Of a DNA stretch of 64,000 nucleotides, positions 1-64,000 are shown piece by piece. Below the pieces are notes generated by a model. It had not been told where the DNA came from. It saw nothing but the letters and a program-made list of their open reading frames with translations, and searched no databases. The translations under genes were made by a program, and so were the position numbers. Position 1 is the stretch's first letter, and each line of letters begins with the position of its first letter. Source of the stretch: Paenibacillus sp. cl123 (GTDB lineage Bacteria > Bacillota > Bacilli > Paenibacillales > NBRC-103111); contig NZ_FMYY01000009.1 of assembly GCF_900101595.1 (NCBI RefSeq), positions 1 to 64,000 on the forward strand, written 5' to 3'.

Positions 1-327
1 CGCATTTGTACGGTTTTCCGCACAACACTCATAGCTGGGCCCCAGTCGAGGCGCATTTGTACGGTTTTCCACTACCTTTATCCACCGCGAACAGAGACTT
101 ACAGCAGCAACAAAGTCCCACCGCTTATCCCCATGGTTTGGCCGCATCTCAACAGTTCGGCCGCCGTCAGTCCCTTCGGTGTCCAGGTTCGGGTCCGACT
201 CGGAAGTCCACAGATTTGCATCCGAGCTCGGGTCCGACTCGCGAGTCCGCAGATTCCCTCCAAGCCCACGGTCCATCACGAGTCCCTTTGTCCCAAGCCT
301 CACATTTAGAAAGCCTTCGGCTCCTCT
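1..327. repeat. Intergenic direct repeats at the left window edge
   Basis: No convincing gene lies here. The 19-base string CGCATTTGTACGGTTTTCC occurs at 1-19 and again at 52-70, a 51-base period, so the window may begin inside a tandem array. A second direct repeat of 28 bases with three differences lies at 189-216 and 228-255 (39-base period). Each copy begins TCGGGTCCGACTCG and ends CAGATT. The long open frame through the region is low-complexity and I do not call it a gene. Confidence 0.55.
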
Positions 328-1116
328 TTAATGTTCCCGCCAACCGTCATGGTCCAAAACAAACCCCCGCCCCCGGTAGCGATCCTCCAGCTTCAGCCGA
401 GGCCAGCGTCCGAGCAGCCGGTCCCCGGCGGCCTCCCTCCCGGCTCCGGCTCCGGTCTGCCATCCCAGCGCGAAGCCACCGGCACGGTCGGGCGGCTCCA
501 CATGGTGCCCCCCGTCTCCCGAATCGACGATATGCCATTTGCGGATATGCTCCTCCGCATCGGCCGCGATCGCATAGACCGACAGATGCGAGCGGCTGAA
601 CGCCCCGCTTCCGAAGACGAATAGCCCAGGCTCCGGCTGTTCCCGGATCAGCCCTCCATCATCTGGCCGCCCGTCCGCACAGCTCTCCACAAGGAAAAAC
701 TTCATCGCCTCCGGCAATCTGCGCAGCACAAGCTTCACCGGTGAAGCGACATTCACATTCAGTCGGCCGTCGCCGTTATCCCAACGAAACGAGCTCAGCA
801 GCCGTGCCGGTTCCTCCGTCTCGATGCGGTCCACCACAAAGTACGTATGCGCGTCGGCTACAATCCATGTTCGCTCCGCCCGGCGCACAAGCTTGCCATA
901 CACGGCTGCGAGGTCCTCCGTCCTGCTGTACGGAGCGCCTTGCGCCGAATCGGCTTGCCAGATCGTCACCGGCCAGGCTCCCCGCTCTCCACTCCTCGTG
1001 TCGAAATCCGAGTCTCCGGCCTCAAGTTCGGCCCCGTCCTGCGTTTGGAGGCTCCAAGGCCGTCTAAACAACTCGGCCTCGCTCCAGCCGCAGCCCTCCA
1101 TATGCTTCAGATTCAT
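328..1116 (-). CDS. Uncharacterised protein, heparinase II/III-like C-terminal fold suspected
   Basis: A 262-residue protein without a signal peptide or membrane segment. Residues about 70-150 (AVYGKLVRRAERTWIVADA, then YFVVDRIETEEPARLLSSF, then LNVNVASPVKLVLRR) have the alternating pattern of the beta-sandwich domain that ends heparinase II/III-type lyases. The alpha/alpha catalytic half of such enzymes is missing, so this may be a stand-alone domain or a remnant. The family assignment is pattern recognition only. It lies 12 bases downstream of the SDR gene on the same strand and is probably the last gene of the RraA-MDR-SDR set. The ribosome binding site is weak (GAGCGTGAG). Confidence 0.6.
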   Translation of the reverse strand: MNLKHMEGCGWSEAELFRRPWSLQTQDGAELEAGDSDFDTRSGERGAWPVTIWQADSAQGAPYSRTEDLAAVYGKLVRRAERTWIVADAHTYFVVDRIETEEPARLLSSFRWDNGDGRLNVNVASPVKLVLRRLPEAMKFFLVESCADGRPDDGGLIREQPEPGLFVFGSGAFSRSHLSVYAIAADAEEHIRKWHIVDSGDGGHHVEPPDRAGGFALGWQTGAGAGREAAGDRLLGRWPRLKLEDRYRGRGFVLDHDGWREH

Positions 1117-1128
1117 CGGCTCACGCTC

Positions 1129-1836
1129 CTACATCAGCGACGACTCAAACGCCAGCTCATGCACCACCACATGGGACGGACGCTTCAGCACAAATACGAT
1201 CGCGTCCGCCACATCGGACGCCTGAAGAAGCTTTTCCCGGGTTACCGGACGGTCCCCCCAGAAGCCTGTATCCGTTCCGCCCGGGTTCAGCGTGGTCACG
1301 CGGATACGCTTCTCCTTGACCTGCAGGGCAAGCCCCTGCGAGAACATCTGAACCGCGGCCTTGGCCGTGCAGTACACGGGCGCATTCGCATTCGCCCGCT
1401 TGGCCGCCATCGAGCCGACATTAATAATCTGCGCGCCGGCATCCGCATCGGCGAGCGGGATAAAATGCTTGCAGCACAGAAACGTACCCAGCACATTGAC
1501 ATCCATGAGCGTCCGGTACTGCTCCAGCGTCATCTCCTGAACCTGGGCCGGGATCGACAAGCCCGCCAGATTGATCAGCACATCCGCGCTCCCGTAAAGA
1601 CCGCGGGCCGTCCGGAATAGCCGCTCTACCTCGTCTTCCTGCGTCACATCGGCCGGGCAAGCCGTGACCTCCGCCCCTTCTCCGCGGAGCGCGGCCGCCT
1701 GCGCCTCCAGCTTGTCTGCCGACCGGGACGACAGAATAAGCTTCATCCCTTCCGCAGCCAGCGCCCTCGAGAGCTCCTCGCCCATACCTCCGGCTGCTCC
1801 CGTCAAGATAGCTACTTTTCCCGTCAAGCTCTGCAT
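1129..1836 (-). CDS. Short-chain dehydrogenase/reductase (SDR family)
   Basis: A classical SDR of 235 residues. The NAD(P)-binding motif TGAAGGMG is at residues 12-19. NLAG at 89-92 replaces the usual NNAG. The catalytic residues are Ser142, Tyr155 and Lys159 (YCTAK). It oxidises or reduces an alcohol/ketone group in the cytoplasm; the substrate cannot be told. It follows the zinc-dependent MDR dehydrogenase by 16 bases with a good ribosome binding site (GGAGAG), so the two are probably co-transcribed. Their pairing with an RraA-type protein suggests sugar or sugar-acid catabolism. Confidence 0.9.
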   Translation of the reverse strand: MQSLTGKVAILTGAAGGMGEELSRALAAEGMKLILSSRSADKLEAQAAALRGEGAEVTACPADVTQEDEVERLFRTARGLYGSADVLINLAGLSIPAQVQEMTLEQYRTLMDVNVLGTFLCCKHFIPLADADAGAQIINVGSMAAKRANANAPVYCTAKAAVQMFSQGLALQVKEKRIRVTTLNPGGTDTGFWGDRPVTREKLLQASDVADAIVFVLKRPSHVVVHELAFESSLM

Positions 1837-1852
1837 CCCTATCTCTCCTTCT

Positions 1853-2899
1853 TCACTCCGGCTGAGCCAGCCCGTAATCGATCAGAATCTTGCCGGTATT
1901 CTCACCGCGAATCATCGTCTGAATCGCTTCCTCCAGCTGCTCCAAACTGCGGGTATCGCTCACCAGCGCCTCCAGCCGGTAGCGGCCTTCCACAGCCAGC
2001 TCCTCCAGCATTCGCACCGTCTTCTTGAAGTCCTGCAGCGTATACACCCGGCTGCCGACCACGCGGAGCTCCTTGAAAATGATATCCATCACCTCTAGCT
2101 CCGGCCGTCGTCCGGGGAACCCGACCAGCACGACCGTTCCTTTGATCTTGCAAAGCTTGGTCGCAGAAAGCAGCCCGGGCTGAGAGCCGGACACCTCGAA
2201 GACGACATCGAACCCGGCTCCGTCCGTCGCCTGCTCCGCGTAAGCGTTCACATCGGTCGTCTGAGGGTTGACTCCCTCAAATCCGAAGGAGCGGATTACA
2301 GCAAGCCTGTCTTCGTTCAGCTCCGTAAACACAACCTTCGCCGCCCCGCTCTGCTTCGCCACGATGCCGACGACCATGCCGATCGGCCCGCCTCCTACGA
2401 CGAGCACACGGTCTCCATGCCGGACTTCAGCCTGCCGGTTGACATGGAACGCTACCGCAAACGGCTCGGCCAGCGCCGCAGCCCTGTCGGACAAGACGTC
2501 GCTGATCGGGATAACCTTGGCTGCCGGCACCTTGATATATTGGGCAAAGCCGCCATCCGTATGAATGCCGAGCAGCTTCAGTCTGCGGCATACATGAACG
2601 TGGCCCTCCAAGCATGCCGCGCATTCTCCGCAGCTGATCAGCGGCTCTGCGACCACGCGGGTCCCAGCCGTCAAGTGCGGATACAGGTCCGTGCTGGCCT
2701 TCGCCACCCTGCCCGTAAATTCATGTCCGGGTATAACAGGCGTCACCGCTGTCGGATGATGGCCTTTATAAATATGAACATCGGAGCCGCACACTCCCGC
2801 ATACGTCACCTCAATCAGGCATTCGTCTTCGCCGATCTCCGGGACCGGCACTTCCTGCAGCTCGATCCGCTGCCATTCCGTCAATACCGCCGCTTTCAT
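1853..2899 (-). CDS. Zinc-dependent MDR alcohol/polyol dehydrogenase
   Basis: A medium-chain dehydrogenase of 348 residues, a normal length for the sorbitol/threonine dehydrogenase branch. Cys37, His59 and Glu60 (GHE) form the catalytic zinc site. Cys90, Cys93, Cys96 and Cys104 form the structural zinc lobe. The Rossmann motif VVGGGPIG lies at about 167-174. It should oxidise a sugar alcohol or similar secondary alcohol with NAD(P). It begins with an AAGGAGGAG ribosome binding site and is followed closely by the SDR gene. A 190-base gap separates it from the upstream RraA-family gene, so it may also have its own promoter. Substrate unknown. Confidence 0.9.
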   Translation of the reverse strand: MKAAVLTEWQRIELQEVPVPEIGEDECLIEVTYAGVCGSDVHIYKGHHPTAVTPVIPGHEFTGRVAKASTDLYPHLTAGTRVVAEPLISCGECAACLEGHVHVCRRLKLLGIHTDGGFAQYIKVPAAKVIPISDVLSDRAAALAEPFAVAFHVNRQAEVRHGDRVLVVGGGPIGMVVGIVAKQSGAAKVVFTELNEDRLAVIRSFGFEGVNPQTTDVNAYAEQATDGAGFDVVFEVSGSQPGLLSATKLCKIKGTVVLVGFPGRRPELEVMDIIFKELRVVGSRVYTLQDFKKTVRMLEELAVEGRYRLEALVSDTRSLEQLEEAIQTMIRGENTGKILIDYGLAQPE

Positions 2900-3092
2900 A
2901 CGGCCACTCCTCCTTGTTATCTGTTCTGTTGACGCCGCTCCCCTCTAGAAGTCCGGTGAACAACACGCGGCATGCGGCTGATCGGGTTTCCACTCGCTGC
3001 TCCAACTCCCACCGGCTCTCCGGTCTCTCGGGTCACTGAACTTCCAGGCGGACGACAGACAGCGGCCGCTTATCCGCCCTAACCCTGACTAG

Positions 3093-3800
3093 TTAGAAAT
3101 AGCCGCCCCGTTTGACTACCTCGGTAGGCGACAAGCCGTCGACGACCATCTGTTTGATTTCCTTCTCGTTTTCTTTGATGTATTCCGCCTTCAGCAGCAC
3201 CTCGTAAGCCAAATGCCGCGGAACGACGATCACCCCGTCGATATCCCCGAAGATCACATCCCCCGGATAAATAATAACCTCGCCAATGCGGACGGGAATT
3301 TGCCAGGTGACCATCCGGAACCGCCCGAGCATGCCGTTGGAAGTACGGTATTTGCAGAACACCGGGAAATCCTGCTCCAGCACCTTATCCGTGTCGCGCA
3401 CGCCGCCGTCGATCACCGCTCCCCGGCAGCCTCTCCGCTTGGAGGCCATCGTCATCACTTCGCCCCATTGCGCCGACTCATCGTCGCCGCTCGTATCCCA
3501 GACGCAGACGGAGTTTTCCTGAAGCTCCTCCAGCATCTTCGCACGCTGCTCCATCTCGCTCTCCAGAGTCAGGTTCTTGGCTCCTTTCACCGTAAAAGCG
3601 ACCCCGGCTACCCGCATGCCGTCCTTCAACGGCATAATGTCATGGGGCAGCACCTGAAACAGCAGTCCCTGCTCCCGCAGCACATCGTTAACCGCAGCCG
3701 TAAATACATCCTCGTAACGCTCGCACAGCTCCTTGTCCGAAATCGGCAGCTCGACCCGGACATGCCGTTCTCTGGATGCCTTCAAATGCTCCAAATCCAC
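3093..3800 (-). CDS. RraA-family protein (HMG/CHA aldolase-like)
   Basis: An RraA-fold protein. The family includes the RNase E inhibitor RraA, 4-hydroxy-4-methyl-2-oxoglutarate aldolase and oxaloacetate decarboxylase. The signature GAVIDGGVRDT, with the metal-binding Arg-Asp, and the downstream FGDIDGVIVVP segment are present. Firmicutes lack an E. coli-type RNase E pathway, so a lyase role in sugar-acid breakdown is more likely than RNase control. I place the start at the GTG at 3800 (235 residues), preceded by AGAGGAG. The frame is open to a GTG at 3893, which lacks a clear ribosome binding site. Divergent from the AraC-type regulator gene and probably under its control. Confidence 0.85.
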   Translation of the reverse strand: MDLEHLKASRERHVRVELPISDKELCERYEDVFTAAVNDVLREQGLLFQVLPHDIMPLKDGMRVAGVAFTVKGAKNLTLESEMEQRAKMLEELQENSVCVWDTSGDDESAQWGEVMTMASKRRGCRGAVIDGGVRDTDKVLEQDFPVFCKYRTSNGMLGRFRMVTWQIPVRIGEVIIYPGDVIFGDIDGVIVVPRHLAYEVLLKAEYIKENEKEIKQMVVDGLSPTEVVKRGGYF

Positions 3801-3951
3801 CTTCCGCCACTCTCCTCTCGCAAGCTCAAGCTTACCCCTATTGTACGCAGAGGCTTTAGGCGGGACCATGAACAAACGGGCGATTATTTGCACATTCCGC
3901 TGATTGTTATGATAGAATAAAAAGGAGCAATTTGACTTGGAGGTGCGCTTT

Positions 3952-4752
3952 TTGTCTGCTTCCTACGACTGCATCGTCACGGACTTTCGGCTGATTGTCG
4001 AACGAAAACCAAACCCCGGCTGGAAAGTCATCGAGATCGCCAATACGTCCTCTCATCTGCTCGCCTTCGCCAAAAGCGGAACGGCCGACTATCAGGTGGG
4101 GGAACGCCGCTTCCGGGTCGGGGCGGGCGATGTGCTATACTTCCCCAAAGGCCAAGTGCATACCGGCATCAGCGACCCGGATGATCCGTGGTCGTTTTAT
4201 ACGGTCACCTTCGACATAGCGCCTCCGCAAGCGGGCGATCCTCCTCCGCTAGCCTGGCTGGATACCGTAACGGAGACCGGCTCAGCCGAACGCTATCAGT
4301 TTGCGGCGTTGTTCGCTGAGCTTCACCGCGCCTGGATGAGGCAGAAGCCCGGCTATCTGATGCACTGCCGCAGCGTATTGACGAATTTGCTCTATTTGCT
4401 GATTCAGCAGCAGGCGGATCTCCGCGATACCTCGGTGCATAGCGAGGCGATCGAGCAAGCGATCTCGCTTATGCTGGAGCGTCCTCGCGACAGCTTCAGC
4501 ATTGCGGAGCTGGCTGATCTGGCGGGACTCAGCCCGTCGCATTTCCGCATGCTGTTCAAGCAGACGACCGGCCTGTCCGTCGTCCAGTACCAGAACCGGC
4601 TGAAGATCAACCGGGCCCGCGACCTGCTCCTCAGCGGCGGCTGCAACGTCACCGAGGCGGCCGATTTCGTCGGCATTCCCGACATCTACTATTTCAGCCG
4701 GTTGTTCAAGAAGCTGACCGGCGTCAGTCCGTCCGCGTATAAGAAGCTGTAG
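3952..4752 (+). CDS. AraC-family transcriptional regulator with cupin sensor domain
   Basis: A cytoplasmic AraC/XylS-type regulator. The N-terminal part (about residues 15-95) is a cupin-like ligand-binding domain with a segment GDVLYFPKGQVHTGI. The last 100 residues hold the two helix-turn-helix motifs (IAELADLAGLSPSHFRMLFK and VTEAADFVGIPDIYYFSRLF), ending in the usual GVSPSAYKKL. The start chosen is TTG 3952, with GGAGG eight bases upstream. An in-frame TTG at 3937 behind AAAGGAG is the alternative. It is divergent from the RraA gene and next to dehydrogenase genes, so those are the natural targets. The inducer is probably a sugar. Confidence 0.9.
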   Translation: MSASYDCIVTDFRLIVERKPNPGWKVIEIANTSSHLLAFAKSGTADYQVGERRFRVGAGDVLYFPKGQVHTGISDPDDPWSFYTVTFDIAPPQAGDPPPLAWLDTVTETGSAERYQFAALFAELHRAWMRQKPGYLMHCRSVLTNLLYLLIQQQADLRDTSVHSEAIEQAISLMLERPRDSFSIAELADLAGLSPSHFRMLFKQTTGLSVVQYQNRLKINRARDLLLSGGCNVTEAADFVGIPDIYYFSRLFKKLTGVSPSAYKKL

Positions 4753-5216
4753 CAAGCCTAAGAAAAATTGGCCCTAAGCCGGGCCCTAGAGGATCTCCAT
4801 GTTCGGCTCCATGCTCCTGGTGCGTGCGGAGGAATGGATATGCGGTTCCAACCGCTCTTGAAGTCTCGTCCCATTTGAATTTAAAAGGTAAGGACACGAC
4901 TTTAAGGCGGCCGTTACGCTTCCAGCCCAATATCCATTCCCTATCTTGTAAGGAGCTCTGATTTCCGTTACAAATGGAATGCGATCATTTACGCTTACGG
5001 TCGCTGAGTTCCGTAAAAACTCCGCTCTGCTGCGTATGCTCTGCACCCGCTTCTGTACCTCTCCTTCCTTAAAGGTGAACCATTTAAAAAAGTCAAAAAA
5101 GCCACCAGCCTCTCTCGTACAGGGCTGATGACTTGACTGCTTCACACTTCTATATCCCGCCGCGCCACCAACATAAAGTGACGGCAGCTCGTCTACGCGT
5201 CGGCCGTCCGGCAAGC
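4753..5216. other. 464-base gap; possible decayed or repeat-derived sequence
   Basis: The gap between the AraC gene and the hydrolase gene holds one minus-strand open frame (4786-5244, 152 codons). Its translation is compositionally odd, has no recognisable domain and overlaps the end of the hydrolase gene. I do not call it a gene. It reads like a dispersed intergenic repeat or an old coding remnant, but nothing else in the window matches it. No clear terminator is visible. Confidence 0.35.
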
Positions 5217-6284
5217 TCAACCGGGGCCAGCCAGAGCTTCGCATATAAACTCGACGCCTGCATCATCCGGCGCAAATTCATGCCCGCCCTGAAATTCCTT
5301 GTAACGCAGCCGCCCGGACAACCCCAGCCGCTCGTAGAAGCTGCGGACGCGCTCTGCCTCCACGCGAGCATGGCTGACGTCGAACAGCTCATCTTCCAGG
5401 CCCAGCTCGATATACAGAGGCCTGGGGCACACCAGGCCGGCAATCTCCGCATCCAGGAAACGGCGTCCGGAGTCAAACCACGTCCAGTCGCTCCAGTCGT
5501 ACACAAACCGGTTATTGAAAAAACAGGAGCTGTACGCCGCTTTGATCCGCTCGTCCAGCGCAGCCGTAAACAGTGTATAAAAGCCGCCGTAAGACAAGCC
5601 CGCCATGCCGATCCGGCCGCAGTCGATATCTTCCCTCGTCTGCAAATAATCCAGCCCGCGCATCAGCTTGAAAATTTCGACGGCGGCTATGGAGCTGCCA
5701 AGCTGCTTGAGCCGCGTATCGAAGGTTTTCCTGTCCTTCTCCGGTCCCTGCCCGGGCGCCCACAGATGCAGCTGCGGAGCGAAGACTGCACATCCGCGCT
5801 GCACAAACCTGCGGATTATGCCGTTGTAATTGCTCGGCCCGTACAGCCCGGCGCATAGCTCCGGCGTCCCGGAGCCGCCGTGCTGCACCAGCACGAGCGG
5901 AAAGGGGCCCGCTCTGTCCGGCAGGAACAGCAAGCCGTACAAACTCAGGCCGTCAGCCGCCTGGACCGTCAGCCTGAACATCCCGCCCAGCCTGTGTCCG
6001 GCGGCGTCTTCGATCTTGGCCTCGGACGGCGTCCGCGCGCCGGACAGCCCGGACAGCGGCCGGCCCAGCAGCTCGCAGAGCTGCCTTCGGTATTCGGCCG
6101 CGCTCTGTGCGTAAGCCTCGGCGGAAGCAAAGCTTGGACGGAAGCGTCCCTGTCTGTACCTGTTCGCATCCGCTCGCTCGCGCTCCACCCAAGCCTGCAG
6201 CTCCCCATACTGCTGAACCCGATAAGCGTTGCCCGCTCCTTCAGGCTCCCGGTACCACTCCTGAACCTTATCGCTATCGCTCAT
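5217..6284 (-). CDS. Alpha/beta hydrolase, acetyl-xylan-esterase/dienelactone-hydrolase-like
   Basis: A 355-residue soluble alpha/beta hydrolase. The nucleophile elbow GLSYGG gives the catalytic Ser, ELGLEDELFD is the probable acid strand, and GGHEF near the C-terminus gives the catalytic His. The oxyanion-hole strand LVLVQHGGSGTP is typical of the acetyl-xylan esterase/peptidase S9-like group. No signal peptide is visible, so it acts in the cytoplasm. As the last gene after transporter, ThuA and Gfo/Idh genes it is likely to remove ester groups from imported oligosaccharides; this is inference. The start at 6284 has an AAGGAG ribosome binding site. Confidence 0.8.
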   Translation of the reverse strand: MSDSDKVQEWYREPEGAGNAYRVQQYGELQAWVERERADANRYRQGRFRPSFASAEAYAQSAAEYRRQLCELLGRPLSGLSGARTPSEAKIEDAAGHRLGGMFRLTVQAADGLSLYGLLFLPDRAGPFPLVLVQHGGSGTPELCAGLYGPSNYNGIIRRFVQRGCAVFAPQLHLWAPGQGPEKDRKTFDTRLKQLGSSIAAVEIFKLMRGLDYLQTREDIDCGRIGMAGLSYGGFYTLFTAALDERIKAAYSSCFFNNRFVYDWSDWTWFDSGRRFLDAEIAGLVCPRPLYIELGLEDELFDVSHARVEAERVRSFYERLGLSGRLRYKEFQGGHEFAPDDAGVEFICEALAGPG

Positions 6285-6343
6285 CGCCGACTCCTTCCCG
6301 TACTACGCACAATAGACCTCTCGCCCGGAGACAAAGCCTGCCC

Positions 6344-7408
6344 TCAATCGAGCCGCACCTCCGCTCCCCTGGCCGCCGATTCGTAGATTGCGCTCAGGAT
6401 GCGGATCATATCGACCCCGCCTTCCGGGTCATTGACGGGCTTCTCTCTTCCGAGCACGCATTCGATAAAGTGATGAATATGCTCCGCATGCGGAGCCAGC
6501 CCACCGGCGGGAAATCGGGGTACGATATCGCACAGCACATGCCCGATCTCCGTCATCAGCTTGAGGTCGCCGTTCTTCAGGCTGCAGCCCGCTTGCGTGC
6601 CTCGCAGCTCGACGAACTTCAGGCCCTCTTCCACATTCGACGCCCAGCTGAACTCGATCTGCAGGGTCGCTCCGTTATCGAAGCGGATAAAGCCGGTCGC
6701 CAAGTCCTCGACGTCGAATACGCCTCCCTCCAGGACATTGCCGAACGCGCTGTCCTCCGCATCCGACAAGGCGGAGTCGGCGAACTTCGCGTAGGCCGCT
6801 CCGCTGACCGCAACCGGACGCGGATTGCCCATCAGCCAAACCGCCAGATCGATCATGTGAACGCCCAGATCGATCAACGGTCCGCCGCCGGACATCGCCT
6901 TGTTCGTAAACCAGCCTCCCCGGCCGGGAATACCCCGACGGCGTACCCATCCTGCGCGGCCGGTATAAATTTCCCCCATAGCCCCGCTGTCGATATACGC
7001 CTTCAGGAAGCGGGCGGCGGGCGTGAACCGGTTGTTGCGCATCGCCATCAGCAGCTTGCCCGAGCTGCTGGCCGCATCGGCCATCCGCTGCGCCTCCTCC
7101 GGGCTGATGGCGTCCGGCTTCTCGCAGAAAACATGCTGTCCATGCTCCAGAGCCGCTATGGCAACCTCCGAATGGAGCACGTTGGGCGTGCAGATGTCCA
7201 CGGCGTCCAGCTCCTCTTGCTCCAGCATCTCGCGGTAGTCGGTGTAGACGCGGGCAACGCCGAGCTGCACGGCCAATGTTTCCGCGCATTCCCGGTCAAT
7301 ATCGCATAGTGCCGTCAGCTCCGCATCCGGATGCGAGGCCCAGCCGGGGACATGCGAGCCCCTGAATATTTTTCCTGCTCCGACCACTCCGATCTTCAAT
7401 CGACTCAT
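6344..7408 (-). CDS. Gfo/Idh/MocA-family oxidoreductase
   Basis: A 354-residue NAD(P)-dependent sugar oxidoreductase. The N-terminal Rossmann fold starts with [11 protein letters not shown], the family EKP motif gives Lys97, and the catalytic pair Asp180/His184 lies in [10 protein letters not shown]. Family members oxidise or reduce sugars and inositols, or make 3-keto-glycosides. Its start overlaps the ThuA stop by four bases (ATGA), which indicates translational coupling. A ThuA/oxidoreductase pair is known from trehalose/disaccharide catabolism by 3-keto intermediates, and a similar route is plausible here. The true substrate is unknown. Confidence 0.9.
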
Positions 7409-8154
7409 CTCGCTTCACCTGCTCCTTTCGGCTTAATCGTCTCCAGCGCCGGCACGGACTTGCCGTAACGCTGAGGCTCTCGCTTCACGGGCGCCGCCCA
7501 CCGGATGCTGTTGGAGATTACGCGCAGCACATGGGGATCATAATACGTCGGGTACAGCTCGTGTCCGGGGCGGAAATAAAAGATTTTCCCCTGGCCCCGG
7601 CTGTAGCAGCATCCGCTCCGAAACACATTGCCCCCTTCGAACCAGCTTGTCAGCACCACCTCATCCGGCGGCGGAACGTCGAAAAACTCCCCGTACATTT
7701 CCTCCCGCTCCAGCTCGAAATACGGCCCGATGCCTTCGACGATCGGGTGGCCCGGCGCTGTGACCCAGAGCCGCTCCCGCTCGCCTTCGTCGCGGTACAG
7801 CAGCGCGCAGCTTGTGCCCATCAGCCGCTTGAATATTTTCGAATAGTGGCCGGAGTGAAGCACGATCAGCCCCATCCCTTGCAGCACCCGGGCCGCGACG
7901 CGCTCCACGACCTCGTCATGCACCTCTTTATGCGCCGTATGCCCCCACCAGATGAGCACATCGGTCTGCGCCAGCGCCTCGACCGACAAGCCATGCTCCG
8001 GCTCGTCGAGCGTCGCCATACGGATGGCGAAATCCCCGATCAAGCCATCTGCGATCGCCCGGTGCATCCCTTCCGGATAAATCGCCCTCACGTGCGGCTT
8101 GTTAACCTCATGGCGGTATTCATTCCATACCGTGACCCGGATGGTTTCGCTCAT
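7405..8154 (-). CDS. ThuA-family protein
   Basis: A 249-residue ThuA-type protein with a class I glutamine amidotransferase-like fold. [34 protein letters not shown], the acid-rich [13 protein letters not shown] and [19 protein letters not shown] are family landmarks. ThuA proteins act with Gfo/Idh oxidoreductases on disaccharides such as trehalose; the chemistry probably involves 3-keto sugars. The gene overlaps the downstream oxidoreductase by four bases and follows the permease gene by 50 bases. It is therefore probably part of the same transcript as the transporter. Confidence 0.88.
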
Positions 8155-8204
8155 GTTTGTTTCCTCCTCTTTATGCTCCTTGGAGCGTCATGATCCCCGT
8201 ATCT

Positions 8205-9089
8205 TTATCCCTTGACCGCCCCGATCGTCATTCCCTTGACGAAATACTTCTGCAGGAAAGCGAACAGAAACATAACCGGCAGCGAGGTGAGCACCATCAT
8301 CGCATACATGATCGCATCCGAGGGGACATCGCTCGAATCGATCGGATTGCCGCTCGGATCGACGCCGCCGTTTTTGACCATTTCGATGTAGGCCGTAATA
8401 TTTTTCAGAATGAGCTGTATCGGGTACTTCGACGAATTGTCGATGAACAGGATGGCGTTGAACGTTTCGTTCCAGTAATTCAAGGTCATCATCAGCGCGA
8501 GCGTAGCCAGCGCCGGCTTGGACAGGGGCAGGATAATGCTCCAATACGTCCTCAGGTCGGACGCCCCGTCAATCTTGGCCGATTCCACCAGCGCCGGCGG
8601 AATTTCCTGAAAAAAAACGCGCAGCAGAAAGATTTGAAAAGGTGCCGCGAAGGCCGGGACAATTAAAGAAATCAGCATGTTTTTCCATTGCAGGTATTGA
8701 ACGATCAGGATGTAGAAAGGAACCATCCCGCCGCTGAAGATCATCGTGACGAAAATATAGAACGAGATGACGCCGCGCAGCCGGAAGTCGCGCCTGGCCA
8801 GCGGATAAGCGATCAAGGATGTGACCAGCAGGTTGAGCGTTGTCCCGAACAGCACGATGATGAGCGAATTTTTGTACCCGGACAGCAGGGTAAGCGGATC
8901 TTTGAATATATAGGTATAAGCCTCCGCCGAAAAAATTTTCGGGATAATACGGTAGCCGTACGTTTGGATCGTGCTGCCTTCCGTCAGCGATACGGAAATC
9001 GTCAGCACCATCGGCAGCAGGCACATCGCGCAGAACAGGATCAGGCACAGATGAGCCATCGTCTGCAAAGCTGCATGCTTCTGAGTCAA
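8205..9089 (-). CDS. Carbohydrate ABC transporter permease (LplC/MalG type)
   Basis: An inner-membrane permease of 294 residues with about six membrane segments. The EAA loop ESAKIDGASDLRTYWSIILPLSKPALATLALM marks the contact with the ATPase. It pairs with the LplB-type permease immediately upstream (16-base gap). TTG is the start codon, behind a strong GGAGGGGG site. No ATPase gene is present; transporters of this class usually share an MsmX-type ATPase encoded elsewhere. The matching binding protein is probably the gene ending at 18216, because both units carry the same promoter element. Confidence 0.93.
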   Translation of the reverse strand: MTQKHAALQTMAHLCLILFCAMCLLPMVLTISVSLTEGSTIQTYGYRIIPKIFSAEAYTYIFKDPLTLLSGYKNSLIIVLFGTTLNLLVTSLIAYPLARRDFRLRGVISFYIFVTMIFSGGMVPFYILIVQYLQWKNMLISLIVPAFAAPFQIFLLRVFFQEIPPALVESAKIDGASDLRTYWSIILPLSKPALATLALMMTLNYWNETFNAILFIDNSSKYPIQLILKNITAYIEMVKNGGVDPSGNPIDSSDVPSDAIMYAMMVLTSLPVMFLFAFLQKYFVKGMTIGAVKG

Positions 9090-9105
9090 ATGAATCCCCC
9101 TCCGG

Positions 9106-10035
9106 TTAAAATAACCCGTATTCTTTGTTGAACAGCTTGGCCAGCTTATTCGTGCCCAGGATCAGGACGAAGCCGACGACCGATTGAAAGACGCCGACGG
9201 CTGCGCTCATTCCGAAGTCGCCGTTCACCGTGAGCGCGCGGAACACATACGTATCCAGCACATCCGTTACCGGATACAGCACGCTCACATTGCGGGGCAC
9301 GAAGTAGAACAAGCCGAAGTCGGCCCGCAATATATGCCCGATCGACAGGATCGTCAGCATCACCATCATAGGCGCGAGAAACGGAATGGAAATATGCCGG
9401 ATCGACTGCACCTTGGTCGCTCCGTCGATCTCCGCCGCCTCGAACAGCTCCCGGTCTATGCTCATCAAGGCCGAATAATAGATCAGACTCCCGAAGCCCG
9501 TCCCCTTCCACACCCCGACCAGCGGCAGAATGATCAGCCAGTACCATGGCTCGGAGTAAAAGGAAACCTCGTTGCCGGTCAGCTGCCGGATCAAGGTCGT
9601 CAGCATCCCTGTGGATGGATTAAGCAGCGTCGTCAGCATCAAGCCGACCAGCACCCAGGAGAAGAAATACGGAAAGAACATGACCGACTGGTATACCTTC
9701 AGCATTCTCTTGCTGGTCACCTCATAGAGCAGCAGCGCGAAGCATACGCTGGCCAGCAGCTCGACGACGATCAGCATCGCGTTCAGCCCGATCGTATTGC
9801 GCAGTATTTTCCAGGCGTCCACCGATTTGAAGAAAAATTCGAAATTCGCGAATCCGTTCCAGGAGCTCCCGAGTATCCCCTTCACCGGCACATAATCCTT
9901 GAACGCCATGACGATGCCGAACATCGGCAAGTAGGAGAAAATGAAAATTTTAATGACCGCCGGCAGCGTCATCAGGATCAGCTGCCGGTCTTCCTTGACG
10001 TGCCTCAGCTTTCTTCGCAGCACTTTCGTATCCAT
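9106..10035 (-). CDS. Carbohydrate ABC transporter permease (LplB/MalF type)
   Basis: A permease with six membrane segments and the EAA loop EAAEIDGATKVQSIRHISIPFLAPMMVML. It has the LplB-type N-terminus LILMTLPAVIKIFIFSYLPM. I choose the ATG at 10035, preceded by GGAG with good spacing. An upstream in-frame ATG at 10050 contains that ribosome binding site and is less likely. Transcription probably starts at the conserved element at 10087-10153. First gene of the permease-ThuA-oxidoreductase-hydrolase string. Confidence 0.93.
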   Translation of the reverse strand: MDTKVLRRKLRHVKEDRQLILMTLPAVIKIFIFSYLPMFGIVMAFKDYVPVKGILGSSWNGFANFEFFFKSVDAWKILRNTIGLNAMLIVVELLASVCFALLLYEVTSKRMLKVYQSVMFFPYFFSWVLVGLMLTTLLNPSTGMLTTLIRQLTGNEVSFYSEPWYWLIILPLVGVWKGTGFGSLIYYSALMSIDRELFEAAEIDGATKVQSIRHISIPFLAPMMVMLTILSIGHILRADFGLFYFVPRNVSVLYPVTDVLDTYVFRALTVNGDFGMSAAVGVFQSVVGFVLILGTNKLAKLFNKEYGLF

Positions 10036-10356
10036 GCCCGTACACTCCATTTCCGCATGATCTTGTCAGCCATCCCCGCTCACGGCTTCAGTATAGGTGG
10101 CGGCTCATCCCGCTGAATACTGCAATATCGCCCGAATTCGCTTCAAATATGGCGCTCGGGCGGCCTTTGGCCGTTTTTGTATCTGGCCGGCGCTGAATTG
10201 GGCGGAAATCCCGGATGAGCAGCCGATTGACTGCGGGGCCAAACAACCGCATACGAAAAAGACGCCTTGCCCGGGGCGTGTACCGCAACCGCAAAGGCGG
10301 CTCGTTTTCCCGGGAAAGGTGTCTTATCGCATCGTGTTCATTTGCGCTGGCTTAAA
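10036..10356. other. Gap between giant secreted protein and permease genes
   Basis: This 321-base stretch contains the promoter element described at 10087-10153. The remainder up to the stop codon of the giant protein has no recognisable gene. A perfect rho-independent terminator for the giant gene was not seen. Confidence 0.6.
10087..10153 (-). promoter_or_regulatory. Regulated promoter element, copy A (before permease gene)
   Basis: Read on the minus strand, the -10 box TATACT is at 10095-10090 inside the conserved TATACTGAA. A conserved CGATATTGCAGTATT lies at 10130-10116. A second half-site CGCCATATTTGAAG spans 10154-10141, exactly 22 bases from the first. There is no good -35 box. Copies B (15705-15770) and C (19820-19886) share the same parts with the same spacing. 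The arrangement fits an activator of the AraC type binding direct repeats next to a weak promoter. Confidence 0.7.
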
Positions 10357-13300
10357 CTACTCTTGGGGAGTCTTCAGCGTCATGCTGCCCGATCTGGCGT
10401 AGAGGCCGAAATAGCCAGGGTCGTCGATTCGGCCTGCAGCCGTGTCGAGGAAATAGAATACATTTTCACCGTCGATATTCAAAATCAGCCTTACGCCGCC
10501 GCTTTCATTGACAGCTCCGACCTGGACGCGGTGCAGCTCGTGGAACGGAATAAAATAGTTCGGGATGCCTGGTCCGCCGATGCTCGTATAGCCGCTGATA
10601 TTGCCGTAGATGACCGTCCGTTCTCCGCCGTTGAAGCGGTGCAGCTCGATGACATCCTCCTTAAAGCAGATCAGGTAAAGGTCGTTCGTCGCGGAGGTGA
10701 AGGGCTGGTTGGGCTGCTGGATGCGCAGCGCCAGGGACGGCCAGCCGCCGTCCGAATCCAGCTGCAAATCCATCGTCAGCAGCTCGTCTTCGAACGTATC
10801 GCCCTGGTAGGTCGCGAAGCCGCTCGGCGTGACGATCGTGAGGCTGTCCGTTTCCGCTTGCAGATTGCCGCTTCCGCTAGCGTACACATGCCATCGGTCC
10901 GGGTCATTGATGACTTCATCCAGCGAATAAGCATCATACTCCAGACCGGCCGGGTTCCCGAAATGCAGCACGTTCACCTCGATCGTTCTCGTCCGCTCAA
11001 TGCCGTCGACCATAAGCGAAAACTCCACGTCGGCGCTGCCTACGGCTGCGGCCGTGAGCAAGCCTTGCGCGTCAATCTGCACCACGGACGGATTGCTGCT
11101 CGTGTAGCCGAAAGCCGTGACGTTCATCGTCTGTCCGTACAAGGACTTCGCTTCGGCAATCAGCCTCTGCTCCCCGCCGCGCAGCAGGGCATACTCTTCG
11201 CCCAGGAACTGCTTCGCCTTATTTTGTACATAATACACCTCGATACGGTCGTACTCGTCATCGACGTACACAGGGACATGCCGCGTCCACAGCATCTCGC
11301 CCAGCTTCACCTGAACCCGGATGCGGGTAGCGCCCGGACCGGTCGCGGTTACATAACCCGAAGCATTCACCTCGGCTACCGTCTCATCCTCGCTCGCATA
11401 GGTAATGCTTGCGCCCGCCAAGGTCACCGGCTCATCCTTCCCCGTCGTCGCCGCGACGGTCAACTGGCTGCCGTTAGAAGATGCCAGCTCCAGCTTCTTC
11501 GGCAGCACGATACGCTCCGGTATGCCTGCAGCCAAGTCCTTGTACGCCGCCTCCAGCCCGGAGCGGGCGATAATCGCCAGCGCTTCGGCCGGCCAGTCGG
11601 CATCCGGGTACACCTGGGTATTGACCTCGTATACGCTGGCCCCGACAGTCTTGATGGCGGATGTGGTCGTATAGTTCGTATCGAACAAAATGTCATGGCT
11701 CGTCAGCGATCCGTTGACAAAGCCCCATGTCGCCGGGAAAATCTCGTCCCACATCGGCGTTTCCGTGGTATCGATGACATTGCGCTCGCTTTTCCAGTAC
11801 GTGGAGCCTTCGTCATTGTAGATCACCCCGTACCGGTTCATCTGATTGCACAAATAGTTTTCCGTGATCTCGTTTTTATGGCCAGCCGTACCGCCTGTGC
11901 CGCCCAGCGTATAGATGGCCCCTCCGTCATAAATCTGCTCGCCCAAAATATCATGGATAAAGTTCGCATGAAGCTTCGCATTGCGCAGAGCCGATGTCTT
12001 CACATGCGCCAGGCCGTACCCGATCGTGATTCCATCATACGGCACGTTGAATATTTCGTTGTGGCTCACATCCGCATCCACGACAAAGCCAAGTCCGATG
12101 GCGGCAGAGGAGCGGTAATCGATGCCGATGTCGTGGATATAATTGTTCGTAATATCCACGTTCTTAAGCAGCTTCCGCGGATCGGACGGATTGGATATGT
12201 CCGTGTCCAGCTTGGTCGTCTCCCCGACATTGATCGCTCCGCCCGATATATCGAAGAACCGGTTGCCTCGGATCAAGCTTTCCTGAACCCCGTTGACCAT
12301 CTTGATAGCCATAATGCCCAGCTTCGAAAATTCGTTGCGCTCGAACCGGATATGCGAGGCCTTCTCGACGGTAACCGCTCCGATCGGCAGCTTGTCGATC
12401 CCGTAGCGGAGCAGGTTGTTCTGCGCATCGGCATGGCCCATGTCGGAGCTCGGACGAAGCCAGGTCGTATAGGAGAAGGTCAAGCCTTCGAAATGGATGC
12501 CGTCCACCGGCGTATCCAGCGTGGTGCCCTCCAGCTTCATCAGCTCCTCGATGACCGGAGCGACCACCTCGGCCGTGTTCAGCGACTCGCCCGGTCTAGG
12601 CTTATAGTAGAACGTATCGGTCGACCGGTCCAGATACCATTCCCCCGGCTCGTCGAGCAGCTCGTAGGCGTTCTCCACATACCACGGGTTGACAACCGAA
12701 GGTCGGATCGTCACATAACCCCAGCCGGGCTGCTTCATCGTAAAGACGGCCTTGCCGTTCTCCACCGCCGCAGCCTGTACGCCGATCCGCGGATTGGTCC
12801 ACTCCGCTTTGTAGACGAATTCCAGATCCGTGATCCGTCCCCAGCCCGTCATGGCCGTATCGTCGGATATATAGCCGCCCTCCGTCTTGACCGGCGCGGT
12901 CAACCCGCCTTCGCTTCTCGCCCGCACGGCCCGGATGCCGTTCACATACAGCTGCCGGGTTTCGATGTCGCCGCCGGCGGATGCCTTATAGATGTTCTGG
13001 CCGGCATCATGCAGCGTCCACCCGGTGATCCGCTTGCCGCCCTCGATGACCGGCTTCTCGCCCGGATAAGCCTTGTAAATCACCCAGTGGCCGTTGCTGC
13101 CCGAATCGCGTTCGTCAAACAACAGCGTCGCCTGCTGAACGTAGCTGCCCTCCCGCATATACACGACGATGTCTCCCGTCATATCGGCATTGACAGTACG
13201 GACTGCGTCTCTGGCCTTCTGCAGCGTCTGAAATGGCGCTGCCTCCGTTCCCGGATTGCCGTCGTTTCCGCTAGGCGATACATAATAGGCGGCCTGAAGC

Positions 13301-15582
13301 TGCCGGGCCGCTGCCGTTACCACAGCCGATGCCGCATGGCCTCCGTCTGCCGTCGTAGCCGTAATCTGCGCGCTGCCCGCTCCAACCGCGGTCACGCGGC
13401 CTTCGCTGTCGACGGTCGCCACAGAAGGATTGCTGGTCGTCCAGGCGACCGCCGGATTGCTCGAATCCGCAGGCAGCACGGCAGCTGTCAGCAGACGGTC
13501 AGAGCCAATCGGCAAAGCCAGCTCGGTCGCACTCAGCGAGACGCTGGCGGGATGGCGTACCAGCACCCGCACCTGAACGCTGGCGGTCCATGACCCGTCC
13601 ACGGTCGTGCCGGTGATGGTCGCATAGCCTTCGGATAGCCCGGAAGCATGGCCAAGCTCGTCTACTGCCAGCACAGCCGGATCGCTGCTCGTCCACAGCA
13701 CCGAGGTGAAGGTCGGATCGGCCGGCACGAAGTCCGGCTTCAGTTCGGTCGTGCGGTGCAGTCCCAGCTCAGCCGGCACGCCGCTTAAACCGAAGCCGGT
13801 TACCGGCCTATAGCTGAAAGCCTGAATATCGTCGAAATAAGCCGTCCCAGCGGCTTGGCTGTACATACCGAATTGGAGATTGCGAAACTCATCGGCGGAT
13901 GTCATCAACGCCAGCCCAGTCCGCTTGAGAGCTCCGTCGATGTACAAGTCGTACTTGCCGGTCGCCGCATTCAAGGCCAGGTCGAACTGGTACCAGCGGT
14001 TCGTCTCATACGGCTGAACAGCCTCCCATACCCCATTTTGCATAACCGCAATCTTGCCGTTGTTGTGGAAAATTGTCTGCGCGACGGCCGCTCCCGCGCT
14101 GTTGCGGACATTGGCGACATAGACGACGGCATCCGTCTGCTTCGCCATCGCCCGGATGGACAGCTTCAGCTTCGCATGTCCGGCCGACAGCGCTTTGGAG
14201 ACATTGTAGCTGTTGGCCGTCGGAGCGGGCTTCTCGATGCGGAAGCTTCGGCCGGAGGAGTACGGATTATCCGCCACTTCGGCGGTCACCCCCGCAGCGC
14301 TCGGGATGCTGAACGTGCCCGGCTTCGTGCCGGGAGCGTAAGTCTCGAAGCGCTCGTTGACCAGATCCCCGCCCGGCTTCACGGTAACCTGCATGCTGTC
14401 GCTGTAAGCCCCGTCCTCGCTGACCGCCGTGATCGTGCCGACGCCGGCCGTCAGGGCGTTTAAGGTCGCCGTTCCGGCATAAACGTCGTACACGACAGAT
14501 ACCACCGACGGCTGGGCAGACTGCCAGTGAATCTTTTTGTTCGTCGCATAGAAGGGCTCCAGCTCCGCCGACACATTCAGGCTATCCCCGGTGTACATCG
14601 TGAGCTCGTGCCGGCTCAAGGCAAGGCCGGTGACCGGCACCTCCGGTCCTGCCGGTACGGTCACCGTGCACTCGGCATACGCGCCTCCCTCGGCGGCCGC
14701 CGTAATGACAGCCGTCCCCGCGCCCCAGGCCGTCATCCTTCCCTGACCGTCCACCCGCACGACTCCGTTATCGCTCGAGCTCCAAGTAACCGCTTGCAAA
14801 GAAGTCCAGGAAGGTTGAACCGTCGCGCTTAGCTGCTCGCTGTCGCCGAGAGCAAGCGTCGCGGCCGTTTTATTCAAGACCAGACTGTGCGTGTACACAT
14901 CGATGTCGTCGAAATATGCAGCTCCTGTCGTGGTACGAAATACTTGAAAGTCGGTCTGCTTCAAATTTGACGCGTCGGTATTTTTGAAGTCGATCGGCCC
15001 CGCCTTTTTCACGCCGTCGATGAACAGGCTGTACTGCCGCGCGCCGGTATCGACAACGGCTGCGATGTCATACCATACGCCGGATGCATAAGGCTGCATA
15101 ATGACCGTTCCGCTCGCCAGCTGGTAACGGATATTGCCGTCCGTGGTGAAGACGACGGTCGCCAGCTCTTTGCTGTCGGACGAGCGGAGCTGCATCGCGA
15201 TAATCGTGGCGTCCGTCTGCGCTGCCATCACCTTCGCCCGTACCACATATTGTCCCGTCAGGGCAGTGCCCAGCACGCTGCGGGCGTACAGATTCGTAGC
15301 CGTGTCCGTGCCCGTACGTTCGATTTTCAAGCTTTTGTTGGCCGCATCCGGGGTTTCGGCTACCGACACCGTGCCCAAGGCTTCCTTGTAGCTCCAGCCT
15401 GCTCCGCCGGGCTTGGAGCCGGTCGCCGTGCCGTCGAAGGCCTCATGAACGATATCGCCCGGAGCTGTCAGAGATTCGGCAGCATGCGCCTCAGGTCCCG
15501 AACCCGTTATAACCGTCCCCGTGATTAAGCTGATCGCAAGCGTCTTGGCCAACCATCGTTTCCATGTCGAATAGAACACCAT
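10357..15582 (-). CDS. Giant secreted protein: Ig-like repeats plus right-handed parallel beta-helix (GH141-like)
   Basis: A 1741-residue extracellular protein. Residues 1-34 form a signal peptide (cleavage near AHA-AES). Then come a concanavalin-like sandwich (about 38-232), two BIG2 Ig-like repeats (234-401), a second sandwich (403-592), two more BIG2 repeats (593-757), and a right-handed beta-helix (about 763-1363) opening with YYVSPSGNDGNPGT. Two further Ig-like repeats (1363-1538) and a C-terminal sandwich (1540-1741) follow. The beta-helix opening resembles GH141 enzymes (fucosidase/xylanase) and related polysaccharide-active helices, so glycan cleavage is likely; the catalytic residues cannot be assigned by eye. 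There is no LPXTG or SLH anchor. Element B precedes it, giving a leader of about 120 bases. It sits between the sensor-regulator and permease genes of the same regulon. Confidence 0.88.
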   Translation of the reverse strand: MVFYSTWKRWLAKTLAISLITGTVITGSGPEAHAAESLTAPGDIVHEAFDGTATGSKPGGAGWSYKEALGTVSVAETPDAANKSLKIERTGTDTATNLYARSVLGTALTGQYVVRAKVMAAQTDATIIAMQLRSSDSKELATVVFTTDGNIRYQLASGTVIMQPYASGVWYDIAAVVDTGARQYSLFIDGVKKAGPIDFKNTDASNLKQTDFQVFRTTTGAAYFDDIDVYTHSLVLNKTAATLALGDSEQLSATVQPSWTSLQAVTWSSSDNGVVRVDGQGRMTAWGAGTAVITAAAEGGAYAECTVTVPAGPEVPVTGLALSRHELTMYTGDSLNVSAELEPFYATNKKIHWQSAQPSVVSVVYDVYAGTATLNALTAGVGTITAVSEDGAYSDSMQVTVKPGGDLVNERFETYAPGTKPGTFSIPSAAGVTAEVADNPYSSGRSFRIEKPAPTANSYNVSKALSAGHAKLKLSIRAMAKQTDAVVYVANVRNSAGAAVAQTIFHNNGKIAVMQNGVWEAVQPYETNRWYQFDLALNAATGKYDLYIDGALKRTGLALMTSADEFRNLQFGMYSQAAGTAYFDDIQAFSYRPVTGFGLSGVPAELGLHRTTELKPDFVPADPTFTSVLWTSSDPAVLAVDELGHASGLSEGYATITGTTVDGSWTASVQVRVLVRHPASVSLSATELALPIGSDRLLTAAVLPADSSNPAVAWTTSNPSVATVDSEGRVTAVGAGSAQITATTADGGHAASAVVTAAARQLQAAYYVSPSGNDGNPGTEAAPFQTLQKARDAVRTVNADMTGDIVVYMREGSYVQQATLLFDERDSGSNGHWVIYKAYPGEKPVIEGGKRITGWTLHDAGQNIYKASAGGDIETRQLYVNGIRAVRARSEGGLTAPVKTEGGYISDDTAMTGWGRITDLEFVYKAEWTNPRIGVQAAAVENGKAVFTMKQPGWGYVTIRPSVVNPWYVENAYELLDEPGEWYLDRSTDTFYYKPRPGESLNTAEVVAPVIEELMKLEGTTLDTPVDGIHFEGLTFSYTTWLRPSSDMGHADAQNNLLRYGIDKLPIGAVTVEKASHIRFERNEFSKLGIMAIKMVNGVQESLIRGNRFFDISGGAINVGETTKLDTDISNPSDPRKLLKNVDITNNYIHDIGIDYRSSAAIGLGFVVDADVSHNEIFNVPYDGITIGYGLAHVKTSALRNAKLHANFIHDILGEQIYDGGAIYTLGGTGGTAGHKNEITENYLCNQMNRYGVIYNDEGSTYWKSERNVIDTTETPMWDEIFPATWGFVNGSLTSHDILFDTNYTTTSAIKTVGASVYEVNTQVYPDADWPAEALAIIARSGLEAAYKDLAAGIPERIVLPKKLELASSNGSQLTVAATTGKDEPVTLAGASITYASEDETVAEVNASGYVTATGPGATRIRVQVKLGEMLWTRHVPVYVDDEYDRIEVYYVQNKAKQFLGEEYALLRGGEQRLIAEAKSLYGQTMNVTAFGYTSSNPSVVQIDAQGLLTAAAVGSADVEFSLMVDGIERTRTIEVNVLHFGNPAGLEYDAYSLDEVINDPDRWHVYASGSGNLQAETDSLTIVTPSGFATYQGDTFEDELLTMDLQLDSDGGWPSLALRIQQPNQPFTSATNDLYLICFKEDVIELHRFNGGERTVIYGNISGYTSIGGPGIPNYFIPFHELHRVQVGAVNESGGVRLILNIDGENVFYFLDTAAGRIDDPGYFGLYARSGSMTLKTPQE

Positions 15583-15704
15583 TCATCCACCCTTCGTTCC
15601 ATATGGATTTTCATTCCGTACGAAAGCCTTGACCTGCTCCTCCTTTCCGCCGCTCGCTTCCTCATCCGGCTAACCGCAGCCGATCCGAAGCCCTTGCGGA
15701 CGGC

Positions 15705-15770
15705 TTCAGTATAGAGGCATTCGCTGCGCAAAAATACTGCAAATTCGTCCAAGCCGACTTTAAATCCGGC
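15705..15770 (-). promoter_or_regulatory. Regulated promoter element, copy B (before giant secreted protein)
   Basis: Same layout as copies A and C. The -10 TATACT lies in TATACTGAA (15713-15705), GGACGAATTTGCAGTATTTT covers 15750-15731, and the distal half-site GCCGGATTTAAAG covers 15770-15758. The distance between half-sites is again 22 bases. The spacing from the -10 box to the proximal site is 19 bases, against 20 in A and C. Confidence 0.7.
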
Positions 15771-15813
15771 AGGGATGCCCGGTTTTTCCCGCGGCTGCGG
15801 CCGAGCAGCCCGC

Positions 15814-18087
15814 CTATGGCTCTTCAGCCAGCTTCAGGCTCCGGAATTCATTGGGAGTGATGCCGTTGTATTTTTTGAACAAGGTGTAGAAATAATTGAT
15901 GTTCGCAAAGCCGCTGCGAAGAGCGACCTCCTGGACCGACGCTTCCGTCTGCTCCAGCAAACTCTTTGCCCGGTCCATCCGGTACCGGTTAATGGACTCT
16001 CCCAGCGATTCGCCGGATGCTTTTTTGTACAGCGAACGCAAATATTTGGCGGAAATGCCCAAATGGTCGGCAATCATCTCCGGACTGAGGCTCGGACTTG
16101 CATATTCCTGCTCCAGAAACCGGTCCACCTGATCCAAAATATCGCTGTACCGTTCATGCCGCTTGACCGTCTCCAGCGAACGGGACAATACGCCGAAAAT
16201 ATCCGACAGCAGCCCCTCCAGCTTGTCTCCGATCTCCTCCAGCGTCTCATAGGACGAGATCCGGCTGGCCATGTCCAGAAACGGTACATAGCTGATCTCG
16301 TCCGCGAAGATGTTATACTTCTTGAGCGATTCCTTGAGCGAGACCGCCATCTGCAGCACAGCCGTCTGCAGCGAGGTCAGCGAATAGCCCCGCGCGCTCT
16401 CGACGATGCTGCGGCTGCAGGCATAGGCCGCCTCCCTGTTGCCCGCCAGCAGCTGGTCCAGCAGCTCCGCGCATATTTGCTCGGGAAAGACGTATTCCCG
16501 CTTGCGCATTTCCTTGACTCCGGACGCGTACAGCACAGCTCTCGGACCATGAAACAGCTTATACTCCAGCGCTTCCGCGCATAAAGCCATGCTGTCCGGA
16601 ATATCGGAGATTTCCTCCAGCCTGTCGCCGATCGATACGGAGAGGGATACCCTGAGATAATGAGCGATTTTGTCCTGAATCTCTCTCGCCAGGCCCTCCA
16701 TACGAACCGTCAACGTTTCGTCGTCTTCATCGTCCAGATTGAAGATGACGGCGATACTGCCGCCTCCGAGATCTACAGCTTCATGCCGGAACAACGGCCC
16801 GGCCAGCTCGCCGATCATATTGATGAAGCCGTAAGCCAGCAGCGCCCTGTCCTCCAGACTGTACCGGCTGCAATATTCGTCATACCGGTCGATCCTCAGC
16901 ATCACGATCATAAAGCCGTTCTCCAGCTTGAACGGGATATGGAAACGGGCAAAGCGCTTGCGGTGCACGCTGTCATCCAGCTTGCGGGTCGTCAGCATCC
17001 GCAAGTACTGCTGCTTTTTCTCGAAGCCGGCATGCTTCTCGGCATCGTACTTCGTCTCGAGCTCGCGGAGCTTGCGGTTGAACAGCCCGTAGACCGCTTT
17101 GCTGATCCACAGAACGGCCAGCACGGAGCATACCGTAACCAGCAGAAAAATAACAATCGTCGTCCATAAAATTCGCTGGAGCTTGCCCGACACGGCCTCA
17201 TAGGGCGTAAAGCGGATAAATTTCCAGTCATGCAGCTTAGAAGAAACATAGCTGATGACATACTTTTCCCCGTCGATCATCCTCACCGCATAACCGGACG
17301 GCTGACCGTCGCGGAGAATATCCCGCAGCTCGGCATATGCGTTCAAATCCTCCAAATATCCGTACCGGTCATTGCTCAGCGCGATCCGTCCAGCCGCATC
17401 GGTAATAATCGTTTCTCCGCTGCTCTCGGGGTTCATCGACTTGATCGTGTTTTTCATCCATTCCTGAGACACGTTGAGCACAATCGCTCCGTCGATCTTG
17501 TCTGCGTGACCGTCATAGAAAACGAAGGTGTACACGTCATCCGTGAGACTGAGATCGATGCTCGGACTGGTGTAGTTGCCCGGCGCCGGAATCCGTCTTG
17601 CCATCGGATGCAGATTGACAACCTCGCCCTTCGTCTGCAGCTTGCCCACAATATCCTGATCCGGAAAGCTCTCCAGCGTAAACGCCTTGCCGTCGAAATA
17701 GATCCGGTTCGCCTGCTTATTGTACATATAAATCGAGTTGACCAAGGGCATGTTGATATGGACGACCCCGATCTGCTGCAGCAAAGAAGCCACCTCCAGC
17801 TCCCCCAGATCCGAGTAATTCATCAGCTTCAATACGGCCGGATTCGCATAGAGCTGCAGCAGCGTCAGCTTGGCCGCCTCGAACATGAAGCTCGTGCTGT
17901 AGCTGATCTGCGACAGCTCCTCCACGGTGTACGTCTGCACCAGATCGACGGCGTGGCGCTCATAGCTCATATGCATGGAGGAGGATAAGATGATGTTGGC
18001 CGCCAGCACGATAACGGCGAAGGAAAGGAACAGATTGGCGTAACTGAACATAGTCCTTCTTTGTTTCCGACCGATGAATGTGAGCAT
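15814..18087 (-). CDS. Membrane-anchored AraC-family regulator with extracytoplasmic sensor domain
   Basis: A 757-residue one-component regulator. Membrane segment 1 is at about residues 15-36 and segment 2 at about 306-330, enclosing a roughly 270-residue Cache-like outer sensor domain. A linker and a GGDEF-like degenerate region (about 390-500) follow. Two AraC-type helix-turn-helix motifs end the protein (SPEMIADHLGISAKYLRSLY and VQEVALRSGFANINYFYTLF, ending GITPNEFRSLKL). Such proteins sense a glycan or its binding protein outside and activate local glycan genes. It lies directly behind the binding-protein gene and ahead of the giant secreted protein, and is the best candidate to bind elements A, B and C. 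Confidence 0.9.
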   Translation of the reverse strand: MLTFIGRKQRRTMFSYANLFLSFAVIVLAANIILSSSMHMSYERHAVDLVQTYTVEELSQISYSTSFMFEAAKLTLLQLYANPAVLKLMNYSDLGELEVASLLQQIGVVHINMPLVNSIYMYNKQANRIYFDGKAFTLESFPDQDIVGKLQTKGEVVNLHPMARRIPAPGNYTSPSIDLSLTDDVYTFVFYDGHADKIDGAIVLNVSQEWMKNTIKSMNPESSGETIITDAAGRIALSNDRYGYLEDLNAYAELRDILRDGQPSGYAVRMIDGEKYVISYVSSKLHDWKFIRFTPYEAVSGKLQRILWTTIVIFLLVTVCSVLAVLWISKAVYGLFNRKLRELETKYDAEKHAGFEKKQQYLRMLTTRKLDDSVHRKRFARFHIPFKLENGFMIVMLRIDRYDEYCSRYSLEDRALLAYGFINMIGELAGPLFRHEAVDLGGGSIAVIFNLDDEDDETLTVRMEGLAREIQDKIAHYLRVSLSVSIGDRLEEISDIPDSMALCAEALEYKLFHGPRAVLYASGVKEMRKREYVFPEQICAELLDQLLAGNREAAYACSRSIVESARGYSLTSLQTAVLQMAVSLKESLKKYNIFADEISYVPFLDMASRISSYETLEEIGDKLEGLLSDIFGVLSRSLETVKRHERYSDILDQVDRFLEQEYASPSLSPEMIADHLGISAKYLRSLYKKASGESLGESINRYRMDRAKSLLEQTEASVQEVALRSGFANINYFYTLFKKYNGITPNEFRSLKLAEEP

Positions 18088-18151
18088 CTGAATCCTCCTG
18101 ATTGAAAGCAGTCTCGGTAAGGTGAGCAGGGCTCCTCATGGAAAAAGGAAA

Positions 18152-18179
18152 ATCCAAATCATCCGGGGATGATTTGGAT
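18152..18179 (-). terminator. Terminator after the binding-protein gene
   Basis: A perfect 12-base stem ATCCAAATCATC / GATGATTTGGAT with a four-base loop. On the minus strand it is followed by TTTTCCTTTTTCC. It lies between the binding-protein stop and the regulator start. It should reduce read-through, so the regulator is expressed at a lower level than the binding protein. Confidence 0.75.
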
Positions 18180-18215
18180 AACCGGTCTAAGGAATGGCGG
18201 ACGGCACAGCCGGGA

Positions 18216-19745
18216 TCATTTCTTCTTCTGCGCGATAAAAGCGTCTACCTGCGCTTGCTTCTCGGCCAGCACCTTGTCGATCCCCGCCGTCTTCAGCTTG
18301 GCGAGAAATTCGGCATGCTTCTTCTCGGTATCGGCTCCATACATGCCGCTGTTGAAATTGGCCTTGTATTCGTTGATGATCGCCGCGCAGTTGGCAATCT
18401 CGGTCTTGACCTTGTCGGGACTGAAGTTGAATCCGTACAGCCGGGATACGGTCGCCGTTTCGTTGAGTTCCTTGGTCTTCTCCCACACATCGTCCGGCTG
18501 CGTACCCACGACATAGGAGTTGAACTGGTTGCCGAACATCCAGCCTGGAGCGGGGCCATACTTAGCGCCTGGCAGCGACTCGATCCGGTTGTCGCCGACC
18601 TTCTTGTAATCCACGCCTTCGATGCCCCAAACCATCAGATTATAAAGCTCCTTGTCCGTATTCATCAGCTCCAGGAACATCAGGGCGCGCTCCGGGTTTT
18701 TGGAGGTCGAGGAAACGGCGGTCATCGTTGCGATCGCATTGGGCGTAGTGAGCATCGGCTTGCCGAACGGGATGACGTACTGATCGCTCTTATACGTGGT
18801 CTTGACGCTCTGCTCAATGCCCGGCATCAAGGTTGCCAGGGGCGAGGCCGCATACTTGGAGGTGTCGAAGGTAGGCCGGGTCAGCGCGTCCTTGGCGATG
18901 AGCCCTTTCTCCATCAACATCTTATTAGTCATAATAAAATCCTTGAATTCAGGCGTATCGTATTCATTGAATACTTTCGGGCTCGCCTCTGTCGACTTGG
19001 CAACTCCCGGCACATCCGTGCCCCCGATCGTCTCCCATTCATAATACGGGTATAAATAACTGAACACTTGGTTTTTAATCTGGGCATTATACAGCTGATC
19101 CGTCTTGTCGGCCGGCTCTCCAGCCTTCACCTTCTCGAGAAACGGAGCTAAATCAGACAGCTTGGCAACTCCCTTGGGATCGAACCCGTACTTGTCGGCC
19201 AGCGGCTTGGACAAGTTAACACCGGCCTGGCGCGCAAATATCTGCTGATTGATGCTCGCATATATTTTGCCGTTCACCTTGGCCGCTTCCCAAATTTCCG
19301 GCTTGAACTGGGCATACGTTTTAGGGGCATATTTCGGCAGCAGCTCCGTAATATCCACGAAGGAGCCTTTCGCTGCATGATCATAATAATTCAAATAATT
19401 GGGCGACGTGAACGCAAGATCGAACTCTTCCTGCGCATTGACCATAATCGTCATCTTCTGTGTGTAATCGCCGTTATTTGGAATTTTGATGAATTCAACC
19501 GTCGCGTTGATCTTCTCCTTCACCAGCTTGCTGATCGCTTCGTACACGGTCTGATCGCCCGGCTTGGCCGCTCCATAGAAATAATATTTCAGCGTGACGG
19601 GCTTCAGTTCCTCCTTCTGTCCGGCGGCGCCGGAGGGTGCCGCCTGCTCCGTTCCGGTCTGCTGACAGCCCCCGAGCAGGACAGCCGACATGAGCGAAAG
19701 CAGCATGACCGCGCGAAAAGGCTTGTTTACCAGTTTGTTCGCCAT
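18216..19745 (-). CDS. Extracellular solute-binding lipoprotein of a sugar ABC transporter (LipO/family 1 type)
   Basis: A lipoprotein that delivers an oligosaccharide to the LplB/LplC-type permeases. The lipobox is LLGGC after a hydrophobic stretch AVMLLSLMSAVLLGG. The following low-complexity linker is rich in Gln, Gly, Ala and Pro. The mature domain carries PGDQTVYEAISKLVKEK early and ends in a Lys-rich tail. I use the ATG at 19745 (MANKLVNKPF), which gives a normal signal peptide; an upstream ATG at 19790 has no ribosome binding site. Promoter element C is about 80 bases upstream. The 509-residue length is usual for the family. Confidence 0.92.
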   Translation of the reverse strand: MANKLVNKPFRAVMLLSLMSAVLLGGCQQTGTEQAAPSGAAGQKEELKPVTLKYYFYGAAKPGDQTVYEAISKLVKEKINATVEFIKIPNNGDYTQKMTIMVNAQEEFDLAFTSPNYLNYYDHAAKGSFVDITELLPKYAPKTYAQFKPEIWEAAKVNGKIYASINQQIFARQAGVNLSKPLADKYGFDPKGVAKLSDLAPFLEKVKAGEPADKTDQLYNAQIKNQVFSYLYPYYEWETIGGTDVPGVAKSTEASPKVFNEYDTPEFKDFIMTNKMLMEKGLIAKDALTRPTFDTSKYAASPLATLMPGIEQSVKTTYKSDQYVIPFGKPMLTTPNAIATMTAVSSTSKNPERALMFLELMNTDKELYNLMVWGIEGVDYKKVGDNRIESLPGAKYGPAPGWMFGNQFNSYVVGTQPDDVWEKTKELNETATVSRLYGFNFSPDKVKTEIANCAAIINEYKANFNSGMYGADTEKKHAEFLAKLKTAGIDKVLAEKQAQVDAFIAQKKK

Positions 19746-19819
19746 TTGCTGTAAACCCCATTTCTCTGCATAATAAAGTGCCGTATCCATGAACCCGATC
19801 GGACCGCGGTTCAGGCAAT

Positions 19820-19886
19820 TTCAGTATACAACTGCAAAATCGCGGAAAAACACTGCAATATCGTCCGAACGGGCTTTAAATACGGC
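19820..19886 (-). promoter_or_regulatory. Regulated promoter element, copy C (before binding-protein gene)
   Basis: The -10 TATACT lies in TATACTGAA (19828-19820). GGACGATATTGCAGTGTT covers 19866-19849, and the distal half-site GCCGTATTTAAAG covers 19886-19874, 22 bases away. This copy has an extra repeat, CGATTTTGCAGT (19842-19831), 21 bases downstream of the middle one. It therefore carries three direct repeats running up to the -10 box. Confidence 0.72.
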
Positions 19887-20052
19887 TTCCGTCTGGCCAC
19901 CGGGCGTTTTCATAGCGACGGAGGCCGATATTGCAGCGTAGGCACAGGCAGCAGCTCCAGGGACAAACATGGGCAAGGAATTTCATAAGCTTTTTCTGCG
20001 CCATAAACCTACAGCATTTGTCGGTCTTTCTCTTGCGCTCAAGAAATGACCA

Positions 20053-20084
20053 AAGAAGACCAGAGCTCCCGCTCTGGTCTTCTT
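20053..20084. terminator. Hairpin downstream of sulfatase gene
   Basis: A perfect 14-base stem (AAGAAGACCAGAGC with its complement) and a four-base loop, just past the sulfatase stop codon. The arm sequence itself gives a T-rich end. The following bases are only moderately T-rich, so strength is uncertain. Confidence 0.6.
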
Positions 20085-20118
20085 CGTCATATTCCACCAT
20101 GGAGCTCCGGAGGCTCCT

Positions 20119-21489
20119 TCACTCATCTGCCAAATCCCTTGCCGTCAGCGCAAGCTGACCGACCGGCTCCTCAGGCACAGGCTCGATGACCGCTTTAGGC
20201 TCGCCGGCCTCGGCCATCCGGCGCAGCAGCCTTTCGCGCAGCGACTGCTTGATCTCGTTATGGGCCCTGCTGCCGATGAGGTTGTTCAGCTCCCATGGGT
20301 CAGCCTTCAGGTCATAGAGGAACTCCTCGGCGTACCGGCTGCTCCCGCTGTCGGCGATCGCATCCTTATCCGGCGCCGATACGCTGTATTTCCAGCGCTT
20401 CGTACGGATGGCGCGGCCAACCTGGGATTCGCTGATCTGCACGAATGCCTCCTGCGGCCAGTCCATCCGCTCCCGCCGCATGAGCGGCAGCAGCGAGCGG
20501 CCTTGCATAGCCGCGGGCACGGTCCCGCCCGCCGCCTCGATCAGCGTAGGAGGCAGATCAAGCAGGCTTACCAGCTCCGTGATCCGTCCGCCGCCTCGGA
20601 AGCATGGCCCCCATACTGCAGCCGGGATACGGATCGAGCTCTCGTGGCAGGAGCGCTTGTATTCACCGTTGCGCGTTTTGAAGTGACAGCCGTGATCGGA
20701 GGTAAACAGCACGATCGTGTCGTCCGCCAGATCCAGGCTGATCAACGCGTCCATAAGGCGGCCCAGCGCTTCGTCCAGCCGCTTCACCATCGCATAATAG
20801 CCAGGCAGCTGCCGCTGGGAGGTGCCCCCTAGCTCCGCCAGATCGGGCGGCGTCCACCGCGAGACGTACCGGTCCTCTTGCCCGCTCGGGGCCGGATAGT
20901 CGTCGCGTCTGTTCTGATGATGGGGCTCCAGGTAAGACAGGAACAGGAAAAACGGCTCTGCCTGCTCCCGCTGCCCGTCGATATAACGGATGGCCGCGTC
21001 GGTCAGCGCATCGACCCGGTAGCCGGGCAGCTTCACACGGCGATTCTCTCCGTCATACAGCACGGTATCATACGCATCCGACGTATGCTCCAGCGAATCG
21101 GCCGCCAGCCAGTACCGGTACCCGCCTCGCAGCGCTTCCGGCACCGGCTCGGTGCGGGTGGCCGCGAGATGCCATTTGCCTATATAGGCAGTATCGTAGC
21201 CAAGGTCGCCAAACTCGTGCGCCAATGTCCGGCATTCCGGCGGAAGCGGGATGCCGTTGCGGTAGCAGCCGATATCCGTCGCGTAACGGCCGGTCTGCAA
21301 GCTGGCTCTCGCCGGTCCGCAGACCGGCTGGCAGGTGAACATGTTATACAGATGAGTGCCCTCCAGCGCCCAACGGTCAAAATTCGGCGTCAAGCCAAGC
21401 GGATTGCCGTGCAGGCCTGTCGTATCCCAGCGCTGCTGGTCTGTGAAGAATACAATGACATTCGGCTTGCGTCGCTTCTCCTGGTTCAT
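20119..21489 (-). CDS. Sulfatase (Cys-type, alkaline-phosphatase superfamily)
   Basis: A 456-residue sulfatase. The N-terminal metal site is VIVFFTDQQRWD, and the modified-Cys motif CGPARASLQTG is at residues 57-67. The later FTSDHGCHF supplies further metal ligands. The motif has Ala where most C-type sulfatases have Ser (CxPSR). The Cys must be converted to formylglycine, and no maturation enzyme is seen in this window. No signal peptide is visible, so it acts in the cytoplasm on an imported sulfated sugar. It ends the binding-protein/permease operon (21558-24810), with a ribosome binding site GGGGGAGG. It makes a sulfated glycan the likely substrate of at least this transporter. Confidence 0.9.
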   Translation of the reverse strand: MNQEKRRKPNVIVFFTDQQRWDTTGLHGNPLGLTPNFDRWALEGTHLYNMFTCQPVCGPARASLQTGRYATDIGCYRNGIPLPPECRTLAHEFGDLGYDTAYIGKWHLAATRTEPVPEALRGGYRYWLAADSLEHTSDAYDTVLYDGENRRVKLPGYRVDALTDAAIRYIDGQREQAEPFFLFLSYLEPHHQNRRDDYPAPSGQEDRYVSRWTPPDLAELGGTSQRQLPGYYAMVKRLDEALGRLMDALISLDLADDTIVLFTSDHGCHFKTRNGEYKRSCHESSIRIPAAVWGPCFRGGGRITELVSLLDLPPTLIEAAGGTVPAAMQGRSLLPLMRRERMDWPQEAFVQISESQVGRAIRTKRWKYSVSAPDKDAIADSGSSRYAEEFLYDLKADPWELNNLIGSRAHNEIKQSLRERLLRRMAEAGEPKAVIEPVPEEPVGQLALTARDLADE

Positions 21490-21557
21490 AAGCTATATCC
21501 TCCCCCTCGATAAAAAGATGAAGAGGAGCCGCAGTCCCCACCGCGGCCCCTTTTTGC

Positions 21558-22418
21558 TTATCCCTTAATGCCGGTCGTCGCAATCCCCTCCACAAAATAC
21601 CGCTGGAAGAAGAAAAAGATAAGTACCGGCGGCAATACGGCCAGCACCGACATCGCCATAATCTGGTTCCATTCCACCGTGCCGCCCGTGGAATCGATCG
21701 TCATCCGCAGCGCCAGCGATACCGTATACTTCTTGACACTGTTGATGAAGATCAAGGAATTGAAGAAATCGTTCCACGTCCAGATGAACTGGAAGATTGC
21801 CGCCGAGAAGAGCGCCGGCTTGCACAGCGGCAGCAGGATGCGCGTCAGAATTGTAAGCGGATTGCAGCCGTCCATCACCGCCGATTCGTCCAGCTCTCGC
21901 GGCAGCCCGCGGAAAAATTGCACCATCATGAAGATAAAAAACGGATAACAAGCAAACAGCGCAGGCACGATAAACGGCCAGTAGCTGTCCAGCCAGCCCA
22001 GATCGCGGAAGATCAGGTATCGCGGGATAATGATCACCGCATGCGGCAGCATCAGCGTCGAGATCATCAGAGCAAACAGCGGACCCTTCAACGGAAACTG
22101 AAAGCGGGCAAACCCATAGGCCACGACTGCGCTGGAGACAACTGTAAAGACTACGGTCGGCACAACCATCAGCAGCGTATTGCCGAAGAACACCGCATAC
22201 GAATATTGACCCGTGCCCGTCCAGCCTTTGCCGTAGGCGTCCCAGACGAACCTCTCGGGCAGCAGGCCCAGCGAACCGAACAGGTCGGCATTCGTCTTGA
22301 AGGAGCTGAAAAACAGCCAGATCAGCGGATAAATCATCAGCAGACCGAAGAGGGCCAGCAGACCGTTTTTGATCAGCCGGGCGGCTAAAGGCGGCTCTTT
22401 CCCATAATTGGCAGACAT
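21558..22418 (-). CDS. Carbohydrate ABC transporter permease (MalG/UgpE type)
   Basis: A 286-residue membrane protein with about six membrane segments, starting from LLALFGLLMIYPLIWLFFSS. The EAA loop is ELDESAVMDGCNPLTILTRILLPLCKPALFS. Its ATG shares one base with the upstream permease stop (TGATG), so translation is coupled, and it has a GGGGGGAG ribosome binding site. A GC-rich hairpin lies between this gene and the sulfatase gene (about 21520-21552) and may lower sulfatase expression. No ATPase gene is nearby. Confidence 0.93.
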   Translation of the reverse strand: MSANYGKEPPLAARLIKNGLLALFGLLMIYPLIWLFFSSFKTNADLFGSLGLLPERFVWDAYGKGWTGTGQYSYAVFFGNTLLMVVPTVVFTVVSSAVVAYGFARFQFPLKGPLFALMISTLMLPHAVIIIPRYLIFRDLGWLDSYWPFIVPALFACYPFFIFMMVQFFRGLPRELDESAVMDGCNPLTILTRILLPLCKPALFSAAIFQFIWTWNDFFNSLIFINSVKKYTVSLALRMTIDSTGGTVEWNQIMAMSVLAVLPPVLIFFFFQRYFVEGIATTGIKG

Positions 22419-23311
22419 CAGCTTCTCCCCCCGTCTTCATAGTGGACCCACGACTTGGACGAGCGGAAAATAATCAGAGTCAGCATCAGAATAATAGCGA
22501 ACAGCACCCAGGACAAGGCTGACGCATACCCCATTTTGAGCGATTGGAACGCATCGTCGTAGATCTTAAGCCCGATCAAATAAGTCGACTTCATCGGACC
22601 TCCGTTGGTCACGACGAAGGCGGCCGTAAACTCCTGCAGCGCCCCGATCGTCTGCATGACCAGATTGAACAGAATGATCGGGGTCAGCATCGGCACGGTA
22701 ATCGAGGCAAACATCCTCAGCCTCCCTCCGCCATCGACCATCGCCGCTTCGTACAGATCCATCGGGATCTGCTTAAGGCCGGCCAGGAACAGCACCATTG
22801 AGGAGCCGAACTGCCAGACCACGAGAAAGCTGATCGTCCAGAGCGCGACGGACGGGCTGCCAAGCCAGTCCACGGCAGGAATATGGAGGAAGGACAGCGC
22901 CTGATTCACGATCCCTTCCCGCATAAACAGAAACCGCCACAGAATAGAAATCGCCACGCTGCCGCCGAGTATGGACGGCAAATAATAAACAGTGCGGTAC
23001 AAATTGATGAACTTGCCTTTCATATTCAAAATGAGCGCCACCAGCAAAGCAAACGCCAGCTTGGCCGGCACGGCGATCAGCGTGTAGACGAAGGTTGCGC
23101 GAAGCGAGGGAAAGAAGTCTTTATCCTCGGTAAAGATTTTCACGTAATTGGACAACCCCACGAATCTCGGTTCTCTCACGATCGAATAATCGGTAAACGA
23201 ATAATACAGCGATAAGATAAGCGGATAGAGCTGAAACCAGGCAAAGCCGATCAGCCAGGGTGAAATAAACAGCAGCCCCCATACGGCAGGGCGAATCGTT
23301 ATGCGCTTCAA
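22418..23311 (-). CDS. Carbohydrate ABC transporter permease (MalF/UgpA type)
   Basis: Six membrane segments, with GLLFISPWLIGFAWFQLYP at the start. The EAA loop is LYEAAMVDGGGRLRMFASITVPMLTPIIL. I prefer the TTG at 23311, preceded by AAGGAAGG at good spacing, over the GTG at 23341. It pairs with the downstream MalG-type permease and with the binding protein ending at 23473. Confidence 0.92.
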   Translation of the reverse strand: MKRITIRPAVWGLLFISPWLIGFAWFQLYPLILSLYYSFTDYSIVREPRFVGLSNYVKIFTEDKDFFPSLRATFVYTLIAVPAKLAFALLVALILNMKGKFINLYRTVYYLPSILGGSVAISILWRFLFMREGIVNQALSFLHIPAVDWLGSPSVALWTISFLVVWQFGSSMVLFLAGLKQIPMDLYEAAMVDGGGRLRMFASITVPMLTPIILFNLVMQTIGALQEFTAAFVVTNGGPMKSTYLIGLKIYDDAFQSLKMGYASALSWVLFAIILMLTLIIFRSSKSWVHYEDGGRS

Positions 23312-23368
23312 GATGATCCTTCCTTTCTGTCGCCACCGCACGCCTCGGCAGGGGGCCTTCGACTATGC

Positions 23369-23441
23369 CCGGCGTATAAACGCCGGCAAACGCCGGCTTC
23401 AGTGCCTGCCAAGCGAGGACGGCCGCTTGTGGGAAGCGGCC
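23369..23441. other. Two hairpins between binding-protein and permease genes
   Basis: One inverted repeat is CCGGCGT-ATAA-ACGCCGG (23369-23386). The other is GGCCGCTT-GTGGG-AAGCGGCC (23421-23441). Neither has a T-tract. Such stems between binding-protein and permease genes usually protect the upstream mRNA or give partial termination, so the binding protein is made in excess. Confidence 0.55.
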
Positions 23442-23472
23442 GGCAAGGCCGCGTTCCCCGGAAGCCAGGCTA

Positions 23473-24810
23473 TTATTTCGCTTTCAATTCCTTCAGCCTG
23501 CTGCTCAGCTCCTTCATAATCTCTGCCGCAGCCTGCTCAGCCGTCACCCTCTGGTAGATGAGCTTCTGCAGCGTATCCTTGACCAGCTGGGCCAGCTCCG
23601 TATTGGTGCTGATAATATTCGGGGCTATCGCCTTCGCTTTGTTGGCGTAGTCCAGCCCCTTCGTGATGTTCGGGTCCAACTTGCCCGCACCTTCCAGCGC
23701 CTGGCGGGCCGAAGCGGCAGCCGGGATGCCGCGCTGGGTTTCGAGCAGCAGGGCCGCCTCCTTGTCATTGGCCAGCCAGTTAACGAACTTGACGGCCTCC
23801 TCCGTGTTCGCCGACTTCTGATTAACCGCGAAGCCGGTTCCCGCGATAATCGGGTTGCCGGAGATCGGAGCGCCGGGCGCCATCGGGAAGGCGCTTACCC
23901 CCAGCTTGTTGCCGGGAACTGCTTGCCTATACTTGTCATAGCTCTGCACATAGTCGATCAGCAGGCCGATCTCGCCTTTGATCCACTTCGGATTCTGCTC
24001 CATCTTGCCGACGAAGGCCGAGCTGTCGCCAAACGGTTCGATGACGCCCGATTTATACAGCTCGGCGACATATTCGAGGCCCTTCTGCAGCTGTGCCGCG
24101 TCAAAGCCCGGCTCGAAGCTGTCCTCAATCCACCGTTTGCCGGTCAACTGGGCGACATACGGCTGCAGAATCAGCTTGTTCAGCACGTCGATATCGGCCG
24201 TCAGCAGATAAGCTTTGGCATCCTGGGCATGCACCTTCTTGCCCTCCTCCAGCAGCTTATCCCAGGTCCATACCGTATCGGCCGGGATACCGAATTTCTC
24301 CAGGAACGCGGGGTTATAGAAGGTGGTAGCGGCAAAAGCGCCGGACGGCATCATGACCATCTTATCTTTATAGGTAGCGAAATTTTGAATCACATCCGGG
24401 GCAAGTCCGGAGATATCCAGTCCCTTGGCCGTTTTCAAATCCAGCAGGAAATTGGTCATGTCATTATGCCACTCGTACGAATATTGCAGAATGTCAGGCG
24501 CCGTCCCTCCGGCAAACTGGGTCAGCAGCTTCTTGTAGAAGCCGTCGAAGCCCATATATTCAGCCTCAACCTTAACGTTAGGATGAAGCTTGGTGTAAGC
24601 ATCGATCGCCTTCAGTGTCGCCTGATGCCGTGCGTCATTGCCCCACCAGCTGAAGCGCAGCGTTACTTCCTTGGAAGCGGATTCATTTTTGCCTGCTTCG
24701 CTCGATCCCGCCGTATCGCCCGCGCCTCCCCCATTTCCGCAAGCGGTCAATGCCGTAGCGACGGCCAGAACTGCGGCCAGTAACGCTGTTCTTCTCTTCA
24801 TATGGATCAT
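23473..24810 (-). CDS. Extracellular solute-binding lipoprotein of a sugar ABC transporter (family 1)
   Basis: A 445-residue lipoprotein. The signal peptide MKRRTALLAAVLAVATALTAC is followed by a Gly/Ser/Glu linker. The mature part begins VTLRFSWWGNDARHQATLKAI, the classic start of family 1 sugar-binding proteins. It feeds the two permeases downstream. The start at 24810 has GGGGGA seven bases upstream; Met4 is an alternative. It is divergent from the response-regulator gene, so this two-component pair probably controls it. A candidate CcpA site lies in the shared control region. Confidence 0.92.
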   Translation of the reverse strand: MIHMKRRTALLAAVLAVATALTACGNGGGAGDTAGSSEAGKNESASKEVTLRFSWWGNDARHQATLKAIDAYTKLHPNVKVEAEYMGFDGFYKKLLTQFAGGTAPDILQYSYEWHNDMTNFLLDLKTAKGLDISGLAPDVIQNFATYKDKMVMMPSGAFAATTFYNPAFLEKFGIPADTVWTWDKLLEEGKKVHAQDAKAYLLTADIDVLNKLILQPYVAQLTGKRWIEDSFEPGFDAAQLQKGLEYVAELYKSGVIEPFGDSSAFVGKMEQNPKWIKGEIGLLIDYVQSYDKYRQAVPGNKLGVSAFPMAPGAPISGNPIIAGTGFAVNQKSANTEEAVKFVNWLANDKEAALLLETQRGIPAAASARQALEGAGKLDPNITKGLDYANKAKAIAPNIISTNTELAQLVKDTLQKLIYQRVTAEQAAAEIMKELSSRLKELKAK

Positions 24811-24856
24811 CGCTTTATCCCCCTCTGTCCTCGGCTGTTATGCCGGCTGTGCATTT

Positions 24857-24885
24857 ATCATAGCATTCCGCCATAGGGCTCAAAA
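24857..24885 (-). promoter_or_regulatory. Candidate promoter of the binding-protein/sulfatase operon
   Basis: On the minus strand, -35 TTTTGA (24885-24880) and -10 TATGAT (24862-24857) are 17 bases apart. The -35 box is weak, as expected for an activated promoter. Confidence 0.4.
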
Positions 24886-24898
24886 GAACCGCTCTTTT

Positions 24899-24913
24899 GG
24901 AAAGCGGTTTCAT
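24899..24913 (-). promoter_or_regulatory. Candidate catabolite-responsive (cre) site
   Basis: ATGAAACCGCTTTCC on the minus strand matches 14 of 15 positions of the CcpA site pattern WTGNAANCGNWNNCW. It lies just upstream of the candidate operon promoter and in the divergent region shared with the two-component genes. It would put sulfated-glycan uptake under glucose control. Confidence 0.45.
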
Positions 24914-25030
24914 TTTGTTGGCACTTTAGCGAAAAAGTATCATTACTTTGGATTTGGCGCAAATTGGCCGTTGCCGGCGGTAGGCTGGCGAATGTTTATT
25001 TGCTATACTGACGGGGAAAGGAGGGAGCCT

Positions 25031-25786
25031 ATGTTCAAGCTACTCGTTGTGGATGACGAGCATGACACACGGGATACGTTATGTCACTGCTTCCCGTGGG
25101 AATCCGTCGGCTTCATTATTGTGCAGCTGGCCAGCAACGGTTTGGAAGCGCTTCAGTATATGCTGGAGCAGCCGGTGGACGCCGTGCTCTGCGATATACG
25201 CATGCCCGGTATGACCGGCCTGGAGCTGTGCCGCAGTCTCTCCGAGCGACAGCTTCCCGTACGCGTCATCCTGCTTAGCGCATACCGCGAATTCGAATAC
25301 GCCCGTCAGGCCATGCAGTACGGCGTACGTCATTATATGGTCAAGCCGGCGACTTACAAGGACATGGTGGAGGTATTCTCGGAGCTGCGCCGGGAACTGG
25401 AGGACGCGGCAGCCCTGTCCGCCGCAGTATCAGCCAAGTCGGAAGCGGTTGCGCCTGCGGCTTTGGCGGAAGCGGAAGACCCGGTGATTGTCCGGATCAG
25501 CGCATATGTGAACGAGCATTACCAGACCGCTACCCTGCAGGAAGCAGCCGAGCTCGTCCATATGAATGCCAGCTATATCAGCTCGTATTACAAGAAAAAG
25601 ACCGGACGCAATTTCTCCGAGCTTGTGCTGGAAGCCCGCATGCGCAATGCGGCCCGGCTGCTGAAGCAGGGCCGGTTGAAAACGTACGAGATCAGCGAAC
25701 GGGTCGGCTATGTCAATCCGAAAAACTTCATCCGTTCCTTCAAGCAATACTTCGGCAAAACACCGGGGCAGTACAAGCATGAATAA
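25031..25786 (+). CDS. Two-component response regulator with AraC-type DNA-binding domain (YesN type)
   Basis: A 251-residue regulator. The receiver domain has the acidic pair Asp8-Asp9, phosphoacceptor Asp55 (CDIRMPG) and VKPA near residue 103. After a low-complexity Ala/Glu linker come the AraC-type helices (LQEAAELVHMNASYISSYY and TYEISERVGYVNPKNFIRSF), ending GKTPGQYKHE. At 251 residues it is shorter than many YesN proteins. The ATG at 25031 follows AAAGGAGGG. It overlaps the kinase gene by eight bases. Probable target: the divergent binding-protein/sulfatase operon. Confidence 0.93.
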   Translation: MFKLLVVDDEHDTRDTLCHCFPWESVGFIIVQLASNGLEALQYMLEQPVDAVLCDIRMPGMTGLELCRSLSERQLPVRVILLSAYREFEYARQAMQYGVRHYMVKPATYKDMVEVFSELRRELEDAAALSAAVSAKSEAVAPAALAEAEDPVIVRISAYVNEHYQTATLQEAAELVHMNASYISSYYKKKTGRNFSELVLEARMRNAARLLKQGRLKTYEISERVGYVNPKNFIRSFKQYFGKTPGQYKHE

Positions 25787-27572
25787 CGATTACAAGAGGC
25801 ATATTCGCATCCCGTCGCTGAAGCGCAAATTTTTTGCACGCAATCTTTTCAGCATGCTGCTGCCCTGCCTTATCCCGCTGCTGCTCCTAGGCTCCATGTC
25901 GATCTTCATCTCGGACCGGTATATTCGGCTGGACGCCGAACGCAAGCATGAGACGATGCTGAACCAGTATAACGAGCTGATCCAGATTATCGCGGCCGAG
26001 GTAGATTCGCTCAGCCTGTCCTTCGACAAGGACGCGAAAATTTCGATGCGGCTAAGCAGCCTGCTTTCCACGGATACGCAGTCGTATGAAAATCTGGAGG
26101 CGCTGTTTTATCTGAAAAATATTATCGATGTGCCCGCCAATTCCAAACCCTACATTCACTCCATTTATATATACTCGGAGAACGACCAGGGCCGCTTCCT
26201 CAGCTCGCGGGAAGGGCTTGTCAAGCTGGATACCTTCTACGATCAAGCCTGGTTCGGGGGGTACCGCGCGCTGACCGATTCGAATGAGATTGCGACCGAG
26301 GTCCGCGACATCCGCCAGTATGCCTTCGAGAAGCAGCCGACCCGGGTGGTCAGCCTGTACAAACGGCTGTCGCCGCGAAACGCGGTCCGGGAAGGAGGCG
26401 TCATCGTCGTGAACATGCTGCCCGATTATTTCGAGAAGACGTACGAAGGGCTGAGCGAGCTGCCCCAAAGCTCCTTCCTTATTACCGATGCCCGGGATCA
26501 GCTGATCATGCAATCCGGCGGGACGATCCATGAGGAATTGCTGCCCGCCATCCCCCTGCCTGCGGATGAACGCATCGTACAAGCGGATGAGGGAAGCTTC
26601 CATGTGACCGTGAAAAAGACGCCGAGACTGAACTGGAACCTGATTTCTATCGTTCCGCGCTCAGCGATGTACAAGCTGCCGGTGACGCTGATCGTCGCCA
26701 CCTGTACGTTGGCCTTTGCCAGCCTGCTGCTCTGCGCCGCCCTCGCCTGGCTGCTTACGCGCCAGAATTACCGGCAGCTCGGCAGCATCATTCAGATTCT
26801 GGAGTCAGCCGACTCTGCCGCTCCAGTCCAGCATATGCCCCGGGGCGTCCGGGATATCTACGAATTCATCATGATGAACATCGTGGAGACGTTCGTGGAG
26901 CAGAAGTATCTGCAGGTGCAGCTGTCCGAGAGGCTGTACAAAATGCAGGCGTTCGAATTCAAGGCTCTGCAATCGCAGATCAATCCGCATTTTCTGTACA
27001 ACACGCTCAACTCCATCTACTGGAAAACGTTCCAGCTGACCAAGTCGGACAATGTTGGCTGCCAGATGATTGCGCTGCTCTCGGATATTCTCCAGTATGC
27101 GCTGGACAGCTCCGTCAAATCGGTGTCCTTGAAGGAAGAAATTGCCCATATCCGTAGCTATGTCGACATCCAAAGGCTGCGGTACAAGGACCGCATCGAG
27201 GTCATCTGGGATATTCCGGAGGCCGCTTACGGCTGCGGGGTGCTGAAGCTGAGCATCCAGCCGCTTATCGAAAACAGCATTCAATACGGCATGGAGAGCC
27301 GCCCGTTCCTCCGTCTGAAGGTGAAAGCACGAGTCGCCGGCGGTATGCTGAAGGTAACTGTCATCGACGACGGGCCAGGTATCGGCTCCGAACGGCTGGA
27401 AAAACTTCGCTCCGCCCTGCAGGAGGAGACGGAGCTTACCGGACATGTCGGGCTGACGAATACAAATAAACGTCTGCTGCTGCAATACGGCGCCGATGCC
27501 CGCATTAGGCTTGTAAGCAAGCCTGGCTACGGTACGGCCGTCACTCTGCAATTTCCCCAGTCGGCGGACTGA
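25779..27572 (+). CDS. Sensor histidine kinase (YesM type)
   Basis: A 597-residue membrane kinase. Membrane segments at about 24-45 and 302-325 enclose a Cache-like sensor domain. A HAMP-like segment leads to the HisKA_7TM/YesM phosphoacceptor LQSQINPHFLYNTLNSIYW, with His404. The ATPase domain shows N-box IQPLIENSIQYG, VIDDGPGI and GLTNTNKRL. It overlaps the response-regulator gene by eight bases, so the two are translationally coupled. It probably senses the sugar-loaded outside state for the adjacent transporter/sulfatase operon. Confidence 0.94.
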   Translation: MNNDYKRHIRIPSLKRKFFARNLFSMLLPCLIPLLLLGSMSIFISDRYIRLDAERKHETMLNQYNELIQIIAAEVDSLSLSFDKDAKISMRLSSLLSTDTQSYENLEALFYLKNIIDVPANSKPYIHSIYIYSENDQGRFLSSREGLVKLDTFYDQAWFGGYRALTDSNEIATEVRDIRQYAFEKQPTRVVSLYKRLSPRNAVREGGVIVVNMLPDYFEKTYEGLSELPQSSFLITDARDQLIMQSGGTIHEELLPAIPLPADERIVQADEGSFHVTVKKTPRLNWNLISIVPRSAMYKLPVTLIVATCTLAFASLLLCAALAWLLTRQNYRQLGSIIQILESADSAAPVQHMPRGVRDIYEFIMMNIVETFVEQKYLQVQLSERLYKMQAFEFKALQSQINPHFLYNTLNSIYWKTFQLTKSDNVGCQMIALLSDILQYALDSSVKSVSLKEEIAHIRSYVDIQRLRYKDRIEVIWDIPEAAYGCGVLKLSIQPLIENSIQYGMESRPFLRLKVKARVAGGMLKVTVIDDGPGIGSERLEKLRSALQEETELTGHVGLTNTNKRLLLQYGADARIRLVSKPGYGTAVTLQFPQSAD

Positions 27573-27799
27573 CGGCTTTCTGCGGGGCAGAGCGTTCCGG
27601 ACAGCGGCGCTCACCGGGACGGGCGCAGCTTCTCGAGCTGGCGGCGACCCCTCCCGCTCCCGGAGGAATCCGCCGACCGGCTGTTTGCTGGCAGGTTCTG
27701 CCGGTCAGCTTGCCCATCGGCAGCCTGCCAGCCCGCGGTTCTTCGACAAGCGTCGGCTAATCCCGGCCGTTTCCGCTTCGTCACCCACTCATTCACTCG

Positions 27800-28462
27800 T
27801 CACTCGCCCGCCAGCCTGGCATATTCCTCCACGGCCTTCGCCCTCCACCGGTCGAACGTCTTGCGCGCGATACAAAATTCCCCGGCCACCTCGTCTACGG
27901 AGCGGCCTTCCACATAGCGCAGGCGAAGCAGCCGGCTGTACTCCGGCTTGTACTCGCCGAGCATGTCGAGCGACCGGTCGATCAGCTCGATCTCCCTTTG
28001 CAAATCCTGCAGCTCGCTGACCCGGTCGATGACGCCCTGGATGCCTCCGCTATCCGCCGTATAACCGACTCTCGCCTCCAGCACTTTCTGAATTTTGCCC
28101 TCCAGCTCCCGGAGCAGACGCTCGTCCTGCGTATTTTTGCCCTGCAGCCCCCGAACCTCGCGCAGCTGGCTTTTCGTACCGAGCGGATGACGCTCGAGAT
28201 ACGTCTGGGCCACGGCTTCAATCCGCTGCTCACGCTCCGTCAAGTACATGGAGGACGGCATCCCCCGCAATTGGCGATGCAGCTCCTGGAGCTTGTCATC
28301 CTGCTGGATGGAGCTGAGCGAATAACCATTGCCGACCGGATGCTTTTCCAGAAATTTCATGCGCCCGACCAACCGCTTATAATTTTTCAGCTTTAATACG
28401 ACCCAATGGTGAGTGGTCGCTTTTCGCGGCGTCATCTGCGTATCGACGATGGATGTGTTCAT
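27800..28462 (-). CDS. Phage-type transcriptional regulator (ArpU/RinA-like)
   Basis: A 220-residue, Lys/Arg/Glu-rich protein with long helical, coiled-coil-like segments (about 85-165). A C-terminal sigma-region-4-like helix-turn-helix (SRLLRLRYVEGRSVDEVAGE, then CIARKTFDRWRAKAVEEY) is typical of phage late regulators of the ArpU/RinA type. It faces the XRE repressor gene across a 270-base control region with three palindromic operators. The first lies 17 bases upstream of the start codon, so the repressor should block it directly. A GAGGAAA ribosome binding site is present. No structural phage genes follow. Confidence 0.75.
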   Translation of the reverse strand: MNTSIVDTQMTPRKATTHHWVVLKLKNYKRLVGRMKFLEKHPVGNGYSLSSIQQDDKLQELHRQLRGMPSSMYLTEREQRIEAVAQTYLERHPLGTKSQLREVRGLQGKNTQDERLLRELEGKIQKVLEARVGYTADSGGIQGVIDRVSELQDLQREIELIDRSLDMLGEYKPEYSRLLRLRYVEGRSVDEVAGEFCIARKTFDRWRAKAVEEYARLAGE

Positions 28463-28479
28463 GGATTTTCCTCTTTTCC

Positions 28480-28496
28480 GGGTATTTAAAATACCC
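28480..28496. promoter_or_regulatory. Repressor operator O1
   Basis: The perfect palindrome GGGTATTTAAAATACCC (eight-base arms, one central base) lies just upstream of the ArpU/RinA-like start codon. Two related sites, O2 and O3, flank the same control region. Confidence 0.8.
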
Positions 28497-28565
28497 TTTT
28501 TGATGTATTTGTCCTACCTTTCATCTACAAGCCCTATTCCCGATATTTGTCGCCTCACTAGAGCA

Positions 28566-28594
28566 TTGACAGTATTGTCGCTACCAACTATACT
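28566..28594 (+). promoter_or_regulatory. Promoter toward xre-immA genes
   Basis: TTGACA (28566-28571), 17-base spacer, TATACT (28589-28594): a near-consensus housekeeping promoter reading toward the repressor gene. The start point near 28601 falls inside operator O2, which implies self-repression. Confidence 0.8.
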
Positions 28595-28597
28595 TAA

Positions 28598-28614
28598 GGA
28601 GATTTTAAATACCC
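28598..28614. promoter_or_regulatory. Repressor operator O2
   Basis: GGAGATTTTAAATACCC matches 15 of 17 positions of the O1 palindrome read on the opposite strand. It covers the expected start point of the rightward promoter. Confidence 0.7.
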
Positions 28615-28664
28615 TCGTTTCCCAGGCAATGCCGAGGTTCATCTTTTTCCAGTATTTGTTCCTC

Positions 28665-28693
28665 ATTATATAAGGTATCCATACTACCGTCAA
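28665..28693 (-). promoter_or_regulatory. Promoter toward the ArpU/RinA-like gene
   Basis: On the minus strand, TTGACG (28693-28688), 17 bases, TATAAT (28670-28665). It points at the rightward promoter, so the two transcripts would overlap by about 60 bases and the polymerases collide. Operator O3 overlaps its -35 box. Confidence 0.8.
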
Positions 28694-28708
28694 GTATTTT
28701 AAATACCA
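28692..28708. promoter_or_regulatory. Repressor operator O3
   Basis: AAGTATTTTAAATACCA matches 14 of 17 positions of the O1 palindrome read on the opposite strand. It overlaps the -35 box of the leftward promoter. Confidence 0.7.
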
Positions 28709-28734
28709 TTTTGCAAGTACAGGAGGATACAGCC

Positions 28735-29160
28735 ATGTCACTGGGCAGCCGGATCCGCGATCTGCGGAAAAAGTACGACCTTACACAGCTTGACATTGCC
28801 GAACAGCTCGGCATGGGACGCTCCAACTTCGGTCATATTGAAAATGACCGCGTAATCCCTTCCAGCGAAGATTTGCAGCGCATTGCCGATATTTTGCACA
28901 CAACGACCGATTATTTGCTCGGCCGAAGCATGTCGGACCCGCTGCCGGGCCATACCGCCCCAGCCTGGGCCACATCCAAAGACAAGCGGGACTTCAAGCG
29001 TATGCTGGAGGAGGACGGCGAGGTCATGTTCGACGGAATCCCGATGAGCGAGAAGGACCGCCAGCGTGTGCTCGATGTGCTCACGGGTCTGTTCTGGGAA
29101 GCGAAGCAGATGAATAAACGCAAAAAGGTTACCGATCCGAAAAGCGACGCAGCCCGCTAG
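28735..29160 (+). CDS. XRE-family repressor (ImmR-like)
   Basis: A 141-residue protein with an N-terminal Cro/CI-type helix-turn-helix (IRDLRKKYDLTQLDIAEQLG, then GRSNFGHIENDRVIPSSEDL) and a C-terminal dimerisation region. The ATG at 28735 sits behind AGGAGG. It is followed directly by an ImmA/IrrE protease gene. In ImmR-ImmA pairs of mobile elements and PBSX-like prophages the protease cleaves the repressor after DNA damage. Probably binds the three GGTATTTTAAATACC-type operators upstream. Confidence 0.88.
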   Translation: MSLGSRIRDLRKKYDLTQLDIAEQLGMGRSNFGHIENDRVIPSSEDLQRIADILHTTTDYLLGRSMSDPLPGHTAPAWATSKDKRDFKRMLEEDGEVMFDGIPMSEKDRQRVLDVLTGLFWEAKQMNKRKKVTDPKSDAAR

Positions 29161-29199
29161 GTGCCGGGTCTACTTATCAACGCATTGGAGCGTGGGTTC

Positions 29200-29607
29200 A
29201 TGGAGGATATCATTCAACGGCTGGTTAAGCGGCACCAGACCAACTGTCCGTTCCGGCTCGCGCAGGAGCTGGGCATTCATATCAGGTATCACGATCTGGG
29301 CGAGCAGACGCGCGGCATCTACTACCGTAAGCTGCGCCGCCGCTTCATCGTAATTCATGACAAGCTGACCGACGAGTGGAAGCGGTTCGTCTGCGCGCAT
29401 GAGCTTGGTCATGATCGGCTTCACAAGGGAATCAGCCGATTTTTCGTAGAGGAACATACGTTTATCCACCCCGGCAAGTTCGAGCGGCAGGCCAATGTGT
29501 TCGCCGTCCGCCTGCTGACCGCAGGGGACAAGCCTGAGCCGGGAGAAACGGCCTCACAGGTATGCGCGCGCAACGGCGTTCCCGAGGAGATGCGGCATTA
29601 TTATTAG
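29200..29607 (+). CDS. ImmA/IrrE-family metallopeptidase
   Basis: A small cytoplasmic zinc protease of 135 residues with HELGHDRLH as the metal and catalytic motif, followed by the helix ERQANVFAVRLL with the third-ligand Glu. The ATG at 29200 has GGAG at good spacing. A GTG directly behind the repressor stop codon (29161) is the alternative start. Forms an operon with the XRE repressor and is likely to inactivate it. Confidence 0.87.
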   Translation: MEDIIQRLVKRHQTNCPFRLAQELGIHIRYHDLGEQTRGIYYRKLRRRFIVIHDKLTDEWKRFVCAHELGHDRLHKGISRFFVEEHTFIHPGKFERQANVFAVRLLTAGDKPEPGETASQVCARNGVPEEMRHYY

Positions 29608-29793
29608 CCTCCGGCCCCTTCTCCTTTTTCCCGGGATGCAGCATGATCCGGCCTCTGTCGGCCTCGGCCTACGGAGGCTCTCTAATCGGGCTTGCTGATC
29701 CGGGCAGCGCTTCTCCGCCTGTTTCCCGTTTACCTGTATACAGCAAATCAGGTACAATGATAACGAGAGTTGAAACGTTTAAAGGAGGAGCTT

Positions 29794-31458
29794 ATGACAA
29801 CCGCTTCATATAAAAACCGACAGCTTGCCATCCTGCGCCAGATCGCCCTGAAGGCAAGCTCGCTTCCAGATGCAGGAGACGGATTATGGTTTCTCGACGA
29901 TATTCGCAATAACTTCTATTATGCCTCCTATCTTTACGCCGCGACCCTGGAGCCGAGTGTAGAGCTTCCGATCAGCCGCGAAGAAGCCGGAAGGCGCGCC
30001 TCCTCCGTCCTCCTCGCTGTGATGCGTCTCCAGGATCAGGACCCCGCCAGCGGCAAATACGGCCATTGGCCGCTGGGTCTGCGTCCTACCCCGCGGGAGG
30101 CCAAGCCTCATGTGCTGCCGGTCGAGCTGATGGGCAGCCTGATGGTTTACTTCTACGAGCGGTACGGCTCCGGACTCGATCAGGAGCTGCGCGCGGCCTT
30201 CGAGACGGCGCTTGAGCATGTGTACCGGAGCGGGTTCTACCGGGTGCCGATGGAGCATTTCCATCACCATGAAGCCAAATATACCGCAGCCAAGCTGATC
30301 TTCGGCAGCAGGTACGAAGACAGCGCCCTGCTGGAGGACGGCATTCGCTCGCTGGAAGCGACCTTGGCTTTCGTCCGCCGCTACGGCATGGTCGAATACG
30401 GCGCGCTGCCCTGGTTCTGGCATTGGGTCCAAGCATTCACTTGCGCCTGGGAGCTGCTGGACGATACCTCCGTCAAGCAGCAGCTGGCCGAGCTGCTCGA
30501 CTATCTGTGGCTGGAGCGGGCCCGCTTTTACCTGAACGGAACCTGGGTTGGAGCCCAGTCCCGCGGCTGGCCGCATGATATTCCCCGGGACGGCAATGTG
30601 CTGTTCGATTATGTGCAGTTCGGCGACTTCCGGTTGCCTGAAGCTATGCCGCGGACCGAGTACGCAGGCTTCCTTTATTACCCCGCTCCGGAGGAGGCTC
30701 TTCGCGTAGCACTCGACCGCTCTCAGTCTGTAGAGGTCGCCCGGGCCATTCCACGGTCCGCCCAAGAGCCGGAGAGCAAGCTTCACAGCTATGCCTATGT
30801 GACTTCGAAGTATGCGGTCGGGGGCATCTGGGAGCGCGTGCAGGAATTCGACAACGAGCAGCACCGCTGGGATATGACGCTGCCGCTGGATACGGTTGCG
30901 CCTCATAGCGTCAACCAGGCTTATTTCTTCCATCCCGCTGTCTCTGCGGACGGAGATGAAGCCGGGGCGTTCGACCCCCGTCATCAGAGCGGCTTCTCCG
31001 AGGTGCTGCTCGACCGCAATGTCGTATGCGCGCTGTATCCGATACCGGATGAAGAGCAGGGCCGGGTAGTAGGCGTGCTGCCTCTTGGCGAATGGAAGCA
31101 AGACGGCCAGTCGCTGTTTGGCCGCTGCGCGGATGTGTACGTGGCCGTTCACCTGCTGCAGCCGTTCCGTCTGTATGAGCTGGAAGACCGGCTAAGTATC
31201 GTCAGCGAAGGCAAGCCGAACGGAGTTGTTCTCGAAGCGCTGGATGCCGCTACGGCTCGCAGCCGGGGCCTCGCTTCCTTCGACGCCTTCGTCGCCGGGC
31301 GGAGCGCCAGCCTTCCTGTTTTCACGACACAAGGAGAGCTCTCCGTGACCTACACGAGCACAGACGGCCGGAAGCTGTCGCTGCAGCTTGATGCATCCGG
31401 ACAGCCGCTGCCCCGCGTAGACGGGCATCCGGTCGACTTCGGCCGCTACTTGCCTTAA
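29794..31458 (+). CDS. Uncharacterised 554-residue protein, possible alpha/alpha-barrel glycan-active enzyme
   Basis: I do not recognise the family with confidence. There is no signal peptide and no membrane segment. The first 290 residues are helical with aromatic- and His-rich stretches (MEHFHHHEAKYTAAKL, YGALPWFWHWVQAFTCAWEL), which suggests an alpha/alpha toroid. The second half is beta-rich. This two-part build recalls heparinase-type lyases or unsaturated-sugar hydrolases, but no catalytic signature is clear. The start at 29794 follows AAAGGAGGAG. A promoter-like TACAAT lies at 29753-29758. A strong bidirectional terminator follows, so it is probably a single-gene unit. Confidence 0.8.
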   Translation: MTTASYKNRQLAILRQIALKASSLPDAGDGLWFLDDIRNNFYYASYLYAATLEPSVELPISREEAGRRASSVLLAVMRLQDQDPASGKYGHWPLGLRPTPREAKPHVLPVELMGSLMVYFYERYGSGLDQELRAAFETALEHVYRSGFYRVPMEHFHHHEAKYTAAKLIFGSRYEDSALLEDGIRSLEATLAFVRRYGMVEYGALPWFWHWVQAFTCAWELLDDTSVKQQLAELLDYLWLERARFYLNGTWVGAQSRGWPHDIPRDGNVLFDYVQFGDFRLPEAMPRTEYAGFLYYPAPEEALRVALDRSQSVEVARAIPRSAQEPESKLHSYAYVTSKYAVGGIWERVQEFDNEQHRWDMTLPLDTVAPHSVNQAYFFHPAVSADGDEAGAFDPRHQSGFSEVLLDRNVVCALYPIPDEEQGRVVGVLPLGEWKQDGQSLFGRCADVYVAVHLLQPFRLYELEDRLSIVSEGKPNGVVLEALDAATARSRGLASFDAFVAGRSASLPVFTTQGELSVTYTSTDGRKLSLQLDASGQPLPRVDGHPVDFGRYLP

Positions 31459-31527
31459 ATCCCCGGGCATAGCGATATCGCCGATGAGCCCGCTTGGCGC
31501 CGCTTATGCGCATTCTGATAAGCTCAC

Positions 31528-31570
31528 GGCAAAAAACTCGATCGGGCGGTTGCCCGATCGAGTTTTTGCC
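31528..31570. terminator. Bidirectional terminator between convergent genes
   Basis: A 20-base near-perfect inverted repeat (GGCAAAAACTCGATCGGGC type arms, GGTT loop; one extra A on the left) with A-rich and T-rich ends. It serves both the 554-residue protein gene and the PAP2 gene. Confidence 0.85.
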
Positions 31571-31660
31571 GTATACGAATGCTGCCTTGGGAATCCGGCC
31601 GCTCATGCCGCCCGGCCCGCAGAAACTCCCGCCCGGTCCGAGCGAACGTGCAGCCCTCAT

Positions 31661-32308
31661 TCAAGGAAAGGACGGGTATGAACGCCGTCGGCGCCGGCTG
31701 TATGTGCTTCCCGAGAGATTGAAGGCGCCGGTCATCGCGGCGACACAGCATAATCCGGCTGCATAGCCGGCAAGAATGTCCGTCGCATAATGTACGCCGA
31801 AATAAAGGCGGCTGTAGCCGATCAGAACGATCAGCAAGGCGCCGGCCAACACCGCAGTCCAGCGCGCCCAGCCGGAGCGCGCGCAATTCCACACCACGAC
31901 AATCAAGATCCCGTAAAGGGCCATGCCAACCATCGAGTTCCCGCTCGGGAAGCTGTACCCGTCCACCGTTATCCAGCCCTCGTGAGTCGGTCTTGCGCGC
32001 TCGAATAGCGCCTTCAAGCCTGTATTAACAAGCAAAGCCAGCACAACGGTTCCGATGATCGCCATCGCCTCCTTGCGAAAGCGCATCAGCCACGCGAGCA
32101 AAGCTCCAATCAGCGTGACTGCTGCGAAAACCGCCGTGGAGCCGAGACCGTTCACAGCCAGCAGCATAGCGCTTGGATTCGCTCCCGCTTGTCCGCCCAG
32201 CGTCTCCTTTACCGTACGATCCAGCGCCGTCGTTCCTTCCATCGGAGCCCACCATGCGATACCTGCGAACAACAGCGCGCAGAGAATCGCGATTCCCCAT
32301 GCTTTCAT
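31661..32308 (-). CDS. PAP2-family membrane phosphatase
   Basis: A 215-residue integral membrane protein with about six membrane segments. The three phosphatase motifs are KALFERARP, PSGNSM and SRLYFGVHYATD. Motif 2 normally reads PSGH; here the His is Asn. Members dephosphorylate undecaprenyl pyrophosphate or phosphatidylglycerophosphate. The C-terminus is Arg/Ser-rich. The ribosome binding site is GGTTGGAG. Convergent with the previous gene and alone in its unit. Confidence 0.88.
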   Translation of the reverse strand: MKAWGIAILCALLFAGIAWWAPMEGTTALDRTVKETLGGQAGANPSAMLLAVNGLGSTAVFAAVTLIGALLAWLMRFRKEAMAIIGTVVLALLVNTGLKALFERARPTHEGWITVDGYSFPSGNSMVGMALYGILIVVVWNCARSGWARWTAVLAGALLIVLIGYSRLYFGVHYATDILAGYAAGLCCVAAMTGAFNLSGSTYSRRRRRSYPSFP

Positions 32309-32699
32309 CTATTCTCCAACCTTTCTTCAAATGTCGGCTTACCCCGGATGGGATAAAAAATCAGCACCCTCAGCCTCGGATCATGACCTGGCGCATGCCC
32401 CGGCACGCTTCCCTGTAGCTTGCCGTTCTCTTCAAGTATACACCGTTCGCGCAGGACCGGCTACATATTGTCGCAAACCATATTCTCTCCGCTTCTTCCA
32501 GCTCCCGCAGTTTGATTATTCCACTGCTGGTACAGCTTGGCATTGCTATGAACATTCTTACATGGTATAATCAAATTATTCGTATAGATGAAGCCATAAG
32601 TTCACATCTTAATTAGGGTGTTCACTTCATGAAGGAATACCTGAACCGGATGTGACTTTTTTTCTACATACGGCACTAACATTTAGGAGGAACTACAAG
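32309..32699. other. Gap with csp promoter and long 5' leader
   Basis: The first 230 bases hold nothing I can assign. The right part carries the cold-shock promoter (32543-32571) and a leader of about 120 bases, the length usual for csp mRNAs that fold differently in the cold. Confidence 0.6.
32543..32571 (+). promoter_or_regulatory. Promoter of cold-shock gene
   Basis: TTGCTA (32543-32548), 17 bases, TATAAT (32566-32571). The expected start near 32578 gives a 5' leader of about 120 bases. Confidence 0.75.
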
Positions 32700-32900
32700 A
32701 TGGAAACAGGAACAGTGAAATGGTTTAACGCAGAGAAAGGCTTCGGCTTCATTGAAGTTGAAGGCGGCAAAGATGTATTCGTTCACTTCAGCGCGATCCA
32801 AGGCGACGGCTTCAAGTCCCTGGACGAAGGTCAACGCGTACAATTCAACATTGTACAAGGCAACCGCGGCCCGCAAGCCGAGAACGTCATCAAGCTGTAA
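32700..32900 (+). CDS. Cold-shock protein (CspA family)
   Basis: A 66-residue single cold-shock domain with RNP1 (KGFGFIEV) and RNP2 (VFVHFSAI) motifs that bind single-stranded RNA and DNA. The ATG at 32700 follows AGGAGG. A long leader precedes it and a terminator follows. A YdjO-type gene, also cold-inducible in B. subtilis, follows 100 bases later. Confidence 0.97.
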
Positions 32901-32916
32901 TCCGACGTTCATGACG

Positions 32917-32948
32917 AAAGAACCGTGCCAGACGGGACGGTTCTTTTT
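32917..32948 (+). terminator. Terminator after csp gene
   Basis: Ten-base stem AAAGAACCGT / ACGGTTCTTT with a ten-base loop, followed by T residues. Confidence 0.8.
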
Positions 32949-32999
32949 CGCTTTTTCTAGCTTACTTTAGCCGGCTGAGAAGACAAGGAGGAATGTGCG

Positions 33000-33188
33000 A
33001 TGTATTTTTCCAAAAAATCCGCAGAACCGACTCCACAGGAAGAAACCCCTATCTGGTCGTGCAGCCAGGCGGGCTGTTCCTGCTGGATGAGAGACAGCTT
33101 CTCGTTTGAGCAAGATCCGCTTTGTCCAATTTGCAGCTCAGCTATGGTACAGGGCTCCAAGCTGCTTCCGGTACTGAAGAAGCATTAG
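33000..33188 (+). CDS. YdjO-family small zinc-ribbon-like protein
   Basis: A 62-residue protein with two paired cysteine groups (WSCSQAGCSCW and LCPICSSAM), suggesting a zinc ribbon. It matches the cold-inducible YdjO family of Bacillus. The start at 33000 sits behind AAGGAGGA. Its position right after the cold-shock gene supports a related response. Function unknown. Confidence 0.8.
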   Translation: MYFSKKSAEPTPQEETPIWSCSQAGCSCWMRDSFSFEQDPLCPICSSAMVQGSKLLPVLKKH

Positions 33189-33209
33189 GCGGCATGGCCC
33201 CAAGCTTTC

Positions 33210-33239
33210 AGCACCAACCGACGCCGGTTGGTGCTTTTT
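33210..33239 (+). terminator. Terminator after ydjO-like gene
   Basis: Eleven-base stem AGCACCAACCG / CGGTTGGTGCT with a four-base loop, followed by TTTT. Confidence 0.82.
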
Positions 33240-33330
33240 GCGTCCCCTCCGGGTGTTCGCCCACAGCAGAAAAGCGGCTCCGACGCTGAGGCGGCGCTTC
33301 GCGCCGTTCTCACCGGAGCCGCTTGTGGGC

Positions 33331-34296
33331 CTAACGCTTCTCCAGACGGAATTCGCCTGAGTTCGTGCGGACATTCAGCTTGATGTCCCCTGATCCGAAA
33401 CTTCCTTCGATCCGCTTGCCTTCCTCCTGCTTGATCGTGTAAGACATGCCCTCCCACTCCACTTTTCCTTCGCCGGAGCCGCCGCGATAGTCCAGCTTCA
33501 GGGACTTCGGCTGCTGCGACAGCGCCACGATGACGTCGCCGCTCGATCCCTTCAGATCCGTATTGCGCGTTAATTCGTCCGCCTCCAGCCGAATCCTGCC
33601 GGAATCGGTATGTCCGGAAACGATCGCCTGACCGTCCTCCAGCTTCACATCGCCGCTCGTGGTCTCGAATTTCAGCTCCGCAGCCTTATAATCCTCTGCG
33701 TACAGATTGCCGGAACGCGTCTGCAGATCAATGGTTGTCGCCTGGATATCGACGGCTTGCACATTGCCGCTCGAGGCGTTGGCCAAGACCTTCTCCCCCT
33801 TCAACTGCTCCAGATGAATGTTGCCGCTGCTCGCTCGAATCTGCAGCTGATCCGCATTTATTCGTTCAAGCTGCACATCGCCGCTGGAGCTTTCGACGTT
33901 CAGCAGCTTCAAGCCCGTCTCCGGAACCTCTACCCGAAGCTCCAAATCCAGCCGCTGGATGCCGACGCCGACATCGTCAGGAACATCCACCGAGATGCGG
34001 GCCGTGTCGCCTTCCGGCTCGACCTTAAGCTTCAAGCCGTCCGCAAACTTCGCGCTCGCCTTGCCGCTGAGCCATACCCGGATCTGATCCGAGCTGCCTG
34101 GCACTATCTCCAGCTCCGTGCTTCCCGACTCCACGCGTACGGTGCGGACACGGCTGGCATCCAGCGACTGCTCCTGCTGAATGTCCTTGGCCCTGAACAG
34201 GAAGTCCCCTCCGGACCATAACCGCACCGGGTTCAATACGAACAACGCGATGAGGACCCCCGCTGCGATCAATATATAACCAAAGCTTTTTTTCAT
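33331..34296 (-). CDS. DUF4097 beta-strand-repeat membrane-anchored protein (LiaG-like)
   Basis: A 321-residue protein. One N-terminal membrane segment (FGYILIAAGVLIALFVL) is followed by repeated short beta units of the type VESSSGDVQLE, IRASSGNIHLE, ANASSGNVQAV and QTRSGNLYAE, the DUF4097 beta-helix-like repeat. LiaG of the Bacillus lia cell-envelope-stress operon has this build, so an envelope-stress role is a reasonable guess. The start is the ATG at 34296, preceded by GGAGAGG; an upstream ATG at 34311 overlaps that site. No two-component genes adjoin it. Confidence 0.87.
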   Translation of the reverse strand: MKKSFGYILIAAGVLIALFVLNPVRLWSGGDFLFRAKDIQQEQSLDASRVRTVRVESGSTELEIVPGSSDQIRVWLSGKASAKFADGLKLKVEPEGDTARISVDVPDDVGVGIQRLDLELRVEVPETGLKLLNVESSSGDVQLERINADQLQIRASSGNIHLEQLKGEKVLANASSGNVQAVDIQATTIDLQTRSGNLYAEDYKAAELKFETTSGDVKLEDGQAIVSGHTDSGRIRLEADELTRNTDLKGSSGDVIVALSQQPKSLKLDYRGGSGEGKVEWEGMSYTIKQEEGKRIEGSFGSGDIKLNVRTNSGEFRLEKR

Positions 34297-34543
34297 GTAT
34301 GACCTCTCCATTCCTTTTACCGTGGTTGGCGTTGACCGTGTCGGCCTGTATAGACACAGTATACCAATCGCCGCTTCCCGCAGCTTTGGACCTCCGAACG
34401 GAATTCAGACCCTCCTTTGGTCCAGTTATGACGCCAGCTTAACAGGCCCCTGCTCCCCATGCCTCGTCCCATTATACCTAAGTCCCGCGTGAAAGAACAC
34501 GTCTTATCGCCGGCAACGGCCTTCCGCTTCCCGGCGCCGTCTT

Positions 34544-34569
34544 GTTTAGAGAGAGAGGCCGAAGGTTAA
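34544..34569 (+). promoter_or_regulatory. Possible sigma-B-type promoter
   Basis: GTTTAG, 14 bases, GGTTAA resembles the general-stress pattern GTTTAA-N14-GGGTAT, about 70 bases before the stress protein gene. The -10 half is poor and it is unknown whether this organism has sigma-B. The rest of the 34297-34638 gap holds nothing I can assign. Confidence 0.3.
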
Positions 34570-34638
34570 GTAATTCATAAGCAAGACAGGGTTGCTACAG
34601 AATAAAGCACCCACTACTTATTTTGGGAGGTTATTCGA

Positions 34639-35325
34639 ATGAGCAAACAAATTGTCGGTGTATTCAACAATGAAGAAGAAGCGATTCGCGTTATTGAACA
34701 GTTGAAAAGTGAAGGATATCGCAGTGAAGATATTTCCGTCATCGGGAAAAACCGCGGCGATCTCGATACAATCTCTTCCGATACCGGAACAAATGTAGAA
34801 ACCGGCGCAATGACCGGCGCGGCTACGGGCGGCATGGTCGGCGGCGTTACCGGGCTGCTTGCCGGTATCGGCGCGCTGGCGATCCCGGCGATCGGCCCTA
34901 TCCTCGCAGCCGGACCGATCGCGGCAACGCTCGCCGGCGCCGCAGTCGGAGCCGGCGCGGGGGGAATCGTCGGCGGCCTGATCGGCCTAGGCATTCCGGA
35001 GGACGAGGCTCGCACCTATGATGATTACGTCCAACAAGGCAAAATCCTGGTCTTGGTCGAATCGAATGCCGAGCGCGATTCCCGAGCGATCGAAACGTTC
35101 CGGACTCACCGCTCGCTGAACGAGAGCCGGTACCCTTACCCGGAAGCCGATGTAAGCGCGGCCCGCGATGCGGACGGTCCGCTTGAGCGCGCTTGGGACA
35201 AGACCAAGGAAACGGCTCGCCATGCCGTAGATTCCACGCTGGATGCGGTTGACCGCCTCGATGGCAAGATCGACCGCAATCGCGACCGTACCCTGGAAGA
35301 GGACGGGCTGGCGCGACGGCATTAA
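34639..35325 (+). CDS. General stress protein, YflT/GSP17M-like
   Basis: A 228-residue protein. The N-terminal YflT-type domain starts KQIVGVFNNEEEAIRVIEQLKSEGY and contains ISVIGKN. A long Gly/Ala-rich hydrophobic middle (about 55-118) could insert in a membrane. The C-terminal tail is highly charged and helical (KTKETARHAVDSTLDAVDRL). YflT (GSP17M) belongs to the heat and general-stress regulon in Bacillus. TTGGGAGG is the ribosome binding site. Terminator at 35466-35502. Confidence 0.88.
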   Translation: MSKQIVGVFNNEEEAIRVIEQLKSEGYRSEDISVIGKNRGDLDTISSDTGTNVETGAMTGAATGGMVGGVTGLLAGIGALAIPAIGPILAAGPIAATLAGAAVGAGAGGIVGGLIGLGIPEDEARTYDDYVQQGKILVLVESNAERDSRAIETFRTHRSLNESRYPYPEADVSAARDADGPLERAWDKTKETARHAVDSTLDAVDRLDGKIDRNRDRTLEEDGLARRH

Positions 35326-35465
35326 GCGGCCCCGGAGAACGCGCAAGCGGAGCTTGTCCGCATCGGCGCTTAACAACCCGGCCAGCGCAGGACAAGCCCG
35401 GCGCCCCGGCCGAAATATGCGCTGGCGCCAGCCGGTCTGGGCCGCGCCGATATAGCCATACGATC

Positions 35466-35502
35466 AAGAAGGACCTGCCCGGCAATCGGGCAGGTCCTTC
35501 TT
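35466..35502. terminator. Bidirectional terminator
   Basis: A 16-base perfect stem (AAGAAGGACCTGCCCG with its complement) around a five-base loop, between the convergent stress-protein and UvrC-like genes. Just beyond it, at 35530-35600, an imperfect tandem repeat of about 26 bases (CTTCCGCCAYGG..TTGCTCCACTC) runs to the end of the UvrC-like gene. Confidence 0.8.
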
Positions 35503-35593
35503 CTGCATTCATCACGGCTAGCTCTGTGCGCTTCCGCCATGGCTTGCTCCACTCACTTCCGCCACGGGCTTGCTCCACTCGCCTTCGTCACGG

Positions 35594-36727
35594 CTAGCCT
35601 TGCTCGTCTTCATTCCGAGCGGCTCGGCTCATCCGGTACTCGTAATTTTGCTTGCACAGCAGCAGCAGATCATATTTGAGCCCCCGCTTCGGACGGGTAA
35701 TAACCGGGCTCCTCCGTACTCCCCGCCTGCGCAGAGAAGATTTCACGAAGCCGGGATCGCCGACCTGATTCACGATCAGCTCATGGGGAGGATTGTCCGC
35801 ATAGCGCTCCACCAAGAATCGGTCGCAGGCCGTCTCCTGCCATCCCGCGGTCAGCTCATAGAGCTGAAAGTCGCGCAGCATCCCCTGCTGCACCTTGGCG
35901 ACCATCACCCCGCTCTCGCCGAAATACAGCACATCCTGATCCAGCTCGCCTTCGCGATCCACAATCTGCTTGTCCGGCACCTTCTGCAGATTGCGGATAT
36001 GGCTCAGCATGTTCTGAGCCTTCTCGAACTCCAGACGCTCCGCGTACCAGGTCATTCGCTCGCTCATCGCCCCGATCAGCGCCTCGCCCTGATGAGCGAG
36101 CAGCCCGGCGGCCTGCCGAACCCTCTCCCGGTACTCCTCCTCGGAGATGAGACCTTCGCAGACTCCGCTGCACTTGCCGATATGATACAGCAGGCAAACC
36201 TTCTTGGGCAAAACCGTACACGTGCGCAAACCATAGTGGTCGGTGACGAATTCGAGAAGCGCGTCGCGGAACCGGCTGCTCTTGAATGGCCCAAGCCGCT
36301 GGATGCCGGCCCCGCTTGCAGCCTTCTTCCCGGCAAGCCCATCCTGCGCGGGAGGGGGCAGACGGCTGCTCCGGTTGCGGTAATACACCTCCAGACGGGG
36401 CAGCCTCTCGGAGGTCAGCTGGAGGTAGGCGTATCCGCTGTTATCTTTTTTGAGCGCGCGGTTATAGGGGGGCTTATGGATTTTGATCAAATTATTTTCC
36501 AGCAGCAAGCTTTCGGATTCGTTGTTGACGAGCACGACCTCGATCGAAGCGATCTCCGCGACGAGCTGGCGAATCCGCTTCTCGGCGTGAGTTTGACGGA
36601 AATAGGAGCGCAGCCGGTTGCGCAAGCATTTGGATTTGCCGACATAGAGAATACGGCCCGAGTCGTTCTTCATCAGGTAACAACCAGGGCTAAGCGGATA
36701 TTCATGAGCCTGAAAGACGAACGGCAT
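35594..36727 (-). CDS. Short UvrC-like protein: GIY-YIG nuclease plus UVR domain
   Basis: A 377-residue protein that lines up with the N-terminal half of UvrC. The GIY-YIG domain (about 12-95) has SPGCYLMKNDSGRILYVGKS, a Cys-rich stretch LLYHIGKCSGVCEG and a UVR motif (MTWYAERLEFEKAQNMLSHI). The RNase H-like and helix-hairpin-helix parts of UvrC that make the 5' incision are missing, as in the Cho type of enzyme, though this protein is longer than Cho. A repair role in 3' incision is likely. The ribosome binding site is GGAGGAGGG. Confidence 0.87.
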   Translation of the reverse strand: MPFVFQAHEYPLSPGCYLMKNDSGRILYVGKSKCLRNRLRSYFRQTHAEKRIRQLVAEIASIEVVLVNNESESLLLENNLIKIHKPPYNRALKKDNSGYAYLQLTSERLPRLEVYYRNRSSRLPPPAQDGLAGKKAASGAGIQRLGPFKSSRFRDALLEFVTDHYGLRTCTVLPKKVCLLYHIGKCSGVCEGLISEEEYRERVRQAAGLLAHQGEALIGAMSERMTWYAERLEFEKAQNMLSHIRNLQKVPDKQIVDREGELDQDVLYFGESGVMVAKVQQGMLRDFQLYELTAGWQETACDRFLVERYADNPPHELIVNQVGDPGFVKSSLRRRGVRRSPVITRPKRGLKYDLLLLCKQNYEYRMSRAARNEDEQG

Positions 36728-36920
36728 GAATGACCCTCCTCCACCAGTTTTCTAGGGCAAGTTATGAACGATGACGAATGCACGTTCCCCTTAGTATACA
36801 ACATTTTCCTTGCGGTTCCTATATCCGTCCAGGCTGCAAACCGCGAGCGGCTAGCCGGGTTTTCCACTCCATCGCCGCCTGGATGCCACGGGTGCCGTCT
36901 TCCCCTCGCTCGCCGGAAGA

Positions 36921-37553
36921 CTATTGAACCCCCTGCTCCCGCTCCTCCCCCCGGGCGAACCGGGCTTCCACCTTACGACTGATGAGCAGCGACACCGCGA
37001 TGAGCAGCACGATATACAGCAGCTGAAGCGGATTCTCGATATATCTCTGCGGATCATGACCGATGTAAGAGACGACAAACACCATGATCCCCTTGCCCAG
37101 CGCAATCGCAAGCAGGAAGGAGCGTGTCCGCATCCGGGCGATGGCGGCGGCTGTATTGATCACGACGAAGGGGCCGACAGGCGAGATGCTGAGCAGAAAT
37201 ACATAGCTGAACGCATGCTTGCGAATCCAGGCCATCGCCCGGGCGACCTTGGGCCGGCGCGACAGGCGCTGGACGAAGCGGTGATCCGCTATCCGGCGCA
37301 AAATCCAGAAGGTAACCATGCAGCCGGCTACCATGCCGATCCAGGAATAAAGAAACCCGAGCCACATGCCGTATACGGCCGCATTGACCCCCACGATAAG
37401 TAAAGTAGGGAGCGGGGGAATAAAAGATTTGAGGAAAGGCAACGCGAGGCCGGGCAGAGGTCCCAGCGACCTGTAGCTTTGCAGCATGCTCCTCATGTTC
37501 TCTTCCGTGAGTTGTTCCATCATATCCGATATATTCATCGCAAAGGTTCGCAT
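36921..37553 (-). CDS. TVP38/TMEM64-family membrane protein (VTT domain)
   Basis: A 210-residue integral membrane protein. The SNARE-associated/VTT domain has the FIPPLPTLLIVGVNAAVYG and SWIGMVAGCMVTFWILRR segments and ISPVGPFVVINTAAAI. These proteins are related to DedA transporters and are thought to move lipids or lipid-linked molecules. The start at 37553 follows AGGGGACAG. Single-gene unit, divergent from serS across the DnaA-box region. Confidence 0.87.
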   Translation of the reverse strand: MRTFAMNISDMMEQLTEENMRSMLQSYRSLGPLPGLALPFLKSFIPPLPTLLIVGVNAAVYGMWLGFLYSWIGMVAGCMVTFWILRRIADHRFVQRLSRRPKVARAMAWIRKHAFSYVFLLSISPVGPFVVINTAAAIARMRTRSFLLAIALGKGIMVFVVSYIGHDPQRYIENPLQLLYIVLLIAVSLLISRKVEARFARGEEREQGVQ

Positions 37554-37694
37554 CCATTTCTGTCCCCTGTACGGTCAGGGCTTCTTTCCTTATCTTATCA
37601 TGAACAAGGGGATACGGTCAGTTCATTCCCTGCCGAGACAGGCGGTTCCCTCGCCGAATGTGAACAAATCTGGAAACCGGCGACCTATATCCCC
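37554..37694. other. Spacer before the DnaA-box cluster
   Basis: Left part of the 538-base gap between the TVP38 and serS genes. No gene or clear signal is visible here. The rest of the gap is covered by the DnaA-box cluster, the serS promoter and the T-box leader. Confidence 0.5.
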
Positions 37695-37794
37695 TGTGGA
37701 TATCAGCTTCTGTGGATATGTTTATAGCCTTACTCGAGTTTATACACATAAAGGGAATTTGGCCTGTGAGCTATGTGTATAAGTCTGTGGATAA
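37695..37794. promoter_or_regulatory. Cluster of five DnaA-box-like 9-mers
   Basis: Within 100 bases there are TGTGGATAT (37695-37703), TGTGGATAT (37711-37719), TTATACACA (37740-37748), TGTGTATAA (37774-37782) and TGTGGATAA (37786-37794). The last is the exact complement of TTATCCACA, and the middle two fit TTATNCACA. The cluster ends 11 bases before the serS -35 box. It may titrate DnaA or regulate serS. There are no dnaA or dnaN genes here, so it is not a standard chromosomal origin. Confidence 0.65.
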
Positions 37795-37804
37795 ATTTAT
37801 AGGC

Positions 37805-37834
37805 TTGCATATCCGTCCGCTGTCAGGCTATACT
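37805..37834 (+). promoter_or_regulatory. Promoter of serS
   Basis: TTGCAT (37805-37810), 18 bases, TATACT (37829-37834). Transcription would start near 37841, at the 5' edge of the T-box leader. Confidence 0.7.
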
Positions 37835-37840
37835 ATTACA

Positions 37841-38062
37841 AAATTCAGATCGATCATTTGCCGTTGAAGAGCATCCAACTCGGAGGCGTTCTCGTCAAGG
37901 GGTCTCGCGAGGAGCTTGTTTCCTCGCCCGCTCCCCCTAAGTTAACCGGTGCCGCCCGTTATCGCGGATCAAAGTGGATTGGACCTGCCGGGTCCGGTCA
38001 ATTTGGGTGGCACCGCGAGTCCTGAGCGCTCCTCGTCCCATGTGGATGAGGGCGCTTTTTGC
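37841..38062 (+). ncRNA. T-box leader of serS
   Basis: A tRNA-sensing riboswitch. The T-box core GGGTGGCACCGCG lies at 38005-38017. A terminator stem follows (AGCGCTCCTC with GAGGGCGCT, about 38025-38056) with a T-run. Stem I begins near GAAGAGCATCCAACTC. Uncharged seryl-tRNA would pair with the core and favour the antiterminator, switching on the synthetase gene. The specifier codon was not assigned with certainty. Confidence 0.9.
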
Positions 38063-38091
38063 TTATTTCAGGACAAAAGGAGCGGTGAACC

Positions 38092-39384
38092 ATGTTAGAG
38101 CTGGATTGGATACACGAACATGAGGAACAGATTCAACAAGTGGCGGATCAGAAGGGAATACGCATAGCCATACGGGAGCTGCTGGCGGTGGATGCGGACA
38201 GACGCCGCCTGCTCCGTCAGGTCGAGGAGCTGCGCCGGCAGCGAAACAGGGATTCGGAAGCGATAGCTGCCCAGCTGCGAGGCGGTCATACGGTTGAGGC
38301 GGAGAAGCTGAAGCATGGGGTCAAAGAGGTGAACGGGCGGCTGGCCGTGCTGGAGTCGGAGCTGGATGCCGCGCAGCGGCGGCTGCGCGAGCTGATGCTG
38401 CTTGTGCCGAATCCCGTCTCCCCCGATACGCCCCGCGGCTATTCGGAGGCGGATAATGTGGAGTGCCGGCGGTTCGGAGAGCCGCCCTCGTTCGGCTTCG
38501 AGCCGCGGGATCATATGGCGCTGGGCGATCTGCACCGGATTATCGATGTGCCGCGCGGCGTCCGGACAGCCGGCAGCCGCCAGTATTACCTGCAAGGCGC
38601 AGGCGCTCTGCTGCATCGTGCCGTTCAGCAGCTTGCGCTGGATATGCTGCTCGCCCGCGGCTTTACACTGCTTGAAGTCCCCCTAATGGCCCGCACGGAG
38701 TCGCTGGTGAATACCGGCTTCTTCCCCACAGGGGAGGATCAGACTTTTCCGATCAAGGGGGAGGACAAATGGCTGGTCGGCACGTCGGAGGTGCCGCTCA
38801 TCGCTTACTACAGCGGGGAAGTGGTGGACTTGTCGCAGCCGCTTCGGCTTGCCGCCGTCTCCACTTGCTTTCGGAGCGAGGTTGGCTCGGCCGGCAAGGA
38901 TGTGCACGGGCTGTACCGGGTGCATCAGTTCGCCAAGGTCGAGCAGGTCATTCTATGCGAGGCCGACCCGGAGCTGTCGGAGCGCTTGCTGCAGGAGATC
39001 ACCCGCAATGCGGAGGACCTGCTCCGTCTGCTGGAGCTTCCCTACCGGGTAATGGCTGTCTGCGCCGGCGATATGTCCGCCAAAAGCTATAAGCAGTATG
39101 ACATCGAAACCTGGATGCCAAGCCGGCAGGCCTATGGGGAGACCCATTCGGCATCCGCCCTGCTGGACTACCAGGCGCGGCGGGCTCAAATCCGTTACCG
39201 CAAGGACGGCCAGCTCCGCTGCTGCCATACGCTGAACAATACCGCCGTCGCTACGCCCCGTATCCTGATCCCGCTGCTGGAAAATCATCAGCAGGAGGAT
39301 GGCTCCATCCGGATTCCGCAGGCTTTGCGGCCGTACATGAACGGCCTGGAGCTTCTGATCCCGCCTGGGGAGAGGAGGCAGTAA
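38092..39384 (+). CDS. serS: Seryl-tRNA synthetase
   Basis: A 430-residue class II synthetase that charges tRNA-Ser. The N-terminal two-helix arm (about 30-105) is rich in Arg and Glu. Class II motif regions are present: TAGSRQYYLQGAGALLHRAV, then FRSEVGSAGKDVHGLYRVHQF, then the C-terminal GETHSAS.., NTAVATPR and IRIPQALRPYM. AAGGAGCGG precedes the ATG. Controlled by the T-box upstream. In place of the common LIPTAE it has LVGTSEVPLIAYYSGE, so it diverges from the standard bacterial SerRS and may be a second copy. Confidence 0.95.
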   Translation: MLELDWIHEHEEQIQQVADQKGIRIAIRELLAVDADRRRLLRQVEELRRQRNRDSEAIAAQLRGGHTVEAEKLKHGVKEVNGRLAVLESELDAAQRRLRELMLLVPNPVSPDTPRGYSEADNVECRRFGEPPSFGFEPRDHMALGDLHRIIDVPRGVRTAGSRQYYLQGAGALLHRAVQQLALDMLLARGFTLLEVPLMARTESLVNTGFFPTGEDQTFPIKGEDKWLVGTSEVPLIAYYSGEVVDLSQPLRLAAVSTCFRSEVGSAGKDVHGLYRVHQFAKVEQVILCEADPELSERLLQEITRNAEDLLRLLELPYRVMAVCAGDMSAKSYKQYDIETWMPSRQAYGETHSASALLDYQARRAQIRYRKDGQLRCCHTLNNTAVATPRILIPLLENHQQEDGSIRIPQALRPYMNGLELLIPPGERRQ

Positions 39385-39466
39385 GCTCCGGTCCGGCTCG
39401 GTCCGGTCTAACCCTGCCTGGTCCGTCCAGTTGGGGCGACTCCAGCCAAGCTGTCTGCCCCCCGGC

Positions 39467-39958
39467 TTAGTGCACCCGGCTTTTCCCCTGGTCCATAAAC
39501 CAGACAAGGAACAGCCGGGAAGCTCCCAGGGAAAGCATCACGGACAGGAACGTCCAGTACCAAGCCCAGCCGGTATAAGTAATCAGTTCCGTATATTTCT
39601 CAATCAGATACTCCAGAATCGTGCCTCCCGATGCATACGCGGCGAAATAACCAAACTTCAGCAGCGGGCGGGCTTGGCGCGGGTAATACATATTCACGTA
39701 ACAGGCGATGACCGGGAACACCAGAAATTCAAAGGCAAAGCTGGTCCTCGTCGCCACCCTAAACTCCCGTATCGGATAATCCAGCAGTCCGGCCTCCACG
39801 ACGAGCAGTCCCAATATCCAGCTCGAGCATTGCTGGAACAGAAACACGGCCTGAACCTTGCGTGGCTGAGTCCGGTGAATCTTCAGGAGCGCGGCGGCTG
39901 AGATGACATAGACGGCAATTAGCAGCCATCTCTCCAATGTCCAGTAGGCCAAGTTCAT
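39467..39958 (-). CDS. CBO0543-family membrane protein (second of pair)
   Basis: A 163-residue protein with about five membrane segments. The family pattern shows in LLVVEAGLLDYPIREFRVATRTSFAFEFLVFPVIACYVNMYYP, where a PIREF and a Y/FP segment recur in both neighbours. Function unknown. Its start overlaps the previous gene by four bases (ATGA). Confidence 0.8.
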   Translation of the reverse strand: MNLAYWTLERWLLIAVYVISAAALLKIHRTQPRKVQAVFLFQQCSSWILGLLVVEAGLLDYPIREFRVATRTSFAFEFLVFPVIACYVNMYYPRQARPLLKFGYFAAYASGGTILEYLIEKYTELITYTGWAWYWTFLSVMLSLGASRLFLVWFMDQGKSRVH

Positions 39959-40446
39959 AGCTCTCCACCCGCCTGTCCTCTAGACGCCAGGCGAAAGTAC
40001 CAGCGATAATACCGGTAGATCATATAAAACACGGTCAGCCCCAGCACAAAATTCATCTGCCACTTCCAATGCAGCGGATGAATCAGGTCCGTGTAACGGG
40101 CGACGAGCACACCAAACAGCGTATAGGCGCCGGCGTACAAGGCGGAATACAGCAGACGTATCGGCCAGGGGCGGTGCTGCGGGTAATTCAGACAATAGAA
40201 CACGCACATGCTCGGATACAGGGCATAGTTAAACGTAAAATTGGTAGATCCCGCTTTCACGAATTCCCGCACCGGGTTTTCGTTCCAGCCCAGCTCTGCC
40301 AGCAATAAACTGAGACTCCAGGTAAACAGCTGATCTGCGAAATGAATGATAACGGCCTCGCGCCGCTTTTGCCGCGGCACGAAGACAGCCAATGACACGA
40401 TGACGATTATCCATACGGCGCATAAAACAATTCGTTCTGCCGTCAT
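39955..40446 (-). CDS. CBO0543-family membrane protein (first of pair)
   Basis: A 163-residue protein with about five membrane segments, paralogous to the next gene (LLLAELGWNENPVREFVKAG, NYALYPSMCVFYCLNYP). The ATG at 40446 sits behind GAGGAG; a GTG at 40461 overlaps that site and is less likely. The tandem, translationally coupled pair suggests a hetero-oligomeric membrane protein. Function unknown. Confidence 0.8.
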   Translation of the reverse strand: MTAERIVLCAVWIIVIVSLAVFVPRQKRREAVIIHFADQLFTWSLSLLLAELGWNENPVREFVKAGSTNFTFNYALYPSMCVFYCLNYPQHRPWPIRLLYSALYAGAYTLFGVLVARYTDLIHPLHWKWQMNFVLGLTVFYMIYRYYRWYFRLASRGQAGGEL

Positions 40447-40618
40447 AAACCCGCTCCTCACTCGGCTACTCGGCTGTATGCCTCAAGTATTTCCTTCCCC
40501 CGATGGGAATAACCGCGAACGACGGCCATTGCGAGGTGCTGACGGCATGTACGGCTTCCAAATAAACGCATAAGATCCCTTGCACCTCGGCAAGCTAGCA
40601 AGCAGGAGGTGTTTATTC

Positions 40619-40774
40619 ATGAACCAGCAGCAGGAAAATGAAGGCTTCAAAGCCGAGCATGCCATCGAGGTAAACGACGGAGACGTGATGGATTATACCA
40701 AGGATTATATTTACGGAAGCGACCAGAGCCAATATGTGGAGCAGGAAGAAGCCGGCAGCGAGACAGAGGGATAA
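40619..40774 (+). CDS. Small acidic protein, 51 residues
   Basis: A short, very acidic protein (many Glu, Asp and Gln) without Cys. The ATG at 40619 follows AGGAGGTG at perfect spacing, which is the main reason to call it. No domain was recognised. It lies just upstream of the carbonic anhydrase promoter and may be a free-standing unit. Confidence 0.65.
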   Translation: MNQQQENEGFKAEHAIEVNDGDVMDYTKDYIYGSDQSQYVEQEEAGSETEG

Positions 40775-40786
40775 GCAAATTTTGGG

Positions 40787-40837
40787 TTGACTCTCGAAGA
40801 ATACGCATCAATAATAGATGATACGCGTATTCGAGAG
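40787..40837 (+). promoter_or_regulatory. Carbonic anhydrase promoter with long inverted repeat
   Basis: -35 TTGACT (40787-40792), 17 bases, -10 AATAAT (40810-40815). An inverted repeat CTCTCGAAgaATACGC (40791-40806) and GCGTATTCGAGAG (40825-40837) surrounds the -10 region. It could be an operator for a dimeric repressor or form a 5' hairpin. Confidence 0.6.
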
Positions 40838-40851
40838 GGAGGCGGTTATGG

Positions 40852-41427
40852 ATGTCGTTAGTTTCAGAGCTCATGGCGTATAACAAACAATTTGTGGATC
40901 AGAAGGAATATGAAGCCTACTTGACCGACAAGTATCCGGATAAAAAAATCGCGATTCTCACCTGCATGGATACTCGCCTGGTCGAGCTGCTGCCCAAGGC
41001 TTTGAATCTGCGCAACGGGGACGCCAAAATCATCAAAAACGCCGGTGCGATTCTCACCCAGCCCTTCGGCAGCGCCATGCGCAGTATTTTAGTCGCCATC
41101 TATGAGATGGGCGCCCGCGAGGTGCTCGTAATTGGCCATTACGGCTGCGGGATGACGAAGCTGGACGCGAAGGCTATGGTCGCCAAGTTCAAACAGCAGG
41201 GGATTTCCGATCAGGTGCTGTCCACGCTGGAGCACTCGGGCATTCGGATGGAGCGTTTCCTGCAGGGCTTCGAAAGTCCAAGAGAGGGCGTCTTGCACAG
41301 CGTTTCTATCATCCGCAACCATCCGCTCGTGCCGGCAGCCGTTCCCGTCCACGGCTTCCTTATCCATCCCGATACGGGCTCGCTGGAGCTCGTCGTCGAA
41401 GATTACCAGGCGACACCGGCGGTCTAA
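40852..41427 (+). CDS. Beta-class carbonic anhydrase
   Basis: A 191-residue enzyme that interconverts CO2 and bicarbonate. Zinc ligands are Cys38, His96 and Cys99 with the Asp40-Arg42 dyad (CMDTR, HYGCG). It belongs to the YbcF/YtiB-like short group. The start at 40852 has GGGAGG nine bases upstream. A strong terminator follows. Confidence 0.94.
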   Translation: MSLVSELMAYNKQFVDQKEYEAYLTDKYPDKKIAILTCMDTRLVELLPKALNLRNGDAKIIKNAGAILTQPFGSAMRSILVAIYEMGAREVLVIGHYGCGMTKLDAKAMVAKFKQQGISDQVLSTLEHSGIRMERFLQGFESPREGVLHSVSIIRNHPLVPAAVPVHGFLIHPDTGSLELVVEDYQATPAV

Positions 41428-41459
41428 GCAACCGTCGCTGCCGGTGCAGCCCAAGGGAC

Positions 41460-41502
41460 GCACGAAGAAGCCTGTCTGCCGTGCAGACAGGCTTCTTCGT
41501 GC
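41460..41502. terminator. Bidirectional terminator
   Basis: A perfect 20-base stem starting GCACGAAGAAGCC with a three-base loop, between the convergent carbonic anhydrase and YkvA genes. Confidence 0.85.
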
Positions 41503-41562
41503 AGGACGGCGCGCTTCGCCATAGCTGAGCCGGCCGGAAGCCAGGGCCCCGGGTCCGCCCGC

Positions 41563-41979
41563 TCAGCGCGGACCGGCCGGCTCCTCCAGCTGCAGCTGCG
41601 CCTCGACCTCGATCACTTCCGAACTCGAAGCGGCCTTTTCCCCGAAGAAATCCTTCAGCTTCTGCGAGGCCTTCTGCTTCACGCTGCTGTCTATGCTTTT
41701 CGTGACAGCCCCAAGCGCCAGCATCAATGCCCCCAGGTCGTCGACATACCCGACGGCCGGCAGCAGATCAGGCACCACATCGAGCGGCAGTATCAAGTAG
41801 CCTAACGCGCCGTAAATCTGAACCTTCGCTTTGATCGGGGTTTTCGGGCTTTCCAGCGCATAGTATAACAGCAGCCCGCAGTAAACGACCTTCATGCCCG
41901 CTTCCCGGCCAACCTTCGTCAATTTGGCCCAGAATCCGTCCGCCGAATAATGCTTCTGGTATTTGGATTGCTCCTCCAT
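41563..41979 (-). CDS. YkvA/DUF1232-family membrane protein
   Basis: A 138-residue protein with the DUF1232 core LGYLILPLDVVPDLLPAVGYVDDLGALMLALG, which holds one or two membrane-associated segments. The C-terminal tail is acidic. Function unknown. Starts behind GGGAGGG. Confidence 0.88.
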   Translation of the reverse strand: MEEQSKYQKHYSADGFWAKLTKVGREAGMKVVYCGLLLYYALESPKTPIKAKVQIYGALGYLILPLDVVPDLLPAVGYVDDLGALMLALGAVTKSIDSSVKQKASQKLKDFFGEKAASSSEVIEVEAQLQLEEPAGPR

Positions 41980-42021
41980 GCCATACCCTCCCGTCAGCTC
42001 TTATCATGCTTCCGATACAGC

Positions 42022-42771
42022 TTATTTACCCGAATCCATCAGATCGAGAAACGCCTGCGGCAGGGCAAACTGCTGATTGCTGATCACGATCCGGTTTTCC
42101 TCGCCCTTGGCCGCCTCGGACCGCTCCTCCTTGATGCCCTCCACTTCCTTGTGCAGACGCTCCATCTGCCGGTCCAGCGCATAAGCCGATTGCGCGGCCT
42201 CCTTCAGCTCCTCCAGCAGCCGCGACGGCACCTGTTCGTTGTCCTGCTTGTACTTATAATAAATCTTGTGCTCCAGGCTCGCCCAGAAATCCATCGCAAT
42301 CGTCCGGATCTGCACCTCGATGCACACCCGCTCCTGACGGTCGGACATGTTCACCGGCACCTCAATGAGCAAATGCAGGCTCTGGTAGCCGTTGGGCTTC
42401 GGATTGCGGATATAATCCTTCTCCTCCAGCACGTTGAGATCCGGCTGATTTTTCAGCATGTCGCTGATCACATAGATGTCGGATAAGAAGGAGCAGGTGA
42501 TCCGCAGTCCCGCAATATCCTTGATATGCTCGCGGATGCCCGGAAAGGACATCTCTCCGCCCTTGCGGTAAAGCTTGTTCAGAATACTCTCCGGCGACTT
42601 CAGCCTGGACTTCGTATGCTCGATCGGGTTGTATTCATGGAGAAATTGGAATTCCTCCACCAGAATGCCGATCCGGGTTTCCATGACATCGAGCGCAAAT
42701 TTATACATCATCATAAACCGGGTGATTTCGTCTCTGAATCGTTTCAACTCGTACATAGCCAATTGATTCAT
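42022..42771 (-). CDS. Small alarmone synthetase (RelP/RelQ-type (p)ppGpp synthetase)
   Basis: A single-domain RelA/SpoT-type synthetase without a hydrolase or regulatory region, making (p)ppGpp from GTP/GDP and ATP. Key segments are NPIEHTKSRLKSPESILNKL, DIAGLRITCSFLSDIY (substrate Asp), NPKPNGYQSLHLLI and the EVQIRTIAMDFWASLEHKIYYK loop. The NPIEHTKSRLK form looks closer to RelP/YwaC than to RelQ/YjbM. The frame is open to 42834. I place the start at 42771 (AAGGAAA upstream, about 249 residues), although 42777 is also possible. Confidence 0.92.
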   Translation of the reverse strand: MNQLAMYELKRFRDEITRFMMMYKFALDVMETRIGILVEEFQFLHEYNPIEHTKSRLKSPESILNKLYRKGGEMSFPGIREHIKDIAGLRITCSFLSDIYVISDMLKNQPDLNVLEEKDYIRNPKPNGYQSLHLLIEVPVNMSDRQERVCIEVQIRTIAMDFWASLEHKIYYKYKQDNEQVPSRLLEELKEAAQSAYALDRQMERLHKEVEGIKEERSEAAKGEENRIVISNQQFALPQAFLDLMDSGK

Positions 42772-42895
42772 TCCCATAGTTTCCTTAAGTCCCTTCCTTG
42801 TTACCGTTGTTCCCATCTGGCTTCCGGCACACAAAGCGCGGCTTCGGCGCCCTCTCCTCTAGTTTAAATCACGTTCGTCTCGCTATGCAAATCAG

Positions 42896-43900
42896 CTACT
42901 TGGACGTATCCACATCGATGATATCGAGCAGGAAGACGAAGATCGGTATCCCGAGGATCAGCCCCCATATGCCCAAGTAATGCTCGGAGAACAGCAGCAC
43001 GATGAAGGTATAGAACATGGGCAGATTCATTTTGGAGGACATCAGCTTCGGATTCAGCAGATAGCCTTCGAGGAAATGCAGGACGGCGATCATCGCTACT
43101 ACGTAGATGACAAGCATATGTCCGCCGATATTATAAGCGATAACACAAAGCGGAAGCAGGGAAATAACGAAGCCCGCCACAGGAATCAGACTGAGCAGGA
43201 AGATCATGATGGCCAGGGCGAACAGATAAGGGAAACCGAGTATCCACAATCCGATGATCGTGAACAGCGTATTGAAGAGCGCGATCAGCACCTGCGCCTC
43301 GATGACCTTGCCGAACGATAAAATAAACTTCCTGCCGAAGTACTCAAGCTCCTCGTAAAACCAGGACAGCTTGCTTTCCTTCAGCCTGGAGGTGAAAGCC
43401 ACAACCCTCGACTTCTCGAGGATGAAGACCAGGCTGAGAATGACCGCCAGCACGAAGGTCGTCCCCCAGTTGCTGATGCGAAGAATATATTCGAAGCCCT
43501 GCTTCACGTAGGACTGCAAATTCAGATCCTTCACATTTTTATAAATATACCGGGAAAACTCATCCTGCGGAGCCGGCATATTCGTCAGGCCGATCAGAAT
43601 ATCGGCGAGCTGCTTGACTTGTCCGATCACCTTGGGCAGATAGTTGACCATAGCCAGCACAAAGCCCGTGATAAGCGCTACATACAGCAGCAAAATAATG
43701 ATCTTGCTGTTAATCGTCACGTACCTGTTGATCCCGCGGCTGATCGTTCGCTGCAAGCTGTTCATGATGTACGCGATCAAAAACGTCAGCAGCACGAGAT
43801 TCATCATATCCCGGATACTGAACAGCAGCACGCAGATCAGCAGCAGGATCAGAAATCTCCGCACGGTCAAATTTTCAAAAAATCCTTTCAGTTTGTCCAT
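42896..43900 (-). CDS. AI-2E-family transporter/permease
   Basis: A 334-residue membrane protein with eight or so membrane segments. Family landmarks include an N-terminal RRFLILLLICVLLFSIRDM, a soluble middle part and LILGIPIFVFLLDIIDVD at the end. Members export small molecules or act as Na+/H+ antiporters; the quorum-signal role named in the family title is proven for few. Starts behind GTGGAG. Single-gene unit. Confidence 0.88.
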   Translation of the reverse strand: MDKLKGFFENLTVRRFLILLLICVLLFSIRDMMNLVLLTFLIAYIMNSLQRTISRGINRYVTINSKIIILLLYVALITGFVLAMVNYLPKVIGQVKQLADILIGLTNMPAPQDEFSRYIYKNVKDLNLQSYVKQGFEYILRISNWGTTFVLAVILSLVFILEKSRVVAFTSRLKESKLSWFYEELEYFGRKFILSFGKVIEAQVLIALFNTLFTIIGLWILGFPYLFALAIMIFLLSLIPVAGFVISLLPLCVIAYNIGGHMLVIYVVAMIAVLHFLEGYLLNPKLMSSKMNLPMFYTFIVLLFSEHYLGIWGLILGIPIFVFLLDIIDVDTSK

Positions 43901-44318
43901 CCCATCATCTCCACTCGGGCAATCGGCTAAATTCGTCTACTAGTAGTCTACCGCAAGCAAATTACTTATAGCAATCTCACATGCGGAAATAGCCTGCAAT
44001 AGCCCACGGAAGAGCCGGGTTCGGGCGTCGCGGGCACACAAATAGCCGCCAGCGGCAGTCAGAATGACGGCCGTTCGGAGCTCTTAGGCACAGACGGAGG
44101 AGCATGCGGATAATGCGGAGCTCTAACTGAACTGGCTATGCCGCCCGACGGGATTTGTTCACGCAGGCCGAGAGAGGCGGACGGCTGTTCGCGGAAACGC
44201 CAATAGCCCCTTCCTCCACCCGTCAATAGGGGAGGAAGGGGCTGCGATATGCGGAGAGACAGCATCCGCCGCCTCATCTTCCGTCAGGTCGAAAACGGAT
44301 GCGAGCTAAACGCGCAGC
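43901..44318. other. 418-base gap with inverted and direct repeats
   Basis: No gene recognised. CGGAGCTCT occurs twice about 42 bases apart (near 44075 and 44117), on either side of GC-rich sequence. A perfect 12-base hairpin (GCCCCTTCCTCC, 44206-44242) lies close to the end of the downstream gene and may act as its terminator. The composition suggests a dispersed intergenic repeat, but no second copy is in this window. Confidence 0.45.
44206..44242. terminator. Hairpin after copper-amine-oxidase-N protein gene
   Basis: Perfect 12-base stem GCCCCTTCCTCC / GGAGGAAGGGGC with a 13-base loop. There is no T-tract, so its role as terminator is uncertain. Confidence 0.4.
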
Positions 44319-45470
44319 TTAGCGGAATGCCCGCATCGGGATCTCGAACTGCGGCATACCTTCGGCATATGCGGTGTACTCGTATTGGCTGAAATAAACG
44401 ACAAGCGCCCCATGCTTCAGGAAATATGACCTATTCGGCTCAATGGTCTCGAACGGATGCAGCAGAGGAAGCCCGCTTTCCTCGATCTGCCGGTGGACAG
44501 CTTCATTGATGATGTCCACGTACTTGGCATTTCCCTCGGCCGCTTCCTGCAAGGTCACCAGACTTCCCGTGGTGAGATCGAATGTATAGGGAACGCGCGC
44601 GATCATGCCGTGAGCCCCGCCCGTATAGCTGTAATAATCCACATACAGGCTTAGCTTGCCCTGTTCGTTATACGTAACGGTATAGCGGCCTTCAAAGCTG
44701 ACCGGAGGAATCGTAATATCCGGATGGCTTGCCTCGGCCTCCTCGTTGTCCGCCGCTGCGGATGCGAGCGTCAGACGGCCGGCCGCCGCATGGGATTCGG
44801 CCTCCATTTTCAGGAAGGCATTGATCTTGTCTTGCACGACCTGATCGCCGAATCCGACGATCTGCGGATAGTGGACCAGCAGAGACTTCTTCTTCCCCTC
44901 TTCCGAGATGGTCCGCGTCTCCACAGACAGCATATTTTCCTCGATCGTCACGATGCCCACCGTGCGGGTCGGCGCATCGTAGGAGATGCCGTACCCCATC
45001 TGCTCCAGCAGAAATCTCAGCGGCATGTAGGTGGAGCCATCCTGTATCATAGCCGGCAAGCCGTAAATCTGCTGGCCATTGATCGTATAATCATTCAAGC
45101 TGTCCAGACCGAGCTTCAGCGTGCGCCCGCGTCCGCTGACTGTCACTGTGCGGGTATCGGCATCCCATCCCGTCTTCAGGCCGAGCTGTTCATTCAGCGC
45201 CCGAAGCCCGATATAGGTATCTCCGTCCACATTGGCCGCAGGCACAGCCACGGGTTTGCCGTCGATGACCATTGGCGAGTCCATTACGTTCAGACGGTCC
45301 GCTTCCGCGGCTGCGTAAGCCGGACTGACGGCTAGCACGCCGGCGGCCGGAGCTGCCGTTATCGTTAAAGCCGCCATAAGGGTCAGCATCCCCTTGCGGC
45401 CCCGCTCCCACGGTTTGTTCGCCTGCCATCCGCCGCTTTCGCTTGCGCGTGTAGGTTGCATACTAGACAT
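44319..45470 (-). CDS. Secreted protein: copper amine oxidase N-like domain plus DUF4163/DUF3298
   Basis: An exported protein of about 383 residues. A signal peptide follows a Trp/Arg-rich start (GMLTLMAALTITAAPAAGVLA, cleavage near AYA-AAE). Next comes the copper-amine-oxidase N-terminal-like stalk domain (MVIDGKPVAVPAANVDGDTY, FLLEQMGYGISYDAPTRTV). The C-terminal half is DUF4163 and DUF3298, as in RsiV, the lysozyme-binding anti-sigma factor (YSYTGGAHGMI). A cell-wall sensing or binding role is possible. The start at 45470 is set by AGAGGAAG; the frame is open to 45521. Confidence 0.85.
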   Translation of the reverse strand: MSSMQPTRASESGGWQANKPWERGRKGMLTLMAALTITAAPAAGVLAVSPAYAAAEADRLNVMDSPMVIDGKPVAVPAANVDGDTYIGLRALNEQLGLKTGWDADTRTVTVSGRGRTLKLGLDSLNDYTINGQQIYGLPAMIQDGSTYMPLRFLLEQMGYGISYDAPTRTVGIVTIEENMLSVETRTISEEGKKKSLLVHYPQIVGFGDQVVQDKINAFLKMEAESHAAAGRLTLASAAADNEEAEASHPDITIPPVSFEGRYTVTYNEQGKLSLYVDYYSYTGGAHGMIARVPYTFDLTTGSLVTLQEAAEGNAKYVDIINEAVHRQIEESGLPLLHPFETIEPNRSYFLKHGALVVYFSQYEYTAYAEGMPQFEIPMRAFR

Positions 45471-45638
45471 GTTGCATCTTCCTCTCCGGTTCGGATGTAG
45501 CACGCCGGACGGCGCGCTCATATGAGCTTACGCTAATTAGACGCTTCGAAAGCAGGACAAGTTACATGCTCCTTATTTCCTTCTGTTGCCTTGCGGATCA
45601 GATTTCTCTCTGAAAGAGAAGCGCTGTGCCATTTGTCA

Positions 45639-45668
45639 TTGACAGCGACATTTCTTTATCGGACTATA
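45639..45668 (+). promoter_or_regulatory. Candidate promoter of the 99-residue protein
   Basis: TTGACA (45639-45644) with ACTATA 18 bases on (45663-45668), followed by AGGAGGAAGG. The -35 is consensus and the -10 is weak. Confidence 0.45.
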
Positions 45669-45707
45669 GGAGGAAGGTTGCAACCCCGTTGAGAAAGGAG
45701 CTTCGAG

Positions 45708-46007
45708 ATGAGCCGTGAGCATATCATTCATTTTAAAGTAATTCGACCGCATGAAACCAAAACGCTGCGAGGTCTCGTTTACTTGGAGGACGGCCAGCAG
45801 CCTACCCTGCAGGACTTCGAGCGCTGTCTGAGGGAATGCGGCCATGAGGTGACGCTGCAGGACCCGGAGCAATGCATCTTTCGGGCCTATGACGAGGCCA
45901 GCGGAGAGTATTTGATCGACGTGCTCGAGGATTACAAGAAACCTGACCGCGACCGTCACACGGAGCAGCTGGCCAAAAGCTTTATGAAGCAGGACCCTCT
46001 GCTGTAA
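45708..46007 (+). CDS. Uncharacterised 99-residue protein
   Basis: A small soluble acidic protein with good coding character and a GAAAGGAG ribosome binding site. Residues 20-60 suggest an alpha/beta fold (LRGLVYLEDGQQPTLQDFER). No family recognised. It lies upstream of the hflX control region but has its own unit. Confidence 0.72.
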   Translation: MSREHIIHFKVIRPHETKTLRGLVYLEDGQQPTLQDFERCLRECGHEVTLQDPEQCIFRAYDEASGEYLIDVLEDYKKPDRDRHTEQLAKSFMKQDPLL

Positions 46008-46137
46008 CTTATGCAGGCGGAAGCAGCCGGCCACTGACCGCCTATCGGCGAATCGGAGGGGGCTGTTTCCTGTTTCCATCCGCATGCAGGAAACGCGGCG
46101 AGCCTTGAGTCTTCATCCCCGCACATCCGCCCCCAGG

Positions 46138-46167
46138 TTGCAGACTGCTGCGGCTTCGTGTTATGAT
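46138..46167 (+). promoter_or_regulatory. Promoter of the hflX leader
   Basis: TTGCAG (46138-46143), 18 bases, TATGAT (46162-46167). The expected start near 46174 lies 26 bases ahead of the leader-peptide start codon. Confidence 0.7.
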
Positions 46168-46199
46168 GAACGTACTTTTAGGAAACGGAGGGGTTACAA

Positions 46200-46238
46200 G
46201 TGGTAGATTTTATCCGGGTTCGTTCTTTGCGCGGCTAA
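46200..46238 (+). CDS. Leader peptide MVDFIRVRSLRG ahead of hflX
   Basis: A 12-codon frame beginning GTG and ending TAA, with a very strong ribosome binding site GGAGGGG six bases upstream and its own promoter. The peptide contains Arg-Val-Arg, the plus-X-plus pattern at which macrolide-bound ribosomes stall in Erm leader peptides. It heads a 400-base leader with hairpins and a final terminator, so it looks like the sensor of a ribosome-mediated attenuator. Not experimentally known to me. Confidence 0.7.
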   Translation: MVDFIRVRSLRG

Positions 46239-46638
46239 TTGAATAGCGCCAAAGTCTCTGTCTGTGTACAGAGGACTCAGGATTGGTCTGTCCATTTAAA
46301 GGTAACCCCATTATAGTTGTCATCTTACGCGAAGAGGCGGATGTGCTTGACCTGCTTCGCGTTTGCCTTTAGATCAGGAACCGGTGTATCCATAGGGTGA
46401 TTCGGCGGATGAACGGATCGTGCAAGCAGGCTCTGCGCCTGTTCGCGTATCCGCTCGCCCTTATTTCCCTATCCGGCCAGACCATGACGGACCCCGCCAT
46501 AAGCCGGCCCGGGCCTTTCCCGGCGGGAAGAAATCCCTGAGACCCTCGACATGTGCGAACGCACAGGCAGTCTGCCTGTGCGTTTTTTGTTTTGATCGGG
46601 CTGCGCCCCAAACCTAAACATGAGAGGATGATTCATAT
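46239..46638 (+). promoter_or_regulatory. hflX attenuator leader with terminator
   Basis: The mRNA leader contains a stem AGTCTCTGT..ACAGAGGACT soon after the leader peptide. A stem ACGCGAAG (46327-46334) pairs with CTTCGCGT (46355-46362). A rho-independent terminator follows: ACGCACAGGCAG pairs with CTGCCTGTGCGT (46559-46583) and is followed by TTTTTTG. The terminator is 50 bases before the hflX start codon, so hflX should be expressed only when it is bypassed. Confidence 0.7.
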
Positions 46639-47910
46639 ATGGAACAACCGCAACAGAAAGCCATTATCGTCGGCATCCAGCTTCAGCATCAGACCGATTT
46701 CGCCTATTCCATGGAGGAGCTGCGCAATCTGGCGGCAGCCTGCCAGGTCGAAGTCGTAGGCGAGCTCAGCCAAAAGCTGGAGCGGATCAATCCTTCCCAC
46801 TATATCGGAAGCGGGAAGATCGAGGAGCTGAAAACTCTTTTGGAAGAAAGCGACGCAGCAACCGTCATCTGCAATGACGAGCTGTCCCCCTCCCAGATTC
46901 GCAACCTGGAGGCCGCGCTGGCATGCAAGGTCATCGACCGGACGATCCTGATCCTGGATATATTCGCCGAGCGCGCGCAAACAAGAGAAGCCCAGCTGCA
47001 GGTCGAGGTTGCTCAGCTCCAGTACATGCTGCCGCGGCTGGTCGGTCTGCGCGCCTCGCTCGGCCGTCAGGGCGGCGGCGGGGGAGCGGGCTTCAAGAAC
47101 CGCGGCTCCGGGGAAACGAAGCTGGAGCTGGACCGCCGGAGAATCGAGGAGCGCATTTCCATCCTGCAGACCGAGCTGGAGAAGCTGGTCGCCCGCCGTC
47201 AAACACAGCGCAAGCAGCGGCACAAAAATGAAATCCCCGTCGTCTGTCTCGTCGGCTATACGAACGCGGGCAAGTCCAGCCTGATGAACGCCGTCATCGA
47301 AGCGTTCCATCCCGGCTCGGGCAAGCAGGTGCTGGCCAAGGATATGCTGTTCGCCACCCTGGAAACCTCCGTCCGCAGCATCGAGCTGCCCGACCATAAG
47401 TCATTCCTGCTTACGGATACGGTGGGCTTCGTCAGCCAGCTGCCCCATCATCTCGTCAAGGCGTTCCGCTCCACGCTGGAGGAGGTCGCCGAGGCCGATC
47501 TGCTCATTCATGTGGTCGATGTGTCCAATCCCGAGTATGAGCAGCAAATCGCCGTGACCGAGGATACGCTAAAGCAGCTCGGAGCCGATCAGATCCCCAT
47601 GATCTATGCCTATAACAAAGCCGATCTGACGGAGTACGCCTTCCCGCAGACCGAGGAGAACCGCGTTTATCTCTCAGCCCGTCTTGGTCAGGGCATCGAA
47701 GAGCTGACCGGCCTGATCCGGGATCGTATCTTCCAGGGCTATGTGCAGTGCGAGATCATCATCCCCTACGATCAGGGACGGCTGGTTTCCTACTTCAATG
47801 AGCATGCCCTTGTGCATGCCACCAGCTATGAGGAGAATGGAACGAAGCTCGAGCTGGAGTGCAAAGCGGCCGACCTGGAGAAATATAAGGATGCGCTGAT
47901 CCGGCTGTAG
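46639..47910 (+). CDS. hflX: Ribosome-associated GTPase HflX
   Basis: A 423-residue GTPase. The N-terminal HflX domain (YIGSGKIEELK.., RTILILDIFAERAQTREAQLQVE) is followed by a Gly-rich loop GRQGGGGGAGFKNRGSGE. The G domain has G1 GYTNAGKSS, G3 DTVGF and G4 NKAD. HflX binds 50S and splits stalled or antibiotic-blocked ribosomes, and in Listeria an HflX homologue gives macrolide/lincosamide resistance. The leader upstream supports antibiotic induction here. Terminator at 47929-47960. Confidence 0.95.
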   Translation: MEQPQQKAIIVGIQLQHQTDFAYSMEELRNLAAACQVEVVGELSQKLERINPSHYIGSGKIEELKTLLEESDAATVICNDELSPSQIRNLEAALACKVIDRTILILDIFAERAQTREAQLQVEVAQLQYMLPRLVGLRASLGRQGGGGGAGFKNRGSGETKLELDRRRIEERISILQTELEKLVARRQTQRKQRHKNEIPVVCLVGYTNAGKSSLMNAVIEAFHPGSGKQVLAKDMLFATLETSVRSIELPDHKSFLLTDTVGFVSQLPHHLVKAFRSTLEEVAEADLLIHVVDVSNPEYEQQIAVTEDTLKQLGADQIPMIYAYNKADLTEYAFPQTEENRVYLSARLGQGIEELTGLIRDRIFQGYVQCEIIIPYDQGRLVSYFNEHALVHATSYEENGTKLELECKAADLEKYKDALIRL

Positions 47911-47928
47911 CCGGTCCGGCGCGCTGCG

Positions 47929-47960
47929 AAAAGCCCTGTCGACCATCCGACAGGGCTTTT
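47929..47960 (+). terminator. Terminator after hflX
   Basis: Thirteen-base stem AAAAGCCCTGTCG / CGACAGGGCTTTT with a six-base loop. Confidence 0.85.
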
Positions 47961-48010
47961 CGTCGTACATACGTTTGGACCAAGAGCCTGCGGATCGGAG
48001 CTGGACTAGG

Positions 48011-48460
48011 TTAAAAACCAAAGTCCAGCGTTTTCCCCGTCTCGGCCAATGTCTTGAGATTACTCAACATCATCCACCAGCTGTCTGCGGCCCTCTGGAC
48101 CGAAGGATGACCGGGGCTGAACTCGTCGTTCACAAGCGTGAGCTTAGTGCACTTCCCTACCGTTTCCAGGGTAAAGGTCATCCGGGACTCCAGTTCGGTA
48201 TGATTCTCATGGTAAGATGGGCCCGGATGCTCGACACAGCTCATCTTCCGGCAAGGCTCGAATTCGATCCATTTGCCGTATACGTGGACCGTCTCGTCGC
48301 CGTCCGCTCCCGGCCCTACATAGGCGAAGTCCGCTCCCGGCTCGAAGCTCGACCGAAGCTCGCAGCCGTAGAAAATTTGACGGGTCCCTTCGGGGGTGAC
48401 GAGAATGTTCCATATTTCTTCGGGGGTCGCGTTTATATAAAACTCATATTGCAGCTTCAA
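48011..48460 (-). CDS. SRPBCC/AHSA1-domain protein
   Basis: A 149-residue START-like (AHSA1) protein. It starts LQYEFYINATPEEIWNILVT and ends with the long helix SVQRAADSWWMMLSNLKTLA. It should bind a hydrophobic ligand or act as a co-chaperone. The start is a TTG at 48460, preceded by AGGAGG at good spacing; the longer frame to 48610 is not supported. Divergent from an AraC-type regulator that may control it. Confidence 0.88.
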   Translation of the reverse strand: MKLQYEFYINATPEEIWNILVTPEGTRQIFYGCELRSSFEPGADFAYVGPGADGDETVHVYGKWIEFEPCRKMSCVEHPGPSYHENHTELESRMTFTLETVGKCTKLTLVNDEFSPGHPSVQRAADSWWMMLSNLKTLAETGKTLDFGF

Positions 48461-48566
48461 GGGATTCCCTCCTATCCATAGTTGAGATAATATATAGGAT
48501 ATGGCAATCCGCCGGACAAGTCTTGTATAAACGCGACAGCCTGACCCTTCATCCGAATCGACGGGA

Positions 48567-49397
48567 GTGAGTGAATTGACCGTGCAAATCCCCAAGCCCC
48601 ATATGGGCATGCTGCATGCGCTTGAGGGAGCGAAGAGGTTTCAGCTGACCCGGCATGCGCCGGCAGAGGTACTGGCTTCGTTCGTCAAGCATTATTGGAT
48701 CGTCAGCTGGGAGCTGCCCGATCAGGAAGCTTATCCGCAGCTTGTCGTGCCGAATCCTTGCGTGAATCTCGTGGTGGAGCGCGGCAAAACAGCGTGTTAC
48801 GCTCCCGGCACATCGACTTATTCCTATGTGCTGCGCGGGCAAGGATGCGTGTTCGGCGTCAAGTTCAAGCCGGGCGGGTTCTATCCGTTCATCCGGGAGC
48901 CGATCTCCGGCCTGCAAGGCAATCCTATGCCTGTGGACCAGGTGGTGGACGCCTCAGGAGACGAGCTGGAGGGAGCCATCCTGGGCGCTTCGGAGGAAGC
49001 CGAGATGGTGCGATATATGGAGCGCTGCCTGCTGGCGAGGCTGCCGGAGCCTGACGCGCAGGCCGAGCTCGCAGGACAGATCATCGAACGGATCACAGAG
49101 GATCGGAGCATCAGCAAGGTGGATATGATCTGCGATGATTTCCAGATTCACAAGCGCGCCCTGCAGCGGCTCTTCGATCAATATGTCGGAATCAGCCTCA
49201 AGTGGGTCATCCGGCTGCTCCGCATCCAGAATGCGGCCGAAGCCATGGATACCGGGCTGCGCCAGGACCTGCTGCGGCTGTCCATGGATTTGGGTTACCA
49301 CGACCAGGCGCATTTTATCAAGGACTTCAAAGCGATGGTCGGGCAAACGCCGGACGCCTATGCGAAGCTGAGCATCCGTTCCATCGCGTCTACGTAG
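48567..49397 (+). CDS. AraC-family regulator with DUF6597-type N-terminal domain
   Basis: A 276-residue regulator. The N-terminal domain (HAPAEVLASFVKHYWIVSWEL, VPNPCVNLVVERG, FGVKFKPGGFYPF) is the DUF6597 type often seen with AraC helices and SRPBCC neighbours. The C-terminal helices include VDMICDDFQIHKRALQRLFD and a final GQTPDAYAKL. The frame starts at GTG 48567; a TTG at 48576 fits the GGGAG site better. Divergent from the SRPBCC gene. Confidence 0.9.
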   Translation: MSELTVQIPKPHMGMLHALEGAKRFQLTRHAPAEVLASFVKHYWIVSWELPDQEAYPQLVVPNPCVNLVVERGKTACYAPGTSTYSYVLRGQGCVFGVKFKPGGFYPFIREPISGLQGNPMPVDQVVDASGDELEGAILGASEEAEMVRYMERCLLARLPEPDAQAELAGQIIERITEDRSISKVDMICDDFQIHKRALQRLFDQYVGISLKWVIRLLRIQNAAEAMDTGLRQDLLRLSMDLGYHDQAHFIKDFKAMVGQTPDAYAKLSIRSIAST

Positions 49398-49487
49398 AAG
49401 CCTAGAAATTCGGTAAATAACGCGCGGCCTGCGGCCCCTTCATTTTCATATTGTATAAGCATCGCCGGCGTTGTATCGTCTAATAGG

Positions 49488-49982
49488 GTGATTGCATTGA
49501 AAACAATCCTGCTCCGCTGCAGAAGGCGACGAGCCAAACTTCTGATCTGGAACAAACGGCTCGATACGCAGCTGCATAAACTGACGCCGTTGCTGCCTGC
49601 TCACATCCGCTGTTCGCTTCACGTTTCATGGGGGCCCTTTTACGGGGGGACAGCCATCGTGGAGCGGGGGATGAAAAAGGTTAAAATTATGGTGCAAATC
49701 CCGTACGACGGTTTTTTGACAGAGAACGAACAAATTATTTTGAACCGCTATCAGCTAAGCAAGCGGGATCTCCCCTACTTTATCCTGTTCCACGAATTTT
49801 CCCATCTTATAGATGCTTTCTGCTATCTGAACCATGGAACCATGAAAGACCTCAACCGTTACTTGGCCGATTGCCAACGAATCGTGCGCGATGCTCCCGA
49901 TTACCGGAAAGTCCCGTTCGAAGAGCAGGCGGATCAGTTCGCCTACCAATGGATGCTTGAGCACGGCAGGAAAGCGGGATAA
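49488..49982 (+). CDS. Small HExxH metalloprotease-like protein
   Basis: A 164-residue protein with the zinc-protease motif HEFSHLID at about 101-108 and a downstream FEEQADQFAYQWM, whose Glu could be the third ligand as in ImmA/IrrE-type and other gluzincin-like enzymes. The N-terminus is Arg-rich and basic. No signal peptide. No partner repressor is adjacent. The start (GTG 49488) is uncertain because no good ribosome binding site is seen. Confidence 0.7.
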   Translation: MIALKTILLRCRRRRAKLLIWNKRLDTQLHKLTPLLPAHIRCSLHVSWGPFYGGTAIVERGMKKVKIMVQIPYDGFLTENEQIILNRYQLSKRDLPYFILFHEFSHLIDAFCYLNHGTMKDLNRYLADCQRIVRDAPDYRKVPFEEQADQFAYQWMLEHGRKAG

Positions 49983-49993
49983 GGTTGTACCTC

Positions 49994-50037
49994 AGAACTG
50001 CAGGCAAGCCAGTTATCCCCGGCTTGCCTGCAGTTCT
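49994..50037. terminator. Terminator overlapping the end of the GMC gene
   Basis: A perfect 17-base stem (AGAACTGCAGGCAAGCC with its complement) and a ten-base loop. The T-rich right flank serves the plus-strand HExxH gene. The right arm lies inside the last codons of the convergent GMC gene, so coding and terminator sequence are shared. Confidence 0.8.
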
Positions 50038-51599
50038 CTTTTCTTCACGCTTTCTTTGATGTAATCGGCCGTGCGAAGCGCAAGCGACATCACGGTGTTG
50101 GTCGGATTCCCCGCTCCGGAAGTAACGAATATACTCGCGTCGCAAATGAACAGGTTGGGAATGTCATGGCTTTGTCCATAAGAATTGACGACCGAATCGG
50201 CGGAATTTTTGCCCATCCGGCATCCTCCCATCATATGGGCCGTATCCGGTACGACGAATTCCACTTTACCTCCCTCCGCCTCCAGGATGGAACTCATCTT
50301 ACCTACCGCGTGATTGATCAGTTTTTGGTCGTTCTCCCCGTAGCTGAACGTCACCTTTGCCCGGGGCAGGCCATATTCGTCCTTCTCATCCGTCAAAGTC
50401 ACACGATTATTCGGATTCGGCAATACTTCGCCAACCATGGTGATCCTTCCGTAATGATTGTAGCCCAGCAGCGCCTGCCTGAATCGCTCGCCCCATATCG
50501 GGCCGCCCTGCGCTTTGGAAATCCCGCTTGCGAATTCAACCGGTCTTGCGCCATGAGCATGAAGCGTATACCCGCGGACAAAATCGCGATTCGGGTCTGT
50601 CCGATAATAATCCAAAGTCGTTGCGAGCACCGGCGTCCCTTTATACAAGCGGATCTCGTAATCGAACCTGGCGTATACGTCATTGCTGCTGTGGACCATG
50701 ATGGATTTGCCGACCATGCCGCTGCTGTTTGCAAGTCCGTCCGGGAACTGCGCATTGGCTGAATTGAGCAGCAGCCTTGGCGTCTCCACAACGAATGCGC
50801 TGAGGATCACCAGCTTCGCCTTTTGCTCATACGTGCTGCCGTTTCGGACAAATGTCACCCCTTTAGCCAACCCGTCCTTGCCCATCAGCACCTGCGTCAC
50901 CATGCAATCGGGCAGCACCTCGGCCCCGGCCTTGATCGCTTTCGGGATATGCGAAATAAGCGTGCTGAACTTAGCGTCCGGCATGCAGCCTTGATTGCAA
51001 AAGCCGCGGTTGATGCACGGCGGACGGCCTTCAAATGGCGCAGACAAGATGGCCAGCGGCGCAACGGACGAGCGGATCCCCCGCTTTTCGCAGCCGTTCA
51101 TGAATAAATAGGCGTTCGGGCTAAGCGGCTCACGCTCCGGATACGGATAAGGACCGTTAAAGTGCCCCCAGGGAAAATGCTTCGGTCCGGATACCGCAAT
51201 AGCTTTTTCCGTCCGAGTGTAATACGGCTCCAGGTCCTCATAGCTGATCGGCCAATCCTCCGCCACTCCGTCGATGGTTTTCGCCTGGAAGTCCACATCT
51301 TGAAATCGTAAAAATACCCCTGTAAAATGAACGGTTCCACCGCCGACGCCGCGGCCGGAATTGTTATGCCCCATCGTGAGGGGATCGCCGCCATCCACAA
51401 TTCGCGTATCCTGCCAGCCGAGGTTCTTCATGGAGAGCTCGTCGCTGGCAAAATCCTTCTGCGGATCGCGCAGAGGACCCGCCTCCAGCACAACGACAGA
51501 CATCCCGGCTTCGCTTAATTCCTTGGCCAAGACGCCTCCCGCCGCACCCGCTCCGACGATGATGACATCGACCTCCTCATTCGCATAGTTACGCTTCAT
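50013..51599 (-). CDS. GMC-family FAD-dependent oxidoreductase (gluconate/sorbose dehydrogenase-like)
   Basis: A 528-residue flavoprotein. The N-terminal FAD motif VDVIIVGAGAAGGVLAKELSEAG is followed by GRGVGGGTVHFTGVFLRF, and by a C-terminal GGCRMG with SGAGNPTNTVMSLALRTADY, the region with the catalytic His/Asn of GMC enzymes. A Cys-rich CINRGFCNQGCMPDAK is typical of the membrane-bound gluconate 2-dehydrogenase large subunit. It overlaps the small-subunit gene by 11 bases. It should oxidise a sugar or sugar acid and pass electrons to the membrane. Confidence 0.93.
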   Translation of the reverse strand: MKRNYANEEVDVIIVGAGAAGGVLAKELSEAGMSVVVLEAGPLRDPQKDFASDELSMKNLGWQDTRIVDGGDPLTMGHNNSGRGVGGGTVHFTGVFLRFQDVDFQAKTIDGVAEDWPISYEDLEPYYTRTEKAIAVSGPKHFPWGHFNGPYPYPEREPLSPNAYLFMNGCEKRGIRSSVAPLAILSAPFEGRPPCINRGFCNQGCMPDAKFSTLISHIPKAIKAGAEVLPDCMVTQVLMGKDGLAKGVTFVRNGSTYEQKAKLVILSAFVVETPRLLLNSANAQFPDGLANSSGMVGKSIMVHSSNDVYARFDYEIRLYKGTPVLATTLDYYRTDPNRDFVRGYTLHAHGARPVEFASGISKAQGGPIWGERFRQALLGYNHYGRITMVGEVLPNPNNRVTLTDEKDEYGLPRAKVTFSYGENDQKLINHAVGKMSSILEAEGGKVEFVVPDTAHMMGGCRMGKNSADSVVNSYGQSHDIPNLFICDASIFVTSGAGNPTNTVMSLALRTADYIKESVKKRELQASRG

Positions 51600-52191
51600 G
51601 CTCCGCCTTCGCCTCCCAGGGATCCAATTGTCCTAGCTGTGCACGCACGTACCCGCGCGGATATGCCGGTCCGGCATACCCGATATCCGACCAGACCCGC
51701 GGATGCGAGCAATACGATTCAACCGTGAACCGCATCAGTTTATCGAACAACTCCTTCTGGGGAATACCGTTCCATACCTCCGCCGGCACTGCTTTCCCCG
51801 CGCTGATATCCCGCAGCAGCTGCTTTTGCCCAGCCGCATCCAATTGTGAGAAAGACGAGGAGTACTTGTGTTGAGCCGCCTGATCGATCGCCGACAGCCC
51901 TTGACGAATCAACTCCGATGCGGCGGGCACGCCGGCCTTCCGCTGTCCTTCGCCAGGAGATGAATATAACTGGTGATCGATATGGGAAACAACGAGCGCC
52001 AGGGCATCCGGCGAAGAGTCGTCGACCAGCAGGCTGCAAACGCTGCGTAAAATATCGACCTCCTGTTTAGTGAGAAACTGAAACTTTATGACCGAACCTA
52101 TTCGCGAGGTCACGATTTTGCGCGTATGGTCATCCCACTCCTCCTTTTCGTCCAGGACGTTAAAGGAAGGGTACCGCGTTTGCCCGCTCAT
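51589..52191 (-). CDS. Gluconate 2-dehydrogenase subunit 3-family protein
   Basis: A 200-residue small subunit of a GMC dehydrogenase. FQFLTKQEVDILRSVCSLLVDDSS and PRVWSDIGYAGPAYPRGYV are the family landmarks. The start at 52191 (TGGAGGAA upstream) overlaps the preceding membrane-protein stop by four bases. The longer open frame is not needed. No Tat signal is visible. Confidence 0.88.
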   Translation of the reverse strand: MSGQTRYPSFNVLDEKEEWDDHTRKIVTSRIGSVIKFQFLTKQEVDILRSVCSLLVDDSSPDALALVVSHIDHQLYSSPGEGQRKAGVPAASELIRQGLSAIDQAAQHKYSSSFSQLDAAGQKQLLRDISAGKAVPAEVWNGIPQKELFDKLMRFTVESYCSHPRVWSDIGYAGPAYPRGYVRAQLGQLDPWEAKAEHEA

Positions 52192-52589
52192 AGCGGGTTC
52201 CTCCAATAGACCGCGATAAGACCGAGCACACTGAGCGCCGTGAACATCAGCGGAAGCGTAACCGGCGGTCCGATCAGGAAATTGCGCAGCGCCCATCCGC
52301 CAACCCGGATGCCGACCCCCCGGAAGTGGAAATAAAACCCGATCGCCCCGGAAACAATCCCGACCCACATGAAAATCTGAAACAAAGCGCTTAGCCAATT
52401 CGCGTTATAAACCGTTAAGGCAAGTCCGGCTATAAGGAAGATAGGCGCCAAAATAACCGGCACCCACATGGCCTTGTGGTTAAAATTTTGCCGGTAGTGA
52501 AACATCGTCACCTGAATCCCTATCACCATGAAAGCCAGGCTGACGAACAAAACCAAAATTCGTGCTATGGGCCAAGCATCCCAAAACAT
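52188..52589 (-). CDS. Four-helix membrane protein associated with GMC dehydrogenase
   Basis: A 133-residue protein with four membrane segments and no recognised domain. It is the first gene of a three-gene overlapping operon with the dehydrogenase subunits, so it may anchor the complex or pass electrons to quinone. No haem-binding CxxCH is present. Confidence 0.75.
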   Translation of the reverse strand: MFWDAWPIARILVLFVSLAFMVIGIQVTMFHYRQNFNHKAMWVPVILAPIFLIAGLALTVYNANWLSALFQIFMWVGIVSGAIGFYFHFRGVGIRVGGWALRNFLIGPPVTLPLMFTALSVLGLIAVYWRNPL

Positions 52590-52671
52590 GCGTTTTCCCT
52601 CATTTCTTAGGTGTCGTTATGGCATAGCTCTCTTCAAGTTAACATCTCCAGTTCCAGAAAATTCATCCAAA

Positions 52672-52690
52672 CCTGTTCATAATGAACAAG
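52672..52690. promoter_or_regulatory. Palindromic operator between divergent oxidase operons
   Basis: TGTTCATAATGAACA (52674-52688) is a perfect palindrome with one central base. One more pairing outward gives a 19-base site with a single mismatch pair. It lies midway between the start codons of the GMC operon and the pyruvate-oxidase-like operon, a position suitable for controlling both. Confidence 0.6.
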
Positions 52691-52731
52691 CCGCACACTC
52701 ATACTAAGAAAAAGGCAAGGAGCTGTCAGAC

Positions 52732-54411
52732 ATGACCCTATTTACGGAAGTGAGCCGCGACATTCAATTACAGGAAGAAGCCGCAGCCCAAACGGTTGCG
52801 GATGTAATGATCGAGCAGTTGAGATTGTGGGGCGTCAAGCGCATTTATGGGGTGATCGGGGACGCTATTTTCGGCTTTATGGAAGGTCTCTCCCGCCAGC
52901 ATGAATTGGAGTGGATCGGCGTAAAACATGAATCCGTCGCTGCCATGATGGCGTCCGCCGAAGCCAAATTAACCGGTCGGATCGCCGTATGCGCCGCGCA
53001 AATGGGACCTGGCCTGACCAATCTGATGACCGGCCTTGGAGACGCATATTTAGATGGCGTACCTGTGCTGGCTATTACCGGACAAGCGCCCCTCCGCAAG
53101 ATAGGAACGGCATACAAGCAATATATCAATCAGCAGGAGCTCGTTCAGGCGATTACGGGGTTCAGCCGTATCGTCGTCCATCCCGACGCTGTCGTTGATA
53201 CTGTTGCACAGGCTCTATTTACGGCAGTGGGGCAATCAGCGCCCGTTCACCTGTCTATCCCCTCCGATCTATGGACACTTCCGTGCGGGGCAAAACCGCA
53301 CGAAGCGATTCGGATCGCAAAACCAGCAGCTGAACCGAGCGAAATCCGGCAGGCGGCAAGCTTAATGCTTAACGCGCAGCGACCCGTCATTCTTGCCGGT
53401 AACCGGGCAAGATTAGCCGGCGAAGCAATCGGGCATTTGGCTGATCGCTGGGGATGCGGCATTATCATGGGTTACGGAGCGAAGGGGATCATAGCTGATT
53501 CCTCCCCTTACCTGCTCGGCGGGCTGGGCGAAGGGGGCAATCCTTTGGCAAGCGACTTATGCAAACAGGCGGATGTCGTCCTGGCCGTCGGTACCTCTTG
53601 GTGGCCGGACCGTCATGTCCCCGAGCACGCGCAAGTGATCCATATCGAAGAAAGAATTTCGGAGATCGGAAAGGCCGTCCCCTCACAGATCGGGATCGTC
53701 GGCAGCATAGCGGAGACCGTTCGGACGCTTACAGACTGCATGGAAAACTACTGTCCTCCTCGCAATTGGCTGCAGGCTGTGAACCAGTGCAAGCAGGCTT
53801 GGAATGATCAAAACAGCCGCGAACGTGCGATTTCAGCTTCACCGCTTCACCCGGCATCCATCGTCAGCGTCATGGAACAAACGATGGACAACGACGCCAT
53901 CATTGCGCTGGATGAGGGAGATGTCACCCTATGGTTCCTGAGAAATTTTAAGGGAACAGCCCAGCAACTGGTGCTGTCGGAGCGCTGGAGAACGATGGGA
54001 TTCGGTTTGCCGGCCGCCATGGCCGCGAAATGCTCGTACCCGAACCGGCAGGTCGTTTGTGTGACGGGGGACGGCGGATTAGGAATGGTTCAGGCGGATT
54101 TGATCACAGCCGCACGTTACGGACTTCCCGTCACCGTCATCGTGTTCAATAATGGAGCTCTGCAGATGGAACAAGACAAATTGACGATGAAGCACCGCCG
54201 TCCGTTTGAAACAGACATCTCGAATCCGAATTTCGTTCAAATTGCCGAAGCGTCCGGATGGGCGGCCAAACGAGCCGAAACGAATGACGAGCTTCGCATC
54301 GCCTTGGATGAAGCGAAATCAGCAACCAAGCCTTACCTGATCGATGTCCCGGCAGCGAAAGTCACGCATCCGGATTTTCAAATCCAACATGAAGGGAGTA
54401 TGCATCCATGA
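52732..54411 (+). CDS. Thiamine-diphosphate-dependent enzyme, pyruvate oxidase-like
   Basis: A 559-residue member of the pyruvate oxidase/acetolactate synthase family, closest in look to YdaP/pyruvate oxidase. N-terminal GVIGDAIFGFMEGL and the activating Glu in KHESVAAMMASAEAKLTG are seen. The ThDP/Mg site is GDGGLGMVQADLITAARYGL with FNNG. It would decarboxylate pyruvate to acetate or acetyl phosphate using FAD. AAGGAG precedes the start. Its stop overlaps the SDR start by four bases. Confidence 0.92.
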   Translation: MTLFTEVSRDIQLQEEAAAQTVADVMIEQLRLWGVKRIYGVIGDAIFGFMEGLSRQHELEWIGVKHESVAAMMASAEAKLTGRIAVCAAQMGPGLTNLMTGLGDAYLDGVPVLAITGQAPLRKIGTAYKQYINQQELVQAITGFSRIVVHPDAVVDTVAQALFTAVGQSAPVHLSIPSDLWTLPCGAKPHEAIRIAKPAAEPSEIRQAASLMLNAQRPVILAGNRARLAGEAIGHLADRWGCGIIMGYGAKGIIADSSPYLLGGLGEGGNPLASDLCKQADVVLAVGTSWWPDRHVPEHAQVIHIEERISEIGKAVPSQIGIVGSIAETVRTLTDCMENYCPPRNWLQAVNQCKQAWNDQNSRERAISASPLHPASIVSVMEQTMDNDAIIALDEGDVTLWFLRNFKGTAQQLVLSERWRTMGFGLPAAMAAKCSYPNRQVVCVTGDGGLGMVQADLITAARYGLPVTVIVFNNGALQMEQDKLTMKHRRPFETDISNPNFVQIAEASGWAAKRAETNDELRIALDEAKSATKPYLIDVPAAKVTHPDFQIQHEGSMHP

Positions 54412-55301
54412 CAACGGCAACTGAAAACCATCCCGCATCCGTCGCCATGCCCAAACCGCCTTATCCGCTTCAGCATCAGGATACGCAGCCGGGTATCGAA
54501 TCTTTGATGAATCCGCGTCCCATCTACGACGATCCGAACTATAAGCCTGCCGGCAAGCTGAAGGATAAAGTGGCCGTTATAACCGGAGGAGACAGCGGCC
54601 AAGGGCGCGCCATAGCCGTGGCCTTCGCCAAAGAAGGCGCAGATGTCGTCATTGTGTATTTGAACGAGCATACGGATGCGGAAGAAACCAGACAGGCGGT
54701 CGAGCAAAGAGGACGCACATGCCTTTGCATAGCCGGGGATCTTGGCCAAGAAGCCTTTTGCCGGCAAATTGTGGACCAGACCGTGGCACAATTCGGCAAG
54801 CTGGATATTCTCGTGAATAACGCGGCGGAGCAGCATGTGCAGACCAGCTTGGAGAGCATCACATCCGAACAAATGGAAAAAACGTTTCGGACCAACTTTT
54901 ACTCGGTATTTTATTTAACGAAGTTTGCCCTTCCCCATTTGAAGCAAGGGAGCAGTATCATCAACGCCGCCTCCCTCACCGCCTATGAGGGGAACGAACA
55001 GCTTATCGATTATTCAGCCACCAAGGGAGCCATCGTTGCTTTCACCCGTTCGCTCTCGAAATCGCTGCACAGCAGGGGCATTCGTGTCAACGGCGTCGTC
55101 CCCGGAAGCATATGGACGCCTCTGATCCCTGCCTCCTTCCCTGCCGCTCAAGTTGCGAAGTGGGGCGAAAAAAATCCGATGGGGCGCGCAGGCCAGCCCT
55201 GCGAGATCGCCCCTGCGTATGTGTTTCTGGCATCGGATGACTCCTCGTATATTTCGGGGCAATTCATTCATGCCACGGGCGGCGTCGTTATGAATAGTTG
55301 A
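54408..55301 (+). CDS. SDR oxidoreductase with N-terminal extension (YhxC/YhxD type)
   Basis: A 297-residue SDR with a 45-residue Pro-rich N-terminal extension, as in the YhxC/YhxD/general-stress group. The nucleotide motif is TGGDSGQGRA, NNAA replaces NNAG, and the catalytic YSATKGA follows. Translationally coupled (ATGA) to the pyruvate-oxidase-like gene. Substrate unknown. Confidence 0.92.
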   Translation: MTTATENHPASVAMPKPPYPLQHQDTQPGIESLMNPRPIYDDPNYKPAGKLKDKVAVITGGDSGQGRAIAVAFAKEGADVVIVYLNEHTDAEETRQAVEQRGRTCLCIAGDLGQEAFCRQIVDQTVAQFGKLDILVNNAAEQHVQTSLESITSEQMEKTFRTNFYSVFYLTKFALPHLKQGSSIINAASLTAYEGNEQLIDYSATKGAIVAFTRSLSKSLHSRGIRVNGVVPGSIWTPLIPASFPAAQVAKWGEKNPMGRAGQPCEIAPAYVFLASDDSSYISGQFIHATGGVVMNS

Positions 55302-55313
55302 GGAGATCATCTT

Positions 55314-56432
55314 GTGAACATTCAAAAAGTCGAAACCTTTCCGCTCTTCTATCGCCTGCCGAGGCCATACGGCGACGCCAATGGAATGAAAGCATACCGG
55401 ACCTGTTACTTGATTCGCATAACGACCGAAGCCGGTGTCGAAGGCTGGGGCGAATGCACCGATTGGCTGCCGACTTTGCACAAAGGTTTTCATGAGCGAA
55501 TCATTCCCCATTTGATCGGCAAGCCGGCTACCGACCGAACGAAAATCGTCCGGACCATCAAAAAATGGCATGCGCGCGCCGCCGCCGCCGTGAGTATGGC
55601 GCTAACCGAAATTATGGCCAAAACATGCGGAGCATCGGTCTGCCAGCTATGGGGCGGCAAGCTTCGCGACAAAGTGCCTGTCTATGCATCGTTTCAGTCT
55701 TATTCGGAAGAGACGGATTGGCAGGAGCATGCTTTGAAAGGGATCGAGCATGCCATCCGTCAGGGATATAGGAGTGTAAAAGTAAAAATCGGCGGCAAAT
55801 CCATCGCCGAGGATCAGCAGCACATCGCCTCAGTGCAGGCGCTGCTGCAAGGAGAGGTTTCATTGGCGCTGGATGCCAATCAAAGCTATGACTTAAGCGC
55901 GGCCCTTCAGTGGCGGCCGTTGTTCAAAGAATGGACCAATCTGTCATGGCTGGAAGAGCCGATGCCGGTCAAGCATATTGCCGAATACGCCTTGCTAAGA
56001 AGCCGGCTGTTCGTACCCTTGGCCGGCGGCGAAAATTTGGCTGCGGCGGCCGAGTTCATTCCTTTACTGGCGCAGCATGCTCTCGATTTCCTCACCCCCG
56101 ATCCGCTTCATCTGACGGGCATCGACGTTTACCGGGAAACCTTGCGGCTGGCCAGGAGCTTTGGCATTCGCGTAACGCCGCACGCCTATGACGGCGCCTT
56201 GACGCGTCTATACGCCATTTTCGCGCAAGCCTGTCTGGAGCCATGGAGCAAAATGGAACCCGATGCCATTGAGCCCGTGGAATGGGATGCGATGGATAAT
56301 CCGTTCACGGCTTTATTCGCCGTTCAGCCTGCCAACGGTTCCATCACGGTGCCTGACGGCTGCGGCATCGGACTTGAGATTGACTCTGAGCTGCTTACGT
56401 TCTACCGGTGGGATGGCAGCGGTTATTTGTAA
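55314..56432 (+). CDS. Mandelate racemase/muconate lactonizing enzyme-family protein (enolase superfamily)
   Basis: A 372-residue enolase-superfamily enzyme. The base motif YRSVKVKIGG is followed by metal ligands in ALDANQSYD, LEEP and GGEN, and the C-terminal TPHAYDGAL gives the second catalytic His. This His-type pattern fits dehydration of sugar acids. GTG start at 55314, 12 bases after the SDR gene, so part of the same operon. A sugar-acid dehydratase would match the gluconate-type GMC operon next door; this is inference. Confidence 0.9.
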   Translation: MNIQKVETFPLFYRLPRPYGDANGMKAYRTCYLIRITTEAGVEGWGECTDWLPTLHKGFHERIIPHLIGKPATDRTKIVRTIKKWHARAAAAVSMALTEIMAKTCGASVCQLWGGKLRDKVPVYASFQSYSEETDWQEHALKGIEHAIRQGYRSVKVKIGGKSIAEDQQHIASVQALLQGEVSLALDANQSYDLSAALQWRPLFKEWTNLSWLEEPMPVKHIAEYALLRSRLFVPLAGGENLAAAAEFIPLLAQHALDFLTPDPLHLTGIDVYRETLRLARSFGIRVTPHAYDGALTRLYAIFAQACLEPWSKMEPDAIEPVEWDAMDNPFTALFAVQPANGSITVPDGCGIGLEIDSELLTFYRWDGSGYL

Positions 56433-56516
56433 AGCGGGGGATTACCGGTGCGGATGGATTAACGGGACTCAGCGACGCTTACGGCCGGAATCTTCGTGTA
56501 TCAAAAAATAACGGGA

Positions 56517-56584
56517 ACAGAGACCCCGTTAACGGTCGAATTTGGGGGCTTCGTCTGTCCCCAAGGACAGCTAACGGGGTCTGT
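56517..56584. terminator. Complex inverted repeat between convergent genes
   Basis: Outer arms GACCCCGTTA (56522-56531) and TAACGGGGTC (56572-56581) enclose a smaller hairpin (TTGGGG with CCCCAA). It lies between the enolase-family and AlkD-like genes and probably stops transcription from both sides. Confidence 0.5.
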
Positions 56585-56601
56585 ACCTGCTGTGGAACCA
56601 A

Positions 56602-57309
56602 CTAACACCTTACATATTTGCGTTTGAATCCAAGCTGCTCTTTTTCGATCGCCTTTTGAATATTTTCGGACGCGGACAGGAATTTGCTTTTGTTTTTATC
56701 CCGTTTCACTTCTACCGGCCCTATCGCCTTTGCCGTCTCGACCGCCTTGTCATGAAGCGGCAAATAAGATACCGCTACGGTGTAAATAAAATGATTCATC
56801 GCGTATTTTGTTCGTTCGGGAGCTTCGCCGATCGTACTTTGCGCAGCTTCCAGCATACCCGCCATTTTGCTTTCGGAAAATTCCACGTCCGGCCGGCTGC
56901 CCAAAAGCCAGCAATAGCAGCTCCAGCCCGCAGACATGCGCAGCTCCTCGCCGCTTGCGATCCATGTATCGGCAACCTCCTGAGCGATATCGGCTTCCGC
57001 CAAGGTTACCGCAACTACATAATCGGATAGCATATAAAAATAAGCTCCATCCATCCAGCGATCAAAATCTGCAGCGCTCATCGCCATCGGATCGGCAATG
57101 ATGCCGGCAAAGTATATGGCGTCGTAGTTCCCTGTCGCATAAAGCTGGTCGGCGAGCGGCTGATTTCGTTTGATTTTCTTGGCCATAGGCTTCATGGCGC
57201 CTGTCGCCACGCCAAAAAGCGGTTCTTGCGCCCCGTTGGACATATACATTTTTTTGAGTCGCTCCTTGCCAAGAGCCTCAAGCTCCCGCATGACCGTCTC
57301 TGCATCCAT
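56602..57309 (-). CDS. AlkD-like DNA alkylation repair protein
   Basis: A 235-residue all-helical HEAT-like-repeat protein of the AlkD family (N-terminal LGKERLKKMYMSNGAQEPLFGV, repeated Trp/Tyr-rich helices). AlkD excises N3- or N7-alkylpurines without base flipping. This is one of the shorter, diverged paralogues, so glycosylase activity is not certain. Confidence 0.85.
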   Translation of the reverse strand: MDAETVMRELEALGKERLKKMYMSNGAQEPLFGVATGAMKPMAKKIKRNQPLADQLYATGNYDAIYFAGIIADPMAMSAADFDRWMDGAYFYMLSDYVVAVTLAEADIAQEVADTWIASGEELRMSAGWSCYCWLLGSRPDVEFSESKMAGMLEAAQSTIGEAPERTKYAMNHFIYTVAVSYLPLHDKAVETAKAIGPVEVKRDKNKSKFLSASENIQKAIEKEQLGFKRKYVRC

Positions 57310-57400
57310 CGATTAGCACCCCTTCATTTAGTTATTCCCATTTCACAGCATGACCGCAAGAAAATCTACCGCGTGCTTCCGGTTTAGCTTACCGACTCGC

Positions 57401-60400
57401 TTACTCAACCCGCAGCCGAACCTGCCGCTCGCCCATCGGCAGCTCCTCCATCCCGTCTTCCTGCGCATACCTGACGCTCTCCAGCAGCAGATGCTCCTGC
57501 AGCACGGAGTCGAACCGCTCCAGCGCCTCTCTGAGTCCGGCATCTACGTCCAGCACGAGACGGATGCGCTGCTCGAGCGGCAGCTGCAGCTTCTTGCGGT
57601 AATCCTGCACAAGCCGGATGACCTCCCGCACCAAGCCTTCTTGCTCCAGCTCAGGGCTGATCGCCGTATTCAGCGTTACCGTCATCCCTCCCGCCGAAGC
57701 GGAAGCGAAGCCGGCCTTCGCCTGCATCTCGACGAGCAGCTCGGAGAGCGGCAGCGCAAGCGTCTCGCCTTCCACCTGCAGGCGTAGCTCGCCTTGCCGG
57801 ACGGCCTGCCTCGCTTCCTCCGCAGACAGCCCGCGAAGCAGGGCTTGCACCGGCGCCACCAGCTTGCCGTACTTCTTCCCGGCCAGCTTCAGATTCAGCT
57901 TCAGACTGTAGTCCACGAAGCTGCTGTCGCTGCGTTCCAAACGCAGAGCCTTCACATTGAGCTCCTCGCGGATAATATCTGCGAACCTGCCAAGCTCCCA
58001 GTCCTCATCAAGCGATACGATGAGCTCGGAGAGCGGCTGCCGCGTCTTGATCCCGGATTCGGCCCGGATCGTACGGGCCAGCTCGACGATCTGCCGCGCT
58101 GTCCCCATATCGGCTTCAAGCCGCTCGTCAATCTCCGCTTCCCGGGCATCCGGGTAATCGGTCAGATGCACGCTGCCCTCTCCGCCCAGATTGCCCCACA
58201 GATCCTCCGCGATAAAAGGCATATAAGGAGCAACCGCCCGGGCCACGGTCAGCAGCACGGTGCGCAGCGTCCGATAGGCGTCCAGCTTGTCGTCCGTCAG
58301 CCCGCTGCCCCAGAACCGGTCGCGGGAGCGGCGGATGTACCAGTTGCTGAGGTCATCGACGAACAGCTCCAGCTGGCGAGCGGGTCCAAGGAAGTCATTC
58401 GCGTCCAGCCCCTTGCGGGCGAGCTTCAGCACACTGTTAAGCCTTGAAACGATCCACCGGTCCAGCTCCTGCCCCGAAGGCCGGTCCGGATGCTCCTCCG
58501 GGCGGTAGCCGTCAATGGCGGCGTACAGCGAATAAAACGCGTGAGCGTTATGCAGCGTATCGACGACCTTGGACTTCGCCTCCGCCACCATCCCCTTGGC
58601 GAACCGTTTGCTGTTCCAGGGCGCACTGCCGGACAGCAGCGCCCAGCGGAACGCGTCGCTGCCGTAGTCGCCGATGATCTCCCAGGGATCGATCACATTG
58701 CCCTTGCTTTTGGACATCTTCTGTCCGGCTTCATCCAGGATATGACCGGTCGAGATGACCGCCTTGTACGGCAGCTCGCCGTTGTACAGCGTCGAGACGG
58801 CCAGCAGGCTGAAAAACCAGCCGCGGGTCTGGTCGATGCCCTCGCAGATCATATCCGCCGGATACTGCTCCCGGAACAATTGCTTATCGCCAAACGGGTA
58901 ATGATACTGTGCGAACGGCATCGAGCCGCTGTCGAACCAGACGTCGATCACCTCCGGCGTCCGCTCCATCTCGCCGCCGCAAGCGCAGCGCAGCTTCACC
59001 TCATCCACGTACGGCTTGTGCAGCTCCAGATCGTCTCCGACCGGGCGCAGGGCCCGGTCCTTCAGCTCCCGGCGGCTGCCCGGCGCGTACTCGCTCCCGC
59101 ATTCGCCGCACTCCCATACGTTGAGCGGCGTTCCCCAATACCGGTTGCGGCTGATGTTCCAATCGACCAGCTCCTCCAGAAACTTGCCGAAGCGGCCTTC
59201 GCGCAGATGCTCCGGATGCCACGCGACCCGGCTGTTATTGGCGATCAGCTGATCCTTGACCGCCGTCGTGCGGATAAACCAGCTCTCCGTCGCGTAATAG
59301 AGCAGCGGGGACTTGCAGCGCCAGCAGAACGGATAGCTGTGCTCGTAGCGCTCCTTGGCGAACAGCAGCCCTCGCGCAGACAGCTCCTTCACGATATCGA
59401 CGTCGCAGTCCTTCACGAACCGTCCGGCGAAGTCCGAGACGACGCCGGTATAACGGCCCGCCGCGTCGACGACATTCACAAAGTCAAGCTCATGGCTGCG
59501 GGCGGTGCGGTAGTCGTCTTCCCCATGCGCCGGCGCGATATGGACGATTCCAGTTCCGCTCGAGCTGCTCACATATTCCGCGTCGACGACTACATGCCCC
59601 TTCTTTACGTTCAAATAGCCAAATGGAGGGTCGTAAGCCATCCCGACAAACTCGGACCCCTTATGCACCGACAAAATTTTATAGTCCTGCTTCATCACCT
59701 GCTCGACCAGGCTTCGCGCCACTACATATACCTCTCCCCGGTGCTCGACCCTGGCATAGTCCAGCTCCCGGTTCACCGCGAGCGCCACATTGGCCGGCAG
59801 CGTCCACGGCGTGGTCGTCCAAGCCAGGAAAAATTCGCCGCTTGCCCTGCTCCTGAACTTGACCGTGGCGCTCAAATCCTTCACATCCTCGTAGCCCTGC
59901 GCCACTTCATGCGAGCTGAGCGTCGTCTGACAGTCCGGACAATACGGGCTGACCCGGTGGCCTTTGTACAGCAGTCCCTTCCCGTGTATGGTCGACAAAA
60001 TATGCCACACACTTTCGATATAGTCGTTGTCCAAGGTGACATAAGGATGGTCCATATCCGTCCAGTAGCCGATCGCCTCCGTCAGCTCGCGCCACTGCTT
60101 CTCATATTCAAACACGCTGCTGCGGCACTGCTCGACGAACGGCGCTACGCCGTACTTCTCGATGTCCTGCTTGCCCGAGATGCCGAGCTGCTTCTCCACC
60201 CCCAGCTCTACCGGCAGGCCATGCGTATCCCAGCCCGCCTTGCGCACGACCCGGTAGCCGGCCATCGTCTTGTAGCGCCCGACGAAATCCTTGATGACGC
60301 GCCCCAGCACATGACCGATATGCGGCTTGCCGTTAGCTGTCGGCGGACCCTCGTAGAAGACGAAGTTCGGGCGTCCCTCCCGGCTCGCCACGGACCGGCG

Positions 60401-60481
60401 AAACGTATCATGCTCCTTCCATTGCTGCAGCACCCGCCGCTCGCGGTCTCGCGCTTTTTCCTTCACATCGACCTTTCTCAT
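57401..60481 (-). CDS. ileS: Isoleucyl-tRNA synthetase, type 2-like
   Basis: A 1026-residue class I synthetase that charges tRNA-Ile. The HIGH motif is in GKPHIGHVLG and KMSKS in GQKMSKSKGN; an editing domain lies between. The length and segments such as GYWTDMDHPYVTLDNDYIES and GHRVSPYCPDCQTTLSSHE follow the eukaryote-like (type 2) form rather than the roughly 920-residue B. subtilis form. Type 2 enzymes are usually insensitive to mupirocin. The ATG at 60481 follows AAAGGGTGA; the frame runs on to 60532. The T-box leader upstream controls it. Confidence 0.95.
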   Translation of the reverse strand: MRKVDVKEKARDRERRVLQQWKEHDTFRRSVASREGRPNFVFYEGPPTANGKPHIGHVLGRVIKDFVGRYKTMAGYRVVRKAGWDTHGLPVELGVEKQLGISGKQDIEKYGVAPFVEQCRSSVFEYEKQWRELTEAIGYWTDMDHPYVTLDNDYIESVWHILSTIHGKGLLYKGHRVSPYCPDCQTTLSSHEVAQGYEDVKDLSATVKFRSRASGEFFLAWTTTPWTLPANVALAVNRELDYARVEHRGEVYVVARSLVEQVMKQDYKILSVHKGSEFVGMAYDPPFGYLNVKKGHVVVDAEYVSSSSGTGIVHIAPAHGEDDYRTARSHELDFVNVVDAAGRYTGVVSDFAGRFVKDCDVDIVKELSARGLLFAKERYEHSYPFCWRCKSPLLYYATESWFIRTTAVKDQLIANNSRVAWHPEHLREGRFGKFLEELVDWNISRNRYWGTPLNVWECGECGSEYAPGSRRELKDRALRPVGDDLELHKPYVDEVKLRCACGGEMERTPEVIDVWFDSGSMPFAQYHYPFGDKQLFREQYPADMICEGIDQTRGWFFSLLAVSTLYNGELPYKAVISTGHILDEAGQKMSKSKGNVIDPWEIIGDYGSDAFRWALLSGSAPWNSKRFAKGMVAEAKSKVVDTLHNAHAFYSLYAAIDGYRPEEHPDRPSGQELDRWIVSRLNSVLKLARKGLDANDFLGPARQLELFVDDLSNWYIRRSRDRFWGSGLTDDKLDAYRTLRTVLLTVARAVAPYMPFIAEDLWGNLGGEGSVHLTDYPDAREAEIDERLEADMGTARQIVELARTIRAESGIKTRQPLSELIVSLDEDWELGRFADIIREELNVKALRLERSDSSFVDYSLKLNLKLAGKKYGKLVAPVQALLRGLSAEEARQAVRQGELRLQVEGETLALPLSELLVEMQAKAGFASASAGGMTVTLNTAISPELEQEGLVREVIRLVQDYRKKLQLPLEQRIRLVLDVDAGLREALERFDSVLQEHLLLESVRYAQEDGMEELPMGERQVRLRVE

Positions 60482-60536
60482 CCTAATAATCACCCTTTCC
60501 TTTCTGCTGATGCCCTGAGCTCTGATAAACACAAAA

Positions 60537-60825
60537 AATCCCGTCCCCTAAGGGACGAGATTAGACTCCCGCGCTACCACCCTTGTTTCGCGGCACCACC
60601 ATGACCGGCTTGGCTGCTGCGACACTCGTACTGCGTACCATCATACGCGTCCCTTGTAACGGCGGGATCCCGGGTCGGCTTACTTCAAGCGCTTCAGCCT
60701 TCCTTCTCGGAGAGGATGTTCGGCTAATCCTTGAACGTTGGCTTTCAGCGCAGGGCCAACTCTCTGGGGGACAAGGGGTTTAGCTTACTTGTTCTCGTCA
60801 ATGAATTTATTCAGAGGATTCAGAT
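60537..60825 (-). ncRNA. T-box leader of ileS
   Basis: On the minus strand the leader begins near GAGAACAAGTAAGC. It carries a candidate Ile specifier ATC in CCGAACATCC, the T-box core AAGGGTGGTAGCGCGG (about 60584-60569; consensus would read ACC for AGC), and a terminator ATCTCGTCCC / GGGACGGGAT followed by TTTTTTG. Uncharged tRNA-Ile would stabilise the antiterminator. Confidence 0.9.
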
Positions 60826-60831
60826 AACTCA

Positions 60832-60860
60832 GTTGTACACCCGCGCGCGATAAAAGTCAA
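60832..60860 (-). promoter_or_regulatory. Candidate promoter of ileS leader
   Basis: On the minus strand, TTGACT (60860-60855), 17 bases, TACAAC (60837-60832). Good -35, weaker -10. The rest of the region up to 61061 is A+T-rich spacer, probably holding the acyltransferase promoter, which I could not define. Confidence 0.55.
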
Positions 60861-61061
60861 CCCCGCTCCGCGTCAAGCGCTATGTAGGAATAGCAGCAGG
60901 TTTTTATTTTAACAATTTAGAATCCAGTTAATAATCGTCCTACCCCAATTGATGGAAATTCAATATAGTGATAGGGAACACTCGCGACAATACCTACAAA
61001 GAGCTACAAACTAATAAGAAGGTTTACCAATGTGCGCAACTAAATATAATAATATGGGGGA

Positions 61062-62207
61062 ATGACCTTGAAACGTTATGAAGAATTAGATTCACTAAGG
61101 GGCTTGGCAGCATTAACCGTGCTGATCAATCATCTATTAATACTTATTCCGATCAGTATGTGGACAGTTACCCTTATAAAGTACCCCGTTATTAATATTT
61201 TTTGGCAGGGTCATTCAGCTGTATTGTTTTTCTTTATTTTAAGTGGATTTGTACTTTCTCTTCCCTTCTTAAGAGGATCGGATCAGACGTACGCAGCGTA
61301 TCTCATTAAAAGGTTTTGCCGCATCTATCTTCCTTACGTGATTGCTATAACAGTTGGAATCATAGCATGTCTAACCCTTTCTAACGGCACGGGATTCCCC
61401 GGTCTTAGTGTGTGGTTCAATAAAACCTGGACTTCTAAAATAACTCCCGAGTTGGTACTAAACCACTATCTGTTTATAGGCAGTTATAATACCGACTCTT
61501 TTATCCCCGCTATATGGTCATTAATTCACGAGATGAGAATTTCAATTGTTTTTCCATTCATTATGTTAGTGGTTTTACGGTTTAATTGGATCATAAATAT
61601 CTCGATAGCATTAGCCTCATCCATAATTGGGTATTTCTTTTATTATCTAAGCTGGCATCATAAAAATTTATATGTAAGCGTTTTTGATGTTTTCAATTCA
61701 TTGGAATACCTGCCTATGTTTATCCTTGGAGCACTGTTGGCTAAATATAGGGAGAAAATAACATCTTTCTTAAGAAAATTGTCCAAATTTTCACGGATGC
61801 TTTTGTTACTACTTGGTATGGTGCTGTATACTTATAATAGTTTCTTGAGCGAAATAAAGCTATTACACTTCGCCTATATGGATGATTGGGCGATATCTTT
61901 TGGTGCCTGCCTATTTATTGCATTGTCATTGTCTTCAAATAACTTATCTCGTTTTCTACTGACAAGCCCAATAAGGTTTCTCGGTAAAACATCATACAGT
62001 ATGTATCTCTGGCATGAAGTCATTTTATTTAGTCTGATCCATGTTTTCTACGGTAAGATTCCTTTGTGGGTAATTAGTTTATCTACTATTGGCAGTTCTT
62101 TACTTGTATCGGGAGTGATGTATAAAATTTTTGAGGAACCAACAATAAAACTAGGTAGATTTCTAACAAGAAATAATAATAAGGAATTTTCTCGAAAGAC
62201 AGCTTGA
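61062..62207 (+). CDS. Acyltransferase family 3 membrane protein (OatA/NodX-like)
   Basis: A 381-residue protein with about ten membrane segments. The N-terminal LDSLRGLAALTVLINHLL supplies the family Arg and His, and YSMYLWHEVILF is the last conserved helix. Such enzymes O-acetylate or succinylate cell-wall or exported polysaccharides. The gene is strikingly A+T-rich compared with its neighbours, which points to transfer. GGGGG lies just before the ATG (61062), so a TTG at 61068 is an equally good start. It sits between ileS and the AraC gene, flanked by T-box sequence on both sides. Confidence 0.9.
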   Translation: MTLKRYEELDSLRGLAALTVLINHLLILIPISMWTVTLIKYPVINIFWQGHSAVLFFFILSGFVLSLPFLRGSDQTYAAYLIKRFCRIYLPYVIAITVGIIACLTLSNGTGFPGLSVWFNKTWTSKITPELVLNHYLFIGSYNTDSFIPAIWSLIHEMRISIVFPFIMLVVLRFNWIINISIALASSIIGYFFYYLSWHHKNLYVSVFDVFNSLEYLPMFILGALLAKYREKITSFLRKLSKFSRMLLLLLGMVLYTYNSFLSEIKLLHFAYMDDWAISFGACLFIALSLSSNNLSRFLLTSPIRFLGKTSYSMYLWHEVILFSLIHVFYGKIPLWVISLSTIGSSLLVSGVMYKIFEEPTIKLGRFLTRNNNKEFSRKTA

Positions 62208-62377
62208 TTACTTAGTTGCCAAAACCACACTTTAATGCTGGACAAGGATTCGCAACGCTCCAGGTTCAAACCAAACTTTAAATGAAGATGAAGCACCTCC
62301 AAACTTGAGCATCGGTTTCTTCTTCCGGTGTCCATTCGAGAGTTCGTTCAAACTCACCGCGGCATTCCTTTCCAGTG

Positions 62378-62460
62378 AGCCCTGATCTCCGATAAACGCA
62401 AAAAATCCCGTCCCCTAAGGGACGAGATCAGACTCCAGCATTGCCATCCTTGTTTCGCAG
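62378..62460 (-). ncRNA. Degenerate second copy of the ileS T-box 3' end
   Basis: This stretch aligns base for base with 60509-60592. The terminator segment AAAAAATCCCGTCCCCTAAG is identical. The T-box core is decayed to AAGGATGGCAATGCTGG. No synthetase gene follows on the minus strand. It now probably serves as terminator of the AraC-type gene that ends at 62464. The neighbouring stretch 62208-62377 holds nothing I can assign. Confidence 0.75.
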
Positions 62461-62463
62461 CAG

Positions 62464-64000
62464 TCACCCCCGCTCCGCCTCCATCGCGCAGCTCTTGCGG
62501 TACTCTCCAGGCGGAACGCCGTTGATCTTCTTGAACATCCGGATAAAGGACGTGACGTTCTGGTAGCCGAGCCTTGCGCTGATCTCCTGCACGCTCAGCC
62601 CGGTGCCGGACAGCAGCTCCTTGGCCTTGCGGATTCTGACCGCATTGATGTGCTCGCTGTAATTGGCCCCCGTTTTCTCCTTGATCAGCACGGACAAATA
62701 AGCGGGCGACAGGCCCAGCTTGTCGGCCAGCATATCCAGCGAGGCGTCGTCGGCAAAGCGGTTCTCCACATAGTCCATGACGAACGCCATGGTGGGGTCC
62801 TGCTCCTCCTTCTTCGAGAGGATAACGCCTGCGGCCATCCGGAACAGCTCCTCGTAGAGCTGCCGGAATTGCTCCATCGTGCAGCAGTCGCGGACCAGCG
62901 CGAACTGGCGCTCCGGGAACGAATCCTCGACAGCCGCTCCGTACGGCTCCAATATTTTCGCCACCCGCGCGATGACTCCTTCCATCAGCTGCCGGAGCTG
63001 GTACAAACTTGCCTCCCTGCGGTCCATCTGCTCCATCATGCGCTCCATGAACGAGATGCAGAACGGGCCGTTGCCTGCCTGCAGATTGGCATACAGCTCC
63101 TGCTCCTGCGGCACCGTGAAGACAAGCTGGGCGGGCAGCGCCCGCCGCTCGCGGATGATCTGCGTCTCCTCGAGGGGCCTCGCCTGCCGGGCCAGCTCAA
63201 GGACCTCCTGATACGCATCGTTAAACTCGGCCGATTGGCCGTATACCTCGCTGACGGCGACCGTCACCAGGAAATACGCTTTGTCGCGGTCCAGAATCGT
63301 CTTTAGCTTCAGCAGCGTCTCCTGCAGCTCGTCCGGGATAGCGGGACTGCGGACGAGGGAGAGGATCTGATTGTTCTCGATCTGGAACGTATGCGAGGCT
63401 GGCAGCTGCTCGGATAAGACGAGCCGAATATATTCGTGGATATAATACGACATCCGCTCCGTCTTCATCTCCCCCGCTTCCGGCTGCTGCAGCCGGAAAT
63501 GCAGCTGGAACAGCACGATGAAAAACGGCTCCTCGAGCAGCGCGATGTCCTTCCACTCGTTGATATCCGAGGTAATCGACTTCAGCTTGTTAATATAGCC
63601 AAAGCTGGTCAGCAGGGAACGCTTGTCCAGCAGCTCCTGATGAACGGCCTGCTTCTCGTCCATCAGCTCCCTGACATTTTGCTGGATCAGGTTAAATTCG
63701 TGGAACGCGCTGGGCTGAGGCTCCGGCTCCCTGCGCAGGATCGAGCTGATCATCTGCTTGACCGGCCGGTTGATCTTGCGGCTGAAGTAGAGAGACGCGA
63801 GCAGCCCGATGATGACCGATATCGCGGAGACGAGCAGCAGCGTCAAGCTCGCGCGGCGGACTCTGGATTCGATGCTCGCGTAGGGGACCGCCGTCACATA
63901 GGTCAGCCCGCTTTCGGCGTCCTTTTCGGCAAAGAAATAATAACCGCCCCGCATCGCATAATCTTCTGCGCCGAGGTCGGGAATATCTGCGGAAGACAGC
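62464..64000 (-). CDS. Membrane AraC-family sensor-regulator, N-terminus beyond window
   Basis: At least 511 residues are visible and the frame stays open to the window edge, so the start codon is outside. A tail of an outer sensor domain (GGYYFFAEKDAESGLTYVTAVPY) is followed by a membrane segment (LTLLLVSAISVIIGLLASLYF), a HAMP-like linker, a long middle region and two AraC-type helix-turn-helix motifs (LDMLADKLGLSPAYLSVLI and VQEISARLGYQNVTSFIRMF, ending GVPPGEYRKS). Same overall build as the regulator at 15814-18087. Its target genes probably lie to the right of the window. Confidence 0.9.
   Translation of the reverse strand, partial: LSSADIPDLGAEDYAMRGGYYFFAEKDAESGLTYVTAVPYASIESRVRRASLTLLLVSAISVIIGLLASLYFSRKINRPVKQMISSILRREPEPQPSAFHEFNLIQQNVRELMDEKQAVHQELLDKRSLLTSFGYINKLKSITSDINEWKDIALLEEPFFIVLFQLHFRLQQPEAGEMKTERMSYYIHEYIRLVLSEQLPASHTFQIENNQILSLVRSPAIPDELQETLLKLKTILDRDKAYFLVTVAVSEVYGQSAEFNDAYQEVLELARQARPLEETQIIRERRALPAQLVFTVPQEQELYANLQAGNGPFCISFMERMMEQMDRREASLYQLRQLMEGVIARVAKILEPYGAAVEDSFPERQFALVRDCCTMEQFRQLYEELFRMAAGVILSKKEEQDPTMAFVMDYVENRFADDASLDMLADKLGLSPAYLSVLIKEKTGANYSEHINAVRIRKAKELLSGTGLSVQEISARLGYQNVTSFIRMFKKINGVPPGEYRKSCAMEAERG

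Follow-up and report, generated by a model that had tools for sequence, protein, structure and literature searches.

Three minus-strand elements in the window, the 64,000-nucleotide stretch of Paenibacillus sp. cl123 DNA analysed here, are very probably operators of the membrane AraC-type regulator encoded among them (15814-18087, minus strand): as judged from their sequence, two half-sites, here called A and B, would be bound in tandem and would serve to activate promoters that lack a -35 box. Binding and activation we infer, and likewise the oligomeric state, the ligand and the part played by an inverted third half-site. A local regulon of this neighbouring regulator had been proposed in the sequence-only reading of the window, and is now strongly supported by the co-occurrence of regulator and sites in nine genomes and by the proximity of the sites to the regulator gene. 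A half-site with held-out confirmation makes one membrane AraC switch directly testable, and a defined half-site is a route to the computational assignment of glycan regulons.

Element 1 (10087-10153) lies 5' of a permease operon, element 2 (15705-15770) 5' of the gene for a giant enzyme, and element 3 (19820-19886) 5' of a binding-protein gene; their minus-strand positions and their placement before these genes, both claimed in the sequence-only reading, are borne out by the sequence and by the gene coordinates. A and B read CCATATTTGAAG and GCGATATTGCAGT in element 1, CCGGATTTAAAG and ACGAATTTGCAGT in element 2, and CCGTATTTAAAG and ACGATATTGCAGT in element 3, followed in each case by TATACTGAA. 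For element 2 the letters given earlier were wrong, CGAATTTGCAGT being present and not CGATATTGCAGT. Aligned, the three elements give GCC(A/G)(T/G)ATTT(G/A)AAG-N8-G(G/A)CGA(T/A)(A/T)TTGCAGT-N21/22-(C/G)TATACTGAA. The pattern TTGCAGT-N18..30-TATACTGAA has just three matches in the whole genome (7,267,586 bases), all of them elements 1-3, where about 0.04 would be expected under uniform bases; the reversed pattern, used as a control, has none in the same genome. A search of the genome with a sequence-only model finds elements 1-3 at E values of 7.3e-15 to 3.3e-13, and after them four weak matches (E 0.2 to 1.6).

The proposed regulator is a protein of 757 residues with two hydrophobic segments (near residues 20 and 310, by crude hydropathy), between which lies a weak dCache_1 match, below the Pfam curated cut-off. 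At its C-terminus are matches to HTH_18 (5.8e-20, residues 672-749) and HTH_AraC (2e-12, residues 711-749), its PDB matches include YesN, MarA and AraC, and the double helix-turn-helix there makes it a member of the AraC/XylS family. The HTH1 stretch AKYLR-[ST]-LY-[KL]-K, within which we take the recognition helix to lie, is nearly invariant in seven aligned orthologs. Between the binding-protein and regulator genes stands a terminator-like hairpin with a T-rich tail (18152-18179, minus strand), which could lower read-through into the regulator; with 14 such sites found in the stretch and 13.2 expected in shuffles, the hairpin is weak evidence.

In a first search, orthologs of the regulator were found in 5 of 146 other genomes, at 54-62% identity; among the matches listed, all non-ortholog rows stood at 32% or below. 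A matrix made from the three window copies gave two or three strong sites in each of these first five ortholog loci, 12 in total, with scores of 28.4-52.9, the next best in the same loci reaching at most 17.1. These 12 sites and the three window sites were aligned to form a model, R1, built from sequence only. Run against 147 genomes, R1 returned 15 strong matches, which are the 15 training sites, so that this search tests specificity only. It also gave five weak matches outside the locus (in G109, contig C90 of G087, G004, G009 and G122; E 3.5e-4 to 0.01), which cover 29-38 of the 67 model positions; none extends to the -10, and we count them as chance.

Larger sets brought in genomes that had been held out of model building. 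Against 104 genomes of the family, R1 added three sites in G153, whose locus carries the orthologous cluster, and the regulator ortholog was present in the same seven genomes as the sites. Against 392 genomes of the order it added G309 and G375, held out like G153, with three sites each: the nine genomes with a regulator ortholog (E <= 1e-150) are exactly the nine with sites (R1 match at E <= 1e-4, under Infernal's stricter filters, which lose weak matches). Ortholog identity in the eight other genomes of the nine is 54-62%. Occurrence of the motif at many unrelated promoters, which the sequence-only reading had named as the outcome that would speak against it, was looked for in this genome and in related ones and did not occur. 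The co-occurrence ties the sites to the conserved cluster as a whole, the regulator being inseparable from the rest of it by this evidence.

The nine genomes hold 24 sites in all, at distances of 26 bp to 23 kb from the gene for the regulator. Eight of the nine have one site 5' of the binding-protein gene and one 5' of the first permease gene; in the ninth, G049, where the binding-protein gene follows the permeases, it is the regulator gene that has a site in front of it. The giant-enzyme gene has a third site 5' of it in the window and in G076, G087, G153, G309 and G375, while in G032, G025 and G049 this gene lies further along, with no detected site of its own. Across the arrangements in G049, G032 and G025, the site is associated with the operon head.

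It is unlikely that another transcription factor of the locus binds the elements, the obvious candidate being the soluble cupin-type AraC protein encoded at 3937-4752. Soluble AraC genes do occur near the ortholog loci of G032, G025, G076, G087 and G153, and in G025 directly past the binding-protein promoter, but the genes of different loci are not one ortholog: the window protein matches that of G032 at 42%, those of G076, G087 and G153 at 26% over its length, and that of G025 at 40% over 89 residues only, and the proteins of G025, G076, G087 and G153, 68-94% alike, are a separate type. In the stretches around G049 (40 kb), G309 and G375, no soluble AraC match was found at E <= 1e-8. Among the 21 window genes used as queries, by contrast, none other than that of the membrane regulator both encodes a DNA-binding domain and has orthologs at all nine loci.

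The structure of the sites fits a regulator of this family. CCGNATTTGAAG (A) and ACGATATTGCAGT (B) form a direct repeat with a period of 21 bp: over 15 sites, A and B agree at 130 of 210 positions at this offset, against 76 of 210 at 22 bp and 27-68 of 210 at seven further offsets tested, and 21 bp is again the best offset when 18 sites are scored. The A-to-B distance had been put at 22 bases in all three elements; its constancy holds, while the identity counts set the register of the repeat at 21 bp. With the period so corrected, the earlier reading of the elements as an AraC-type direct repeat of two helical turns is right. The -10, said to follow 19-20 bases further on, is in fact more distant, TATACT starting 23, 22 and 23 bp past TTGCAGT in elements 1, 2 and 3. 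From the start of TTGCAG to the start of TATACT is 30 bp in 14 of 18 sites and 29 bp in three; one of the 18 has no placed -10, and the G049 site 5' of the regulator gene has no recognisable -10 at the standard place. The reported absence of a proper -35 is confirmed: TTGACA is matched at 1-3 of 6 positions at best when sought 16-18 bp before the -10 of the 17 sites, out of 18, for which a -10 was placed, and the sites are not sigma-A promoters with a -35. They do have the layout of an AraC/XylS class II tandem operator, a direct repeat of about 21 bp whose proximal half-site adjoins or overlaps the place of the -35 in a promoter that has a -10. In elements 1-3 B ends 22-23 bp before TATACT, and a half-site so placed, immediately 5' of the -35 position, is most naturally read as one for class II activation.

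An inverted third half-site is common to most of the binding-protein and permease promoters. Its low coordinate is 31-33 bp upstream of the start of A, with the centres likewise 31-33 bp apart, or about three helical turns. When both strands were scored with a half-site matrix built from A and B, the mean best inverted score within a five-base window was 6.90 for the 14 sites outside giant-gene promoters (effectively 10 after down-weighting of three close genomes), compared with -10.95 (sd 1.73) in 300 dinucleotide shuffles; no shuffle exceeded -6.16 at this place, or -3.69 anywhere among the 24 places tried. In the same set, the four sites before giant genes gave no such excess (-7.69 vs -10.65, sd 3.55). 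With a matrix rebuilt from the 15 training sites, four of the six sites in G309 and G375, both fetched afterwards, have an inverted half-site at -31 or -32 (scores 9.1-18.9), one of the four preceding a giant gene; the remaining two score -10.9 and -6.0.

In the window, element 1 has an inverted half-site of moderate score, CCGTTTTTGTATCT (10171-10184, plus strand; offset -32 from A, score 7.8), and element 3 has CCGATATTGCAGCG (19925-19938, plus strand; offset -53 from A, score 17.7), the coordinates of both being derived from the offset and checked by eye. That of element 3 is weak at -32 (3.5) and strong at -53, 21 bp further upstream. None was seen at the expected place in element 2, in the corresponding giant-gene promoters of G076, G087, G153 and G375, or in the permA promoter of G375; it is not among the six best-scoring places for permA of G025 and of G087, and at the expected place its score is no more than about 3 in element 3, in the SBP site of G087 and in both G049 sites. 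A further direct half-site, GCGATTTTGCAGTT, follows B at 21 bp in element 3 (half-site matrix score 13.5); neither this nor the inverted half-site was mentioned in the sequence-only reading.

This architecture bears on whether the elements might be promoters of an alternative sigma factor and not activator operators, which is very improbable. Conserved blocks at a fixed distance before several genes, with no sigma-A -35, are what such a factor would leave, but TATACT is sigma-A-like, the upstream blocks form a direct repeat of 21 bp, to which an inverted copy is often added, over a span of about 70-100 bp that is unlike a two-box promoter, and the strong matches are limited to one locus per genome. 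Still harder to credit is that the elements arose by recent duplication, or belong to a dispersed repeat, and have no regulatory role. Three similar stretches of 66-67 bp do lie inside 10 kb, but the spacer before the -10 keeps its length of 21-22 bp while its letters are mostly unconserved, except at a few positions beside B, the blocks are still present where the regulators have diverged to 54-62% identity, and the genome has no further strong copies. Many riboswitches sit upstream of transport genes, as does this conserved stretch, but an RNA leader of that kind was rejected and has next to no probability, since the stretch is 5' of the -10, and would therefore not be transcribed from it, and no Rfam family reaches its gathering score within 5000-22000.

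With the membrane regulator as the preferred binding protein, its C-terminal AraC domains would bind A and B as a tandem pair, the 21 bp between them being two helical turns, and the regulator, placed just upstream of RNA polymerase, would replace the missing -35 contacts. Because it would stand in for the -35, the three promoters should fire only when its outward-facing sensor detects a glycan-derived ligand or the loaded binding protein. The inverted third half-site, three turns upstream of A, would probably take a further subunit.

The putative targets suggest what the switch may be for. Element 3 precedes the gene for a solute-binding protein with a DUF3502 domain (18216-19790, minus strand; gene call and domain match); by eye, a later start at about 19745 would give this protein a lipoprotein signal. 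Element 1 precedes two permeases with BPD_transp_1 domain matches (9106-10050 and 8205-9089, minus strand), with which a ThuA-domain protein (7405-8154) and a Gfo/Idh/MocA oxidoreductase (6344-7408), on the same strand, probably share an operon, judging by their spacing. An alpha/beta-hydrolase-like protein (5217-6284, minus strand) has weak Pfam matches and a homolog in all eight other ortholog loci. Element 2 precedes the gene for a giant protein of 1741 residues (10357-15582, minus strand) with a signal-like N-terminus, Big_2 repeats and a GH141 insertion domain (Pfam GH141_M, 1.1e-9). Residues 765-1263 match the glycoside hydrolase BT_1002 (5mqp) at 5.6e-60, and by homology the protein is a predicted GH141 enzyme; BT_1002 is a Bacteroides GH141 enzyme acting on fucose in rhamnogalacturonan II. 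Gene content would point to use of a glycan by the set as a whole, and a plant-wall glycan is a fair guess at the substrate, but only a guess.

The kind of switch is already known, and this operator is a new member of the AraC/XylS tandem operators. The I1-I2 tandem operator of AraC has a period of 21 bp. XylS, MekR and MtlR have bipartite tandem half-sites with a period, by the printed consensus, of 21-22 bp, and like the sites described here those of XylS/Pm, MekR and MtlR end close to the -35 position and serve activation by an AraC-type dimer (PMC4514859). The reading of direct repeats by AraC-family dimers is put down to the flexible joining of their DNA-binding and dimerisation parts (PMC9723621). 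The half-site letters of the window family differ from those of XylS/Pm, MekR, MtlR and AraC I1-I2, the family often adds an inverted third half-site and has no -35 match, and its regulator is a membrane protein of 757 residues where theirs are soluble proteins of 250-300.

The closest described case comes from Caldicellulosiruptor bescii, where CUT1 sugar transporters have local AraC-type regulators such as PecR2 and HemR (PMC8579813). Tandem repeats with large spacers, lying upstream of the promoters, are reported there for the four single-component regulators of the AraC family and for three of the five two-component ones, and the regulators are read as activators; the sites are predicted, and the promoters were placed by mapped 5' ends (PMC8579813). 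The likeness is that of a local AraC-type regulator beside a sugar ABC operon (PMC8579813); the window family differs in its often added inverted half-site and its membrane regulator. MsmR1 of Paenibacillus polymyxa, in the portion of the report consulted, is likewise an AraC-type regulator of carbohydrate genes in Paenibacillus, but it has a sensing part of about 140 residues, is a global regulator, and has two motifs for which that portion reports no palindromes or inverted repeats (PMC9722767). The open-access literature, to the extent that its texts were available, yielded no defined operator for a membrane-anchored AraC regulator in Paenibacillus.

Membrane AraC regulators are apparently numerous per genome in the order, and a loose first look gives 239 AraC-type gene candidates in this genome alone. 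A survey of 85 loci around paralogous regulators (L074-L158), of which those examined adjoin sugar transporters, shows a preference for other spacings in their promoters. There is no excess of 21-bp repeats in the paralog promoters (mean 5.1 of 14 at 21 bp, vs 4.5-5.6 elsewhere), whereas 15 window-family sites, as a positive control, give 8.6 of 14; the window's 21-bp geometry was ruled out by this missing excess as the general paralog layout. A pairwise repeat scan of five paralog loci in the window's own genome found no repeated operator like that of the window, giving instead tandem or coding-type repeats and hairpins.

Other offsets are in excess. In the first set of transporter promoters, 19 bp occurs in 14 of 35 (4.7 in dinucleotide shuffles) and 43 bp also in 14 of 35 (4.4 in shuffles); in loci fetched later the counts are 21 of 47 vs 7.5 and 19 of 47 vs 7.3. 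Non-redundant transporter promoters number 83, from 67 of the 85 loci, after removal of near-duplicates and of promoters for which the preceding recognised gene on that strand was closer than 90 bp (89 to 69 in one scan). Among them 19 bp is found in 40, 43 bp in 36, 24 bp in 29 and 33 bp in 28, the median count over offsets 8-109 being 14. A four-box scan of paralog promoters peaks at 0/19/43/62 (z 6.3 among the offset pairs tried), the arrays that stand out most clearly being GTTCAT-like. By eye, the distance from the start of a CTTCAC box to TATACT in L118 and L135 is 29-30 bp, equal to that of TTGCAG in the window family; a histogram of -10 positions over the paralog promoters has few promoters per bin. 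These operators resemble the window family in their tandem half-sites and in lying near sugar-transport genes, and differ in having offsets of 0/19/43/62 and other letters (GTTCAT, CTTCAC) in place of 21 bp and an inverted site. Conversely, the window family lacks the 0/19/43/62 layout: A and B agree at 19 bp in only 31 of 210 positions, and for neither A nor B do the eight top-scoring offsets include +43 or -43. The 0/19/43/62 layout was not found in the parts seen of the mainly open-access literature searched.

One possibility, put forward tentatively and somewhat more doubtful than probable, is that the membrane AraC regulators of the order share a -35-less plan of several half-sites, with a constant distance from the proximal box to the -10 and with letters and a spacing class particular to each paralog. 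If so, the constant distance would be the 29-30 bp seen in the few promoters compared, two 19-bp pairs 43 bp apart would stand beside many paralogs, and the class of the window family would combine 21 bp with an inverted half-site lying three turns upstream. Such a plan would provide many mutually insulated switches, each near its own gene, an insulation that might come from the regulator being fixed in the membrane near where it is made. The 19/43 spacing, if upheld, would make operators predictable for a whole class of regulators; the paralog layout is perhaps the larger finding, and a lead worth following.

Several smaller features of the paralog loci can be added. In the first transporter set a 33-bp offset is in excess too (11 of 35 vs 4.7). 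Promoters of the regulator genes have 24 bp in 11 of 33 in the first set (vs 5.2), and in the second 21 bp in 18 of 42 (vs 6.4) and 53 bp in 13 of 42 (vs 6.0). At 19 bp they number 16 of 33 and 18 of 42, counts that are not independent of those above because many of these promoters are the same DNA as a divergent transporter promoter. A 21-bp repeat of the TTAAAAAA type recurs in three paralog loci; other 21-bp matches look like chance.

Another genome with an ortholog of the proposed membrane-anchored AraC regulator, G309, encodes two giant enzymes (in L162, 1-4328, and in L163; contig C10, 17001-21328 and 50366-54472). One of them, 23 kb from the regulator, has a predicted operator of its own and is 71% identical to the enzyme of the window over the part fetched. 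The other adjoins the regulator and is 49% identical to the window enzyme over 978 residues; no operator site was detected for it.

A soluble cupin-type AraC gene lies near the proposed regulon, on the opposite strand (window 3937-4752), and a soluble AraC gene of a different type is present in the loci of four relatives (G025, G076, G087 and G153). The second sugar ABC gene set of the window, consisting of a binding protein, two permeases and then a sulfatase (20119-24810), has a terminator-like hairpin 3' of it (20086-20051) and is adjoined by a YesN/YesM-type two-component pair (24638-27572), made up of a response regulator with an AraC helix-turn-helix (24638-25786) and a histidine kinase (25710-27572).

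Among 85 loci (L074-L158) around paralogous membrane AraC regulators, drawn from the window's own genome and related genomes, arrays of half-sites spaced at offsets 0/19/43/62 tend to occur in the promoters of adjoining sugar ABC operons; GTTCAT-like boxes followed by CTATACT are one example. Upstream of some of the paralogous regulator genes themselves (L151, L155 and L156) is a different half-site, TTAAAAAA-N2-GCAY, which recurs at a spacing of 21 bp.
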